This document shows, piece by piece, positions 1 to 64,000 of a DNA stretch of 64,000 bases. Positions within the stretch are counted from its first letter, which is position 1; the number at the start of each line of letters is the position of its first letter. The position numbers and the translations under genes were made by a program. Origin of the DNA: Ampullaceana balthica (taxonomy: Eukaryota > Mollusca > Gastropoda > Lymnaeidae); the NCBI GenBank assembly GCA_944989445.1, contig CALYLW010000212.1, positions 460,001 to 524,000 on the forward strand, in the 5' to 3' direction. The notes under the pieces are model-generated. The model made no database searches and was not told the origin of the DNA. It saw only the letters and a program-made list of their open reading frames with translations.

Positions 1-540
1 TCTTGTCCTCTCTCGCTTCTCTCTCTTTTCTCTCTCTCTCTCTTCTCTCTCTCTCTATCTTCTGCTCTCTCTCTCTCTCTTCTCTCTCTCTCTGCTTTCT
101 CTCTAGCTCTCCTCTTTTCTCTCTTTCCCTTTTACTTTCCTTTCGTCTCGCTTTTTCTCGTCTCTCTTCCCCTGCTCGTCTCTCTCTGCTTGATCCCTTC
201 TCCACGGTCTTCTATCTCTTCTCCTTCATTTGACCTCTATTATCACAGCTTCTCTTCCTGCGGTAAATTTCTCCCTTGTGAGCCTCCTAACTTCTCTCTT
301 ACTCTCTCTCCTCTCTCTGACCTCTGCTTTATGCGCGACTCCTCTCTTCTCGCTCGCTCTCTCTCCTCTCCTCGTTTCTCTAGTTCTTCTGTCTTCTTCG
401 TCTCGTCCTTCTCTCTCGCGCGTCTTCTCCTCGCTCATGTCTCTCTCTGCTTCTTCCTCTCTCTCCTCGCTCTCTTCTTCGCGCGCTCGCGCCTCTTCTC
501 GCCTCGCTCTTCTCTTCTCTCTCTCTCCTGCAAACGCCGA
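1..540. repeat. CT-rich low-complexity tract
   Basis: Almost pure pyrimidine on the plus strand, made of irregular CT, CTT and TCTC runs with scattered CG. It gives long Ser/Leu-rich (plus) and Arg/Glu-rich (minus) open frames in several phases at once, as expected of low complexity rather than coding. No family assigned. Confidence 0.8.
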
Positions 541-790
541 ACCGACACCTGCAAACCCCCAAACCACCCATAGCAAACCTTCCCTGCCCGATGCCCTAAA
601 CTCCCCCCGAAGGAGCCTACTAGGATGTGCAGACCGAAGCTCTCACTCACCCCCTCCGCCACAGTGCACATTCCCGTCTCCCCCCGCCCTGCCGGCCCGC
701 AACAGACTAATGAACAAACCCACACTTGCAGTCGGACCCGACCTGACCCCCGGCCAAATAAAAGAAACACACCTTGGACTTCAAAAATGT
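541..790. other. C-rich segment of unknown origin
   Basis: About 250 bases rich in C (many CCCC runs), in sharp contrast to the AT-rich DNA that starts near 790. It stays open in one plus frame continuing from the CT tract and ends near a donor-like GTAAGT at 788. No domain is recognisable. It could be part of an unknown transposon, an LTR, or an exon of an unrelated gene; coding is not supported. Confidence 0.35.
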
Positions 791-1147
791 AAGTAGATAG
801 GGAAAATGACCCCGATCCACGTCATAAAACTAGTTATACAATAACTATTTATTACACACAAATTCCAGGTAATAACAATGTAACCTGGTTAAGAAAACGG
901 ACAATCCGAAAGAAAAAAAAACATTTATATAAAAGATACCAATACAAATACAACACACATTGCCAGGATTATAACCCTGTTTAAATATCATTCATAATGA
1001 AAAAATATTATTTTATATATTCAAGCTAAAAACACTCGAAATAAGTGCAAGAAAATAGTTAGTTCCCCTCATGTGGCCTTCTGCCTACATAATTCTGATT
1101 TACCTGAGTGAGGTAGTGGGCAAGTGCAGCTAAACTTTAGCGTGTAA

Positions 1148-1811
1148 CAGTAACATTCCGATGATCCGGCACGTTCGGGACCGGCTCGGTGCCGGACTAT
1201 CGAAAATTCCGGTCTATCGGGCGGTGCCGCTTCTTTTTAATGTAGACTTTGTCGTAAAACAAATGTATTTTGTTTTTTTAACTACATACTTACATAAATG
1301 GTAATTATAAGAACAATTAGGTTAATAATTAAACTACAAATACAGTATGCAAATACAACAAAGTTTATTTTACATTTTATATAATGTATGTACATATTTC
1401 ACTTAGATTTTTAAAAAGTCACGAATGTATTTTTGCTTTCTTGTCTTAAATGTATTTCTAATGATATGGAAATCAATAATTTCTGAAGCACTGAGACAAC
1501 GTTTAATGCCATGTGAAAGGACACAAAACAACAACGCACAAAAAAATTGCGAGACGCGTCGTGATTGAATTATCTGTGCTGCAATGCACCTGTATTTGTT
1601 ATGACAGCTGAGACTAGCCGGCCGCTGTTTCCGAACAATACCGAGCGCTTCCCCGAACTACCCCGAAAACTTCCAAATAGCTCTCAAGCGTTTTTATTTG
1701 CTTTAAAGACACAATTTTGGAGAAAACCAATTTTTTTTTCAATTGTCTGGAGCGATGCCGGTCTATCGGGCATTCCGGTCTGTTGGACGCCGGATTATCG
1801 GAATTTTACTG
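1148..1811. mobile_element. Tigger/pogo-like MITE
   Basis: Inverted termini: left CAGTAACATTCCGATGATCC, right end reading (reverse complement) CAGTAAAATTCCGATAATCC, with further subterminal repeats (TTCCGGTCTATCGGGC at both ends). The form CAGT...ACTG flanked by TA is typical of Tc1/mariner-superfamily pogo/Tigger elements. 664 bp with no transposase frame, so non-autonomous. The open frame at 1565-1840 is part of the element. Confidence 0.75.
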
Positions 1812-2020
1812 TACAAGGAATGCCGCTGATTAGCCATTGACACAATTAATTCACTTATAGCTATCCAGTTCCTGTGTCCTTGATATCAAAATATGTTTCA
1901 TGTTGTAGACTTGTGATAATGAATAGATAAGGAAAGGTGTATGTCGACATTTATTGAGTTAAGGCATACAACTCTAAACTATTCTATATGATTTATAACT
2001 CTAAATATGCTACTAAATTG

Positions 2021-2162
2021 GGGGCACTGTGGACGAATGGAATGCGCGCTCGGCTGGTCAAGGGTTCGAATCCATGTGAAGGCAATGATTTGTTCCCTGG
2101 CCTAGGACGTCCGTGAGTCCAACCAGCTTCGAATGGGTACCTAACACTAGTTAGGGAAATAA
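2021..2162 (+). mobile_element. tRNA-derived SINE
   Basis: The head has an A-box-like stretch (TGGACGAATGG) and a clear B box (GGTTCGAATCC), followed by a conserved body with GTGAGTCCAACCAGCTTCGA and GGGTACCTAACACTAGTTAG. The body matches the second SINE at 32524. This kind of conserved SINE body is common in mollusc genomes. Confidence 0.75.
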
Positions 2163-3270
2163 ATGTTTATATTTTTTAATAGTTTTATCTATTTGACTGT
2201 AAATAATTTGTAAAATATGTACACTTTCGATTTCTTGTTTGCTGCAATGTTTTAACAGTAGTGATATGTGGGTGAGTGAATTAAATGCCGTTAAATAACC
2301 AAAAATACAAAAGCAACAATGAAATTGAAATATCGATGCTTTTAAAAAGTAAGATTTTGCTACACATAGGCCTGTTTTTATTGTATTTTTAATCAATTTA
2401 CACTTTTGCTAGAGATAAAGTAAATTGATTTCAGTTAATTAAATTCATAACTTTCTTCAAATAAAGCTTAAACATATGTACATTCTTTCTTTAAAATTGT
2501 ACACTTTTATCTAACTCGTTTATTTATCTACACGTTATAATGACTGTTTTCCATGAAAATTTTGCTTTTTACTAAGGTAAATTAGATGTATTTTTAATAA
2601 GAAAGTTCCGCACGCAGCATTCTTACGAAGCAGAAACTGTTAACATTACTGCTGTGAACTACAAAAGAGTGCAATGAAACTAAAAATATTTTTTTCAACA
2701 AAATTACATTATTATTATTCAGCGAATATAATTGGTTATCTCAACGAAAAAGTAAAGACTTTATTCCATGCAAGAAATTTACAAGGAGAAATACGTTACA
2801 AGGAGTTGTCCGCAAAAATGAAACAAAGTAAAAAGTTAAAATACGTTACAAATACGTGCGAAAAATAAATGAGTGTTAGGTAGCAATAAATAAAAATGAG
2901 GAATAAGCGAAAAAGACATATAATTTAAATTCACCCGTTGATCTTCTGCTTTTTTCGCCCTGACAAAGAGAGGAAAAAAGTAACAATGAAAAATAAGCCA
3001 TCAGATGAACTACGTAACAAAGACATATTACCATATACCACAAAGTTTCCAAATTGTCTGTTTCTGCAATATGTTGTTTTTTTAAATTTAATATCCTCAA
3101 ATCTTCTAAGAGAATGCTGATAGACCGTTAATCTCAAAGTTGATAATTTTATCCTAGAGCGCAGATAGGCTGTTAAACTAAAAGCTGGTAATTTTATTCC
3201 CCAAATTTAATTTGTAAAATATAAAATTATGTAAAAATGCATAATATTTTTTTTCCTTTTTTTTTACAAG
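2163..3270. other. AT-rich non-coding stretch
   Basis: AT-rich with only short unconvincing open frames. It should lie in the intron upstream of the first visible exon of gene 1, or in that gene's 5' flank. No exon encoding the missing start of gene 1 could be identified here. Confidence 0.5.
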
Positions 3271-3452
3271 ATATGCTTCTTCCCACTTCTCTCTACGCTC
3301 GGTATTTCATCGTACCGTCTTTGCCAAACATCAAGAAGATGGTTGTGAGTTTTATGTGTCTAGAGAACCTAACGACGGTCACAGTGTTCGCCGAAGTAGG
3401 CCCACCCAAAAATGTCACACTTACCTTCAAACCAGATCCCTGCTATGAAAAC
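3271..3452 (+). CDS. Gene 1 exon a: IgGFc-binding-N-like region, part 1
   Basis: Acceptor TTTTTTTTACAAG, donor GTTAGT; enters in phase 1 and leaves in phase 0. It encodes a beta-rich stretch with RYFIVPS, then MVVSFMC, LTTVTVFAEV and NVTLTF. A YF-x-PS start followed by short beta strands fits the N-terminal domain of IgGFc-binding proteins. Domain call is from memory of the family pattern. Confidence 0.6.
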
Positions 3453-6400
3453 GTTAGTAAAGATATTGTATTTGCTTAAAGATGAATATTTTTTAAAAAT
3501 TATTTTTAGGGGGAGGATAACTGTAGTTTTGGGGTTACTTGTAAAATTAGGTCTATCTCCCTCTCACCGTCACTCTCTCTTGCTCACTTTCCTTCTCCTT
3601 TTTAAAAAACAATAAAACAATACGGTGTTCAAGAATGCAATACAAACTTTTGTCTGAAAAATGTACTTCGCATTTCAATAAGCGAACTTTTATCTCATTT
3701 GTTTTATTCTATTTATATTTTTATTATATAGTTTTTATCGTTCTTGTTGTTGTAATTAGGATATAAATATTTTACATCCAATACATTTATAATTATTAAA
3801 GAGTTATTATTTTTCAATCGGAGCGCTTTATGCCAAGTTGCTTGCTGGGTTACCGCACTACAAAAGTTCTCAAATTTTTTTTTATTATCAACAAAAAATT
3901 ACATTTAATTTATGTTTTTACGTCCAAATTGACACACATTATATATTCATTTTTAAAAAAAAGGTAGCATTAAGGTTAATACGCTTACAAATAAAATAAG
4001 TTATAAAACGTCAACTTCTGATAAAATCAATTTTTGAAAATACAATGTTTAGCCTTTAAAAAGACGCGAACAAACAATAAAAATATTCGCTTGAAATCTT
4101 TTCGGGCAATGAACATAAATAAACGTAACTTATTAAAACTACATGGTGTTTATGTATAATTTAAGTACACGACGACCAGTAAGAACTCTGAAAAGAGTTC
4201 TAGCCCAGAACCTTTTGAGACGACATAGAAAAACTATACAATTTACACCATTTTGCACAGTTTCAGAAGAAATAAAAAAAAACGTAAAAAAACAAGTTGT
4301 TCAATATAAATCCTCAATGTAAGAGACGTAACTAAACGAATGTTCATTATAATACGCAGCGCCAGACCATCCAGAAATACAAAATTGCAGTTGTGTCGTT
4401 AAACATGTTTAATATAATGCGCACCGATCAGGAATATGTTTATAAAAAGAGTTGTCAATACAATACTCACCTTATTGCGCGACAGAAAGGTTGTTCAATA
4501 TAATACGCACCGCGAAGCTCTATCTCAAAAAATAGCATGCTACATAGGAATAAATAAAATAATCTAAAAAATCAATAATTTAATTACGGTACATGCGACC
4601 GATCTGAAATTGTTCATTTGATACATTGTTTTTATTATTGGTACGAAACTGCCTGCAAAATTTCAGCTCGCTAGCTTACGAGCAAGTTGGTTAAAAATCG
4701 ATCAAAAGTTTTGGCGACAAGCCGGGCGGCCGCAGACACCACGAGTTAATATAAAGGATTTAAAAAAAGAATATAATTATATATATGTGTGCGCATAAAA
4801 CTAGAGATAATTATCTTGACCCCAAAAGTGCTGCATGCGGCTCGCGAGCCGAATATTGCCAACCCCTGTTCTAGCGTGGTTGCAGACAAAATCCAGATTT
4901 TAAATCATATCTTTATTATGCTGCCCCTAAATATAATTATCCTGCAAGGGGATACGCGAATAACTGCGCACCACCAAACTCTAAGAGGTTTAACACATTG
5001 AAACCATCAAAATATATTTACTTATTTTAATTATCTTACAGAAGATTATTGCATTCTATACTTGCTTAAACTTTAGGTCTTCCGGGCGGGAAGAACAAAC
5101 TTTTATATATGTTTGTACTTGCATATATAATAAGAAAATTGTTTTTTTATCACCATGTCTATCTGAGAGCTGTATTAGGTTCTCTTTGTGATGTTTTTTT
5201 TTATAAATTTCAATCCTCGAGTGTTTTGAGGTTTAATGATTTAACTTTTGGCCTTATTCTTTTCAGTTTTGAATTGTCATCCTGTATTGAATAATAACAA
5301 GTATCAAGTACACAATTTTAATATAATATAATACGATGAATCTCTTTTTGATTCTCTTATTGTCTTAAGGTTTATGTAAGCCATTCATTGGTTGTCATCT
5401 CAGACAAGCCAATCATGGTATGTGTCGAGGGAATTCCTTTTTGCCCGGATGGTCAACCTGGTACAAATGGGGACACATTCATTAGCATGGTTGCGCCCAA
5501 TACTCTCTTTCAATCTCAATATTATTTCTGGTAAGACAGACATATATGTTGATAGAATGACATACAGACTGACATACGGATGTACAGGTGCATGGAAATA
5601 ATGGTTAATGGACATAATGATGGATTGATAGATAAATGGAGGTAAAGATGGATGGATCGATGGATAGAACTGCCCCGTATTAGGTTATACAGTTTCAGGT
5701 ACTCAACCATTTTTGCACACAAAAAAAATGTCAGGTGCACTTTTTTATGAGTATTTTTTAAAATCAACAACAGTTTTTTAAAATTATTTTCAAGTTATTG
5801 AAGTTTAAACCAAGTTGAAAAAATACTAACCATCAAAATTAATTATGTCTATTTCATGGAGGGGAAAAATGGTTGTTAAGTTTGAAATGTTTATTATGTA
5901 ATAGTTACAAATAATACTTCATTAACTTTAGCGTTCGACATGTTTCAGGGGACCTAGCTACAAGCACATAATACAGTACTACATACTATTGATTGTGCAG
6001 GGAATTTTCAAAGACTCGATGTTTATAAACAAGAACAACTTCAACATTATAGGGTGATTATTGAGGTTATACTAATTTTTTTAAGAAGAAAGAAAATATT
6101 ATACCTTTATGAAGCGCCTGGAAATCTTGCTAGACAATTGATTTCCTGGTTTTGGCTGATACATGAACACCAATATAAATAATTCAAACCGTGTACACAC
6201 TCAAAAATGTGTCAGTAGATACGACACGTATATGTACAATGTTTGATCTCTCTTTTCATGGCCTCAAATACACGTTTTTGTCCCCATAACCAGTGATTGA
6301 ATCCATCAACCACTCCGTTAACATGTTTTTTAACTAATCCACATATGTATTTATGAAGATTTTTTTAAAACTGGAATAATTTATTTACATCTGTGTTTGA

Positions 6401-9400
6401 CCATCAAAATGTTTTTATAGTCAATTACAACTGTAGAAAATACCCATAATTTCTTTATATACTCATCATGCCATGAAAAAAAAACTGAAAAAATTGTATC
6501 TACCACAATGTCTACAGTTCCACAGTATGTGTGTCATATCTGTTTACTTTGTATCTTTTATGTACACGAACTGCAGTACCGGTTGGAAAAACGTGTCTGG
6601 GGACAACTCCTGGATGATGGCATCATCAAAAGCCATCGATGACATAGACTATGAGATCACAGGCAGATTTCATAACGTCTTCGGTTGCTACATCTTGGTG
6701 CTCGGTCACCAAGTGATGGCACTCAGTCCCGCTGGCTACAAGAGAGTAAATTCATATTCCATTAATTTAACATCGACATGTTTGTGTATATGTCACATTG
6801 CTAGCTTCAAAGTTAATATTTAAGATTATTAAAAACATGTTGAAAGAATAGTTTGAATTGATATTCTATAAGATATTCGTTGTGCGGTATAAACAAAGAG
6901 TTATTTACCTGGATCTAATAAAAAGAGAACAACATGCGAAAGTGACATAGTAATTGTGATGTTGACCGCAATGAAGATTCCACGGTTGTCAGCCAAGACT
7001 GCATCCGAGTCTACGCGGTCTTAAGAAATCAGCATTGCGTTACAAAAAATCATTTTTAAAAACTAAATATACAAAGCAAAATAATTTAACAAGTTATTGC
7101 GTCTTGCTTATTAATATTAGTTAGCGAAAAAAGTGTCTAACAATTTTTTTTCTTTGTCATTTGAACAGGAAACAGTTTCTGGCAAGTGCAGCAATGATGG
7201 TATTAATATGTTAATCTCAAGTTTAATCTACTAAAATTTGGAATACATGTTTAATTTGGATGCTTCCATGAATATTGTTTTAGGATAGTATTGTCTAAAA
7301 AAATGTAATCTAATGTAATTTCGTCATTGACTCCACCCACGTCAATGACTTTGGTCTGTTAAATATTAAAATCTCTTAGAGGCAGTCAAGCCGAGACACC
7401 GGAATTGTCACTGTGTTGACATGCTGTGCAACTCGACTGGTCATTGTGTCAATGGCTCAAGGTGCATTCCTGGATGGTTTGGTCGAGCCTGCCAATACAG
7501 TAAGTCATATCACCTGCTAAGACTACCTTGCGGAATCAGAGCTTTTAATTGGACTACACAAAATAATATTTATTGCTAAAATATTTTCAAAAGACTGTGA
7601 TAAGTGAATTTTGTTAATGCTCAGAAAAGATGAATGCATAGTGTTGTAAGCAAGTCTCTTATTTTGCTAGTGAGTATATATTACTCGCAATAATGTTAAT
7701 ACTTCAAAATACTTCCTCTTGCAACCATGCACATGAATCAGTGGACAATAAATTGCCTACAAGAGTGTTCCTTATTTGTTTCTAAATTTTTTTTCTCTAT
7801 CTTGCGTCTTATCTGACTCCCACAGATCTCGTTTAAAACACTTAAACTGCGTTTTGTACCATGTCTCCAACTGTGTCTGGAACTGTTCCATCTATAATCG
7901 AACATTTCCCACATCTAAACTCGAATTCAATTGAACTGTCCCTGTTTGAGAACTACTGGTTAGTCCTCGTTAACACTTTACAACCAGTCGTTGTTTCAAA
8001 ACTGCATTCTCCTTCCACGAATCTCTACTTCTTTCAAAGCCGTCGCTGTCCTAAAATTATTCATGTCACATGGATTGTTCCATCGCTTTTTTTTTCATGG
8101 AATATTTTTTCCGATTATGAACAGACAATACTTTTAAAAGTTCTTTAACCTTATAAAATATGCCTGCCCAACCCCACGTGGTTCTCTAAAAAAATGCATA
8201 CCATTGGCGCAAATGTAGATTTGCTATATTCAAATTAAACTTGCACCTTTTATTCTAAAGCTCAATCACCCAATCATCTCGATCGATACTTTTTGTGTTG
8301 ATGTTTGTATCATGTAATAAACAACACGACAACATTTCTTTGCGTGATAAACGTTTCTTATGTGTGTCATAATTTCATATACGCTTTAGTTAGGGTATAA
8401 AACTTTACATAGAATGCATTAATAATGATATTTGTAAAACTATTTTTATGTTTAGCCGTGTTAGCTCAGCTGCCTGCTGTGGTACTGCTTAATATAAGCT
8501 GTCCAATTATCATGTTTATTTTCTGCCATAAACTATTCCAAAAGCTGGATACAAGCTGTTTAAAAAAAAAGAAAATCAAGAGCGATCCTTTGCTTCATCG
8601 CTCTAGACCAACGGTGGCCAAACAACGGCTCGTGAGCCGCATGCGGTGCTTCTGTGTTCACATTGCGGCTCGCGAAAGATTTATGAAAGAAATTTTACAA
8701 GAATAACTGGTAGGTTTACAAGCCATGTTTAATGACCCAAATAGCTTGAATGTGGCTCCCAGCATGTTTTTATATATTTAAAATGGCTCTCAGCTACTAC
8801 AGATCTGGCAACCCATGATCTAGACTCTCGACCAGTGATGGTGAAGCTATGGCATGCGTTTCACAGTAGGCACACGGAGTCTCATTAGTGGGCACGCGAC
8901 TTAAATATTACGTCCTTGATCAAACCAGCTAAGCAAATCCCCCATTTTCGGTTGTTGTTTTTTGGAGTGTTGGCACATTGCTTCAAATAAGTGGGTTTTG
9001 GTTGAATTTTGGGCACGCGGCCCTAAAAACGTTGCCACCACTGCTCTAGACCGACGAGTATTTGAACTCATTCGAGAATCTAGCCACGAGTAAATACGGT
9101 ACTTCACTATTCCGCAGGTGACATTGCTGCTTTAGCCAACAACAGCGATGAGGTCATTTCGGACAACAATGTCGAAACATGTTACGTGCCAGAGAACAAT
9201 AGCTTGACTGTCTTCTTCAGTCCCATTTTCTTTACTTTCGGCAGGATTGTGTTTGAACAGATAGGTACTACACAAAGAACTTTTGTGTACAGGACTGGAT
9301 CAATGTTGAAGGCGTGAGAATGTGTTAATCTGGATCAATGTTTAGGGCGTGAGAATGTGTTAATCTGGATCAATGTTGATGGCGTGAGAATGTGTTAAAC

Positions 9401-12400
9401 TCTTTTGGGGTGGTATTGACCATTGGGCAGTATTTATTTGTCACCTTGCAGCGCCTGTTGTCTAAAACACCAAATGGTGGCAATTTATAAATAAATAAAA
9501 CAGCTTTTAAAGATCAAGGGTGATGTACGGTCAGTTTTAACACCGAAGCACAGGCTTGTGTGACTTTATGATTGATACGTCCATAAAATAATGTGTGGTA
9601 TCATATCTCTGTCGGTGAAAGGAGCTGAAATTAAACCAGTTTCTAAACAGGTTCGCATTAAATCATGACAATAGTCAATTTAAGTAACAAACAAATATAC
9701 ATATGATCAAATCTATAAAAAAAACTATGGGAAATGGAAAAACCTCCCCGTAACAAAGAAAATGTATTTTTTCTTGTTATTTATTGACATTATCCTATAT
9801 TTTTTATATTAAAGTTCAATACAATCTTGTTTATAAATATTAATTATAAAGTAACAGAAGACAAATATATTAAATTTATCTCGTTACAAATCCCTTTCTT
9901 TTCCTGATGCGGATGATTTGGAAATTTTTAATTTTGTTTTACATTCCTTGGAATAATATTTATATAAAAAAGCCATTCAATGGTTTATTTTATTTTACTT
10001 ATCTAGAACTTCAAAATTTAATTATTGTTTTTAATGTTTCACTTAATATGACGTGGCATGCAGACATCGGGAACATTAGTCTATCATAAATTATTTTTTT
10101 TTACAAAAGTGAACTTTATATATTTATAGATGAGTCATTAATTTAAAAAAAAATATTTTAGATCTTCATCATGTTCACCCTCAGCACTCGTCAGAATTAA
10201 AACATTGACATTCTACGGCCAAAGTCATGGGCTTTTGCAACAACTGCCTTGTGTCTATTTGAGACAAGTGAAGACAACAGAAAACACGATTGATCTCTTC
10301 TGTAAGCACGAATTCCTTATCGAAGGCGTGATTGTTGAGTGGGAGGGAGCTGCGTCTGTTTGTTCATTTCACATAAATGGCGGTAAGTAGTTAAACCTAT
10401 AGCATACACTGCTTTATCTTAATAGACGCGATGGAGTGCCATACAGTGTTTATATCAAAAGTCATGTGAATGGTGCCATGCAGTAGCACACATAACATAC
10501 ACTACTTTATCGCAATTGAAGTGTAAATGTTGCTATGCAATAGCACGTAAGCTATACAGTACGTTATCTAAATAGAGGCGAGCGTAAATCCCAGTAGTAC
10601 TAAGTATACCAAACAATACTCTACTTAATAGACGCATGAATTGTAACGTTCAGAAAAACTTATACTATCCAGTACCTTATAACAAAAGATAGATGTCATG
10701 CTAATGACTTAATCGTTTAAAGTAGTATCGCAAATTAAAATTGAAATTTACTCTCCTGTTCTTGAGTAGCAAGTTATCGTTTAACTGCTTACAATTTGAA
10801 AAAAAAATTAAAGTTAAAACTAATTAAAGACTTTCTTACCCACTTAAAGGTCTAGACATTGCAGCGGGATCATCTGTTACTCTCTATAATGCAGTGCAGA
10901 ATGAAGAGGCGATCAATAAACTACTCAACGGCCTAGTTGGTTATGATACCAGTAAACAGGATTGTGTCCTATTTGACGTTTTGTCATTGAAATCCGTGAA
11001 CATAACATTGCCGAAAAATACTTTCGTATTTCGAGTGAATATTTACACAGGCAAACAATTTTGTGTTATTACTTTGTTTTGTTATTTAAACTTAATTTTA
11101 TTTTTAATTATATGTGGAATTTCTTTTATGGATTTGTATTGCTTTATTTTCTTTTTAATTAAAAAAATCAGATTTTTGGCGAACCAAACAGTTATACTAA
11201 AATTATTTTTTTTTAATTTCTAACTTTTCAAGAAATTTAACTTACCAAGCATAACAAATAATTAAACCATACAATAGTTTGCCGTGTTATAACATACTAG
11301 ACGCCCCGCGGTGTAGCATACGCCGCAGAATTGCTCATGGAGAGTGCAAAGAAAGTGGAGAAAGAAAGGACACAAACTACAGCACCATTAAATCAAAACA
11401 AAACGAGTGAACGTCGAAAAGGGGGGGGGGCTGCCAACTTATTATTGGTTTCGAGACATTTGCAGGTGAAATTCGGTACACAACTAACTTCTATGAAGTC
11501 AGCTATACAACGGTAACCGGTTTAAAATCGGAGTTACATAATCGATAATCTGTTTTTTAAAAAAACATTTACAAAAAACAAAACCTGCAATTAACAACCC
11601 TAAATATGACTAACCCTCGCTACGGTCGGCCAATCACAGTTTACGTTTAAGGGATGGTAGTATTAAATGGGAGGCGGGTAAAAACAACCTCAGTATGCTT
11701 GTCTTCACGTTTACTCACTATTTGTTTACTTACTTGACTCAGCTTTTTGTGTCTGTACTCTCACCCCCTAACCGTTATTTGCACTGTCTATGATGAGCAA
11801 GTCTGCGGCGTATGCTATGCAATAAAGGGGTAAAAGAACGGGCACAACCATAATGTTTTAAAAATTAAAAAAAAACAATGTACTCGCTGGGGCTTGAACC
11901 CAGGACGTTCCCCACATGAGGCGGACGTGATAACCAGTACACTACGAATCTCACGTTTTCTGTGAAGTAACAATGCAATTGAAACGCAAAGACCATTGTT
12001 GGTCACCCCTCCACTACCTTCACTTTCCAGCCGTTCTAGATGCCCCGCGGCATAGCATACGCCGCAGACGTGCTCATAGATAGTGCAAGAAAAAAGGGGA
12101 GGGGGAGAACGGACACAAACAGTAGCACGAACAAATGGGAACAACGCGAGTGAATGTCGGGGGACCACTGAAGCATTTTTCGTAAGTATTTCGGACATCG
12201 CCACAATATATAAACACATATTACAGCCATTAAGCCAAGTTGGAGAGCAACAACTTCGTCCATGAACGAAATATGCGACCAATAGAAAAAGACATGTACC
12301 TGTTGAAGGAATTGATATAACATTGAACTAAGCTTTTTTTCGTGACATGCGAAGCGGTGTTTATGCTTGCTAAGAAATGGGGGAAAAGAACAGACATTAG

Positions 12401-15400
12401 CATTTTTAAAAATAAAAAAACAACAACATAAGTTTCCGCTTGGGGTTGAACTTAAGACCTTCCCTTACTTTGTACTATCTATCAGCAAGACTGTGGCGAA
12501 ATTTACGCCACGGGTCGTATCTTGAAACGGTACAATTATATCAATACAACTGGGAGTGTAACAGACTTTTGGAAAACAATTTGCCTGTGTAATCTGAAGG
12601 CATTTTTATCATGTCTATTAAATTACTTTCAGTTTTTAACTTGCATAACACGATGCACTGTCTGTCCCGGTCTTGCAAGTGATCTGGCCATCGCCCAGGA
12701 CGGCTGTAGTTGCAAAATTCGTGTTCATGTTCGACAAATTCATCAACATTATAATTTGCCTCTCCTAGTCCTAACTTTGCTGATAGTTCTACTGTCACGA
12801 CTTCAGTTTGAGTGGCAGCTGTTTCGTTTCCAGATCTGATAGTTGCACAACCGCCTTCTTTGTCTGAGAGCCGTAAATCTTCACGTGGCAATTTCTGGCG
12901 GGATGTTGATGGAAAGGAAACATCTTCAGGTTTAGCAGAGATATTACGATTAGGAAAATTGCTGTGAATTTAAAAAATTGGCAATTTACATTCTTGGTTT
13001 TCAATTCTTATTTCTGTTTCTCCCTGTGTTTCTTTTCCCGTCGCTTTTGAGAACCAGACTTCTGTCGATTTATTGTATGTTCTACTTTGATCTGTTTGGC
13101 ATACAATGATAACTTCATAATAAATTATTCAAATGTGGGCATAAGTAACAACTTACTTAGAAAGATGTTATCTCAAATAGCATTGTAGGTACTTTGACAA
13201 GAAATTTAAAAATTGAAATAAAAACATAGAGTATTTCAAAGGGCTATCTCTAAGTTTTCTAGAAACACCAATTTCATCTATCAATCTTGAACAGAAGTCG
13301 AGTTATCATTTTTTGAGTGAATTTTTTTAAGCCCCTTATTTAAACTATACATTTTACTAAAAAAACATTTAAACCATTTTTTAAAATTGTCACCCATTTG
13401 GCCAATAACTTTTTATTTTATCTTTTAAAGATAATTGCATCAAATTTTCAGACGACAATCACATTCTTATCTAGGTAAATGCATAAAATAAAAACAGGGT
13501 ATTAGTAGGCCTGACAGGACGTAACACAACAGCGAACGTTTCGGCAAAGAGCCTTCTTCAACGGACAAATAGTACACAAATGAAACGAATAAAACGAAAT
13601 AATAGAGAAAAAAACACTTAGCTGCGGTGAAATCCAAGTAATCCAGTAGAGATAAAGCAAGGAGAGAAAAGTAAGAGCTTAAAAAGGAAAGGAAAGGTTG
13701 GGTGTGGCCAATCAATCAGCTTGTCAGTGCGAACACAACTTTGATCCCATTTGGTGTAAGAGTCCCATATTCATGGATTAGTCTATTCTCCAGACTGACC
13801 CGGCCGGGTGTGTTTGTACAAGAAACCAAGGCGGTGACAGACATGTCATCGACGCCCATGTGGTCCCGTCCATTGAAGTGTCGGGAGACAGGATACTGTT
13901 TGTCTTGTTTAATGGCACGTACATGTTCCGCGATACAGCAAGAGAGTAACCTCCCCGTTTCACCAATGTACTTCAAAGGACAGCGCTTACACACAATGGT
14001 GTAGACCACATTGCGGCTAGTACAAAGATAGCCATTCCTAATCTTGAATATCCCCTTAGGGAAGACAATCTGGTCCGTCTGGGTAACAAAGGGACATGTC
14101 TTGCAGCGATTACGACCACATGGCTTGGTGCCCAGATGGGAGGACGGAATAAGCCAAATTAAAAAAAAATTCAATAACATGTTTATTGGATTTTAATTAA
14201 AATATGTTGAAGTAAAATGTTAAATCAATAGTTATATGTATGACAGGTAAGTAAGATTTAAAAAAATAAATAAAGTGAATGCATGAAGCCATAAATAGAG
14301 GTAAAAAGATTTGTAAAAACCACGTTTTTATAAGCGTACTAAAAAGAAGAAAATAATTGTAAAACTAATACGTTCAAATACTTTCATATAATATGACTAA
14401 AAACGTTGGGCCGGCGCTTATGAGGTTTTACATATGCAGTTCACTCATTCTCTCACTTATAGATATCTTTTTTGTTTAAAATAATGTAGTATATCCGAAA
14501 TAGTGTTTGCATTTTTTATCGCATATGTCCGATATTGTCATGTGTGGCGCAGTTCTATCGAAGTACACATATTTGTTTAATGACTTTATTTGTTTGCTTC
14601 CAGATGCAACTAAAACTCAAAATTATTTTCTAAAACTTATCTCTCTGGATGAAAAAGACCAAACGATCAGGGAAGTTGTAATAGAAAGCAGTTCCCCTGA
14701 AAAAAGTACCGTGCAAATGAGAGTCAATGTGTTCACCAGTAGACTAGTTGTCACTGTCACCAGCGGGAGTTTGGCAATGTGTAAATTTGAGATCATTGGA
14801 GGTAACTTTACGCCAAGAATTTATCATTGAAATATTGTTCTACTATTCCACTTTTTGAAATTCTATGAATATTTTTAACACTTATATATATAGTTTAATA
14901 TAACTGTAATAAAAGACAACGTTTAGAATTTTAAAAATAAAATTGTATTAGACGTTCCAAGATTTTAACATCAAACTTCAGCTGCCCCAAATCTTTTCCT
15001 TTTGTGTAATGACTAAGTATTTTTGTAATAACAAAACATGAATATTGTTTCTCCCTACAAAATATTACGAAATAATTATTCTGAGCGACTAAAAGAATTA
15101 TCTTTACATTTGGTCGAGCTTAGGTGTCTGTAATAAAAGCATTAGTAATCTATAAACATAACACATTACATTTATATAGTTTTATTATTAATGATAAACT
15201 AGGTTTCGCTGGGGCTCCGTGGCGCCCACTTTTTTAGAGCGCCTACGGAACCAACTTTTTTCAAAAGCCCAACTAACTTATGCTTCTTTGATACATTTCT
15301 TAATATTAAACTTACTGAAATTTACACAAAGTATTTTATAATAGGGATTGTAGGGCGCCTACGGCAATCACTGCAACTGTAGGGCGCCTACTTTTTTGGT

Positions 15401-18400
15401 CAAAAGCCCAAGTAACTTATCCTTGTTTGATAAATACGAAATATTAAACTTGCTGAAATGTAAACAAAGTATTTTATAATTATAATCCTCAAATCCAATT
15501 TTACATCGTGCTCTTTTCAAAAATTAAAATATAAGCTAAAACAATGACGTCAAAATATATATATTTTTACAGCGCGTCTTTAATTTAACATTATTTTGCA
15601 CACATTTTTGCGCGCCTCCGATAAACACCTTGTATTAAAATATAAGAACAAACAATGACGTTATTGCGTTACACATACAGTGAGTGAGTGACTTGGGCTA
15701 TTATCATCTTCTTATATATATTTACCCTCAATTATCTCTGACTCACTCACTGTGGTCTAATGGTAAGGGACATCACTCAGCTTTTTTTTTAAATTGAAAA
15801 TATAGACTTAAAAATCCTAATCATTTTGGTTTCCAGATTAACATTAACCAAACAACGCACGAACCTTTGACGTCAGCATTTGTGTTGTAAAGAGAGCTGA
15901 CTGAATCAAAGAGTTATTTTTTAATGCAGTAATTTGGTGCGCTGCTGTCTGGAATTAGTTAAATCGTGTGATGATTAGCACTGTAAAAATATTATATAAA
16001 TACTTTGTTTACATTTCAGGAATATTTCGTATTTATCATATAAGGATAAGTTACTTCGGCTTTTGACCAAACAAAAAGTGGGCGTCTTCGGCGCCCTACA
16101 ACCCCTATTATAAAATTCTTTGTGTACATTTTAGGAAGTTTCATATCACGTATTTATCATACAAGGAATAGTTAGTTGGGCTTTTGAAAAAGGTGGGCGC
16201 CGTATGCGCCCTAAAAAATGTGGGCGCCGCAGGCACCACGTCGCCGCAGCACAACCTAGTATTTTATATATATTCAAATTTTAAAAAAAATAATTTAAAC
16301 ATGAGTTTGTTTTAATTGGACTGTACAATAAAAAGAGTTACGGGCTCAGTCCTAACCTATGTGAGTCTTAAATAATTACATTTAATTATTTTTTTATTAT
16401 TGTTTTAATCAATTCATTTTTGTTTCATATTACTTTTAGGCCTACAAACATAAACACGCGTACTCTCAAAGTTAAGCCAAACGGACATTGAAAATGGAAG
16501 TAAAAAATAAAATTAATTTTGTTGGCATCTTTGTGATTGAGTAAAGAAGTTATCTACCACATAGACTGCAATATTCTTAATGTGAATGTCCTATGATTGT
16601 TTTTGAACGTATTCTCAACTGCAGATTGCAGACAACCTTATACTGGTCTGGATTGTACCGAAAAGTGCAACACCGCTTGCTATACTCCTGCATGCAGCCC
16701 TGATGGCCTTTGTTACGAGTGTCCCTTAGGAAGTTATGGAATGTTTTGTAACCAGAGTAAGTGTCGACACTGTTACTGTTTTCCTTTTCCCAGTCAAATC
16801 TTTTTTTTAAAAAAAGAAAAAAAGGAAACATAAAATTTTACAATAAATGCTAGCTACTTCATTAATATAAAATGTAGTGTTGCAATAAATCTCTTTCATT
16901 CTTTAGACAATTCTTATAGACGAAAAGAATACATTACTTCCACTAGACAACGACCCCCAAACACCACGCCCCTTCTAAGTGTATTTACCAACGTTTTTCA
17001 ACACGAGGCGGGGTAGTGAAGCAAATTGGAAGAAATAGTAATAGCCATGGATTTAGGAAATCATTTGACTGCATATAAGGTTGGACAGGGATGAGGTTAA
17101 ATGAATAATTGGCCGCCACTCAGGATAGTCAAATGTGGAGATCGTTGTCTGTTGAAGTGTCAATGCGCTGCCCACCCCCCACCCCCAACGACCGCCACGG
17201 TCACATCAAAATATATTGGAAGATGGTGTAAAATATATTATTTAAAGGCAAACCGCGCGGTCGGGTTAGATTTCACACCCGGAAGCAAAACAAAAAAAAA
17301 TAGACATGCCAACATAAATAAAACAAATTATTATTAGCACATGCAGACATCGTTATTGTATATAATGCTTTTATGAAACTTGTGAAAAAACACTATGTTT
17401 AAACCTTTGTATAATCTATCTCTTAATTTTGCAGCGTCCGAGGATACTTCAAGTTACGATACAGGTATCTTGTAAAGTGTATACATATATATTCATAAGA
17501 AAGTTTTACACTTAATCTTTGTTGAGTTTTACACTTCATACATCTCTCATTTCTTATCTCAATGAGTCCATGAAGTTTATTGTAATCTGGGGAAAGTTTT
17601 TTTATTTAAAAAAAAAGTTTCTATGAGCTCATACTTATAAGTAGAACCAAAATTATATCTTCAGTAAGTAGCTTGAAACGTGACACAATCAAATCATAGT
17701 AGACATTTTTAAATAAAAATACCTTAAATTAACTTTCAAATCTTGTCGTCATCTCTATCTGTCTTTCGCGGGCTCGCGGAAACAACAAAAGTCAAAAGGG
17801 ACCCACTTCCCGTGATTCTATCGAGCTGAAATTGTTCACATAGACTCATGTCAACTGACAATGCATTGTATCAAAATTGCAGATCGATCGAAATTACCTT
17901 AATTAACTTAATGCATTCATAGTTTATCTCTATATAACTAAACGTAATTCAATTTCACAGTTTGTTATTATTCGCCTTCCACGTGCTACTTGAGTTTAGT
18001 CCAGCCATCGATGTCCACACCCCATCCCCAGTTGAATTCACTCAGTTTCATTCTGTAAATTTTTGTCGCGCGAGGCGTATCATATTGAACTTAATCAATT
18101 CTTTTAGTTCTGTCTCATATATACTGGATTTATAGTGACACACTTTGTGTTTACGGGATTGTTTAATGTTATGATGACGTAGTGCACGGGGATGGTCGAA
18201 CGTTAGGATGGGTTTTTCCACTTGTGTAGAGAGAAGTTTAAGGCGATGCCTGTATGAAGCTATGTGTTTTTCCACTTGTGTAGAGAGAAGTTTAAGACGA
18301 TGACTGTATGAAGCTTAATTTTAATACAATTCACCCTTTCAGATATCTAAAATTTTAAATCATTTTAATACTTCAAACAGTTGGTTTTTTTTTGTTGAAT

Positions 18401-21400
18401 TTTTCAAAAAAGGGACGAACAACACCTCCTGCAACTGCCAGCACAATATGTGTGATGTCACTGGACACTGCCTGGAAGGCTACAAGTGTAACCCCGGATG
18501 GTTTGCTACTGACTGTCTCTACAGTAATTGAAGCGATGATTATTCATGCATTGCACAATCTAACGTGATAACGAAGACAGCAATACAGTAATTGAAACGA
18601 TGTTCATTCATGCATTACACAATCTAACGTGATAATGAATAGAGCAATAAAGTAATTGCCCAGCCCCAAATCGATCGCCCAATGACTCAATTGGGGCTCA
18701 AATTGTGGCTAAAAGCCTGCTTTTTCGAAAGATGGCTTGCGGGCTGGGAAAATGGTAACACGGCAAGGGTGCTTTATGACAAAATGCTGCGACCGCGCAA
18801 GCGAGATCCTTGGTGGAAGCTGTCTCGTAGGACCAGTCCCTCATTACGCAAATGTGGACTGACACTGTCCAACAAACAGCTACTTGCACTGGTTTGACAA
18901 AAACAGAGAACCTGGCTGCCATTTATGTGGTATGGCCGAGGAGGCAGTGGCACATCTGCTGATCGAATGCTCTGCGGCGATTGGGACGCGGACTAGTCAG
19001 ACAGCCCACGCACTGTGGAGGAATATTTCCATGGTGGCTCCCTTATGTTGAGGCTCGCCGTAGGTATTGTAGGCCGGGCTATAAGAGTCTAAGTGACTCA
19101 GCCCTTAAATGAGAATGTCAAATATTTAGTAATTGAAACGATGTTCATTCATGCATTACATCATCTAACGTGATAACGAAGACGGAAAACAGAAATGAAG
19201 AATTATTTGTTTAAAATGTTAGTATAATATTGCGAGATATCACTTTTTTGGGATAACAAAGCATGCAAATAAAAATGATTAGAATATATGTAGAATGGAA
19301 TCAATGTTGGAAGTTAGGTAGACAGACACGTACTAGAACAAGCATTAAAGGTTAAAGATAATCTGGAAATACATGAACTTTCATTCAATGCCATGATTTT
19401 ATTAGAAACTCAAAGAGTATAATATGCCGAGTTATAAGTAGAAATGTTTAACTTAACTATTGCAACTCAAGTTATAATGCTGAACACTCGTTAATGTTTT
19501 AAATGCTGTATTTACGTCATGGATTTATGAAACATTATTAGTAACTGTTTATATACTACACATATTTTACCTAGTATTAGAGTATGCATAGATAAAGATA
19601 TATTTATTCATATAATACAAACATATTTTACATATAAATTTAATTACACTCAAAACTGTTACTAAAAAAGCTCGAACACAAATTAAAAAAAAATAAATAA
19701 TTATTTGCTTAAAATAATTTAACTCAAAAATTAAGGTTGGCTCCATATGATAATTTCAATTTCTTTTTCCAGGAGATCTTGCAACGGAAGCAAAATTCAG
19801 CGTGCCATTAGTTAATGACAATGATGATTATACATGCTACATATCACACCATAGGCTTTTAAAGGCAACGTTTCGTTATTTTATCACCTTTACTTGGATA
19901 AGACTCATTTACAGCCCTGGGGGTAGGTATTAATGATGAAGTGTGGAGATTAATGCCAGGTAGTCGTCTGCAGTATTGTTGGTCATGCCTGGCAGCCTTG
20001 TATTAATTGTGTTAGTTATAAAAAAAAAGAATAGTGACGTATACTTAGGCTGCGTTCATCAATTTTGTAAATGGCAATGCATATATATATGATTGTTATG
20101 TTTTCTTTTACCTGGTGGCTCTTGTATCGGCCTGTAACATTATTACAATCACTATCATAAGCTTTTTCCGCTACAGCCCATGTAAGGCGTTGGCTTGCAC
20201 AGTCACTCACTCTACTCCATATTGATTTATCCTAAGCCCAGATTCCTACTCATTTGTTTGTGGTATTATTTCATAATAATAATAAAATATACAAGAAGCG
20301 CAGTACACCAGCCATCAGCGGGGCTCAGAGCGCTTGACATAAGAATAGTAACACTTACATTAATAAATGCATTAAATATCAAAAAATAATTTCACAATTA
20401 TACAATTACAGCAAATGCAACCAAAAACAAAATAAAATGGCATGATGGTGCCTATTAGCTACGTTTAGCATTCAGAGAAATTATCAGAGTGCATTACATC
20501 AAAGAAAAAAGAAGCCTGTTGAAGTCACAAATACGCGTTCTGAAATTATTATTTTTTATTTTCTTATTTTTTTGCATTCGAAATAAGATAACTTGTAAAG
20601 CATCGCTTTCCGTGTTAGTCGTGTCCAAACAATGAGTTTGACGGACATTGTATTTATGAAAACATTATATTCCTGAAACTTTTAGAGGGTCCTTTCCACA
20701 TCTATTTGACGTTCCAAGTCCTGAAGGACGGCTTTGTGGAGACCGACACGTGCCCCAGCCTACGAATTGTGGAGACAGGCATCGCAAGATACGATGTCTT
20801 CTGTGAAATGCCTGACCCTGTCATTGAGTTGACGCTGACCTGGAAAGAGAACGGGCACCTCTGTGCTGTTTACATAGACGGCGGTAGAGTAATGTTTCTG
20901 TTCAAAGAACTTCAGTTTTGCTGGTGACCTTTTCATAACTTCAACTTTTCTTTGGATGACGCTCCTTCTAGTAACATGGTTATAGCGTCCAATATTCCCT
21001 TTAAGCTGTGCGGTTGCGCAGATACCTCACAAAAGCCGCACAAAATTAAGAATTACCATCAGTAAATTTGGTAAAATATTGCACAAACAAATGAATGCTG
21101 TAAAACTTTGCACACGATTTTTTTTTGCACACGAGACCAACAAACTTAATGGGGAACATTCATTGCGTCCTACGCATAACCATGATTTGCGTCTAGTCCT
21201 GCATCTTTTTCAAGCTAAGAATATAGATGTTATGTTGTTGTTCCCAAAATTGTGTTTCAGGCAACCCGTTATTCATCAAATTTTCAGACGGGCAGAAGTA
21301 GAATTCAAATGTATTTAATCTTGCATATTGAGACCAGAAAAATGTTTTAATCTATCTGATTGTTATATAACAATAAATTGTTGGTGGGTAAGAACATTTA

Positions 21401-21854
21401 CAGGTTTATTACTAGATAATATCTATATCCTTTTTCTTAGTATCAATGTAATAAGAACTCCACAGAGTTTTAAAAACAGTTTTATGTACATTGTATATAT
21501 TATTTTACACAAAGATAAAGCTGTTTCTGGCTAATGACTGAGAGTTGCTACCGAAGAAAAGGATATTCATTATGTTTATTTCCAATTTATGACAGAGGAC
21601 ACGTTTAGTATTAACATTGTTTAACACACCATAAAAATAAATGTAATTATTTTTTTTTAAATTAAGATTTTTTACAAAAAAACAACAGCTACAATATATC
21701 GAGCTGAGTACTTTACGCTGTTTTAATTAAATAATTTTAATCAAACTAAAACAAATATTTATAACACCGAGTTTACGCGAAATGTACTATAAAAAATTTT
21801 TTTTGTATAAGTTTGTTCAAAATTTGCACGCATTGGTGTTTTTTATAAAATAAG

Positions 21855-21950
<96 letters not shown>

Positions 21951-23969
21951 CGTTTCCATTTTCCCCAATCCTGCATAGAATGAGTTTACACACTTCGATT
22001 TTTTAAAAAAATACATCTTTTAACCTTTTATAATAAATCAAAAGCTAAAATTGATGTTTCCAAACATTGAGAGAAACCTTCGTCAAGTTTCGTTTCAACC
22101 ATGACGCTAAAACAATAAATTCATGGTTAAACCACTCCGTCTTTTAATGTTAAGTAACTTTATCAACAGGACGTAACCTGGCCGCGATTGCAGAGTTGAG
22201 TTTCCCACACGCTAACATTGATAATCATCTTATGAAGTACATATCTACGGTATTACGAGATGGGAGCTACAGTGACTCTCACTGCTTCCAGCTGAGCGAA
22301 GGTCGTTTTTCGACACTTCTGTTTCGTCTGAAGGAACCACGGCGGGTGGGAATGATAAACATATATGCAGGTAATGTTCATCCATTACATTGTTTATTAT
22401 ACACATTTAGAACATAAACTCTGTTGCCACATTAATGGTAATATGAGCAAGCAGGTTGCAATAAAAGGTAATATTTATTTATTTTGCATCATTTGACTTT
22501 TTAATAAATAGAAAATTTTTTTTTAAAAATCACATTTTTATAAGCGACTAAAAAGAAGAAAATATTTTTTTTTCTCACAGAATTGCGAAGGAAAAATCTT
22601 TTTCTGGATTGATCAAAATTTCAAACTTATATTCTCAAGTACTATGATGTAATATGACTAAAAAAGTGGGGCGGGCGCTTCTCAGTCTTAACTAACTCAA
22701 TTCACTGATTTTCTTACTCGTCATTTGTAAACCCTAATTATTTTAGCCAAACGCATAAAAAGCGCCCGCCCACGTTTTTAGTCATATTACATCATATTAT
22801 TTGAGCATATAAGTTTGAACTTTTATGAATCCAGAAAAAGATTTTTCCTTCACAATTCTGTGAAAAAGAAAATTATTTTCTTCATTTTAGTCCACTTATA
22901 AAAACGTGGATTTTACAAAATCTTTTTTTTTACTTCTATTTATTTTATTCTTTTTAGTCAAGGTGAATGCTATGGTGAGTTTTAAAGTATTGATTAAGTT
23001 GAAAAAAAATACGCATTGCCCGACAAACATTTACAGACTGGAAATGACTGATCTCCCCTTAATGTTAAACATGGTTGATGTGGTCGGGGTTGGTGTGAAC
23101 TCGGGTCGTGAATGTAATGTAAACAAGAGCAGACGAATAATACATATGCTTATATATAGATAAACTAAAATTTTCAATAATTTAATAATGGTATATTCGA
23201 TCGATCTGAAATTTTGATACAATGAATTTTCATCCAAGAACTATCTGTTGTAAAATTTTGAAATCTCTAGAACTATCAAAAGTTGTTAATTGTACGTTGG
23301 CAGATTTGAAAAATTGTGGAAAGAACAAACAAACAGCAACGAAAGTGAGTTAATAAAAACGTGTTAAAAATGGAACACTTCCTAACTGATAAAGAGATTA
23401 AAGTGCTGATTAATGATTAGACATTTTACGAAAAATGAAACATCTTAAGTCGTAACTAAGTGGAAAAAAGTAATTAGTACAAAGGTCAACGCCAAAGTCG
23501 TGGCCCTAAAATATCACCAATGCTTCTGCAGCCCCTACATTACACCGCCACATATGAAAACATCACCATCTGTGCAATTCTGTGAAAGTAGCAATTGGTG
23601 ATATGTGCTAGTGTATCAAACTTATACAAATAGAGGAACACACGTGGAATTATGGATGAGTTTAAATGTGGCACTGAAAATTTAACGCTTGACATCCACT
23701 CATTTATTTCAATCGAAGGTGTACAAAATACAACATCTTTAAAATCAAATTCTATTTTGTTGATGGTTGTCCGTTACAATTTGAACACATAAATTTATGT
23801 ATGTATTTATTTATTGCAAGGACAACCCAATTTTCGAATGTGATATTTACATACATCTAAAATTGTCAAAACCATGTCTTCGTGAAACACAAGCGTGGTC
23901 ATTTCAGTTGCTATGAAACTTCTTGGAATTGTTCGATTTGTAAATCGTCTGTTGGTAAAAGAAGATAAT

Positions 23970-24066
<97 letters not shown>

Positions 24067-27000
24067 CATATTCACGACTTTTACTCACAGTGAATTCTCC
24101 TGGAGAAAGCTGCGAGTTCACCGTTAAATACCTCGACGACTCAAGCTCTATTTCTGGAGAGATCACCCTGACCTCGAGCAAAAACGTTTTTCACCTGCCC
24201 GTACCTGAGAGGCCTGTAGTCACGGCGATAGAGGTCCGCCTTATCAAAGGGTTGATGAGGCTTTGTGAGCTGGAGGTGTTTGGAGGTAAAATGCTGTGCC
24301 AATCGGGAATTTGTTTCTCTACGCATTAACCTCATCATTTCTTTCATCTTTTTGGGTCCAATCTATCAGTGTTAATAAACAATTTTATTTTTTAAAAAAC
24401 TGTTAAGCTTTCCATTATCGATATTTCTTTATATAATAATTGAAGTACACTTAATAATACTAAATAGATCATTCGATAAACTTAGTTTCTTTTATTTACT
24501 CAATACTTAAGAACACTTAGGTCTATGGTCAGATTTTTTTAGGAGTATATGATAATGTTAAAAGTTGCTATATTATTCTTTACTTATATGTTCATTCAAC
24601 TCACCGAACCATGTGTATACCTGTCTGTCAGGAATATTCTGTAACAAAAAATATTTCATAGTTAGTAAAAGAGATTAAATATTTGTATAGATGAATTTTC
24701 ATTAAAAAAAATATATGACAACAGAAAGAAATATGCGTGATTTCATTTGTATAACCACTTTTAATATTCATATTTTAGTACGATTTGAATGACATATTTG
24801 GGAAATGTATTTTAGCTCTTTAATTATAATTGCCTATTTTAGACCTGGAAAATGTCAGGATTTAGTTTCATAAATGCACATCTTTCCCACGTACTGACCG
24901 CGCTGCCTGGTTGCACCAATGTATCATCACTCTGCCACAATGACTGATAGAGTTTCTCATAAACTTGTTTCATTAACAGATTGTCCCCCGCCTTACCACG
25001 GCACACTCTGCAACAAATACTGTAAACCAAACTGCTTGAATGACGTGTGCAACTATGAAGGGGCGTGTCTTGAGTGTGATATAAACAGTTCAGGTTTAAC
25101 GTGCGATAAAGGTAGAGCATTAAAAAAATGTAAATACTTCGAAACGTTTTTATTTTTAAATATGACATTTTATTTTATTTTAATCAAACCGAGATGACGC
25201 ACGTCTTTGTCAGTCACAGCTATAAAAGTGCAAATGAGTAATCCCGCAGTATCAGAGGAGTCATTAATGGAGTGCTGAAGGTGCGGACCACACCATGTGA
25301 CATGATCAGGAGATCAGGTAGTAAAAGTTAAGTCCCCTCTTCACACCATGATGGCCTATGGGAGCCAGTGAAGTAACGTTCACGGTCTTTTGTTAGCCAT
25401 GACAGACGAGGGATTGTTTGGCTAGCACAATGCCCAACAATCAAAAGATACGACATCAAAATTTAAAATTATGTATGTTCCCGTTATTGGGCAATAACAA
25501 ATTCGGAGGAGGTCTACGGGGAAAGTCGTGAGGGGGTGACACTCTGAGCTACCGCACTGGGTGACATCAATCTTAGTGACGCCTCTGCTCAATAACGTAT
25601 TACGGCTTAAGCACTCATCACAGGTGACTTCTTGTTCCCAATCAAAGCAACTCGTCCTGAGTTACAGTGGAATGAATTTAGACCAGTGCTTAAACTTTCA
25701 TCTAAACTTTCATCTAAACTTTCATCTAAACTTTCATCTAAACTTTCATCTAAACTTTCATCCAAACTTTCATCTAAACTGTCATCCAAACTTTCATCTA
25801 AACTGTCATCCAAACTTTCATCTAAACTTTCATCAAAACTTTCATCTAAACTTTCATCTAAACTTTCATCTAAACTTTCATTCAAACTTTCCTCTAAACT
25901 TTCATCTAAACTTTCATCGAAACTTTCATCTAAACTGTCATCCAAACTTTCATCTAAACTTTCATCTAAACTTTCATTCAAACTTTCATCTAAACTTTCA
26001 TTTAAACTTTCATCTAAACTTTCATCCAAACTTTCATTTAAACTTTCATCTAAACTTTCATTCAAACTTTCCTCTAAACTTTCATTTAAACTTTCAACTA
26101 AACTTTCATTCAAACTTTCATCTAAACTTTCATCTAAACTTTCATTTAAACTTTCATCTAAACTTTCATCTAAACTTTCATCTAAACTTTCATTCAAACT
26201 TTCATCTAAACTTTCATCTAAACTTTCATTTAAACTTTCATCTAAACTGTCATCCAAACTTTCATCTAAACTTTCATCTAAACTTTCATCTAAACTTTCA
26301 TCTAAACTTTCATTTAAACTTTCATCTAAACTTTCATTTAAACTTTCATCTAAACTTTCATCTAAACTTTCATTTAAACTTTCATCTAAACTGTCATCCA
26401 AACTTTCATCTAAACTTTCATCCTAATTTTCATCTAAATTTTCATCTAAACTTTCGGCTAAACTTTAATCCAAACTTACAACTAAACTTTTATCCAAACT
26501 TACATCAAAACTTTCATCTAAACTATCATCTAAACTTTCATCTAAACTTTTATCTAAACTTTCATCTAAACTTTCATTTAAACTTTCATCCTAATTTTCA
26601 TCTAAATTTTCATCTAAACTTTCGGCTAAACTTTAATCCAAACTTACAACTAAACTTTTATCCAAACTTACATCAAAACTTTCATCTAAACTATCATCTA
26701 AACTTTCATCTAAACTTTTATCTAAACTTTCATCCAAACTTTCATCCAAACTTTCATCCAAACATTCATCTAAACTATCATCTAAACTTTCATCTAATCT
26801 TTCATCTAAACTTTTATCTAAACTTTCATCCAAACTTTCATCCAAACTTACATCTAAACTTTTATCTAAACTTTCATCCAAACTTACATCCAAACATTCA
26901 TCTAAACTATCATCTAAACTTTCATCTAAACTTTTATCTAAACTTTCATCCAAACTTTCATCCAAACTTACATCTAAACTTTTATCTAAACTTTCATCCA

Positions 27001-28888
27001 AACTTACATCTAAACTTTTATCTAAACTTACAACCAAACTTTCATCTAAACTTTCATCCAAACTTTCATCCAAACTTACATACAAACTTTCATCCAAACT
27101 TGCATGCAAACTTACATACACACTTTCATCTAAACTTACATCAAAACTTTTATTTGAACTTTCATCTTAACTTTCATTTAAACTTTCATCTAAACTTTCC
27201 TCTAAATTTTCAGCTTTGTTAGTTCATAAACACCATGACCACGGCGCGGCGGATTTCTTCCACTATTACCTGAAGACAGTCTTCATTGTGTTCTCAGTTT
27301 CCGTGCCGTTGTTCGCTGCCATGTATTGTATGTGTACAAAAAGAAGCATACCGGAAACTATCAATCCCAAACGTAATAAGTCACACACAAAACTAGATGG
27401 TAAATTCAACTGCTTTAAATCTTCCGATGCTTATTTATTTAATACGATATATGCTTAAAATATTTATTTTTGTGTTGTTCTTTAATTTAAATCATCAATT
27501 TAAAATGTTTACTTTTCAGCCTAAATTTTTAACATCAATTTTAAATTATTCTTTAACGAGCAACCAAGCCCGTCCAAGGACGTTCCGCCACCGTTCGGTG
27601 GCATGTTGTAACTCCCCTTCAACAGCCGTCTCGACCGGCTTACATGTGCATCACGTCAAAAATACTATTCATTATAGTTAAAATAAATAACTCCTAAAAA
27701 CATAGCTTTTGACTATAAATCCATACGCGCATAACTCAAAATAAAGTCTTGGAAGAAATACTGCACCAAAAATAACTCTTTTTGAACGTCTGCGTAAACT
27801 TGATATGATTGGCTGTAAGAGTCATGTGTGTTTGAGAGACCAATCGCTATAGATGACGGGACAGAAATTAGCCTTTTATTATATACTTGTAACAAAGCCC
27901 GCCCAAGGACGGGAATAAGTGTAGGGTGACCTGTGTTGTTCATAGACGCTATGTTTTGGTAGTTGTTATGCTGATGCGTTTGCAGGACATTGTCGTCGCA
28001 CGGCAAGGGATGTGGACAACAACAACAACAAAAACAGCAAAAAGAACAAAAACAACAACAGCAACAAAAACAGCAACAACAACAACAAAAACAACAGAAA
28101 CAAAAACAAAAACAACAACAGCAAAACAACAACAACAAAACAACAACAAAACAACAACAGCAACAACAACAAAACAAAAACAACAAAACAACAACTACAA
28201 CCACAACAGCAACAGCAACGGGCAACAACAACAAAGCAACAACAAAAAAAAACAACAAAAAACAACAACAACAAAACAACAACAACAATAACAGCAACAA
28301 AAAACAAACAACACTTAAAACTCTTGCCACTACCCCACAGGACCATCAAGGAAAAAGCAGAATTGTCATTGGAATAAGCGGCAGGCATTACTTCGAGATG
28401 GGAACAACATAATAAATTATGACAAAAAAACTGCACCAAAAATAACTGGTTTTGAACCTCCGCGTAATATGTATATTTTACATATCTCCGCTAGTGATTG
28501 ACTGTAGGCGTCATATTTGTTTGAGGGACCAATCGCTATAGATGACGGGACAGAAAGGACAGAGACTTGCCTTTTATTATATAGGATGAAATTAAAACAA
28601 AAGCATATTTGACAAAGAGGAGAAATGAAAAGAATTTTTGTTTTCGTTCATAAATTGATTAGTGTACTTCAAATCTAGCGTCCATTAAAAAAATTAATAT
28701 TTGTATTAACTTAATAATAATTTGTACGTGTTTACCATGCAGATGAAGACGGCTCAATCACTCCATTGTCGTCATCCGAGTCATTTGTTAGCGTGGTCTC
28801 CACAGAACTTCCTTTCCAAGGACCACTGGTCATATCCTCTTCAAAGAAATCCATCTCCGATATTTCCATGAGCTCTGAGCAATATTAA
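3271..28888 (+). CDS. Gene 1: multidomain receptor (IgGFc-N-like, EGF, FTP lectin-like x4, TM), 5' partial
   Basis: Predicted type I membrane protein, 961 codons visible in 19 exons: 3271-3452, 5370-5530, 6577-6745, 7169-7199, 7380-7499, 9118-9264, 10185-10382, 10850-11050, 14604-14801, 16625-16756, 17435-17464, 18413-18523, 19773-19922, 20686-20883, 22170-22370, 24091-24285, 24980-25111, 27214-27399, 28743-28888. Phases join without a stop. Order: IgGFc-binding-N-like region, EGF, FTP-like A and B, EGF, linker, EGF, FTP-like A and B, EGF, transmembrane helix, Ser-rich tail. The first exon begins in phase 1, so the start and signal peptide lie upstream. FTP/F5-8C folds usually bind sugars or lipids and EGF modules act as spacers, so a surface recognition role is inferred; ligand unknown. 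It shares its two-unit plan with gene 2 downstream. AATAAA lies at 28914. Exon borders are by eye; the gene is well supported, single junctions less so. Confidence 0.8.
4295..4762 (+). repeat. Family R repeat, diverged plus copy, with hAT remnant after it
   Basis: AATTTAATTACGGTACATG, GCAAAATTTCAGCTCGCTAG and GTTAATATAAAGGATTTAAA. Upstream, TTCAATATAATGCGCACCG words repeat three times. After it, 4828-4875 holds a hAT-like end (GCATGCGGCTCGCGAGCCG). Confidence 0.65.
5370..5530 (+). CDS. Gene 1 exon b: IgGFc-binding-N-like region, part 2
   Basis: Acceptor ATTGTCTTAAG, donor GTAAGA; phase 0 in, phase 2 out, joining both neighbours. It contains VISDKPIMVCVEG, like the 'I.S.KPV.VFSG' strand of IgGFc-N domains, and MVAPNTLFQSQYYF, like the 'PP...WG..Y' segment. 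The open frame on the minus strand here is a shadow. Confidence 0.65.
6577..6745 (+). CDS. Gene 1 exon c: IgGFc-binding-N-like region, part 3
   Basis: Acceptor CACGAACTGCAG, donor GTAAAT; phase 2 in, phase 0 out. Encodes CTGWKNVSGDNSW and a closing FGCYILVLGHQVMALSPAGY, resembling the end of IgGFc-N domains (FGCY...L followed by PAG). Confidence 0.65.
7169..7199 (+). CDS. Gene 1 exon d: 31-bp micro-exon
   Basis: Acceptor CATTTGAACAG, donor GTATTA. Ten codons (ETVSGKCSND) plus one base. It is needed to change phase from 0 (exon c) to 1 (EGF exon at 7380), which supports it despite its size. Probably a linker. Confidence 0.5.
7380..7499 (+). CDS. Gene 1 exon e: EGF-like module, start of unit 1
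   Basis: Acceptor AATCTCTTAG, donor GTAAGT, phase 1-1. Cysteine pattern CHC-x4-C-x5-C-x5-C-x7-C ending GWFGRACQY, an EGF/laminin-type half. The 'GWFG..CQY' ending recurs in gene 2 unit 1 (32891). Confidence 0.8.
8609..8817. mobile_element. hAT-like MITE 1
   Basis: Termini CAACGGTGGCCAAAC and (reverse complement of right end) CATGGGTTGCCAG, flanked by 8-bp target duplications CTCTAGAC (8601-8608) and ATCTAGAC (8818-8825), 7 of 8 matching. The inner sequence GGCTCGTGAGCCGCATG is typical of short hAT derivatives. Lies in the intron before the first FTP-like exon. Confidence 0.7.
8833..9043. mobile_element. hAT-like MITE 2, beside MITE 1
   Basis: Starts CAGTGATGGTGAAG and ends GTTGCCACCACTG. 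Flanks CTCTCGAC (8825-8832) and CTCTAGAC (9044-9051) match 7 of 8. This is a second hAT insertion into the same or a duplicated target, one base overlapping the target duplication of MITE 1. Confidence 0.7.
9118..9264 (+). CDS. Gene 1 unit 1: FTP-like domain A, first half
   Basis: Acceptor CTATTCCGCAG, donor GTACTA, phase 1-1. It starts DIAALANNS and contains SDNNVETCY followed by a strand ending FGRIVFEQI. The pattern D-[IL]-A...-DN[ND]..TC...FTW.R recurs at 19773, 33641 and 53275 and is the first half of a fucolectin/F5-8C-type jelly roll. Confidence 0.8.
9297..9403. repeat. Three 40-bp tandem units just inside an intron
   Basis: Three near-identical 40-bp units (TGGATCAATGTTGAAGGCGT and relatives, then GAGAATGTGTTAA) begin about 30 bases after the donor at 9265. 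Confidence 0.85.
9404..10184. other. Intron of gene 1, no feature seen
   Basis: AT-rich intronic DNA between the two halves of unit 1 domain A. Short open frames such as 9907-10089 are AT-rich and unsupported. Confidence 0.5.
10185..10382 (+). CDS. Gene 1 unit 1: FTP-like domain A, second half
   Basis: Donor GTAAGT, phase 1-1. A closer acceptor at 10161 gives a stop in frame, so the acceptor TTCACCCTCAG at 10184 was chosen; it restores phase and homology. Contains LTFYGQ, the IDLFC strand, and ends VCSFHINGG, matching the LCSVYVNGG / LCAVYIDGG ends of the paralogous exons. Confidence 0.75.
10383..10700. repeat. Degenerate tandem repeat after a donor
   Basis: The start of this intron shows diverged units of roughly 75-85 bases with the shared words CATACACTGCTTTATC, GTGCCAT(A/G)CAGT and AATAGACGC. 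Old and irregular. Confidence 0.5.
10850..11050 (+). CDS. Gene 1 unit 1: FTP-like domain B, first half (GC donor)
   Basis: Acceptor CCCACTTAAAG, phase 1-1. Encodes LDIAAGSSVTLYNA, a cysteine near the middle and ends FRVNIYTG. Paralogous exons end VIIYTG and MINIYAG at the same point, where they splice with GT; here the base after ACAG is GCAAAC, so the intron is a candidate GC-AG intron. The canonical FTP motif C-SHT is absent. Confidence 0.75.
11296..12515. repeat. Complex of inverted and direct repeats with tRNA-like parts
   Basis: A motif around GCATACGCCGCAGA followed by TGCTCATAGATAGTGCAAG occurs forward at 11317 and 12054 and inverted near 11780-11825, with a decayed inverted form at 12480-12515. 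Two related blocks (11840-11960, 12360-12480) each hold an A-rich stretch followed by a tRNA-like piece. Probably two copies of a non-autonomous element. Confidence 0.55.
11887..11952 (-). pseudogene. tRNA-Val-like pseudogene
   Basis: On the minus strand it reads TAGTGTACTGGTTATCACG (a good D-arm/A-box of tRNA-Val), an anticodon loop CCTCATG, then TCCTGGGTTCAAGCCC (B box and T arm). The acceptor stem does not pair well and the anticodon would be CAT, not CAC/AAC. It is therefore a decayed tRNA-derived sequence, perhaps a SINE head. Confidence 0.55.
12541..13060 (-). pseudogene. Possible hAT transposase (ZMYM/TTF-type) fragment
   Basis: The minus-strand frame 12541-12891 contains RPGRWPDHLQDRDRQCIVLC, like the 'DP.LWP......R..LV' motif just before the TTF zinc finger of ZMYM-like hAT transposases; a second frame at 12795-13004 overlaps. 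No intact domain or long frame. Recognised by one motif only. Confidence 0.4.
13483..14165 (-). mobile_element. Penelope-like element fragment with GIY-YIG endonuclease
   Basis: The minus-strand frame 13716-14180 carries CKTCPF, NVVYTIVCKRCPLKYIGETG, a downstream HF..RDH, and LENRLIHEYGT. These are the zinc-finger-like cysteines, the VVY/YIG motif and the later Glu of GIY-YIG nucleases at the C terminus of Penelope-like retroelements. The reverse transcriptase is missing (5' truncated). The stretch 13483-13700 is the probable 3' tail. It sits inside an intron of gene 1, opposite in strand. Confidence 0.85.
14318..14440. repeat. Partial copy of the 22530 fold-back MITE
   Basis: CCACGTTTTTATAAGCG, a short body and ATATGACTAAAAACGTTG match one arm of the palindromic element at 22530-22910. 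Confidence 0.65.
14604..14801 (+). CDS. Gene 1 unit 1: FTP-like domain B, second half
   Basis: Acceptor TTTGCTTCCAG, donor GTAACT, phase 1-1. Begins DATKTQNYFLKL and ends LAMCKFEIIGG, aligned with LTLCEVEAYGG of gene 2, a hallmark end of FTP/F5-8C domains (LCEVEVYG). Confidence 0.85.
15198..16260. mobile_element. 1.06-kb palindromic fold-back element
   Basis: Outer ends ACTAGGTT and AACCTAGT. Each arm holds two tandem sub-arms with GGGCGCC words, TTTTCAAAAGCCCAACTAAC and a stretch around TACTTTGTTTACATTTC, mirrored on the other side. No transposase frame. A fold-back type DNA element in an intron of gene 1. Confidence 0.75.
16625..16756 (+). CDS. Gene 1: EGF-like module, end of unit 1
   Basis: Acceptor TCTCAACTGCAG, donor GTAAGT, phase 1-1. 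Eight cysteines: DCRQPYTGLDCTEKC, then ACYTPACSPDGLCYECPLG and a final GMFC. MEGF/laminin-like EGF. The DC-x2-PY-x-G start recurs at 24980 and 58966. Confidence 0.9.
17435..17464 (+). CDS. Gene 1: 30-bp linker micro-exon
   Basis: Acceptor CTTAATTTTGCAG, donor GTATCT, phase 1-1. Encodes a Ser/Thr/Asp-rich linker (TSEDTSSYDT) between units. It can be skipped without changing frame. Gene 2 has four EGF exons at this place. Confidence 0.5.
17725..18330 (-). repeat. Family R dispersed repeat, minus copy
   Basis: Inverted copy of the repeat seen best at 37765-38700: AACTTTCAAATCTTGTCGTC, CAAAAGTCAAAAGGGACCCA, TGCATTGTATCAAAATTGCA, and GGATTTATAGTG at the far end. Its last part is locally duplicated (TCCACTTGTGTAGAGAGAAG twice, 18217 and 18271). 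Confidence 0.7.
18413..18523 (+). CDS. Gene 1: EGF-like module, start of unit 2
   Basis: Donor GTAATT, phase 1-1. Cysteines SCNCQHNMC, GHC, YKC and PGWFATDCLY. The GWFA-x-[ND]-CLY end is shared with the gene 2 unit-2 EGF at 51683 and differs from GWFG..CQY of the unit-1 EGFs. The acceptor TTTTTCAAAAAAG is weak. Confidence 0.75.
18521..18658. repeat. 64-bp tandem duplication including the donor site
   Basis: The unit starts at the exon end: ACAGTAATTGAAGCGATG at 18521 is repeated as ACAGTAATTGAAACGATG at 18585, each followed by CATGCATT(G/A)CACAATCTAACG. A third unit begins at 18651 and is broken by the LINE fragment; it resumes at 19128. Confidence 0.9.
18659..19127 (+). mobile_element. LINE 3'-end fragment with target duplication
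   Basis: Flanked by AGTAATTG (18651-18658 and 19128-19135). It codes with a frameshift for a LINE C terminus: LGLKLWLKAC, LRKCGLTLSNKQ, then CHLCGMAEEAVAHLLIEC, the CC-HC finger after the RNase H or RT part of Jockey/CR1-like elements. 5' truncated. Confidence 0.7.
19200..19772. other. Intron of gene 1, no feature seen
   Basis: AT-rich intron upstream of unit 2 domain A. Nothing recognisable. Confidence 0.5.
19773..19922 (+). CDS. Gene 1 unit 2: FTP-like domain A, first half
   Basis: Acceptor CTTTTTCCAG, donor GTAGGT, phase 1-1. RDLATEAKFSVPLVNDNDDY, then TCY, then ITFTWIRLIYS. One of the clearest copies of the A-domain pattern. Confidence 0.9.
20270..20380. repeat. Dispersed repeat with AATAAT and GAGCGCTT words
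   Basis: AATAATAATAAAATATA, CAGTACACCAGCCATCAGC, GCTCAGAGCGCTTGACATAA. A related copy lies at 45102-45230 in gene 2. Confidence 0.65.
20686..20883 (+). CDS. Gene 1 unit 2: FTP-like domain A, second half
   Basis: Acceptor GAAACTTTTAG, donor GTAGAG, phase 1-1. EGPFHIYLTFQVLKDGF, a DVFC strand and LCAVYIDGG end, matching the equivalent exons. Confidence 0.88.
21160..21310. repeat. Dispersed repeat (copies also near 5039 and 45905)
   Basis: CATTGCGTCCTACGCATAAC, TTTGCGTCTAGTCCTGCAT. The copy at 45905-46120 shares TTTGTGTCTAGTCCTGCAT, and the 5039-5165 copy shares the downstream part. Identity unknown. Confidence 0.5.
21856..21947. repeat. (GA)n microsatellite
   Basis: About 90 bases of GA dinucleotides with one slip. 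The Ser/Leu open frame on the minus strand is a shadow. Confidence 0.95.
22170..22370 (+). CDS. Gene 1 unit 2: FTP-like domain B, first half
   Basis: Acceptor TTTATCAACAG, donor GTAATG, phase 1-1. GRNLAAIAELSF (canonical FTP start 'NLA'), LRDGSYSDSHC at the place of the NAVDG...C motif, and end VGMINIYAG. Confidence 0.88.
22530..22910. mobile_element. Palindromic fold-back MITE
   Basis: Near-perfect inverted arms of about 150 bases: left has TATAAGCGACTAAAAAGAAG, ATTGCGAAGGAAAAATC and TAATATGACTAAAAAAGTGG; right has CCACGTTTTTAGTCATATTA and the mirrored words up to ACTTATAAAAACGTGG. No coding potential. Confidence 0.85.
22985..23370 (+). repeat. Family R repeat, partial plus copy
   Basis: ACAAACATTTACAGACTG, AATTTAATAATGG, CGATCGATCTGAAATTTTGA and a decayed tail. 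The plus-strand open frame at 22906-23163 overlaps it and is not a gene. Confidence 0.6.
23971..24063. repeat. (CT)n(TA)n microsatellite near an acceptor
   Basis: About 25 bases of CT followed by about 70 of TA, ending 28 bases before the unit 2 domain B exon at 24091. It may influence the polypyrimidine tract or branch point. Confidence 0.95.
24091..24285 (+). CDS. Gene 1 unit 2: FTP-like domain B, second half
   Basis: Acceptor TTTTACTCACAG, donor GTAAAA, phase 1-1. VNSPGESCEFTVKYLDD, then VTAIEVRLIKG and RLCELEVFGG, the classic LCE.EV.G end of FTP/F5-8C domains. Confidence 0.9.
24980..25111 (+). CDS. Gene 1: EGF-like module, end of unit 2
   Basis: Acceptor TTCATTAACAG, donor GTAGAG, phase 1-1. 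DCPPPYHGTLCNKYC, CLNDVCNYEGACLEC and a final GLTC. Shares C-N-YEG with the last EGF of gene 2 (58966). Last ectodomain module before the membrane exon. Confidence 0.9.
25690..27215. repeat. 12-bp tandem array ending on the TM-exon acceptor
   Basis: About 125 units of AAACTTTCATCT with point variants, running straight into the acceptor of the next exon: the last unit reads AAATTTTCAGCT, where CAG is the splice site. Because 12 is a multiple of 3 it makes long false frames on both strands (HLNF, KLSS, DESL repeats). The frame in phase with the next exon meets a stop at about 26424, so intronic origin is favoured. Confidence 0.9.
27214..27399 (+). CDS. Gene 1: transmembrane exon
   Basis: Acceptor CTAAATTTTCAG, donor GTAAAT, phase 1-1. 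A His-rich juxtamembrane stretch (HKHHDHGAADFFHYYLK), a hydrophobic helix TVFIVFSVSVPLFAAMYCMC, then basic TKR and a polar start of the cytoplasmic tail. Type I orientation is implied by the preceding EGF modules and the positive residues after the helix. Confidence 0.85.
27560..27910. repeat. Dispersed repeat (Q), left copy
   Basis: CTGCACCAAAAATAACTC, GACCAATCGCTATAGATGAC and CCTTTTATTATATA, repeated in direct orientation at 28429-28585 and again at 37100-37280. Also contains GCCCGTCCAAGGACG. Confidence 0.7.
28011..28310. repeat. (CAA)n-type low-complexity tract
   Basis: 300 bases of AACAACAACAAAAACAGCAA-type sequence between two direct copies of repeat Q. The poly-Gln/Asn/Thr and Cys/Leu/Val frames are artefacts. 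Confidence 0.9.
28429..28585. repeat. Dispersed repeat (Q), right copy
   Basis: CTGCACCAAAAATAACTGG, GACCAATCGCTATAGATGAC, GCCTTTTATTATATAGG. Direct duplicate of 27755-27890. Confidence 0.7.
28743..28888 (+). CDS. Gene 1: last coding exon, cytoplasmic tail
   Basis: Acceptor TTTACCATGCAG, phase 1 in. Acidic then Ser-rich tail (DEDGSITPLSSS, SSSKKSISDISMSSEQY) and TAA stop at 28886. No kinase, phosphatase, TIR or ITAM motif is visible; only possible phosphorylation sites. Confidence 0.75.
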
Positions 28889-28913
28889 GTTTTGGCCTTG
28901 GGGGCGTTACAGG

Positions 28914-28919
28914 AAATAA
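28914..28919 (+). terminator. Candidate poly(A) signal of gene 1
   Basis: AATAAA 26 bases after the stop codon. Close for a 3' UTR, but no better candidate nearby. Confidence 0.4.
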
Positions 28920-29159
28920 AAAAGGATATGTGTAGTCGTTAAGTTGTTAAGCTTTTCCTTCCAGCGATGTCCATATTTGCTGGCGGGTTCCGTTCTGTTA
29001 TTAATAATTATTGTGGGAAAACGGGGAAAGTCTCTATAAAAAATCGTCGTGTTAAAATTATTCGTTTTCATGAGGGGTCTCAAAATTAGTTGAAGTCCAC
29101 CCACGCACGACCACACCAGCCAAAACCCGATTGTAGTAAACAAACACAAAACACTTCAT

Positions 29160-29430
29160 ACATCTCATCTCATTACTAGTCTTATATTAACTTGCTTTGT
29201 AAGTTTAATCGGAACCGTCCCACTATTTGTTTATAATTTTTTCACGTGCCCAGTTCACGCGTTGACACCGACCATCACTGTTCACACCCACTACCGTCCC
29301 TGAGCCAAGTTTTAAAACCAGGGGATATAATTGTGTTTCAGTCTGTAAATGTCGCGTTGAAACATAATCACTACTTTTAGTTATGTCACATATATAAGGG
29401 ATTTATAGTCAAAAGGTAAGCTGGCTTTGC
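29160..29430 (-). repeat. Family R repeat, minus copy (partial)
   Basis: CACGTGCCCAGTTCACGCG, GTTTCAGTCTGTAAATG, CATATATAAGGGATTTATAG. Lies just beyond gene 1. Confidence 0.6.
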
Positions 29431-30316
29431 ACTTACTGTAAAATGCGTAGACTAAAAATTAGAAAATTAGTGCATTTTTAATATAAGACTAATTTTTAAA
29501 AAGTGTTTTAATGTTGATTATTTTACTACTCAACACCGTTGCTTTTTTTCCCCGAGAAACGCACCGGTGGGGCGTTCCGGCTCCTTTGTTCCAATGTCTG
29601 TATGTATGTATTACTACTTGGAATGCCAATTCACGTTGCGTTCCGATACCTTTTTTCATGCATTCGGGTACCATTTTTTAAAAGAAAAAAATCGCTGTTT
29701 AACACTAATAATTACTACAGCTGTGCTTGCTTGCTTAAAATAGATCTTACTTTAATAAGGGGTATATGTCTACAACATTAAAAATTAAATGTGATTTGTA
29801 TCAGTACAAGCTGTCTTGATTTGACGAATATTTTTTTTCATTTCTTTTTAAATTACTGGCGATCAACAAGAATCCACTTGATGGGCGCATACGTCACGTG
29901 GGTCATGTCCTTGAGACCAATGGTTTGCAACATATTTTTGTTTTAAGCGATGCCATTGTATTTATTTCTTTGATCCCCCTTTTCGATTAGAAATGTTAGT
30001 TAAGCTATTAAATAATAAATTGAAGTTTGTGTCTTTGTTATGGGTCATGTGACATACTACTCACTTGTCGGCTAGGATTTGAATAAATAAAACATTAACG
30101 TGTTAACTCACAATCTAATACTGTTGTTTATGGTTTATATGTGTATATACATGTTCATATGTAATATTATTTTGATAATATTTTGCATGTTTGAGTTTTG
30201 CCTGTTTGATGTTTATTTATTAATTTTAATATTAAAAGAAAATACATTTGTCTTTAAAGCTGCTATGACGAAAAACAAGTTTGTTTCTATTTCATTCTCA
30301 TAAAGTCACTTTAAAC
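29431..30316. other. Intergenic, no feature seen
   Basis: AT-rich DNA between genes 1 and 2. Short frames at 29489-29781 and 30100-30303 show no domain or splice context. Confidence 0.5.
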
Positions 30317-30491
30317 CAGTGTTTCTAAAATTGTGGGGTGCGAAGCTCTCTAAAGGGGGTCGCGAAATGGTGTACTTATTACAATTTTATAGACAAAAGA
30401 TACACTATAATGATACTATTTACAGTCATGTGGGGGTCGCGAAATGTTATCTTATTCCTAATGCGTGACAGAAAATAATTGAGCAACACTG
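30317..30491. mobile_element. hAT-like MITE 3
   Basis: Starts CAGTGTTTCTAAAATTGTGG and ends TTGAGCAACACTG, flanked by CTTTAAAC (30309-30316) and CTATAAAC (30492-30499), 7 of 8 identical. Contains the repeated word GGGGGTCGCGAAATG twice. Confidence 0.75.
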
Positions 30492-30593
30492 CTATAAACC
30501 ACTAAGTATAGCTACAATGTATATTTTTATAGTATGAAATAAAAAATGAGATTTCACCTTTGCAGTTTTGCATTTATTTATTTTTTTAGACTC

Positions 30594-30961
30594 CAGACCT
30601 TTGTTAACAGATGCCTCAGAAATATTCTCAAAATCAAATGGTTCGATAAGGTCGAAAACTCCATCTGTGGGAGAGGTGTGGACAAAGAACAGTAGAACAA
30701 CAAATCATGGAAAGAAAGTGGGGATGGATTGGACATACCCTCAGGAAAGATAACAGCAGGGCTAGGCAGGCCTTAGATTGGAATCCCCAGGGCAAACGAC
30801 AACGAAGAAGACCCAAGCGTACATGGAGACGGAGCATGTTGGACGAGGCTGGAAGGACTGGGAAGAGCTGGGAAGAACTGAAGCGACTGGCAAGGGACCG
30901 TGTAGAGTGGCGAGCGTTGAAAGAGGCCCTATGTTCGACAAGGAACTTAAAGGACAAATGA
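30594..30961 (+). mobile_element. LINE (RTE/Jockey-like) 3'-end fragment
   Basis: The frame 30707-30961 encodes ERKWGWIGHTLRKDNSRA, ALDWNPQGKRQRRRPKRTW, then ARDRVEWRALKEALC, the familiar C terminus of endonuclease/reverse transcriptase retroelements in animals. 5' truncated; a frame break separates 30594-30706. Confidence 0.85.
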
Positions 30962-31781
30962 TGATGAGTTTGCATTTATAAAAAAAAATAAAAAAATTAG
31001 CATGTTTGTATCAAAATATAAAATGACTGTTGAAAAAGAAAATTATTTAAAAAAACTAGGCATAGATATTTATGTCGACTAAGACAATAACTGTAATATA
31101 TAATATATATATTTAAACTGTTAATATATGAATATATTGATAAAAACTGATCAATGAAATATTGTAAATTTAACTCGGGTCTTTCATGATAAATATTCAA
31201 ATTTGAGTGATTTCGAAATGTCGAACAACAAATAATTTGAAATATTGTGAATTATATTGTCTCATCTTCTGTCATGATATTTAAAAAAAATTATTGTTCA
31301 TATTTATATGAGATGTGAAAATAAAGTATTCCTAAAATTAAGTTGATAAATTGACTTTAATTTTATTTTTTATTATTGACTTTTATTTATTCAACTTGTT
31401 TGTTTTCATATTTTCTTCGGTTATTATTTATATATTTTTAAAATTTTTTAAAGTTAATGTCCTTCTGCACAATAAATTTTTTAAAAAAGAGGGAAAAAAC
31501 AACAAGAAGAACACATAACCACTAATTCGTATGACTTTTTCTGCACCAGATGGCATTCCTAATGGAAGGAAATGATACTAGTGCAGGAAGTAAAAGATAT
31601 ATTTTCCATCTACAAATAATCGTGAGATCCGCAATCTCATCATTTAATTGTAAAGCTATTTTGTTTACTTTGGCTTTGACAGCAACGTTAGCCCTGACTG
31701 TTTAAATTTCTGTATTAGTAACTTAAGTTTATAACTTATTTTATAAAGACTGGTAATATATACTTTCTAATTTTCTTTGCC
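30962..31781. other. AT-rich 5' flank of gene 2
   Basis: Very AT-rich; no confident TATA/initiator could be chosen. A 53-codon ATG frame near 31550 was considered and rejected. Confidence 0.4.
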
Positions 31782-31830
31782 ATGTTAAGGACATTACTTA
31801 TTACTGCCATTGAAATCATGCACGTACATG
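31782..31830 (+). CDS. Gene 2 exon 1: candidate signal peptide
   Basis: ATG in TTTGCCATGT, 16 codons reading MLRTLLITAIEIMHVH, then donor GTAGGT leaving phase 1, which is the phase the next exon needs. A short basic start and the hydrophobic core LLITAIEIM fit a signal peptide. Chosen by phase, donor and hydrophobicity only; the true start could be elsewhere. Confidence 0.4.
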
Positions 31831-34800
31831 GTAGGTAAATCATATTATTTTACTATCTGTTTTTCGGTTGGGAACCCCGGTTTTAATTTTAGTTTGTGTA
31901 ATCTCAGATCTAGACTGCCAATGTTTTCTAACAAACCACAGCTCTGTTACATTTTTTTTCCGTTGTATCCTTTTTTGCAGACGGCCAACTAGGTTTTATG
32001 TATACTACTTAATCAACATTGAAAATTAAAGAAAACATTAATTAACGACTTTATTTTATAAAAGTTTATTTTTAAAAATTCTTCCGTACCTTAAGGAATC
32101 GGCCATAAAATATTAATTTTCTTTCAGTTTTCAAATATTTTTTTCTAACAAATACTAACACTTTGTAAGAGTTATAAATTGAAATAAGAAACGTATTTTT
32201 AAACCCACTTAAAATTACTAAATTCCTTTTGTATATGAAAATAGAGTAATTAAACTTAAATTAAAAAGATTGAATGACTGTCAAATTTGGAAAACTATTA
32301 CCGCGATGAAATAGTTCCATAACACTTGAAAGAGATTGCTTTAATTAAATCGATTACCAGATTTGTGCAATAAATACGCATTCTTTCTAGCTATCAAATA
32401 ATTAATCAAATCAATAAACAAAATATTTTATCTGGCTGCTGACCACCTAATCATCTCCACAAAAATGTATTTGCAATCGTCTAATTATTCAAAACCATAT
32501 TTGTATCAGGTTATGCTATTAAAGGGGCACGGGTGGCATTCGCGATAAGCAAGCGTGCCTAGTGTCGCGGGTTCGAGAACTGTGAAGGTAAATGCTTTTT
32601 CCCCACTGACAAGGGGGTCCCTGAGTCCACCCAGCTCTGAACGGTACCTGACATTAGTTTGGGTAAAGTAAAGGCAGTTGGGAATAATGTTACCCACACT
32701 ATCCTCTTGAATACCAGGGCTACAGAAACGTGCATATCTTGCTTCATCTGCCCCAAAGAACAGCATGATCTAAAATTGGGACTAGACTTACTTTTACATG
32801 CTATTGATACATTAAAAAAATCGTATTTTTGTCTCGCCTTTGACTGTTTTAATAATATAGTAACACAGTTTTACTAATAATTTACCACAGGCATATTGTC
32901 GTGTGACCTGGGATGGTTCGGTTCGCTCTGTCAGTTTAAATGTCACTGCGAGGAAGGATGCGATCCTGACGGCCAGTGTTTAGGAAAGGCTAGGTGCGAG
33001 GCGGGATGGTTTGGACTCCTATGTCAGTACCGTAAGTAAAAATTGGTCTGTTCTAGAGGTTTTTTTTAAAAATCTTACTTGTTTATGTCTTTAAAAAAAT
33101 ATTATTATGTTTTTACTTGTGAATTGATATCGCAACTTAAGTATTGTTAATCTTTTATGAGAATACATATAAATATATAACTGCAAATTTTATTTTTTTC
33201 TTGCAATCTTTCAACCTTACGAAAACTCACAAATCAAAACAAGCATTACATCACATTTTAATAATTAACGTTTTGTGTGTTTCAATTGTAATTGAAAGTA
33301 AATTAATTGTCGGAAAATTCATCTGCAGAAATTTATTTTGTTATTTTAAAGTTATCATATTTAAACCTTAGGCCTACTCTATACGTATAATATAGTTTTA
33401 GTTATATATCCTGAATATTTCATCCTTTAGAAAAGAAAAATAAACAAATAAATCTTAAGATTTTCAATGTCTTTGTATTACACAGAGATTTTTAAAAAAT
33501 ATTATTTTTACATTCACTTGAAAGGCATAACGATTTTTCATTAAAAAATATAATGCATTTTCTTTATTCAAAACGTTAAAGCATAATATCAAAAGTGTTA
33601 AGGTATTTTTAAAAAAAATACTGATTGATTTACTGTTTAGAGAACTTAGCTGCACTCCCGTCAGCTGACGTCTCCACGGTGCCAGTACAAAACGACAGCA
33701 GTTGGTTGGTTGATAACAATGACACAACTTGCAGTCTCGATCAACGACTCCAGTACGTCAGAGTGAAGTGGAACAAATCAGTCGTATTTACCTGGCTGCG
33801 AATCGCAGTCAGGGATGAAGGTTTGGTTTTTTTTTAACTATAAGATGTGGTAATTCTAAGTCAGTTATACATTTCGTTTTTAAAGAAACTAATTTTTTTT
33901 AAATTAAAGCTTTCCAAGCAAACCAGCAAATGTACTTAATATTTCAGCCTATCGATCCATTTATCCATCCATCTATTTATCCATCCATCCATACATACAT
34001 ATATAAATCCATCCATCCTATACTCGAAACTGGCGTTGTTTCCATTTCAACAATTTTACTGGGGATGTCCTCACTTTTTGCCTTTTCATTCTGTCATTCA
34101 GTCAATTTGCAAACATTTACCTGATATTTTCCTCCCTTTCATTCGGGGACTGCTCCGTCTATTTGCGAGCATTTAAATATAAATTAAAAAAGTATAATGC
34201 TTCGAACAATCGCTGTAAAACTTACTATTTTAAAGATGGCCTTATGAGAAAAAATAATGAATACAGTAGTACCTCGAGATAAGAATGCTTCGAGATAAAA
34301 AAAAATCCAAGATACGAAAGGCCAGTAAATAATTTATTGCTCCAAGATACGAAAACAATAAAAAGATAGGACATACGCGCAGCTGACAACAGTTGGCATC
34401 CCGTGACTGCATTCAAAGCGCCACCAACAGTTCGTGTGCAGTTAATGATAATTGCGTGACTCATTTCAGAAACATTGTAACATGCAGTCAAAAACAAGCT
34501 GCATTTGGTTAACATTTGCTAGGAGTCGATTAGTAAGCGAAGATTTTAAAATATTTTTTAAAACTAAGATAAGAAGATGGTGGAAGTGAAGCAAATCAAG
34601 TGAAAGGTGAAATAGTAAATTAGAAAGCGCTCAAGCAAAAGTTTTTTGTTTATTTAATGTTAAAGCAAAAAATATTTTTTTACATAAGTTTAAGTGTTAT
34701 TATACGTTTGTTTAGTGTACATTTGTACTAAATGTAAGTGTTAAGTAGCATTAATTCCTGCAAAATTTGTACATACAATTTTATTTTCATAAAGTTAAAC

Positions 34801-37800
34801 GTTTCGTAAGTAATGCCGTAATTTGTTTCTCCCATCCGTTCTCTTCCCCCTACCACATTCTCAGACACTTCACAACATCGCGTCACTCGCATGGTACATT
34901 TGAAAAAAATATTACTTTTTTATTTATTTTATTCTGTTTTCATTGGTTTATTATTATTTATTTCATTTAAAATGTGTACTTTCAGGGGTGAAGAATCCTG
35001 CTTTGTTTGTCCTTAGTTTTCCTCGATATTTTCAAATCCTAGTGCTGTATCTCCGGGGCTTGAAACGGAATAAGTAATTTGCATGTAAAGCTTAGATTGA
35101 GATACGAAATATCACGAGATATCATGAGATACAAAAGCCCCAAGCGAACGGATTAATTTCGTATCTGGAGGTACCACTGTACAATATTAATAAAAACAAC
35201 AACAACAACACAAAAAAACAAAAAAAACTACAGCATAAATTTTGAAATGGCCTAGAGTTATATCCCTTGACTTTACTCTCAACAGCCACTAATATCACAT
35301 CATTGACACTCAGTTTCAAGGCAGCGTTCGATCAGCACACCTTCTACTGCATCAAAATCAAAACCCTGCGTGTCGATCCACGCACCTTTGAGGTCAGCTG
35401 CTTTGTCAAAAAAGCAATACAACAGCTCACCCTTGGGAGTCACAACCTGAAGAAACTTTGCTCATTTTACGTCAGTGGGGGTAAGTAGTTACATCATGTA
35501 GTAATATCAAAGCTCTTAACTGGTTTTTAAAGAGGTTGCATTTACCATGTTTTCCGTCTTGACCAAGAAAGATAATAATTTTTTCCCTAGATTTTGTAAG
35601 GATTCCGGAATAGGAAAGCGGAAAAGACATTCATAGAATTAACATACTTTTTTTTTCCAAAATGTAACGATTCAGTATAACGTTAGAGCTGCTGCGCCGG
35701 GCCAGCATTAAGGAAACGTTGTAACTAATTGGTCTGTACGTTACATGCGCCTGCTCTACTCTATCTCTGTCTGAACTAGTTTTAATATGTGGGGAGTTGT
35801 ATCAATAAATTATATATTTGCTTCGTCTTTTCTTTGAACACTTTCGTTCCATTTTTGATTCTTTAAATAAAAGAATCCGTTTGATAAATCAAATTAAAAA
35901 ATAGTTTTTTCATTATCTTAATAGGATTATACTCCCACCATACCTCTATCACCTGTAACATACCTCTTCACCTATCTATATCAGTTAATAAAAACATATT
36001 TACAATTTCTCCGGTCATGTTTTTCTTTGGCAAAATAGTTGTTAATTATTGCAGGACAAAACTAAAATTTAGTAGCATGTCTTTTTTAAATTTTGACTTC
36101 GTTATGTCGTATTTTCAAATCTAATCCTGTGATGGCTTTTATAATCGTACTAACATCAAAGTCCGTCCAAGGACGAGAATAAGAGTATGGTGACCTGTGA
36201 AGTTCATGGTAGGACATCACAACATTACCCACCCCCGTCTGTCCAGAGACCCTAACTACCCCCCCCCCTCGAACACCGTGGTCTGTCGAGAGATCCTGCC
36301 TCCCCTCCACGGCGGTTTGTCGAGAGACCCGCCGTCTCGACCAACCATACATGTGCATCACGTCAAAAAAACAAACCCGTAAAAACAAAGTTTTTGACTA
36401 TACATCCCTTATATATGAGACATAACTAACGGTATTGATTATTTTCAAACGCGACAAACATTTACAGACTGAATCTGTCTTAACTCAACTTTGCTTAATA
36501 ACCCTGTGGGGGGGGGAAGGGGAAAAGTCTGGTCACCGATCGCTTGACCGAGCTCAGCGTGACACGTAAAATTTAAACAAAAGCACGCCGGTACTTCGAT
36601 GGGTCGCGTCAACGCGTCAACTCAAACTCTCACGTGGAAAAAACACAATAACAAACAGTGAATTTGAATTACATACGTTATATAAAGATAAACTAAAAAT
36701 GCATGAATTTAATTACGGTACGGTTGATCGATCTGCATTTTGATATGATGCATTGTTAGGTAATACGGGTCTGTGTGCTAAATTTCAGCTCTATCGGATC
36801 ACGGGAAAAGGGTCATTTTTGACTTTTGTGTTTCCGCCCGCCCAAGACAGAGATGACGACAGAACGACAGACAGACAGAGACGGCGGTGAAGTTAATATA
36901 AGGGATTTAAATACTATACATTATAGTTATAACAGCATTATCCACCCCCGTCTGTCACGAGACCCTACCTCCCCCCACACCACCGGTCTGTCCAGAGACC
37001 CTACCCACCCCCCTTTACACGTACATCACGGTCTGTCCAGAGTTATAATAAATAACCAGTAAAATCAAAGCTTCTGACTACAAGTCCCAACGCACACCAC
37101 TCAAAATAAACTCTTGGAAAAAAACTGCACCAAAAAATAACTCGTTTTGAACGTCGTTCAATAAGTAAATGAGATTTAATTTTTCTCCGCCACTGATTGG
37201 CTGTAGGAGTCTGTTGGAGTTTGAGGGACCAATAGCTGTCGATGACCGTACGTAAAATTGCTTTTATTATACAGGATTTATCATGCGTGACCAAAACTCG
37301 TCTCATTACCTCATCGCATGTACACTTATAAACTTAAGGGAGGACTGACCTTTTGAGAATAAGACATTCATTTACATGTGAATGGTCAAAGTGAACACTT
37401 AAAATCAGGTCTAAAAAAGTATTCCCAATGTTCTATATTTAGCCAGAGTGATATTAATGCCTTCCTATATAGGCGCCAATTAATACTTTTTAGCAAAATC
37501 AATTCAATGAATATGTATTAGGTTGTTTTGTAAAAGGCTAACGTTCAATTTGTGTAGTAATTGGGATTTTTAGCATCGGTTTGTTGTCAGACACGATGCG
37601 CTTTTTTTTCTGTTGGGGAGTGTAAAGTGATATTAGTGTAGGACCATCATAACGCTTTGGTCTCCCCACTATGTCTAGCAAAGGGGAAATAAAAGAAGGC
37701 GCTGGTTCTGAGTGGTAAGTCAATACTCTGTTCTCATTGGTAACACATAAAAACAATTTTTTAAAATAAACAACCCCGGAAAAACAAAGTTTTTGAATAT

Positions 37801-40800
37801 AAATCCTGTATATATGACATATCTAAAAGTATTGATTCTGTTGAAACACGACAAAAATTTACAGACTGACACCGACTGATGTTACCTGGCTTTAAAACCC
37901 GGGGAAGGGGAGAAAGGGATATGGACATCGATGGGTGGCGTCAACACTTGAACTCAAATTGCACGTGGGAGAAAAAATAACAAACTGTGAAATTGAATTA
38001 CAAATATTATATAGAGATAAACTAAAAAATGCATTAATTTAATTACGGTACGTTCGTTCGATCTGAAATTTTGATACGATGCATTCTTAGGTGAGACAAG
38101 TCTATGTGCAAAATTTCAGCGCGATGGCCTCACGAAAAGTGGGTCATGTTTTACTTTTGTTTTGTCCGCCCGACCGACGACGAACGACAGACAGAGAGAG
38201 ACGGCGGTGAAGTTAATCTAAGGGATTTAATTTAAAAAACCAGTAAAAACAAAGTTTTTGACTATAAATCCCTTATTTATGAGACATAACTAACAGTATT
38301 GATTATGTTCAAATGCGACAAACATTTACAGACTGAATATCTTACCTCCCTTTTCTTTATAACCGGGAGGGGGAGGTGGGAGAGTGGAAAGGTCTGGTCA
38401 CCGATTGCTGGACCGAGCCAGCGGGACACGTAAAATGTAAACAAAAGCACGCGGTACATCGACGGATGGTGTTAACGCGTGACTGAACTGTCACGTGGAA
38501 AAAAACCATTAACAAACAGTGAAATTGATTTACATACGTTGTATAGAGATACTCTAAAAATGAATTAATTTAATTACGGTAAGTTTGATCGATCTGAAAT
38601 TTTGATACAATGCATTGTTAGGTGACACGAGTCTATGTGCCAAATTTTAGCTCGATGGCATCACGGAAAGTGGGTCTTTTTTAAAATCCCTTATATTAAC
38701 TTTGAAATCTTGTCGTCATCCATCTCTTCAAACGGTGGAAAAACAAAAGTAAAAAATGACCCACTTTACGTGATGCCATCAAGCTGAAATTTAGAAAACG
38801 GACCCGTGTCACCCAGCAATGCATTGTATCCAATTTTCAGATCGATCGAACGTACCGTAATTAAATTAATGCATTTTTAGTTTATCTATATAAACTAATT
38901 GTAGCGGTCGCTATTGTTCACATTTTACGGGTCACTTGACTTCACGTCAGCCACCGATGAACACATCTCGTGTTTTAACCAGGCAAACCACCTAGATTTG
39001 AGTTCACGCGTTGACGCCACCCGCCCATGTCCACACCCCCTCCCCCCTTCCCCCAGTTTTAAAGCCAGGGGAGATATTTTCGGTTTCAGTCTGCAAATGT
39101 TTGTCGCGTTTGAACATAATCAATACTTGTAGTTATGTCTCACATATAAGGGATTTATAGTCAAAAACTTTGTTTTTACGGGGCTGTTTTATTTACTTTT
39201 ATTTTCGCCCGACCGACATACGAAGAGATGACGACAGAGAGAGAGAGAGAGAGACAAGATTTCAAAATTAATATAAGGGATTTAAAAAGTATGTGTTTGT
39301 TCTCAGGCAGGAATCTGGCGCTTAGACAAAATGTTTCTCAATCATCCGAGTCCATAAACACTAGAATAATTGGCAAGGCGTCAAATGCCGTTGACGGCAT
39401 CACTGTTATTGGAAGAAATGCCTGCTCGCACACAAATAACGAAAGCGCCCCGCAGTGGTGGAATCTCACGTTTGACCAAGGGCACGTCATCGCCAGATAC
39501 GTCCTGTACAACAGAGAGAAAGGAATGAGTAAGAAGAGATACACGTATTTGTCATATCTTTTAACAAATTATAACAGTAAAAGAGTTGTTTGTGTGTGTG
39601 TGTGTTTAGAAGCTATTTGATGTAGACAAAGTAATGAGTAAAATAATGAAGTGATAACTTTGGTGTCAATATACCAAATATTTTAGGGCAAGAAACTGCA
39701 CACAATTAGACACGGGAAAATTAACGATTGGTTTTAGAGGTATACTCCCAGAGGAACATTGTCATGGGTGAATCACGAGTGTTTTGCGTGATGGTATGAC
39801 GGAGAGGTCACTTGAGTAACAAGCGCGGGAAGAAAGAGTCGTTCCCATTGGCTAATGAGGTGGGATAGTCAGAGTTAGAGTGGGCTGGTGTCAAGATGGC
39901 AGATGTGTGTGCCTGAGTATTCCACGTTATATAACCTCAAATTATGTTATGTACATAGTATACATATTAAAGTTGTTTTATTGAAACAAGTTTTTCAGAG
40001 GAATATTGTGTACAAGGTTTTGTATTGAGAGAACACCTACAAGAGTTACATTAATAAGTAAATCAGTTACATTGGTGTCGAAGTAAAAGTGATTACCATT
40101 AGGCATTAGGCATTAGTCCTAAGTGAACACAGTACAAGAAGGAGTTATTCTTGGAAGTTACAATTATTTCGTATTTCAAAAAGGAAAGTATTCTCTAAAA
40201 GAAGAAATATTAGCAGCCATCCTATTTTGTGAATATTAAAGGCCGTGTGTGGCAGTATAGAAATAATTGATGATTTTTAGGAATATTTTAAGTATTTCAA
40301 AATGGCGGCTTGACATTGCAGCAAGACGCGCTAAAACTAGGTCACCTAGTTGGTGTTAACCTTACATTCGACAGTGTACACAAGCATACGGACTGTTACA
40401 CGCATTGAACTACGTCACCAAGCTCACTGGTGTGGTTGATTCCAGGAAATATTTGTGAACATGACCTTAAACTTGGAAGGCTGTGCACTATTAGCCACTG
40501 TGTCGGTGTGAATTATAAATCAAGGAACTTAAGTCGTTGTTTGATGGTTGCAGTTTTGGATTGGTGGAGTGAACTAAGTTGTTTAAAAGCTGCTCGAAAG
40601 TGGGAAATTTTTACTAAATGATCTTTATTCAAAACTTTAGACCATCGGATGTGTTTTGTCAATCTGAGGGAGCGTATATATAGAGTATACTTTGGGATCC
40701 CGTGTGAGGATGCTTTGTTTTCTCATCTTGTCAAAACTAAATTTCATGGTTTGGATGTGTCACTTGTTTTGACTTAACATTTTGAGATCGGGATTTTTTC

Positions 40801-43800
40801 ATTTGGAAGATTTTTACCTAAACAAATAAATGCCTACATTGCTTGCCGAATTGCTTGACCCATATTGTTCCATATTGCAAAACATGGATTGCTGCAGGGA
40901 GTTCACTGCCATAGCTAAAGAGATCGGACTAAGTTGAAAAAAAAATGAGAGATTTCATTGAAGAAAAGGTAAAAATTGCTGATGAGAGGAGAAGCTAAGA
41001 ATAGCTGAAGAAAAAGAAAAGCAAACAATTGCTAAAGAAGAAGAAAAGCTAAGAAAAGCTGAAGAAAAAGAAAATAAAAGAATTGCTGAGGAAAAAGACA
41101 GACAAAGACAAATCATTGAAAGAGAAGAAAGACCTGCAAGGAAAGAGCTTGAACAACTTCAAATTAACAAGTTAAAGCTGTAAATTGATTTAGAGAGTAG
41201 AGGCCGCAATCCTGGAGGTGACACAAACGGAAAGTCAGCACCGAAAGACACTATCAAATATAGAAAATGTGATAGCCAGAGAGAAAAAATTGGTGTTTAT
41301 CTGGATTATTTCAAATACATAATGGCCATGGGGGGGGGGTTATAATGAAGAAGATTGGCCAGCACAATTGATGACTCATTTAACTGGAGAAGCATTTGAA
41401 GCTTACAACAGTATATCCAAAGAAGACAAAAGCATATATAAAAATGTCAAAGAGGCACTTCTGTGTCGTTTAGGAAAGTCGGAGAATGATTATAGAAAGG
41501 AATTTCGTGGGGTGAGAGTCAGGATGGACAGGGATCCACGGATCATGGTGCATGAAGTGCGAATTAATTTGACGAAATGGCTGAAACTTGCAGCGATAGA
41601 TATGAGCAATCCAGGGGCCATACTAGACATGGTGTTAATTAACAAGTTTTTAGAAAATGCAACACCAACTCTATTCACATATTTAACTGGTGGGAGGGTT
41701 CGTGCTCAAGCAGAGCTTACAAATGCGTTACGCACATTCAGAGACTCTCATTCAAATGTGGAAATGGATAAGAGACAGGATGTCTTTGCATTAATGCAGA
41801 TTAAGAGTCAAGAGAGAAGACAAGGTATGAGAACCCAATGTCTGCCAAACCAAGGCAACAGACAAACTATTTGCTGGTACTGTGACAAGCCAGTACATGT
41901 GGCGGGGCAGTGTTGCCACAGTAAAGGACAAGCAGGTAGGGTGTCACCTAATGGCTGCCCTGTGGGAAAGAGGGCAGAGGGGGGATCAAGACTGGGAAAC
42001 TTTGAAAACAGAGCTAGACAAGCATGGAAAGAAAAATATCAGCATAATTCCAGACATAGAGATTATGATCAAAGTAGACAATCATTGAGAGACAGACATA
42101 ATCATAATTCCATAAATAGAGATTATAAACAAAGCAGAAAATCATGAAGAGGCAGATATAGTTTTGATTCCAGAATAAGAAATTTTGATCAGCCATGGAG
42201 AAAGAATGAAAACCAAGACATGAATGATAGAAGAAAAGTGAATCAAGAAGAAACAAGCACTTCTGACACTTTAGCCACTATTAAAAATCAAGTATATGGT
42301 AAAAGGGATGAAGGCCATAGTAGCAGAGATAGAGATGCTACTAGTGAATCTGAAATTATTCGTGTGGAATCATCTGAAGTAGGAAGAACAATTGGTAGTT
42401 TATTAAGCAGAATCAAAGACATAGATAAAAACAATGATTTTCAGATAAAGCTTTCTACTGACAGTGACTCATCTGGTCGAAATTCTATTGACCTATCTGG
42501 AAGCACAAATGACATCTAAAAAGCTAAGCAACTCATTCAAGATGCTGGAATTGATATTGTGAATGGACATAATCGAAGTAATGGTTGGTGAATTATTGAA
42601 TATTTAACAGTTTGAAGAAACATTCAAAACCCAACGATTTGAATTCATACGCGTCAACTGAAGAATGACTATTTTTAAACTAGGCTATGCTATTAGCCGA
42701 CTACAAATTTGACATTAAACCTGTGAAGGGAAAAGACAATGTGGTTGCAGACATATTAAGTAGAATGACAATAAATAAAGACATTCTGTAAATTCCTAAG
42801 TGATAAAACCAGAGACTTTATCAATATTAGTCTGTGAATTCCTCAATGATAAAACAAGAGGCTGTATTAAAAAGACATTCTGTGAATTCCTAAATGATAA
42901 AACCAGAGTCTGTATTAATATTAGTATGTGAATTCCTAAATGATACAACCAGAGACTGTAATAATATTAATATTTTTATTCTTTGAACAATAGACAAGGA
43001 ACAGTCTTTGAATTCCACTGGATTATTAGTTAATTTTAATAATATTGATTGCTAAAAATATTTTATTTACCCAAAATTACTGATTTGTTTAAAAATTCAG
43101 TTTCATTTTTTCAGTACAGGTACACTGTTGAAGCCCTACAGATTTTTTCTCTTGATTTTTATGTCTAAATCTTGTGTGTAAGGCTATGAATGTCAATTGA
43201 TGATAAATATTTGAAATTTGAATATATATATATTGATTAATTTGATTTTAATAAGACCAAAAATGTCGTATTTCATAAACATTTTTTTGAAGGATGGGGT
43301 TGAATGTCACGGGTGAATCACGAGTGTTTTGCGTGATGGTATGACGGAGAGGTCACGTGAGTAACAAGCGCGGGGAGAAAGAGTCGTTCCCATTGGCTAA
43401 TGAGGTGGGATAGTCAGAGTTAGAGTGGGCTGGTGTCAAGTTGGCAGATGTGTGTGCCTGAGTATTCCACGTTATATAACCTCAAATTATGTTATGTACA
43501 TAGTATACATATTAAAGTTGTTTTATTGAAACAAGTTCTTCAGAGGATTAATGTGTACAATGCTTAGGCATTGAGAGAACGCCTACAAGAGTTACATTAA
43601 TAAGTAAATCAGTTACAACCATATTTTAGGAGTTTACATACTATGTGTGTAGTTAGTTATTTCTCATTAGCCTAAGGGATTTCAACTTAGATATTAAATC
43701 TACTTTTTTCTTTTGCATTGGGCGGGCGTGTGTGTTGGCGCGTTACAGTTCTCAAAAGGCATATTTTGAGTGATTTGTTTGAGCGTTCTACAATTTAAAA

Positions 43801-43875
43801 AAAATTGCGTTATGTTTTAATTAATTTTTTTTCAACACCAATATTTAAGTTTGTACCATTACTTTATCAATAGCC

Positions 43876-43953
<78 letters not shown>

Positions 43954-46900
43954 CATGAAATGTTTATTATCAATTAGTGTCAGTGCTACACGAAAAACAT
44001 ATATCCTATATTTATGCGTTGCCTCTATCACATTTTTCATTACACCTATTGTTTTTTTTTCCTAAAATTTTATGAACACAAACTATTTTTATTTTCAATA
44101 TCAACATACGTCTATGTAAATTCAGGGGAAATGCTAATGGGATTCAAACTGGAGAGTTTCAATGGCGGCGACAAGCTTTTCTTCAGCTACACGGATAATT
44201 CTACAGAAGCAGCTGCTTCGTATGAAGTCCTGAATGTCGAATGGTTGACGTCCCTGGTGCACAGAGTATTCATAATCCAGACAAGACGCCCTTCGTGGGA
44301 GTCTTCCTACCTGCTAACATTGTGTGAGGTGGAGGCTTACGGAGGTAAGCTGGATAAAGGATTTGATTCCGGCGTCCATATATTACATCACGCAATTTTG
44401 GCATGTTTTTCATTCCCCTCACCCCCTGGTCACGCGTCCTCATCACAACTTAGACCCTCCTTCCTGTATGACGTGACAAAGCTTTGCGCTGTACGCCCAA
44501 ACGACATAAAAGCTGTATTTTCTATTTGAAAAAAGCATGTTTCGAATCACTTTTTTTTCATTTATGTATGTACTTAGTGTAAGATTGCACTCTAATACCG
44601 TAACACGCGTGAGACCATGGAAAACATCATTAAATAATTTTTAAGCAATCAAATATTTATGTTGAATTTGCATTTAAAGTTGCGAGTTTTGATTTGACAT
44701 CAAATTTCTCAAACAACCCCCTCCTCATCGTCACACATCGTGACAAATGTGTGGACCCCCCCTACCCCCTAGGTGCGTGACGTCATTTACGGACGGCACC
44801 ATGTGCAAGTTTCTTTTAAACGTTTGATAATAAAAATAAAAACAATTCCTTCTAAACAGTTGTGTAATCTATTAACAAGAAAAATGTGTTTTTTAACAGA
44901 ATTCCTACAAAGCGTACATAAAAGACAATTTTATATGAGGTTAAAAGAGCTTAGCAGTAATATTGACAAGCTAAATTTTAACTTACTTTAAAAACCCTAT
45001 TTATGGTCGGGTATGTGTTTACAGAGACTATTCCACGAATCCGATTTCCAGACAATACAAATTTACATACTAATGCAAGCTTTTTATGTCCGTTTATATT
45101 TTAATAATAATAATAATGATATAAGTATATAGCGCTGTACCCAGCCAGCATCTGGGCTCTGAGCGCTTCACATAAAATAGTTATGCACATAAACAATCAA
45201 TGCATTCAATAGAATATATACTTATTATAAATACAGCGTAAAGCGACATAACAGTGTACATAAGCTACGTTTATCATTTGAAGAAATATTTGATTGTTGT
45301 TAAATTTATTTTAAATGTACATTTTGAAAATTTGTATTTTAGTTTCGTCTTAAGGGCCTTAGTACTTGTTATACTGTGAATGTATAATGGAAGTGAACTC
45401 CAGTTTTTGGAGGGACACGACGAAACAAAAAATGAGAGAGAGAGAAATGTTTTCTCCAAGTTCCTTAATAAAAACCCTTAGATTAAAACAAAAATGATCT
45501 CACCAGAATGCCGTCCAAAGTCCTGGGGCCTGGATTGCCAGCCGTGCTCTCCCGTGTGTTACAACCAGTCTTGCAACAGGGACTCTGGTGGATGTGACAG
45601 TGGATGCGCTGGGTTCAGGACACCGCCTGATTGTATAGAGCGTGAGTCTAATGTTAAATTATGTGTCTTTAAGCTTCTGGTTAAGACGAAAAATCGTTCA
45701 GATGAAATAGTGTTCTTTCCTAACATTAAAAATGCTTTTTTTTTAATTTTTAAAATCTGAAATTTGACTTTGTGGGGCTGGGATATGACACTTGCTCAAT
45801 GTTAAATGGAAAGTCAGTGATTTATACAGCGATGTCAAGGCATCACATTTAAATTTCATCTCAACTTGTCTTATCTTATCTGTTACAAACGCTTCTTTTA
45901 TACAGAGGATTATTGCGTACTACGCTTACCCATGGTTTGTGTCTAGTCCTGCATTCTAATTAGAGTTTTAAATGTTGATAAGTGTTGGTTTCTCTGAATT
46001 CTTCAGGCAGACCTTTCCTAGCTCCAATTCCGGACTGGAAGAACGAGAATTTGTATGTGTTTGTTCTTGCATACGAATAAGCAAAGTTTTGTATCCATAT
46101 GTCTATCTGATGGTATGACCACTGTCACGGGATAATCACAAGATTAGTGACAGAGAGCTCACATGGGTAGAAAGCGTGCGAAAGCAGTTCTGAAAGTAAT
46201 GGCGAATGTGTGGCTGATGTCTCAACATTATGAAACCTCAATGTTATATTTCTGTACATAGTGTGCATATTAAAGTTATTTTATTGACATTAATTCTTCA
46301 GAGGATTATTGCATGAAAGATTGTGTATTGTGAGAACGCCTACAAAACACATTAACAAGTAATAATGAACTGATGGGTGATAATGGCAACACAGGAACAA
46401 GATAAAGAACGAAATAACTTGTTTTGAAAAGTGTTCTAAATTAATATCATCATAACTCAGACGAGATATTTGTTCAACAGCTTTGAAATCACGTCAGTAT
46501 CCGAGTTGCATTTTTTTCTCTTCTTTTCTTATTTCAGCCTGTCCACCCGGAACCTGGGGGGTCAACTGTAGTTTGAGTTGTAAAAGCAAAGACTGTTTTG
46601 GACACTCGTGTAGCCTTGACACTGGATTTTGTGACATTGGGTGTGCTGGCTGCGTCGACAAACCAAACTGTACTGCTAGTAAGTTAAGTTCATGTTGGGC
46701 CTTTGAAAGTATTTGAAAACTTTGTGAAGACTATTTAGCGGTCACATCTTTAAAAAAAATGTTTTAATAAGAATAATAATGACTTACTTGGGATTACATG
46801 GAAGATAAGATAAACTAAGATCATTTGAACAAAAAACATGACACTGTTGTTTGTCTACTGTAGTTCACTTTGCAATAAACTATATACAGATCCATATTTG

Positions 46901-49900
46901 GAAACGTAATTATTTTCTATTTTAAACTGCAAAAAATTTTTCTTGAAAATAAAGTCTAACACAGTTCATGTAATTTGTCTCATTTTACAACATAACAAAA
47001 AAACTATCGATTTTAAGAACAATCTTGATATCTTGAAATATTATGGTGAGAAAGTTAGTCACATCCTATAAAATAGTGAAAATATTATCTATAAAATGAT
47101 ACTCTTAAGTAGTGTCTTTGATGGAAATGACTTTTTTCCAAATCAAACTACTGCTGTGTGTTCACGTCGCAAGGGGTTGAAGTTATGAGATCAATTATTT
47201 TCATGTCTAGAATACACTTTTTTTTTCAATTTAATATCTAAAAAAAATTGTATTAGAGTTGAAACAATGATTATTTTAAAATACAAAAGTCTAATCATTA
47301 GCATAATGCCATCTTTAAGTCTCTTACCAGACTTTATAAAATTGTAATTTCTCTATTCAGGCTGTACAAGAGGTAGATGGGGTCTGGACTGTGAAGAAAT
47401 CTGCCTGAGCTCGGGCTGCCATAAGAACTCGTGTGACAGACGCACGGGGTTGTGTGACCTGGGCTGCGATGGCTTCTTGGATTTCCCGAACTGCACCGTT
47501 GGTAAATTGAAGTGTTGCTATTGCTATAGCGATTTATATGACTGTAACGTGGATAAATAGAAGTGTCGATATTTTGTTAAAAGATTTTTAAAAAAAATAA
47601 TTTAAAAAAATAAATAAATAAAAAAAATTGAAAAACAGAACGTGACGTTTAAAAAGGAAGAAATACAGTCGGACCTTTCTAAGTCGAACTTCCCTAAGTC
47701 GAAAACCTTCCAATATCAAATTAATTGTTAGTTGCCGGAATATTTCAATAAGACTAATGTATTTTAGATCTCATTAACTCCAAGATGTGTGCCTTCAAAC
47801 CTCCCTTAGGCGAATTTTCCAACGCGTTGGGGTTATTAATATGGGGTGACATTTCAGAACACGTGTTCCCTAGAGTGACGTAAACGTCTATTGTGAGACC
47901 AAAAATGACCTACACAAGAAATAGGAGTGGCTAGACCTAGAAGAAGGGAAACTAATCCGCGTCCCTTTGCTCCATGTTGTGACTCTTTTTAAAAAGAAAA
48001 ATCCCCCCCCCGTCAAAATCCCACTGTGGAGGGAGTAAAGTGTGTGTGAGGGGAGGGCTTTCTCAGTGGTGTCGGTATGTAGAAATCTAGTCGGCCTCCT
48101 TTCATATGAAACATCTGACACCGCTTCTCTTTCCTGTCTAACCTTCTCGATGGGATGTCTGTTCCCCCCATCCCCCGACCCCCCTGAAATTCAAAATTGT
48201 CCTTGAGTAATCTGCGCCTATTACGCCATTTTCCCTAACTCGAAAACTTCCTAATTCGAATTTTTTTCGGGCCCCTTTGAGTTCGACTTACAGAGGTCTG
48301 ACTGCATTTTGTTACTCTGATTGTTGTAGTCCTGATTATCAATTCATTTGTATCAGTCTGCACTCAAATGTGCCACGGGATGTAAACTGCTAAAAAATTG
48401 TCCACATATTTAGAGCGCCTCAATAAAACCTGTTCTGTGGCTTTCTCTTCCATGACTAAATTGTCAAGGAATTGACGTGACTGTAGGAATGAGCTGTTAA
48501 AACTGTAACATGCATGGGCGTTAAATAATGTTCATTATTGCGCGGTTTAAATGCATTAGACAAAGTTCTCCCCATTAAACGCCCATGGAGTCAAGTTGCT
48601 GTTTCCATATTCGCATTTATATTTTTAACTTTCACGATGTGCTGCCCAACATGTTGGTCACGTGATGTAGTGAATATTTGTTAACATCAAATCAACACCC
48701 CCCCCCGACACCCACAAGTAGTTGAAATATGGGTCAGGCCGAAATAATGTGTTTAGATAAATAAATATCTGTCGTTAAAATAGGGTATGTGTATAGTCCT
48801 GACAGGACGTCACAGAGCAAGCAGTTGTAGGATTCGATTAAGAATGTTGCATGGCCCTGCGAGTTGGGCTGAGAACTAAAATTCATATGTCTGCTATTTT
48901 TCCTAATTTTCTGAACACTTGAAGTAGATCTCTATAGAGCTTGTTGGAGTTGACGATTTATGTTGCTAATTCAACATGTGTTGACGCGTACTAATATATA
49001 CTATATATATATATATATATATATATTGATGTTTAAAACATAATATCATGTTAACGTTATAAATTGATGCCTGCCACGTTTTTGAATGTATAAGAGATAT
49101 CTTGATGTTTTAACAACATATATCGATGTTCACACCATATTTGATGCTTACACCGTATTTTGATGTTTTACTTTTACAGCGTATTTCGATGTGCATACAA
49201 TACTTTTTTTTAAAGTTTCATCGCATTTCCATGATCACAGCGTGCTCACCCGGGAAATGGGGCGTGAACTGCACATCAACTTGTGAAAGCCGTAACTGCC
49301 TCTACGACTATTGCCACAAAGACACGGGGGTGTGCGACTTGGGCTGCGATGGTTATACTGCTTTCCCTAACTGTACTACTGGTATGCTGCCAAATATTCA
49401 ACTAATAATTGAGGAACCCGTAAAACTAATAATTTAAAAAAAAATTAATCCCTTACATATGAGACACAACTAACAAAGTATTGATTATGTTCAATAAAAT
49501 ACGCACCGTGCGACAGACTAGCATAAACATTTACATATCGGGAAACTATTATAAAAAATATGTTCAATACAATTCTCACCGCGCGACAGACTAGCATAAA
49601 CATTTACATGCTACAAAGAAATACATAAAGGGATCTAACAATTCATTATTTTGATTACAGTAAATTCAAACGATATCTAATTTTGATATAATGCTTTTTT
49701 AGGTGACAAAAGTCTATGTGCAAAATTTCAGCTCGATATGATCCTGCGAAGTAGGTCATTTTTGTCATTTGCTTTTTCTGCTGGACTCGGACAAGACGGT
49801 GAAGATAATATAAGGCAGGGGTTGGGAAACTTTTGTCCGAGAGAACCATAAACACCAGATATTTTGAAAAGTAATTCTGTGAGAGCCATACATTATGTTT

Positions 49901-52900
49901 ATAACTAAAAAGTTAAAGTAAACGTGTGAATTCTGTGTAAGGGGGGCTGTCTATAAATGACGTCACGCGATTTTAGCCGATTTTTAACCCCCTCCCCTCT
50001 CGTCACAAAAATTAGACCCCCGTTCCAATATGACGTCACAAAGCTTCCCTCCCCCCCATTAAAAGCAGTATTTTTTCGTTCAAAATTAGCATGTTTCAAA
50101 CTACTTCTTTGTCATTTAAGTATGTATTTAGAGTGAGGCTGCACTTTAATATCGTAACACATGAAGCCATTTACAACGTCATTAAATAAATTGTAAGATA
50201 TCAAATATTGAATTGGAACTTTTATTTTAAGTTGCACGTTTTTGATGTGACGTCATATTTCTTAAACACCCCTCCCCCTTGTCACACATTGTTACAAATG
50301 TGTGACCTCATGGCTTCATTTATGGACGGCCCCTAATTTCAACACTAAAAATACAATAAGTATGTCTTTTAATTCTTTCTAATAACATTGTTATGCTGTT
50401 GCTAATCATTCATGAGTATTTCTTACTATTAATGCGACTTGTGCAGCATGACTTTTCTGATAGCTTTGTAGTCTGGTTGATACGTGGAGATATTAAGCTT
50501 CATGCAGGCGTGGATAATTTTTATTTTTATTTGTTTGTTTTTTTTTGGTTTCTTAATTTTACGTGCCATTAATATGTAGATCAAAGGAGTCTGAAGAAAC
50601 TTTTTTTTCTTTAATAATCGAACATTTGTCTGCCAGTCAGCCGCTACCCTCAATAGAGCCACATCTGGTTTGTGAGCCATCGTTTCCCGACCCCTGATAT
50701 AAGGGATTTAAAATTAAATCAAGATTTTGAAAAGTCGAAGTTTGTATCATCAAATAAGATTAATGTTTTTGTGTAAGCTTTTTTCCCCCCACCCTATCAC
50801 TAAATAAGCAGTCAATGTGTTTATATAAGAAAAAAAAATGAATAAATGATAATGGAATGTTCATATTAAATGCTGTATAAAAAAAAACATCTGTGACTAA
50901 CCATTAATTATTAGTACTAAGTTGATCATTGCAATGTCTTTTTTTTTGTAGTTTGTGCTATTTGTTGTACATAGCTTTCTTTCGCACTGAAAAGGTGTGC
51001 CGAAAATATGTTACATAAAAAAAAATATTTGCCGACAAAAACATTTATTTAATTTTGTCCAAAGGGGAAACAACCCATGCATGACTGAAATGGTCAGCTA
51101 ACAATTCATGGTTATAGCCGAATGCTAGGGTAATGAAACAACCAAGAAATACGATTAAATACAAAAACAAACCTGTTGATGTTTTTTTGTTGTAAATAAA
51201 ATGATATTTGCGACTTGGTTTTCAAAAAGCAGCATTGGGAAACACGGATCTTTGTAGTTTAACGCATATTACTCTATAGACTTGGAAATGCGCCCCGAAA
51301 TAGTATATACATCATTTTATGTGCAGAGAATTGTTGACTAACTTTCTGATGCATAAATTGAAATCCAAATGGTTTTTTAGTATGTCAACTCAACTGAAAG
51401 CTTGGGAAAACCCTCTAGATTTGGAAAAAAATAAAATTCTTCCGGTATAGGCAAATTCAACATAAATAAATAGATTCTTATTAAAATCATCTTTAAAATA
51501 AGCTCTAGCCTTAAATGTTTCATTTAAAAAATTATTTTAATATATAGAAATAAAAAGAAAAAAAATTAAGATAACATTCCTGATGAGAATCGAATTTATG
51601 ATAAACAAGCAACGGAATAAATGACCTTAAAAACGCCAAAAGTTTAACATGTTTTATTATGAAAAACTTCATCTGCTTTCAGCTATTAGCAGCCCAATGT
51701 GTCACTGCGAGACTAACCACTGCTCTGAATCAGCGAAATGTTTGCTGGGATCCTCTTGTAGGTTAGGATGGTTTGCTTGGAATTGTCTGTACAGTGAGTC
51801 TTATTCTTGTCAGTGAAGTAGGTTTAACTCTTGTCAGTGAAGTAGGTCTTATTCTGGTCTGTGAAGTAGGTCTTATTCTTGTCAGTGAAAAAGGTCTTAT
51901 TCTGGTCTGTGAAGTAGGTCTTATTCTTGTCAGTGAAGTAGGTCTTATTCTTGTCAGTGAAGAAGGTCTTATTCTTGTCTGTGAAGTAGGTCTTATTATT
52001 GTCAGTGAAGAAGGTCTTATTCTTGTCTGTGAAGTAGGTCTTATTCTTGTCAGTGAAGTAAGTCTTACTCTTGTCAGTGAAGAAGGTCTTATTCTTGTCT
52101 GTGAAGTAGGTCTTCTTATTCTTGTCAGTGAAGTAGGTCTTATTCTGGTCTGTGAAGTAGGTCTTATTCTGGTCTGTGAAGTAGGTCTTATTCTTGTCAG
52201 TGAAAAAGGTCTTATTCTGGTCTGTGAAGTAGGTCTTATTCTTTTCAGTGAAGAAGGTCTTATTCTTGTCTGTGAAGTAGGTCTTATTATTGTCAGTGAA
52301 GAAGGTCTTATTCTTGTCTGTGAAGTAGGTCTTATTCTTGTCAGTGAAGTAAGTCTTACTCTTGTCAGTGAAGAAGGTCTTATTCTTGTCTGTGAAGTAG
52401 GTCTTCTTATTCTTGTCAGTGAAGTAGGTCTTATTCTTGTCTGTGAAGTTAACCTCACTTTTGTCACTAAAGTGATTCAAATTCTTTTCATTATTTTTTT
52501 TTAGTATAGTTGTTCTAAATTTTTTTCAATGAAGTTTTATCCTACTTTGCACATTTTCTTATGTTTTAATTATTAGTCAGCATTCAAGTTTACTTAGAGC
52601 AGTATCCCATTCTAACATTTGTGATCTTGACATTACATGACATAGACTATATGTTTTTCTTGTTTTTTTAGTCCATCTCCCACACTTTTTAATGCCAGCA
52701 AATGTAAAATTTCCTTTTCATTCTGTACCTTTCAACTAAACTACATCATTTGCACTATATATTTAAGTAGTGATTGTTGCCGATGCATCTACTATTTTTT
52801 TTATCAATTTCGTATCATATCTTCTTTGAGTTAAGTGTAAAATCTTTTGTAAAAGATTTTGCTGCTATAAAACATTACCGTCCTCAGGAATAGTATTATA

Positions 52901-55900
52901 ATATAGCAGTACCAGTACGTCAGCACGATATTACTACTAATGGAGCAATGCACAATAGTGTTAATATCTTTCTTGAGAACATTGTCAGAAGAGAAATAGT
53001 ATTTAAGATCATCATATCCTTAGCTAGAGGGTATTTTAAAAACATAAATTTTATTAGGATTTCTATGTGTTAAATGTAGAATGCAAGGAGAAAGAAGCGA
53101 ACACAATCATCATTAAGAATTTCTTCTGCTTAAGGAAGTTTACAAAAACAAAAATATTATTTATAACTTTCGTTAAAGTGACGTTTATGAGAAAATAACA
53201 ATTTTTTAACACCATCATATTAAAAGGATATATTGACAGAGTAGAATAATTTTTTAGCTCTATCTTCTGCTTAGGGGACATCGCCATCACAGCAGAGTTT
53301 GATGTCCCATTTTTGAATGATGGTGACGAAAAGACCTGTATTACCGCGATGAATCACTCAGTGACTTTGAAACTCACTGATGCAATTATGTTCACTTGGC
53401 TCCGACTAGTATTTGACACGTTGGGTAAGTATTCTTTACTTTGTAAGGTCTAGTTCAGTTGTGAGAATTTATTTATTATCAAATAGTCTTATTTTTAAAA
53501 TAATATATAATTTAAAAAAATATAATATTTTTAACTAAGGGGCCGTCCATAAATGACGTCACGCACCTAGGGGGGAGGGGGTCACACTTTTGTGACGATG
53601 CGTGACGAGGGGGAGGGAGGGGGTTGAAGAAATGTGACGTCACATCAAAAGGGTAACTTTAAATTAAACATCCACTGAAATATTTGGTCGCTTACAATTT
53701 ATTTAATGACTTTTTTTAAAAAATCAGTGCTTCTCAATGTGCCGGTCGGTAGGCCATCAGACGCTGGTTGGCGTAAGGTATCAAGACACGAAAATTAAAT
53801 CTAATTATAATCCTTAAGTTTGAGAATCCTTAAGATAACATATGAAATTGTTACACTGCTTCGTTTGATGTTGACATCAAAGAATGTGTGATGTAACCGG
53901 AGCTCGTTTGGTTCTCTCATGAGTCGAACTTTTTTCCCGTTACTCCAACGTATACAAGTTTATGTGTGCATTACCCCCCCCCACCCCCAGACTCTAGGTC
54001 ATGCTCACATGACTCGGGGATTTTGGGGAGCTTGTTAGCCCCCTTTCCGAAAATGCTACTGGTGAGTTTTACAAGCATGACAAGTGTTTAAAAATGATCT
54101 GAATAGGATTATGTGTAGGTATTTTAAGTCAAAACGACACGGAATATCCTTTTTCTTTAAAAGGGGAAAGGGGGGATCTATTTGATGGAATTAAAAACGT
54201 TTTAAGTTTGATATAATTGTTCGATTGGTTTTTGGTCAAAAACCCCTAGACATTCTAGTCTTCTAGATCAGTGCTTCTCAAAGTGGTGGTCCGCGGACCG
54301 GTGCCAGTCCGCAGATGTTTACAAAAAAAAGGACAGAAAAAATTGTCAGTGCAAGGAAAATAGTGAACTGGTCCCCGGTGCAATGGAAAAAATTCCTGCA
54401 GGTCCGCCATACTAAAAAGTTTGAGAAGCACTGTTCTAGATATAGTGGTAAATGAGCCCATTTAAAATTAGTCAAGTATTCATTAACTTTATTTAATGCA
54501 TTAAATTCTTGACATCGCAATTCGAGAGGAGCAGAAAACAACTTTTCTTCTTAGCTCAGTTTTTAAGGCATTAATTTTAAATATCACAGAAAGGATACGC
54601 AACACAGACGAGTCATGTGGATTAAAATTATTGTCACTCGTGTCAATATAAATGAAAGTAGGGTAGATTTAGGTGTCTTCGTATAGTACGTAGATAAGAA
54701 ATCTGCATAGTTGTCAAATTTTTAAAAAAATGCATTTTCTGGAAGGAACCGGTTCAATAATGGGCATATGTTCCAAGCGTACACGTACACATGACGTATT
54801 ATAATATATCTAGTGGATTGTAGTGGATGTTATATGTCCCAAATGAGTGCATTACCCCCAAGAATTCCTTTTTTGACCCCAGATGAGGTTATTTACCTCT
54901 GTTCGCCGAACTCTTTCTTACGGGATGCCTGTCAGTCAATTGAGGGATTTTAAAAAAATACATTTTAAAAATGTTATTTTTAATACCGGTAATTTTTTTT
55001 TCTAAACAAAGAAGTTAACCGTGATGATTAATAGTCAATGTTTAATTTGTATGCAATAAAATAAAATATAATCTAAGGATGTTTGAACACAGTTCGTTTT
55101 CTGAAGACCGGTTAAATGTTTTTTTTTAAAATGCTTCACGCGGGTTACGATATTACAATGTAGATCTTCACTAAATAAATAATAAATACTTAAATGAAAA
55201 TAAAAGTGATTTGAAACATAATTCTTTACAAATAGAAAATAAAGTGGGTTTTTTTCGGGGGGGGGGTCAAAGATTTGTGACGTATTTTTACAGGGGGGGT
55301 CTACGTTTTTGTGACGACGCGTGACGAGGGGGTGGGAGGGGGTCAAAAATCGGCAAAAATCGCGTGACGTCATTTATGGACGGCCCCTAATGTATTTAAA
55401 GTTAATTATATTAAATTTAAAAGAAAAATTAAAAGGATGGAACAACTTTAGTTGCATTTCTATAAAAAGTTATTTAAGTTGAGTCATGAAATTAATAATT
55501 TCCTTTTAATTTAAGATATTTTTTCGAAACAACTACTAAATTTTATATGTGTTGGTAAATAGTTTGTATACTACATTTTTAGCTTGATATATATATAACA
55601 TATATTAAACAATTTACTTCGGTAAAATTAGTTTTACCGTAGTTTTGTTTTACATTTTAGAGTACATTTTAAAACTTGCTACACTTAAAATAATAATATA
55701 GGGAAAACAAGTAATTAAAATTCTTATTTTATTAAAATTATTTCTTCTTCTTTGAACTTTCACGTTTAAAACAGAGTCTTATCAAAGCAAATTAAAATAT
55801 TAACACATTATTTAATTTTGTATGTCTTTGAAATGCAAATATTTGTTTCTTGTTTCATGCTTTAACCCTTACCCCCCCCCCACCCCCCCCAGAAATACCA

Positions 55901-58077
55901 AGAAATATTAGCCTCGAATTGAGCGTGTACAGAAACGGCGTACATGGCTATCAAGAGTGCAAGTGGGCCAGAGTGCTGGAGATTGGGAAAAAAGTTGTTG
56001 ACGTTTTCTGCACGTTTAAATACGCTGTACACGGCATTATCATAAGTTGGCTGGGGATGGCTACATTGTGTTCTGTGTATGTTAACGGTGGTAAGGCGAG
56101 CTCTGGTGAATGGCTACATTGTGTTCTGTGTATGTTAATTGTGGTAAGGCGACTTCTGGTGCATGGGTACATTCCTTAAAGTTAAACATATTTTTGTGAG
56201 CAAAGATTTTCGATGGTTAGTTCCTTAAACTTTAGACAAATTTACTTTAGGATTCTAGTGTTCTCTACGCAGAATTTGTTTTAAAAGTGCCTCAGTGTAA
56301 AAATATATGGGTCGATACTGAAATAAATGTATGGGTATTTAAAATCTCAAACGTGGGCTTTCGTGATATTTACCATTAATGATTAGTGTGGACCTACATA
56401 AAATAGAACACATTTTTGTGTTTCTTAACAAATATTTTATAGAATAAAATTCGTCATTGTTAATGTAAATTAGCATTTCTAATTAACTTATTTCACACCC
56501 CTAAAATAAAATATTCACCTTTATCTCATAATATACTATTCTAAAATAATGCCATTATATTTTTGCTTAGGCATTTCATTTGTGTTCTTGAAGTTTTAAT
56601 GGCCCATGAACTTAGCTTTAGTGGATATAAGTAAAATACCATTGTAGTGTTATTTTTAAGTGATATAATTTCTGCTATCATGTTTATTTCTCAATAAATT
56701 TCCACAACGTTGACTTTTTACTCCGTAATTTAAAATATAAAAAATCACAGGTCGCAACGTTTTGAGTAAAGGACTAACTACCTTTACTAAATCTCTCGAC
56801 AAGTCTATAGTGAACAGCATGTCAGCAACGGTTACTGATGGCTTCATCAGCCAACAGTTATGTATTACACTGAGCCCGACAATTCCGCATTTCTTTCAAT
56901 TTGAGGCTCCGCGTATCGTGGGCACAGTAATAATTTACACAGGTAAAATGTCGGCATATTTATCACAAACATTAAAACTCGGCTGTAAAATGTATTTCAA
57001 ACATTTACTTTGAAGTTAATATCTTCTTAATAACTGAAACAGACATGAACTCTTTTTAAACATTTTTTAAAATAATATTTTTTTTTACAAACATCAGCTT
57101 TAACGTGAATGTCCTCTATAAACATTGACTTAAAGTACACAACTTTTTTCCTAGCATTAACAAAACATAAAACTATCCTTGCAACATTGACATAGACTTA
57201 CGACTCTAAACATTAATTACACATTACTGGACATGAAATTCGCCTCAAAAACTGTCTTAGGCGTAAAACTAATCTTTGAATATAAATCGCATTTCTAGCG
57301 ATTCTCTACACCCTAGAGTTTAAGCACAAACATTTTCGTGATTAAATTACGAAAAAGTAACCCATTTTTTCTTTAGGGGCCGGGGGTGTTATTCAAGTCT
57401 GATTCTAAGTATAGATTAAAGAAGCAACTGAAAAAACTTAAACTTCTCTCTTTATTTCTTTTCATGCGCTTTTTATTTATTGAAGTGATAATATCTTAAT
57501 TACTTTGTGTTGTGAGTGGCATTTAGCCAGTTGATCATCTCATGGCAAAACCTAATTTAGAAATTCAATTTAACTGTAAGGCATGGAAATGCAAATATTA
57601 ATCTACACCCTTGTAATTGTTTTGTTTTTATTACTTTTAGACAAAAAGGACACAGAGACGTTTAGCTTCGATATAACTTTTATCGGCGCATCGAACACTT
57701 CCATTGGTAAAAGAACAGAGACGTCAGAAAATTACGTCTTTAAATATTTCCTGCCAACTAGTTCAGTTATCTCCATGTTGAGCATTTTATTACGTCACGG
57801 CACGATGTCCATCTGCGAGATAGAAGCCTACGGAGGTATACAAAAGCCTTTAATTCTTTTAGTTTAGAAAATGATATTCGGTTATGATTGCACACGTTTT
57901 TGTGTGCAACAATTCAAGGTTTTATTCTACTGATAAAAAAAAACAATAAACAACTGTAGCCTGTTTAATAAGCGTTGTCATTTCAATGCGTGAAAAGAAT
58001 TATTAATACTTCAATCAGGTTTTTGGTTGATATGAGGACTTATTTCAACACACACACTCATGTATATATGCATTAAC

Positions 58078-58129
<52 letters not shown>

Positions 58130-58576
58130 AGGGCTGCTGAAATTAACGATTTATTAATCGATTAATCGTTAAAAAATTTAATCGGCTAAAATTAAGTTGA
58201 TCTATTAAAATTCGATTAAAATTTAAGAAAATATTTCTTTTTTTTTCTTTCTTCCAATTTATTAATTATCTTATATTTTTTGTTACTTCACACTTTTCCG
58301 TCTTATTATTATTATTTTTTTAGACGTGCATACGTAAACAAAAAGGTTTTTCTTCCTTATTTCTTGCATAGGAGAACGAATTAGCTGTGTTACGTCACAC
58401 AATTTGGGAGGAATGGAATTACCGGGACTTAACCAATTTAACGAAATAATGAATCGCGACTTAACGTGGTCTAAATATACGTTATATAAAATAAAATTAA
58501 TCGAGATTAATCGTTTAATCCTTTTAATTTTTCCCCGATTAATCGAAGAAATGTTTTAAATCTGTACTCGCCCTCT

Positions 58577-58649
<73 letters not shown>

Positions 58650-61600
58650 CATTTATGCATGTGTGTGTGTTGAAATAAGTCCTAATAGCAGCCAAAAACC
58701 TGATTGAAGTATTAATAATATTTTTCCTGCATTGAAATGTTATATATCTGAGAAAACCTAAAGACTTAACCAAGACACAAACTTGCTCACACTTTAATAA
58801 ATAAAAATAGTTTAAAAACTTTTTTATGGTTATATCCTCCTAGAAATATTTCTTCTACGACAGAAATGTCTAAAAATAATAAAAGTAGGTAAATAACTTT
58901 TGATGTCACCTTTCTGAGAACTAAGAAGACGTCTCAATGTAGTTTGTTATCTCATCTAACTATAGATTGTCCAGCTCCTTATTTCGGCCCCGATTGCAGC
59001 CAAATGTGTTCTTCTTACTGTTCCAACGGTCTATGCAACTACGAAGGTCATTGTTACCAATGCAAGATGGTTCCGTTATGTGAAGGAGGTAGTTACAATT
59101 TAATTCATGAAAACCTTTTTTTAAGTTGACATATTTTTAAAGACTTACATGCTTTATAGTTTAAAGTGAACTTAGCTCATATTGGTGGGGACGTAAATGT
59201 TTGTTTGTCGTGAAGAGGGGGACATTGTTGATGAGGTCACTATCTTGGTGTCGTTCAGGAAACGTTTTTGTCAAAAAAAAATAATTGTCTTTGTTGGTGT
59301 CATATAATGTACAAGTATTGGGGAATAAAGTCCATGTCTTATATGGAATGGAGGAAAGGGTGTCGTCAATAAAGTCCATATTGAGTGTCAGAGAAGATTT
59401 CGTGTTTTCGATAAACCCATTGATCTGTTGCATGTCTTAATAAAGGAAGGAATGTCGACCTTACGACAGCTGTCTTGTTTTGTGTGCATTACTTTAACCC
59501 ATACCTCGTTCAAATCACCTTCTTTCAGACAATCAAGCCCAACCCGTTGAAACCCGTAGGTAAAACCTCGTTTAAATCACCTTCTTTCAGACAATCAAGC
59601 CCAACCCGTTGAAACCCGAAGATTAAACCTCGTTCAAATCACCTTCTTTCAGACATTCAAACCCAACCCGTTGAAACCCGTAGGTTAAAACTCGTTCAAA
59701 GCACCTTCTTTCAGACAATCAAGCCCAACCCGTTGAAACCCGTAGGTTAAACCTCGTTCTAATCACCTTCTTTCAGACAATCAAACACAACCCGTTGAAA
59801 CCCGTAGGTTAAACCTCGTTCAAATCACCTTCTTTCAGACAATCAAACCCAAACCGTTGAAACCCGTATGTTAAACCTCGTTCAAATCAAATTCTTTCAG
59901 ACAATCAAGCCCAAACCGTTAAAACCCGTATGTTAAACCTCGTTCAAATCAAATTCTTTCAGACAATCAAGCCCAACCCGTTAAAACCCGTAGGTTAAAC
60001 CTCGTTCTAATCACCTTCTTTCAGACAATCAAACCCAACCCATTGAAACCCGTAGGTTAAACCTCGTTCAAATTAACTTCTTTCAGACAATCAAGCCCAA
60101 CCCGTTGAAACCCGTAGGTTAAACCTCGTTCAAATCACCTTCTTTCAGACAATCAAGCCCAACCCGTTGAAACCCGTAGGTTAAACCTCGTTCAAATCTC
60201 CTTCTTTCAGACAATCAAGCCCAACCCGTTGAAACCCGTAGGTTAAACCTCGTTCAAATCACCTTCTTTCAGACAATCAAGCCCAACCCGTTGAAACCCG
60301 TAGGTTAAACCTCGTTCAAATCACCTTCTTTCAGACAATCAAGCCCAACCCGTTGAAACCCGTAGGTTAAACCTCGTTCAAATCACCTTCTTTCAGACAA
60401 TCAAGCCCAACCCGTTGAAACCCGTAGGTTATACCTCGTTTAAGTCACCTTCTTTCAGACAATCAAGCCCAACCCGTTGAAACCCGTAGGTTAGACCTCG
60501 TTCCAATCACCTTGTTTCAGACAATCAAACCCAACCCGTTGAAACCCGTAGGTTAAACCTCGTTCAAATCACCTTGTTTTAGACAATCAAATCCAACCCT
60601 TTGAAACCCGTAGGTTAAACCTCGTTCAAATCACCTTCTTTCAGACAATCAAACCCAACGCGTTGAAACCCGTAGGTTAAACCTCGTTCAAATCACCTTG
60701 TTTCAGACAATCAAACCCAACCCGTTGAAACCCGTAGGTTAAACCTCGTTCAAATCACCTTCTTTAAGACAATCAAACCCAACCCGTTGAAACCCGTAGG
60801 TTAAACCTCGTTCAAATCACCTTCTTTCAGACAATCAAACACAACCCGTTGAAACCCGTAGGTTAAACCTCGTTCAAATCACCTTCTTTCAGACAATCAA
60901 GCCCAACCCGTTGAAACCCGTAGGTTAAACCTCGTTCTAATCACCTTCTTTCAGACAATCAAACACAACCCGTTGAAACCCGTAGGTTAAACCTCGTTCA
61001 AATCACCTTCTGTCAGACAATCAAATCCAACCTGTTGAAACCCGTAGGTTAAACCTCGTTCAAATCACCTTCTTTCAGACAATCAAACCCAAACCGTTGA
61101 AACCCGTATGTTAAACCTCGTTCAAATCAAATTCTTTCAGACAATCAAGCCCAACCCGTTAAAACCCGTAGGTTAAACCTCGTTCTAATCACCTTCTTTC
61201 AGACAATCAAACCCAACCCATTGAAACCCGTAGGTTAAACCTCGTTCAAATTAACTTCTTTCAGACAATCAAGCCCAACCCGTTGAAACCCGTAGGTTAA
61301 ACCTCGTTCAAATCACCTTCTTTCAGACAATCAAGCCCAACCCGTTGAAACCCGTAGGTTAAACCTCGTTCAAATCTCCTTCTTTCAGACAATCAAGCCC
61401 AACCCGTTGAAACCCGTAGGTTAAACCTCGTTCAAATCACCTTCTTTCAGACAATCAAGCCCAACCCGTTGAAACCCGTAGGTTAAACCTCGTTCAAATC
61501 ACCTTCTTTCAGACAATCAAGCCCAACCCGTTGAAACCCGTAGGTTAAACCTCGTTCAAATCACCTTCTTTCAGACAATCAAGCCCAACCCGTTGAAACC

Positions 61601-63363
61601 CGTAGGTTAAACCTCGTTTAAGTCACCTTCTTTCAGACAATCAAGCCCAACCCGTTGAAACCCGTAGGTTAGACCTCGTTCCAATCACCTTGTTTCAGAC
61701 AATCAAACCCAACCCGTTGAAACCCGTAGGTTAAACCTCGTTCAAATCACCTTGTTTTAGACAATCAAATCCAACCCTTTGAAACCCGTAGGTTAAACCT
61801 CGTTCAAATCACCTTCTTTCAGACAATCAAACCCAACGCGTTGAAACCCGTAGGTTAAACCTCGTTTAAATCACCTTTTTTCAGACAATCAAACCCAACC
61901 CGTTGAAACCCGTAGGTTAAATCTCGTTCAAATCACCTTCTTTAAGACAATCAAACCCAACCCGTTGAAACCCGTAGGTTAAACCTCGTTCAAATCACCT
62001 TCTTTCAGACAATCAAACACAACCCGTTGAAACCCGTAGGTTAAACCTCGTTCAAATCACCTTCTGTCAGACAATCAAACCCAACCCGTTGAAACCCGTA
62101 GGTTAAACCTCGTTCAAATCACCTTCTTTCAGACAATCAAACCCAACCCGTTGAAACCCGTATGTTAAACCTCGTTCAAATCACCTTCTTTCAGACAATC
62201 CAGCCCAACCCGTTGAAACCCGTTGGTTAAACCTCGTTCAAATCACCTTCTTTCAGACAGTCAAACCCAACCCGTTGAAACCCGAACCAACGAGGACATT
62301 GAGGGGATCATGATAAAAGCCTTCACGACCTGCTTCCTGTTTCTCTCCTTTTACATGTTGTTTTACTGTCTTCTGTTTAAGAAGCGCAAAGAACCGACAC
62401 ATCGTCAAACACTTGTCCATAATGGTAGGTTTATATCTGTATAAGCAGTGATTTAAAAAAAAAGATGTAAACAATATTTGCCCGCTGGATATCGTAGTAA
62501 ATGGTGCACTAGCCCCACAAGCTGAAGTTGTGGGATCTAGCCTGCGCTAATAAAAATTTTGATGTATAACTATTGCTAAAAAGTCCAACGCTGAGTTGGA
62601 ATGGAGATGGGCGCCACCAAGTCTACTAAGACTCGAGAAAATTCTACGGCCGCGAAGTCATGAATAAAATAAAATTTCAAATAAAAAAAATAATAATATT
62701 AATGACATTTGTTTGAAGTTTGAGAAGAAAGAGAAAGATAAAATCAAATTAAGTTGTTAAGGGTGTAGCTTCGAAACAGTTGCGTAGCATAAGTAATTGC
62801 CAAGACCTGTGCATTTATTCTTTGACAATTAAGAACTGTGGACTGATAGCTTTCCCTCCATAAAGGCATACGCTAACGAACATAAGTGCATACAACTGAC
62901 TCTGTATCCCTAATACTATCACTACTACAATCGAGTAGACCTATATCTGCTACTAAATACTAGAGCTACCCGCTCTATCTATAATGTCTTATCCTAACAA
63001 TGTTCTATGATCATCCCTACAGTTGCCCTGGTTGTTACGTTACGTTAATACAACGGTAGCGTAAAATCTACTTTAAAGGCTGTATCTGCACCTCCAGTAA
63101 TTAATTGAATTTACTTTTTGTTAAAGAATATTAAGGTTAATTGTCGACGTTTCATATTATTACAAAGAAGTAGTTTCAGTTTTGAGAAACCCCCTTCTTA
63201 AACAGAAGTTTATACTATAGCTTTTCAAGTCCATATTGGTGTTAGAACTACACACATTCACACTCTTGCAAATTGAATTTGTTGACTTGTAAACTTTTAA
63301 AACTATTCATTTTCAGAAGATGAACTTTCTTATTCATTGACATCATCGTCAGGTTCAGGGTAG
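31782..63363 (+). CDS. Gene 2: EGF/FTP lectin-like transmembrane receptor
   Basis: Predicted type I membrane protein of 915 codons in 18 exons: 31782-31830, 32891-33031, 33641-33820, 35286-35480, 39307-39528, 44126-44344, 45507-45641, 46538-46678, 47361-47501, 49241-49381, 51683-51793, 53275-53424, 55893-56090, 56751-56942, 57641-57835, 58966-59088, 62257-62424, 63317-63363. The chain is open throughout and all introns are phase 1. Order: signal peptide, EGF (1.5 repeats), FTP-like A and B, four EGF-like, EGF, FTP-like A and B, EGF, transmembrane helix, 15-residue Ser-rich tail. Unit-1 domain B is the most canonical FTP domain of the window. It lacks the IgGFc-N-like region of gene 1 and has four extra EGF exons. 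A surface lectin or scavenger-type receptor is inferred; ligand unknown. The first exon is the least certain part. Confidence 0.82.
32524..32675 (+). mobile_element. tRNA-derived SINE, second copy
   Basis: GGGGCACGGGTGGCATTCGC head, B-box-like GGTTCGAGAAC, body with CTGAGTCCACCCAGCTCTGA and GGTACCTGACATTAGTTTGG. The same body is found at 2021-2162. Confidence 0.8.
32891..33031 (+). CDS. Gene 2: EGF-like module, start of unit 1
   Basis: Acceptor AATTTACCACAG, donor GTAAGT, phase 1-1. Begins with an extra half repeat SCDLGWFGSLCQF, then CHCEEGCDPDGQC, ARCEAGWFGLLCQY. The ending equals that of gene 1 unit 1 (GWFG..CQY). Confidence 0.88.
33641..33820 (+). CDS. Gene 2 unit 1: FTP-like domain A, first half
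   Basis: Acceptor TTTACTGTTTAG, donor GTTTGG, phase 1-1. QNLAALPSADVSTVPVQNDS, then LVDNNDTTC and VVFTWLRIAVRDE. 180 bp, about 30 bases longer than its paralogues. Confidence 0.88.
33950..34020. repeat. ATCC/CATC tetranucleotide repeat
   Basis: CCATTTATCCATCCATCTAT and continuing CATC/CATA words; a related GATG tract is at 5615-5670. Confidence 0.8.
34264..35179. mobile_element. Tigger-like element (916 bp)
   Basis: Left CAGTAGTACCTCGAGATA and right (reverse complement) CAGTGGTACCTCCAGATAC, flanked by TA on both sides. Inner repeats CAAGATACGAAA. No transposase frame was recognised. Intron between the halves of unit 1 domain A. Confidence 0.8.
35286..35480 (+). CDS. Gene 2 unit 1: FTP-like domain A, second half
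   Basis: Acceptor TTACTCTCAACAG, donor GTAAGT, phase 1-1. ATNITSLTLSFKAAF, FEVSC strand and KLCSFYVSGG end. Confidence 0.88.
35481..36369. other. Intron of gene 2, mostly featureless
   Basis: AT-rich. From 36160 it shares GTCCAAGGACGAGAATAAG and CACCCCCGTCTGTCCAGAG words with 27890-27930 and 36940-37040, a dispersed repeat of unknown class. Confidence 0.4.
36370..36910 (+). repeat. Family R repeat, plus copy
   Basis: CCCGTAAAAACAAAGTTTTT, ATAAACTAAAAATGCATGAA, TTAATTACGGTACGG, GTGAAGTTAATATAAGGGAT. A full-length-looking copy. Confidence 0.75.
37060..37280. repeat. Dispersed repeat (Q), third copy
   Basis: CTCAAAATAAACTCTTGG, CTGCACCAAAAAATAACTCG, GAGGGACCAATAGCTGTCGA, CTTTTATTATACAGG, as at 27740 and 28429. 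Confidence 0.7.
37765..38229 (+). repeat. Family R repeat, plus copy
   Basis: CCCCGGAAAAACAAAGTTTT at the start, ACGGTACGTTCGTTCGATCT in the middle, and GTTAATCTAAGGGATTT at the end. About 460 bp. Confidence 0.8.
38238..38700 (+). repeat. Family R repeat, plus copy
   Basis: Directly follows the previous copy: CCAGTAAAAACAAAGTTTTT to AAGTGGGTCTTTTTTAAAAT. It forms the left arm of a large inverted pair with 38690-39190. Confidence 0.8.
38690..39190 (-). repeat. Family R repeat, minus copy
   Basis: AAATCCCTTATATTAACTTT to GACTATAAATCCC-type words read in reverse, ending AAAACTTTGTTTTTACGGGG. Head-to-head with the previous copy, making an imperfect palindrome of about 0.95 kb. Confidence 0.8.
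39200..39285 (+). repeat. Family R tail next to an acceptor
   Basis: TTCGCCCGACCGACATACG, GATGACGACAGAGAGAGAG and AATATAAGGGATTTAAAAAG, ending about 20 bases before the acceptor of the unit 1 domain B exon. Confidence 0.7.
39307..39528 (+). CDS. Gene 2 unit 1: FTP (fucolectin-type) domain B, first half
   Basis: Acceptor GTTTGTTCTCAG, donor GTAAGA, phase 1-1. The best FTP match of the window: GRNLALRQNVSQSSES, KASNAVDG, NACSHTNN, APQWWNLTFDQ, VIARYVLYNRE. These are the hallmark NLA..QSS, NAVDG, CSHT, P.WW and YNR motifs of fucolectin/tachylectin-4/pentraxin-1 domains, which bind fucose in known members. Confidence 0.93.
39760..40071 (+). repeat. Left LTR
   Basis: 312 bp, TG...CA ends, with a TATATAA box (near 39932) and AATAAG/ATTAAAG words. 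Differs from the right LTR by a few substitutions. Confidence 0.85.
40948..42519 (+). pseudogene. Degenerate gag of the LTR element
   Basis: Starts with a Lys/Glu-rich coiled coil (broken by stops), then YLDYFKYIM, a frame break at a run of G (41331-41340), then the open frame 41368-42147 with WPAQLMTHLTGEAFEAY just upstream and inside it, and a CCHC zinc knuckle CWYCDKPVHVAGQC. A stop at 42145 separates a last frame (42220-42519). Several disablements. Confidence 0.8.
43305..43617 (+). repeat. Right LTR
   Basis: 313 bp, matching the left LTR closely. Confidence 0.85.
43874..43951. repeat. (TA)n microsatellite
   Basis: About 75 bases of TA, 175 bases before the unit 1 domain B second-half exon; the paralogous intron of gene 1 also has a TA tract near its 3' end (23994). 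Confidence 0.95.
44126..44344 (+). CDS. Gene 2 unit 1: FTP domain B, second half
   Basis: Acceptor TATGTAAATTCAG, donor GTAAGC, phase 1-1. Starts LMGFKLESFNG (usual 'RL.GF.L' strand) and ends LLTLCEVEAYGG, the textbook FTP ending. Confidence 0.93.
44372..44798. mobile_element. Harbinger-like MITE, decayed copy
   Basis: Shares its interior with 49943-50333 (CTGTATGACGTGACAAAGCTT, AGCATGTTTCGAATCAC, TCGTCACACATCGTGACAAA) and ends GTGACGTCATTTACGGACGG. The left end is decayed (GGCGTCCATATATTACATCA). Confidence 0.7.
45102..45260. repeat. Dispersed repeat, second copy
   Basis: AATAATAATAATAATGAT, AGCGCTGTACCCAGCCAGC, GCTCTGAGCGCTTCACATAA, related to 20270-20380. Confidence 0.65.
45507..45641 (+). 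CDS. Gene 2: EGF-like exon 1 of the inter-unit block
   Basis: Acceptor ATGATCTCACCAG, donor GTGAGT, phase 1-1. ECRPKSWGLDCQPC, NQSCNRDSGGCDSGCAGF, PPDC. Eight-cysteine MEGF-type module. Confidence 0.9.
45905..46120. repeat. Dispersed repeat (as 21160 and 5039)
   Basis: GAGGATTATTGCGTACTACG, TTTGTGTCTAGTCCTGCAT, TCCGGACTGGAAGAACGAG, TTGTTCTTGCATACGAATA. Ends right before the decayed LTR. Confidence 0.5.
46133..46365 (+). mobile_element. Degraded solo LTR of the same family
   Basis: TGTCACGGGATAATCACAAG, TTATGAAACCTCAATGTTAT, GTACATAGTGTGCATATTAAA and TTCTTCAGAGGATTATTGCA align along the LTRs of the element at 39760 with many changes. Confidence 0.75.
46538..46678 (+). CDS. Gene 2: EGF-like exon 2 of the inter-unit block
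   Basis: Acceptor TCTTATTTCAG, donor GTAAGT, phase 1-1, 141 bp. CPPGTWGVNCSLSC, CFGHSC, TGFCDIGCAGC, PNC. Confidence 0.92.
46741..47340. other. Intron of gene 2, no feature seen
   Basis: AT-rich intron, no repeat or coding signal recognised. Confidence 0.5.
47361..47501 (+). CDS. Gene 2: EGF-like exon 3 of the inter-unit block
   Basis: Acceptor TTCTCTATTCAG, donor GTAAAT, phase 1-1, 141 bp. CTRGRWGLDCEEIC, CHKNSCDRRTGLCDLGCDGF, PNC. Not in an ATG-started frame, so easily missed. Confidence 0.92.
47666..48304. mobile_element. Tigger/pogo-like MITE (639 bp)
   Basis: Left CAGTCGGACCTTTCTAAGTC; right reverse complement CAGTCAGACCTCTGTAAGTC. Internal word AAGTCGAA repeated at the left and mirrored at the right. 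TA before the left end. Confidence 0.82.
48305..49240. other. Intron of gene 2, short repeats only
   Basis: Contains CTGACAGGACGTCACA near 48800 (shared with the Penelope 3' region at 13511), a short TA tract (49003-49025) and diffuse repeats of TTGATGTTT (49027-49180). Confidence 0.45.
49241..49381 (+). CDS. Gene 2: EGF-like exon 4 of the inter-unit block
   Basis: Acceptor CATGATCACAG, donor GTATGC, phase 1-1, 141 bp. CSPGKWGVNCTSTC, CLYDYCHKDTGVCDLGCDGY, PNC. About half identical to exon 3, suggesting recent exon duplication. Confidence 0.92.
49450..49815 (+). repeat. Family R repeat, plus copy split by a hAT insertion
   Basis: CCCTTACATATGAGACACAA, CAAAATTTCAGCTCGATATG and GAAGATAATATAAGG, then resumes with AAGGGATTTAAAA at 50701 after the hAT element. 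Confidence 0.75.
49816..50696. mobile_element. hAT-like element with perfect target duplication
   Basis: Starts CAGGGGTTGGGAAACTTT and ends GTTTCCCGACCCCTG; flanked on both sides by ATATAAGG (49808-49815 and 50697-50704). It carries a nested Harbinger-like MITE at 49943-50333. Confidence 0.88.
49943..50333. mobile_element. Harbinger-like MITE nested in the hAT element
   Basis: Left GGGGCTGTCTATAAATGACG, right reverse complement GGGGCCGTCCATAAATGAAG, with TAA on both sides. TAA duplications fit PIF/Harbinger. Copies at 44372 and 53539. Confidence 0.8.
50712..51682. other. Intron of gene 2, no feature seen
   Basis: AT-rich intron before the unit 2 EGF exon; nothing recognised. Confidence 0.5.
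51683..51793 (+). CDS. Gene 2: EGF-like module, start of unit 2
   Basis: Acceptor CATCTGCTTTCAG, donor GTGAGT, phase 1-1. MCHCETNHC, KCLLGSSCRLGWFAWNCLY. Same ending as the gene 1 unit-2 EGF. Its donor is the first unit of the 24-bp array. Confidence 0.85.
51792..52456. repeat. 24-bp tandem array starting on a donor site
   Basis: About 27 units of a 24-bp motif (CAGTGAAGTAGGTCTTATTC then TTGT; some units with TCTGTGAAG, a few 27 bp long). The first unit, ACAGTGAGTCTTATTCTTGT, contains the exon end and functional donor. Long open frames on both strands come from the period being a multiple of 3. A block of about 13 units is itself duplicated (51900s and 52200s). Confidence 0.93.
52457..53274. 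other. Intron of gene 2, no feature seen
   Basis: AT-rich intron after the 24-bp array; no repeat or coding signal. Confidence 0.5.
53275..53424 (+). CDS. Gene 2 unit 2: FTP-like domain A, first half
   Basis: Acceptor TCTTCTGCTTAG, donor GTAAGT, phase 1-1. RDIAITAEFDVPFLNDGDE, KTC, then IMFTWLRLVFDTL. Nearest relative is gene 1 unit 2 (19773), same 150-bp length. Confidence 0.9.
53539..55387. mobile_element. Harbinger-like element, 1.85 kb, with nested insertions
   Basis: Left GGGGCCGTCCATAAATGACG and right reverse complement GGGGCCGTCCATAAATGACG are identical over 20 bases; TAA at both flanks. Subterminal G-rich strings and GTGACGACGCGTGACG mirrored. It holds a hAT MITE (54269) and a hAT remnant near 53727. 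No transposase found. Confidence 0.85.
54269..54433. mobile_element. hAT-like MITE with perfect 8-bp target duplication
   Basis: CAGTGCTTCTCAAAGTGGTG to AGTTTGAGAAGCACTG, flanked by TTCTAGAT at 54261-54268 and 54434-54441. Confidence 0.92.
55893..56090 (+). CDS. Gene 2 unit 2: FTP-like domain A, second half
   Basis: Acceptor is an unusual C-only tract (CCCCCCCCCCACCCCCCCCAG), donor GTAAGG, phase 1-1. EIPRNISLELSVYRNG, VVDVFC strand, ATLCSVYVNGG end. Confidence 0.9.
56057..56162. repeat. 53-bp tandem duplication of an exon end and its donor
   Basis: ATGGCTACATTGTGTTCTGT at 56057 recurs at 56110, each copy ending in a donor (GGTGGTAAGGCGA, then TGTGGTAAGGCGA). The second donor, if used, adds 53 bases and shifts frame. 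Confidence 0.93.
56751..56942 (+). CDS. Gene 2 unit 2: FTP-like domain B, first half
   Basis: Acceptor AAAAATCACAG, donor GTAAAA, phase 1-1. GRNVLSKGLTTF, MSATVTDGF (degenerate NAVDG), one Cys, end VGTVIIYTG. Confidence 0.88.
57641..57835 (+). CDS. Gene 2 unit 2: FTP-like domain B, second half
   Basis: Acceptor TTATTACTTTTAG, donor GTATAC, phase 1-1. DKKDTETFSFDITFIG and end MSICEIEAYGG. Confidence 0.92.
57976..58745. mobile_element. Fold-back element with TA tracts and a nested insertion
   Basis: Arms mirror each other: left TATTAATACTTCAATCAGG, GGACTTATTTCAACACACAC; right GTGTGTTGAAATAAGTCC, CCTGATTGAAGTATTAATA. Each arm runs into a (TA)n tract (58080-58127, 58577-58648). Between them, GGGCTGCTGAAATTAACGAT and TTAATCGATTAATCG look like a second, hAT-like insertion. 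Confidence 0.75.
58966..59088 (+). CDS. Gene 2: EGF-like module, end of unit 2
   Basis: Acceptor CATCTAACTATAG, donor GTAGTT, phase 1-1. DCPAPYFGPDCSQMC, NGLCNYEGHCYQC and a shortened end with one Cys. 9 bases shorter than its paralogue at 24980. Confidence 0.88.
59503..62256. repeat. 62-bp tandem array of a splice acceptor (44 extra copies)
   Basis: The unit includes TCACCTTCTTTCAG (the acceptor) and ACAATCAAGCCCAACCCGTT (the first bases of the next exon), then GTAGGTTAAACCTCG. The first acceptor copy ends at 59528 and the real one at 62256: 2728 bases, exactly 44 x 62. Few indels, mostly single substitutions. A block of about 19 units is duplicated (offset 1178). Confidence 0.97.
62257..62424 (+). 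CDS. Gene 2: transmembrane exon
   Basis: Acceptor ACCTTCTTTCAG, donor GTAGGT, phase 1-1. Juxtamembrane DSQTQPVETRTNEDIEG, helix AFTTCFLFLSFYMLFYCLLF, then KKRKEPTHR. Its first 28 bases are the source (or product) of the 62-bp array. The acceptor choice is set by reading frame: upstream copies lead to stops before the helix. Confidence 0.9.
62470..62680 (+). repeat. Possible decayed tRNA-derived SINE
   Basis: GCTGGATATCGTAGTAAATG and GGGATCTAGCCTG could be decayed A and B boxes, followed by GAGATGGGCGCCACCAAG. Weak. Confidence 0.3.
62681..63316. other. Last intron of gene 2, no feature seen
   Basis: AT-rich intron without recognisable repeats. Confidence 0.5.
63317..63363 (+). CDS. Gene 2: last coding exon
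   Basis: Acceptor ATTCATTTTCAG, phase 1 in. EDELSYSLTSSSGSG then TAG at 63361. The tail is much shorter than that of gene 1, but both start with an acidic ED/DED and have a Ser-rich run. Confidence 0.8.
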
Positions 63364-63517
63364 CACAATGTCCGTGTGGTAGATATTGATACAATAGTGA
63401 CGATCGCTTAGCTTGGAAGCGTGTTTCCTTTTTTAGAAAAAACAAAACTGCATGAGTTTATTTATTTTTGATAATGTATTGGTTAGCCCGTGTATGTATG
63501 TGAAGTATCGATTGAAA

Positions 63518-63523
63518 AATAAA
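63518..63523 (+). terminator. Candidate poly(A) signal of gene 2
   Basis: AATAAA about 155 bases after the stop codon, in AT-rich DNA; other candidates follow at about 63557. Confidence 0.4.
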
Positions 63524-63872
63524 AAGTATTTTTTATTAATTATAAAAAAAGATTTAATAAAATATATAAAAATGTGTACACATTTCGTTTTCAACATAAA
63601 AATTATTATTTAAAATTATTTATTATTATTATTATTTACAATTATTATTTTTTGTTTAAATTAATTTTATTTATTTATTTTTTAAACTGAAATTGTAGGA
63701 ATACACTTTTTTTACACGTTTTCATTGTCCATGTAATAAAATTGGTATGTTCTTTTCATTGCGATTTCAGTTTTCAACGGTCGATTTTAGTATAAATTGA
63801 AGCGGAGGGGGTGGGTAGAAGTTAATAATCCTATAGGTAATCATCGTTTTTGTTTTTAGATAATTAAATAAA

Positions 63873-64000
63873 ACAAACCCGTAAAAACAAAGTTTTTGAC
63901 TATAAATCCCTTATATATGAGACATAACTAACAGTATTGATTATTTTCAAACATTTACAGACTGAATCTGTCTTAACTCAAGTTTGCTTCATAACCCTGG
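63873..64000 (+). repeat. Family R repeat, plus copy, cut by the window end
   Basis: CCCGTAAAAACAAAGTTTTT, ATAAATCCCTTATATATGAG, ACATTTACAGACTGAATCTG, as at 36370. Confidence 0.8.

Follow-up and report, generated by a model that had tools for sequence, protein, structure and literature searches.

A 45-unit minisatellite copying the intron-exon boundary ahead of the membrane exon of a predicted receptor gene in the mollusc Ampullaceana balthica

We analysed a stretch of 64,000 nucleotides from the gastropod Ampullaceana balthica (assembly GCA_944989445.1, contig CALYLW010000212.1, positions 460,001 to 524,000), here called the window, which holds a predicted gene, gene 2, and an upstream paralog, both on the forward strand. 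The exons of gene 2 were called from the reading frame and GT/AG signals alone. The first one recognised, at 51683-51793, is cysteine-rich, encodes GWFAWNCLY, ends at the donor TACA/GTGAGT (the slash marks the exon end) and is where the model begins. It is followed by exons at 53275-53424 (both ends in phase 1), 55893-56090 (donor GGTG/GTAAGG), 56751-56942 and 57641-57835 (ending CEIEAYG), and by an EGF-like exon at 58966-59088, which ends in phase 1 at GGAG/GTAGTT. The next intron, 59089-62256, leads to the exon for the membrane helix (AFTTCFLFLSFYMLFYCLLFKKRK) at 62257-62424, with the donor AATG/GTAGGT; the last coding exon, 63317-63361, called from its frame, encodes a short cytoplasmic tail that ends in EDELSYSLTSSSGSG before the stop codon.

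The recognised exons join in phase 1 into one open frame of 393 residues, and the predicted product resembles a membrane receptor that is rich in cysteine, spans the membrane once and ends in a short tail. The domain names used for gene 2, EGF-like among them, describe a cysteine pattern, since no profile matches the gene: neither Pfam nor the PDB sequences gave a match to the corrected 393-residue protein at E 1. A search of a large protein set at E 0.001 returned no relatives of gene 2, the query being an early model with gaps, which lacked exons 51683-51793 and 55893-56090 and most of 56751-56942 and included about 13 residues read from intron. A galactose-binding (F5/8-like) model was reached solely by a different exon of the window. 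Elsewhere in the window, an open frame at 41323-42147 gives a SCAN-like match that is weak and misses the cut-off (E 0.0046) and shows, by eye, a zinc-knuckle-like stretch; it is possibly a retroelement remnant.

The intron ahead of the membrane exon ends in a 62-bp tandem array at 59503-62284, for which TRF reports a period of 62, 44.9 copies, 94% matches and 0% indels, and which unit alignment divides into 45 units. Each unit is made up of 27 bases of intron end with the AG, the first 28 bases of the exon and a 7-base joint. The array runs across the acceptor at 62257, a boundary called from frame and GT/AG alone, and is thus a minisatellite across an exon-intron boundary, leaving the intron with 44 upstream acceptors and the true one at its end. 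A preliminary description of this DNA had reported 45 tandem acceptor copies spaced over 44 units, and this holds: the first exon-like base lies at 59529 and the last at 62257, exactly 44 units of 62 bp apart, and the AG is kept in all 45 units, with the same 45/45 from a later copy probe. Its further claim, that each unit carries a strong acceptor and about 28 exon bases, stands for the splice signal and the 28 bases, present inside the repeat unit in 45 of 45, and needs qualifying for the acceptors, which are not all alike. The exact string CTTCTTTCAG occurs in 32 of the 45 units; the remaining 13 are variants, and the acceptor ends in AAG in two units and in TAG in another two. The true exon departs from the unit consensus at +4, and position +9 is divided evenly between A and G (22/22) among the 44 upstream units. 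RNA structure prediction on a four-unit stretch gave nothing notable (z-score +0.43).

The unit is in exact register with the true boundary and, along 55 bp, nearly identical to it; the left flank reappears at its start (TTAA...ACCTCG, minus 5 bp), and at its end it follows the exon as far as CCCG. Since both unit ends match local flanks and the unit matches the boundary over 55 bp, the array most likely arose locally, from gene 2's own intron-exon boundary rather than from an inserted satellite. When a 201-base query across the boundary was compared with the 1.1-Gb genome, at least 45 matches were returned, all within the array and its exon, these counts being lower bounds. Among the 45 units there are 27 distinct types. 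At an offset of 19 units, 13 of 25 pairs are identical, and units 8-22 differ from units 27-41 at 4 of 930 bases; this block copy appears recent and suggests instability in array length. Selection on the splice signals was considered and rejected, as these signals are no less variable than the other parts of the unit. Over the 44 upstream units 34 of the 62 columns are invariant, so that the probability of both AG columns being invariant by chance is about 0.30, and the mean number of non-majority bases per column, 1.53 for the whole unit, is 1.79 between positions -14 and -1.

Read in phase 1, all 44 upstream acceptors lead to a stop after 11-48 codons, ahead of the helix; acceptor 44 reaches its stop at 62311, barely within the membrane exon, and 62257 is the sole acceptor that reads through into the helix. 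Both results agree with what had been noted earlier, namely truncation before the helix in the phase of the previous exon and, for the last upstream copy, a stop just inside the exon. For every upstream choice (44/44) the stop lies at least 113 nt ahead of the junction at 62424. By the 50-55-nt rule, a stop that far upstream of a junction leads to nonsense-mediated decay, and these distances therefore predict decay of the mRNA rather than secretion of its product. To score the acceptors we used a splice-site matrix from 25 authentic acceptors of the paralog family (rows L010, L015, L016 and L025 dropped), which themselves score 7.5 on average (SD 2.8, minimum 2.5). The commonest array unit scores 7.0, and the 45 units have a mean of 5.96 and a range of 2.6-7.3. 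Array acceptors thus score within the authentic range, and most upstream sites therefore look usable.

The 414 intron bases ahead of the array hold AATAAA at 59324, 59368 and 59439, where base composition predicts 0.3; two of the three lie in a local duplication. Reading on past the EGF exon adds 13 residues before a stop at about 59129. These features make it conceivable that a secreted form is produced through retention of the intron and an early poly(A) site, a route that would not need the array, which itself lacks AATAAA and has a single ATTAAA.

The corresponding intron of the upstream paralog, between its EGF exon at 24980-25111 and its membrane exon at 27214-27399 (both from frame and GT/AG), also ends in an array, at 25691-27213, which is built of 127 copies of the 12-bp unit TAAACTTTCATC. 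The last of these units forms the acceptor of the membrane exon, and this is the only AG in 1523 bases, against 4.8 expected by base composition; the independent mutations are few, and avoidance of AG in this array is suggestive at most. To look for further membrane exons we went through 28 paralog loci (L011-L038) and 12 more stretches (L039-L050), judging candidates by their hydrophobicity, phase and acceptor. They were accepted in five of the 12 stretches (L039, L040, L041, L042 and L046) and in L034 and L038; six of the 12 stretches yielded none, and the candidate in L050 was dismissed, being AT-rich alone. Counting the two genes of the window, nine members of the family show both an EGF-like and a membrane exon; the other seven lie elsewhere. 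An array ends at the membrane exon in two of these nine, both in the window and with unrelated units (62 bp and 12 bp), and there is none at the membrane-exon acceptor of the other seven, in a sample biased to short introns. Among the nine, L041 has a donor-side array in this intron (100 bp, 2.2 copies) and none at the membrane exon. The bias arises because seven loci with an array right after the EGF exon (L011, L014, L015, L016, L017, L019 and L029) show no membrane exon within their stretch. L011 and L015, both on contig C16 and 95% alike, have in common a 46-bp array of more than 30 units shortly after the EGF-like exon; arrays can therefore persist through gene duplication.

Tandem copies of an intron-exon boundary have been described in lancelets as mirages, in the genes for Adh3, the globins BflGb6 and BflGb9, troponin C and PGBD5 (passages of PMC3087553 and PMC3902484). 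Within gene 2, a 24-bp array of 27 copies (51798-52449) starts 5 bp after the donor at 51793 and carries the donor-like CAGTGAAG in its units; a lenient probe finds 28 copies, 20 of which keep the GT. This array is a probable mirage, sharing about six exon bases. A 53-bp repeat of 2.2 copies at 56057-56173 consists of the last 34 exon bases and 19 intron bases with the donor, and, with the exon end as called at 56090, is a further boundary duplication within gene 2. Elsewhere in the window a 35-bp repeat of three copies (9295-9398) starts 31 bp past a donor at 9264 and has the donor-like GCGTGAGA in each copy. At the paralog locus L029 one EGF-like exon is flanked on both sides, by an acceptor array at 1225-1505 (26 bp, 10 copies, AG kept in 10/10) and a donor array at 1606-2071 (48 bp, 9 copies, GT kept in 8/9).

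As an unrelated comparison we took a haemocyanin gene in one 20-kb stretch (L053 and L054), with exon ends called from frame and GT; the automatic frame call disagreed with this call at two of seven donors. The 20 kb contain 17 array rows, 16 of them distinct as one crosses the border between L053 and L054. Together they cover about 34% of the stretch, and at that density some of them should touch exons in any case. Of the five donor probes, three found the exon end and donor in 41, 10 and 4 copies, with the GT kept in 41, 9 and 3; the 41-copy array has a 45-bp unit and runs through L053 8987-10000 and L054 1-1001 (contig C193). The other two probes found no copy beyond the original at the cut-off, though arrays begin in or beside the exon end. 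The molluscan haemocyanin beta-sandwich family has 35 matches in this genome and none in 14 control genomes, as befits a mollusc, and the haemocyanin matches run in parallel on contigs C193 and C677, possibly two haplotypes kept apart. From the exon edges as called, arrays at such edges are not special to the membrane exon, and occur also at donors of gene 2, in its paralogs and in haemocyanin.

Whether arrays lie near exon edges more often than expected was assessed with edges called from frame and GT/AG and with distance cut-offs picked after the data had been seen. On these terms, with 48 exon edges in the window, five of its 12 arrays have an edge no more than 35 bp from one of them, against 1.17 expected (P 0.001-0.004), and two of 12 lie within 10 bp, against 0.37 (P 0.05). 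The enrichment in 26 paralog loci is weak: 2/23 arrays at 10 bp (0.70 expected, P 0.15), 5/23 at 35 bp (2.29 expected, P 0.07) and 9/23 at 70 bp (4.0 expected, P 0.013). For these counts rows L015 and L016 were dropped as near-duplicates of L011 and L019, as was L010, which is the window itself, and period-10 AT runs were left out. An earlier placement test, in which arrays overlying exons were included too, gave no significant result (9/24 against 6.4 expected, P 0.14). Two 9-kb stretches elsewhere in the genome held six and two arrays; tandem arrays are therefore generally common in this genome.

We consider it probable that the 62-bp array is a mirage minisatellite that expanded from the gene's own intron-exon boundary, and that its upstream acceptors are by-products which splicing mostly ignores. 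The array, its frames and its local origin are read directly from the DNA; for its growth, we infer an initial duplication in which about 55 bp, the intron end plus the first 28 exon bases, would have been copied with a short joint, after which slippage or unequal exchange could have extended the array to 45 units, with a block copy of some 15-19 units as a recent step. All 44 upstream acceptors would then have arisen as by-products of this growth. The spliceosome would mostly take the last acceptor, at 62257, and slips to upstream acceptors would meet early stops and the transcripts probably decay. A preference for the last acceptor is expected because it is the sole one to define an exon of normal size (168 nt, up to the donor at 62424) and to have the complete exon sequence downstream. 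Against the mirage reading stands the strength of the upstream sites: many score like the real one, and transcription reaches the first of them 2.7 kb ahead of it, so that leakage could be large. The weak edge enrichment in the paralog loci and at 10 bp in the window, and the density of arrays in the haemocyanin stretch, also count against it.

Alternatively, the upstream acceptors might act as decoys that divert splicing to unproductive mRNA, with the copy number setting the amount of membrane receptor. We regard such a rheostat as unlikely. Strong decoys with early stops in all of them would suit it, as would the recent block copy, from which copy number is probably variable; against it, the PGBD5 paper, in the passages concerned, states that the Adh and troponin C mirages of lancelets give no aberrant mRNAs (PMC3902484), and the array of the neighbouring paralog holds no AG decoys. 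A broader version of the idea, to which we lend little credence, would make boundary-copying minisatellites a genome-wide force here, acting at exon edges as hypermutable rheostats in which the number of decoy acceptors or donors fixes how much of the mRNA of a large receptor family is unproductive, with decoys occasionally recruited as new exon edges and so giving rise to young introns, for example in haemocyanin.

The preliminary description had offered two interpretations, a decoy load that the cell must ignore and a splice-based switch in which upstream acceptors give a secreted receptor and the last a membrane receptor. The decoy load is the half that fares better, as the array acceptors score like authentic sites, whereas the support for the switch ends with the frames, and we consider the switch improbable. 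It is true that the frames fit, with 44 of 44 upstream choices ending before the helix, that the array offers acceptors of authentic strength, and that intron retention with the three AATAAA sites gives a route to a secreted form, though one that does not need the array. However, only two of nine family genes have an array at the membrane acceptor, with unrelated units (in that sample leaning to short introns); the splice signals show no excess constraint; the distance from the stops to the next junction predicts decay; the array is devoid of AATAAA, with its single ATTAAA; and similar arrays lie at exons that encode no helix, including those of haemocyanin. Among the functional readings, the copy-number rheostat is more plausible than the switch. 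Upstream acceptors may nevertheless see low-level or regulated use.

An assembly artefact, with the real array much shorter or longer, is very unlikely: tandem arrays are hard to assemble, but the presence of 27 unit types among 45 and the differences between the halves of the block copy argue against a simple artificial expansion, and long arrays recur on other contigs. In a Dscam-like cassette array, every unit has an acceptor and an in-phase donor that are both usable. That the units are 27-nt in-frame cassette exons, running from the acceptor to CCC/GTAGGT and giving a stalk of variable length, is scarcely credible and was rejected: 27 nt would preserve phase 1 and 43 of 44 units have the GT there, but the in-phase donors are too weak (their scores go no higher than 3.3, while 25 family donors all score 4.5 or more), the second donor-like place, TAG/GT, reaches 4.8-4.9 in 3 of 44 units and would make 31-nt exons out of phase, the introns between neighbours would measure 35 nt, and the variable columns, judged by eye from the column table, appear to be mostly amino-acid-changing.

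In the immunoglobulin heavy chain, alternative splicing or polyadenylation switches a receptor between membrane and secreted forms. Gene 2 resembles it in that a choice near the membrane exon could alter anchoring; it differs in that upstream choices would bring early stops followed by a junction, and no dedicated secreted terminus is known. A second comparison is the CeRep25B repeat of C. elegans, described in PMC4039745, which is likewise an intronic minisatellite tied to splicing choices and lies near alternatively spliced regions. That repeat holds two regulatory motifs, whereas the mollusc unit holds the acceptor itself.

For molluscs, we found no report of boundary arrays among the titles and abstract beginnings of the matches listed, with most subscription journals outside their coverage, and the passages of PMC3862624 and PMC7084494 report none. 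Gastropod haemocyanin genes are described, in the passages concerned, as intron-rich, several lineages having gained introns (PMC7931591, PMC8599328), and some of these introns could not be assembled owing to large, highly repetitive stretches (PMC7931591); a term search found neither mirage nor minisatellite in the main text of these two papers. Mirages have been proposed as a source of new introns (passages of PMC3087553), and the arrays at haemocyanin exon edges make a link between mirages and haemocyanin intron gain in gastropods testable.

The closest likeness is thus to the lancelet mirages, and what we describe is most likely a known kind of minisatellite, large in scale and here found in a mollusc. 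As in gene 2, the boundary copies of lancelets carry splice signals and both 5' and 3' boundaries are hit; in the globin mirages both are affected, and RT-PCR together with the Adh3 data suggests that regular splicing is undisturbed (passages of PMC3087553). Normal splicing and length instability are reported there in the passages concerned, whereas the mollusc array is known from its sequence. The two also differ in size, with 45 units of 62 bp here compared with 3-6 units of 150-160 bp in BflGb6 and units of 10-72 bp in Adh3, as given in those passages. In the mollusc, moreover, upstream copies truncate the predicted protein before a membrane helix, and several such arrays occur in the few genes that were read, haemocyanin among them. 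With 44 upstream acceptors, many of them as strong as the real one, gene 2 provides a natural test of how the spliceosome chooses among equal sites.
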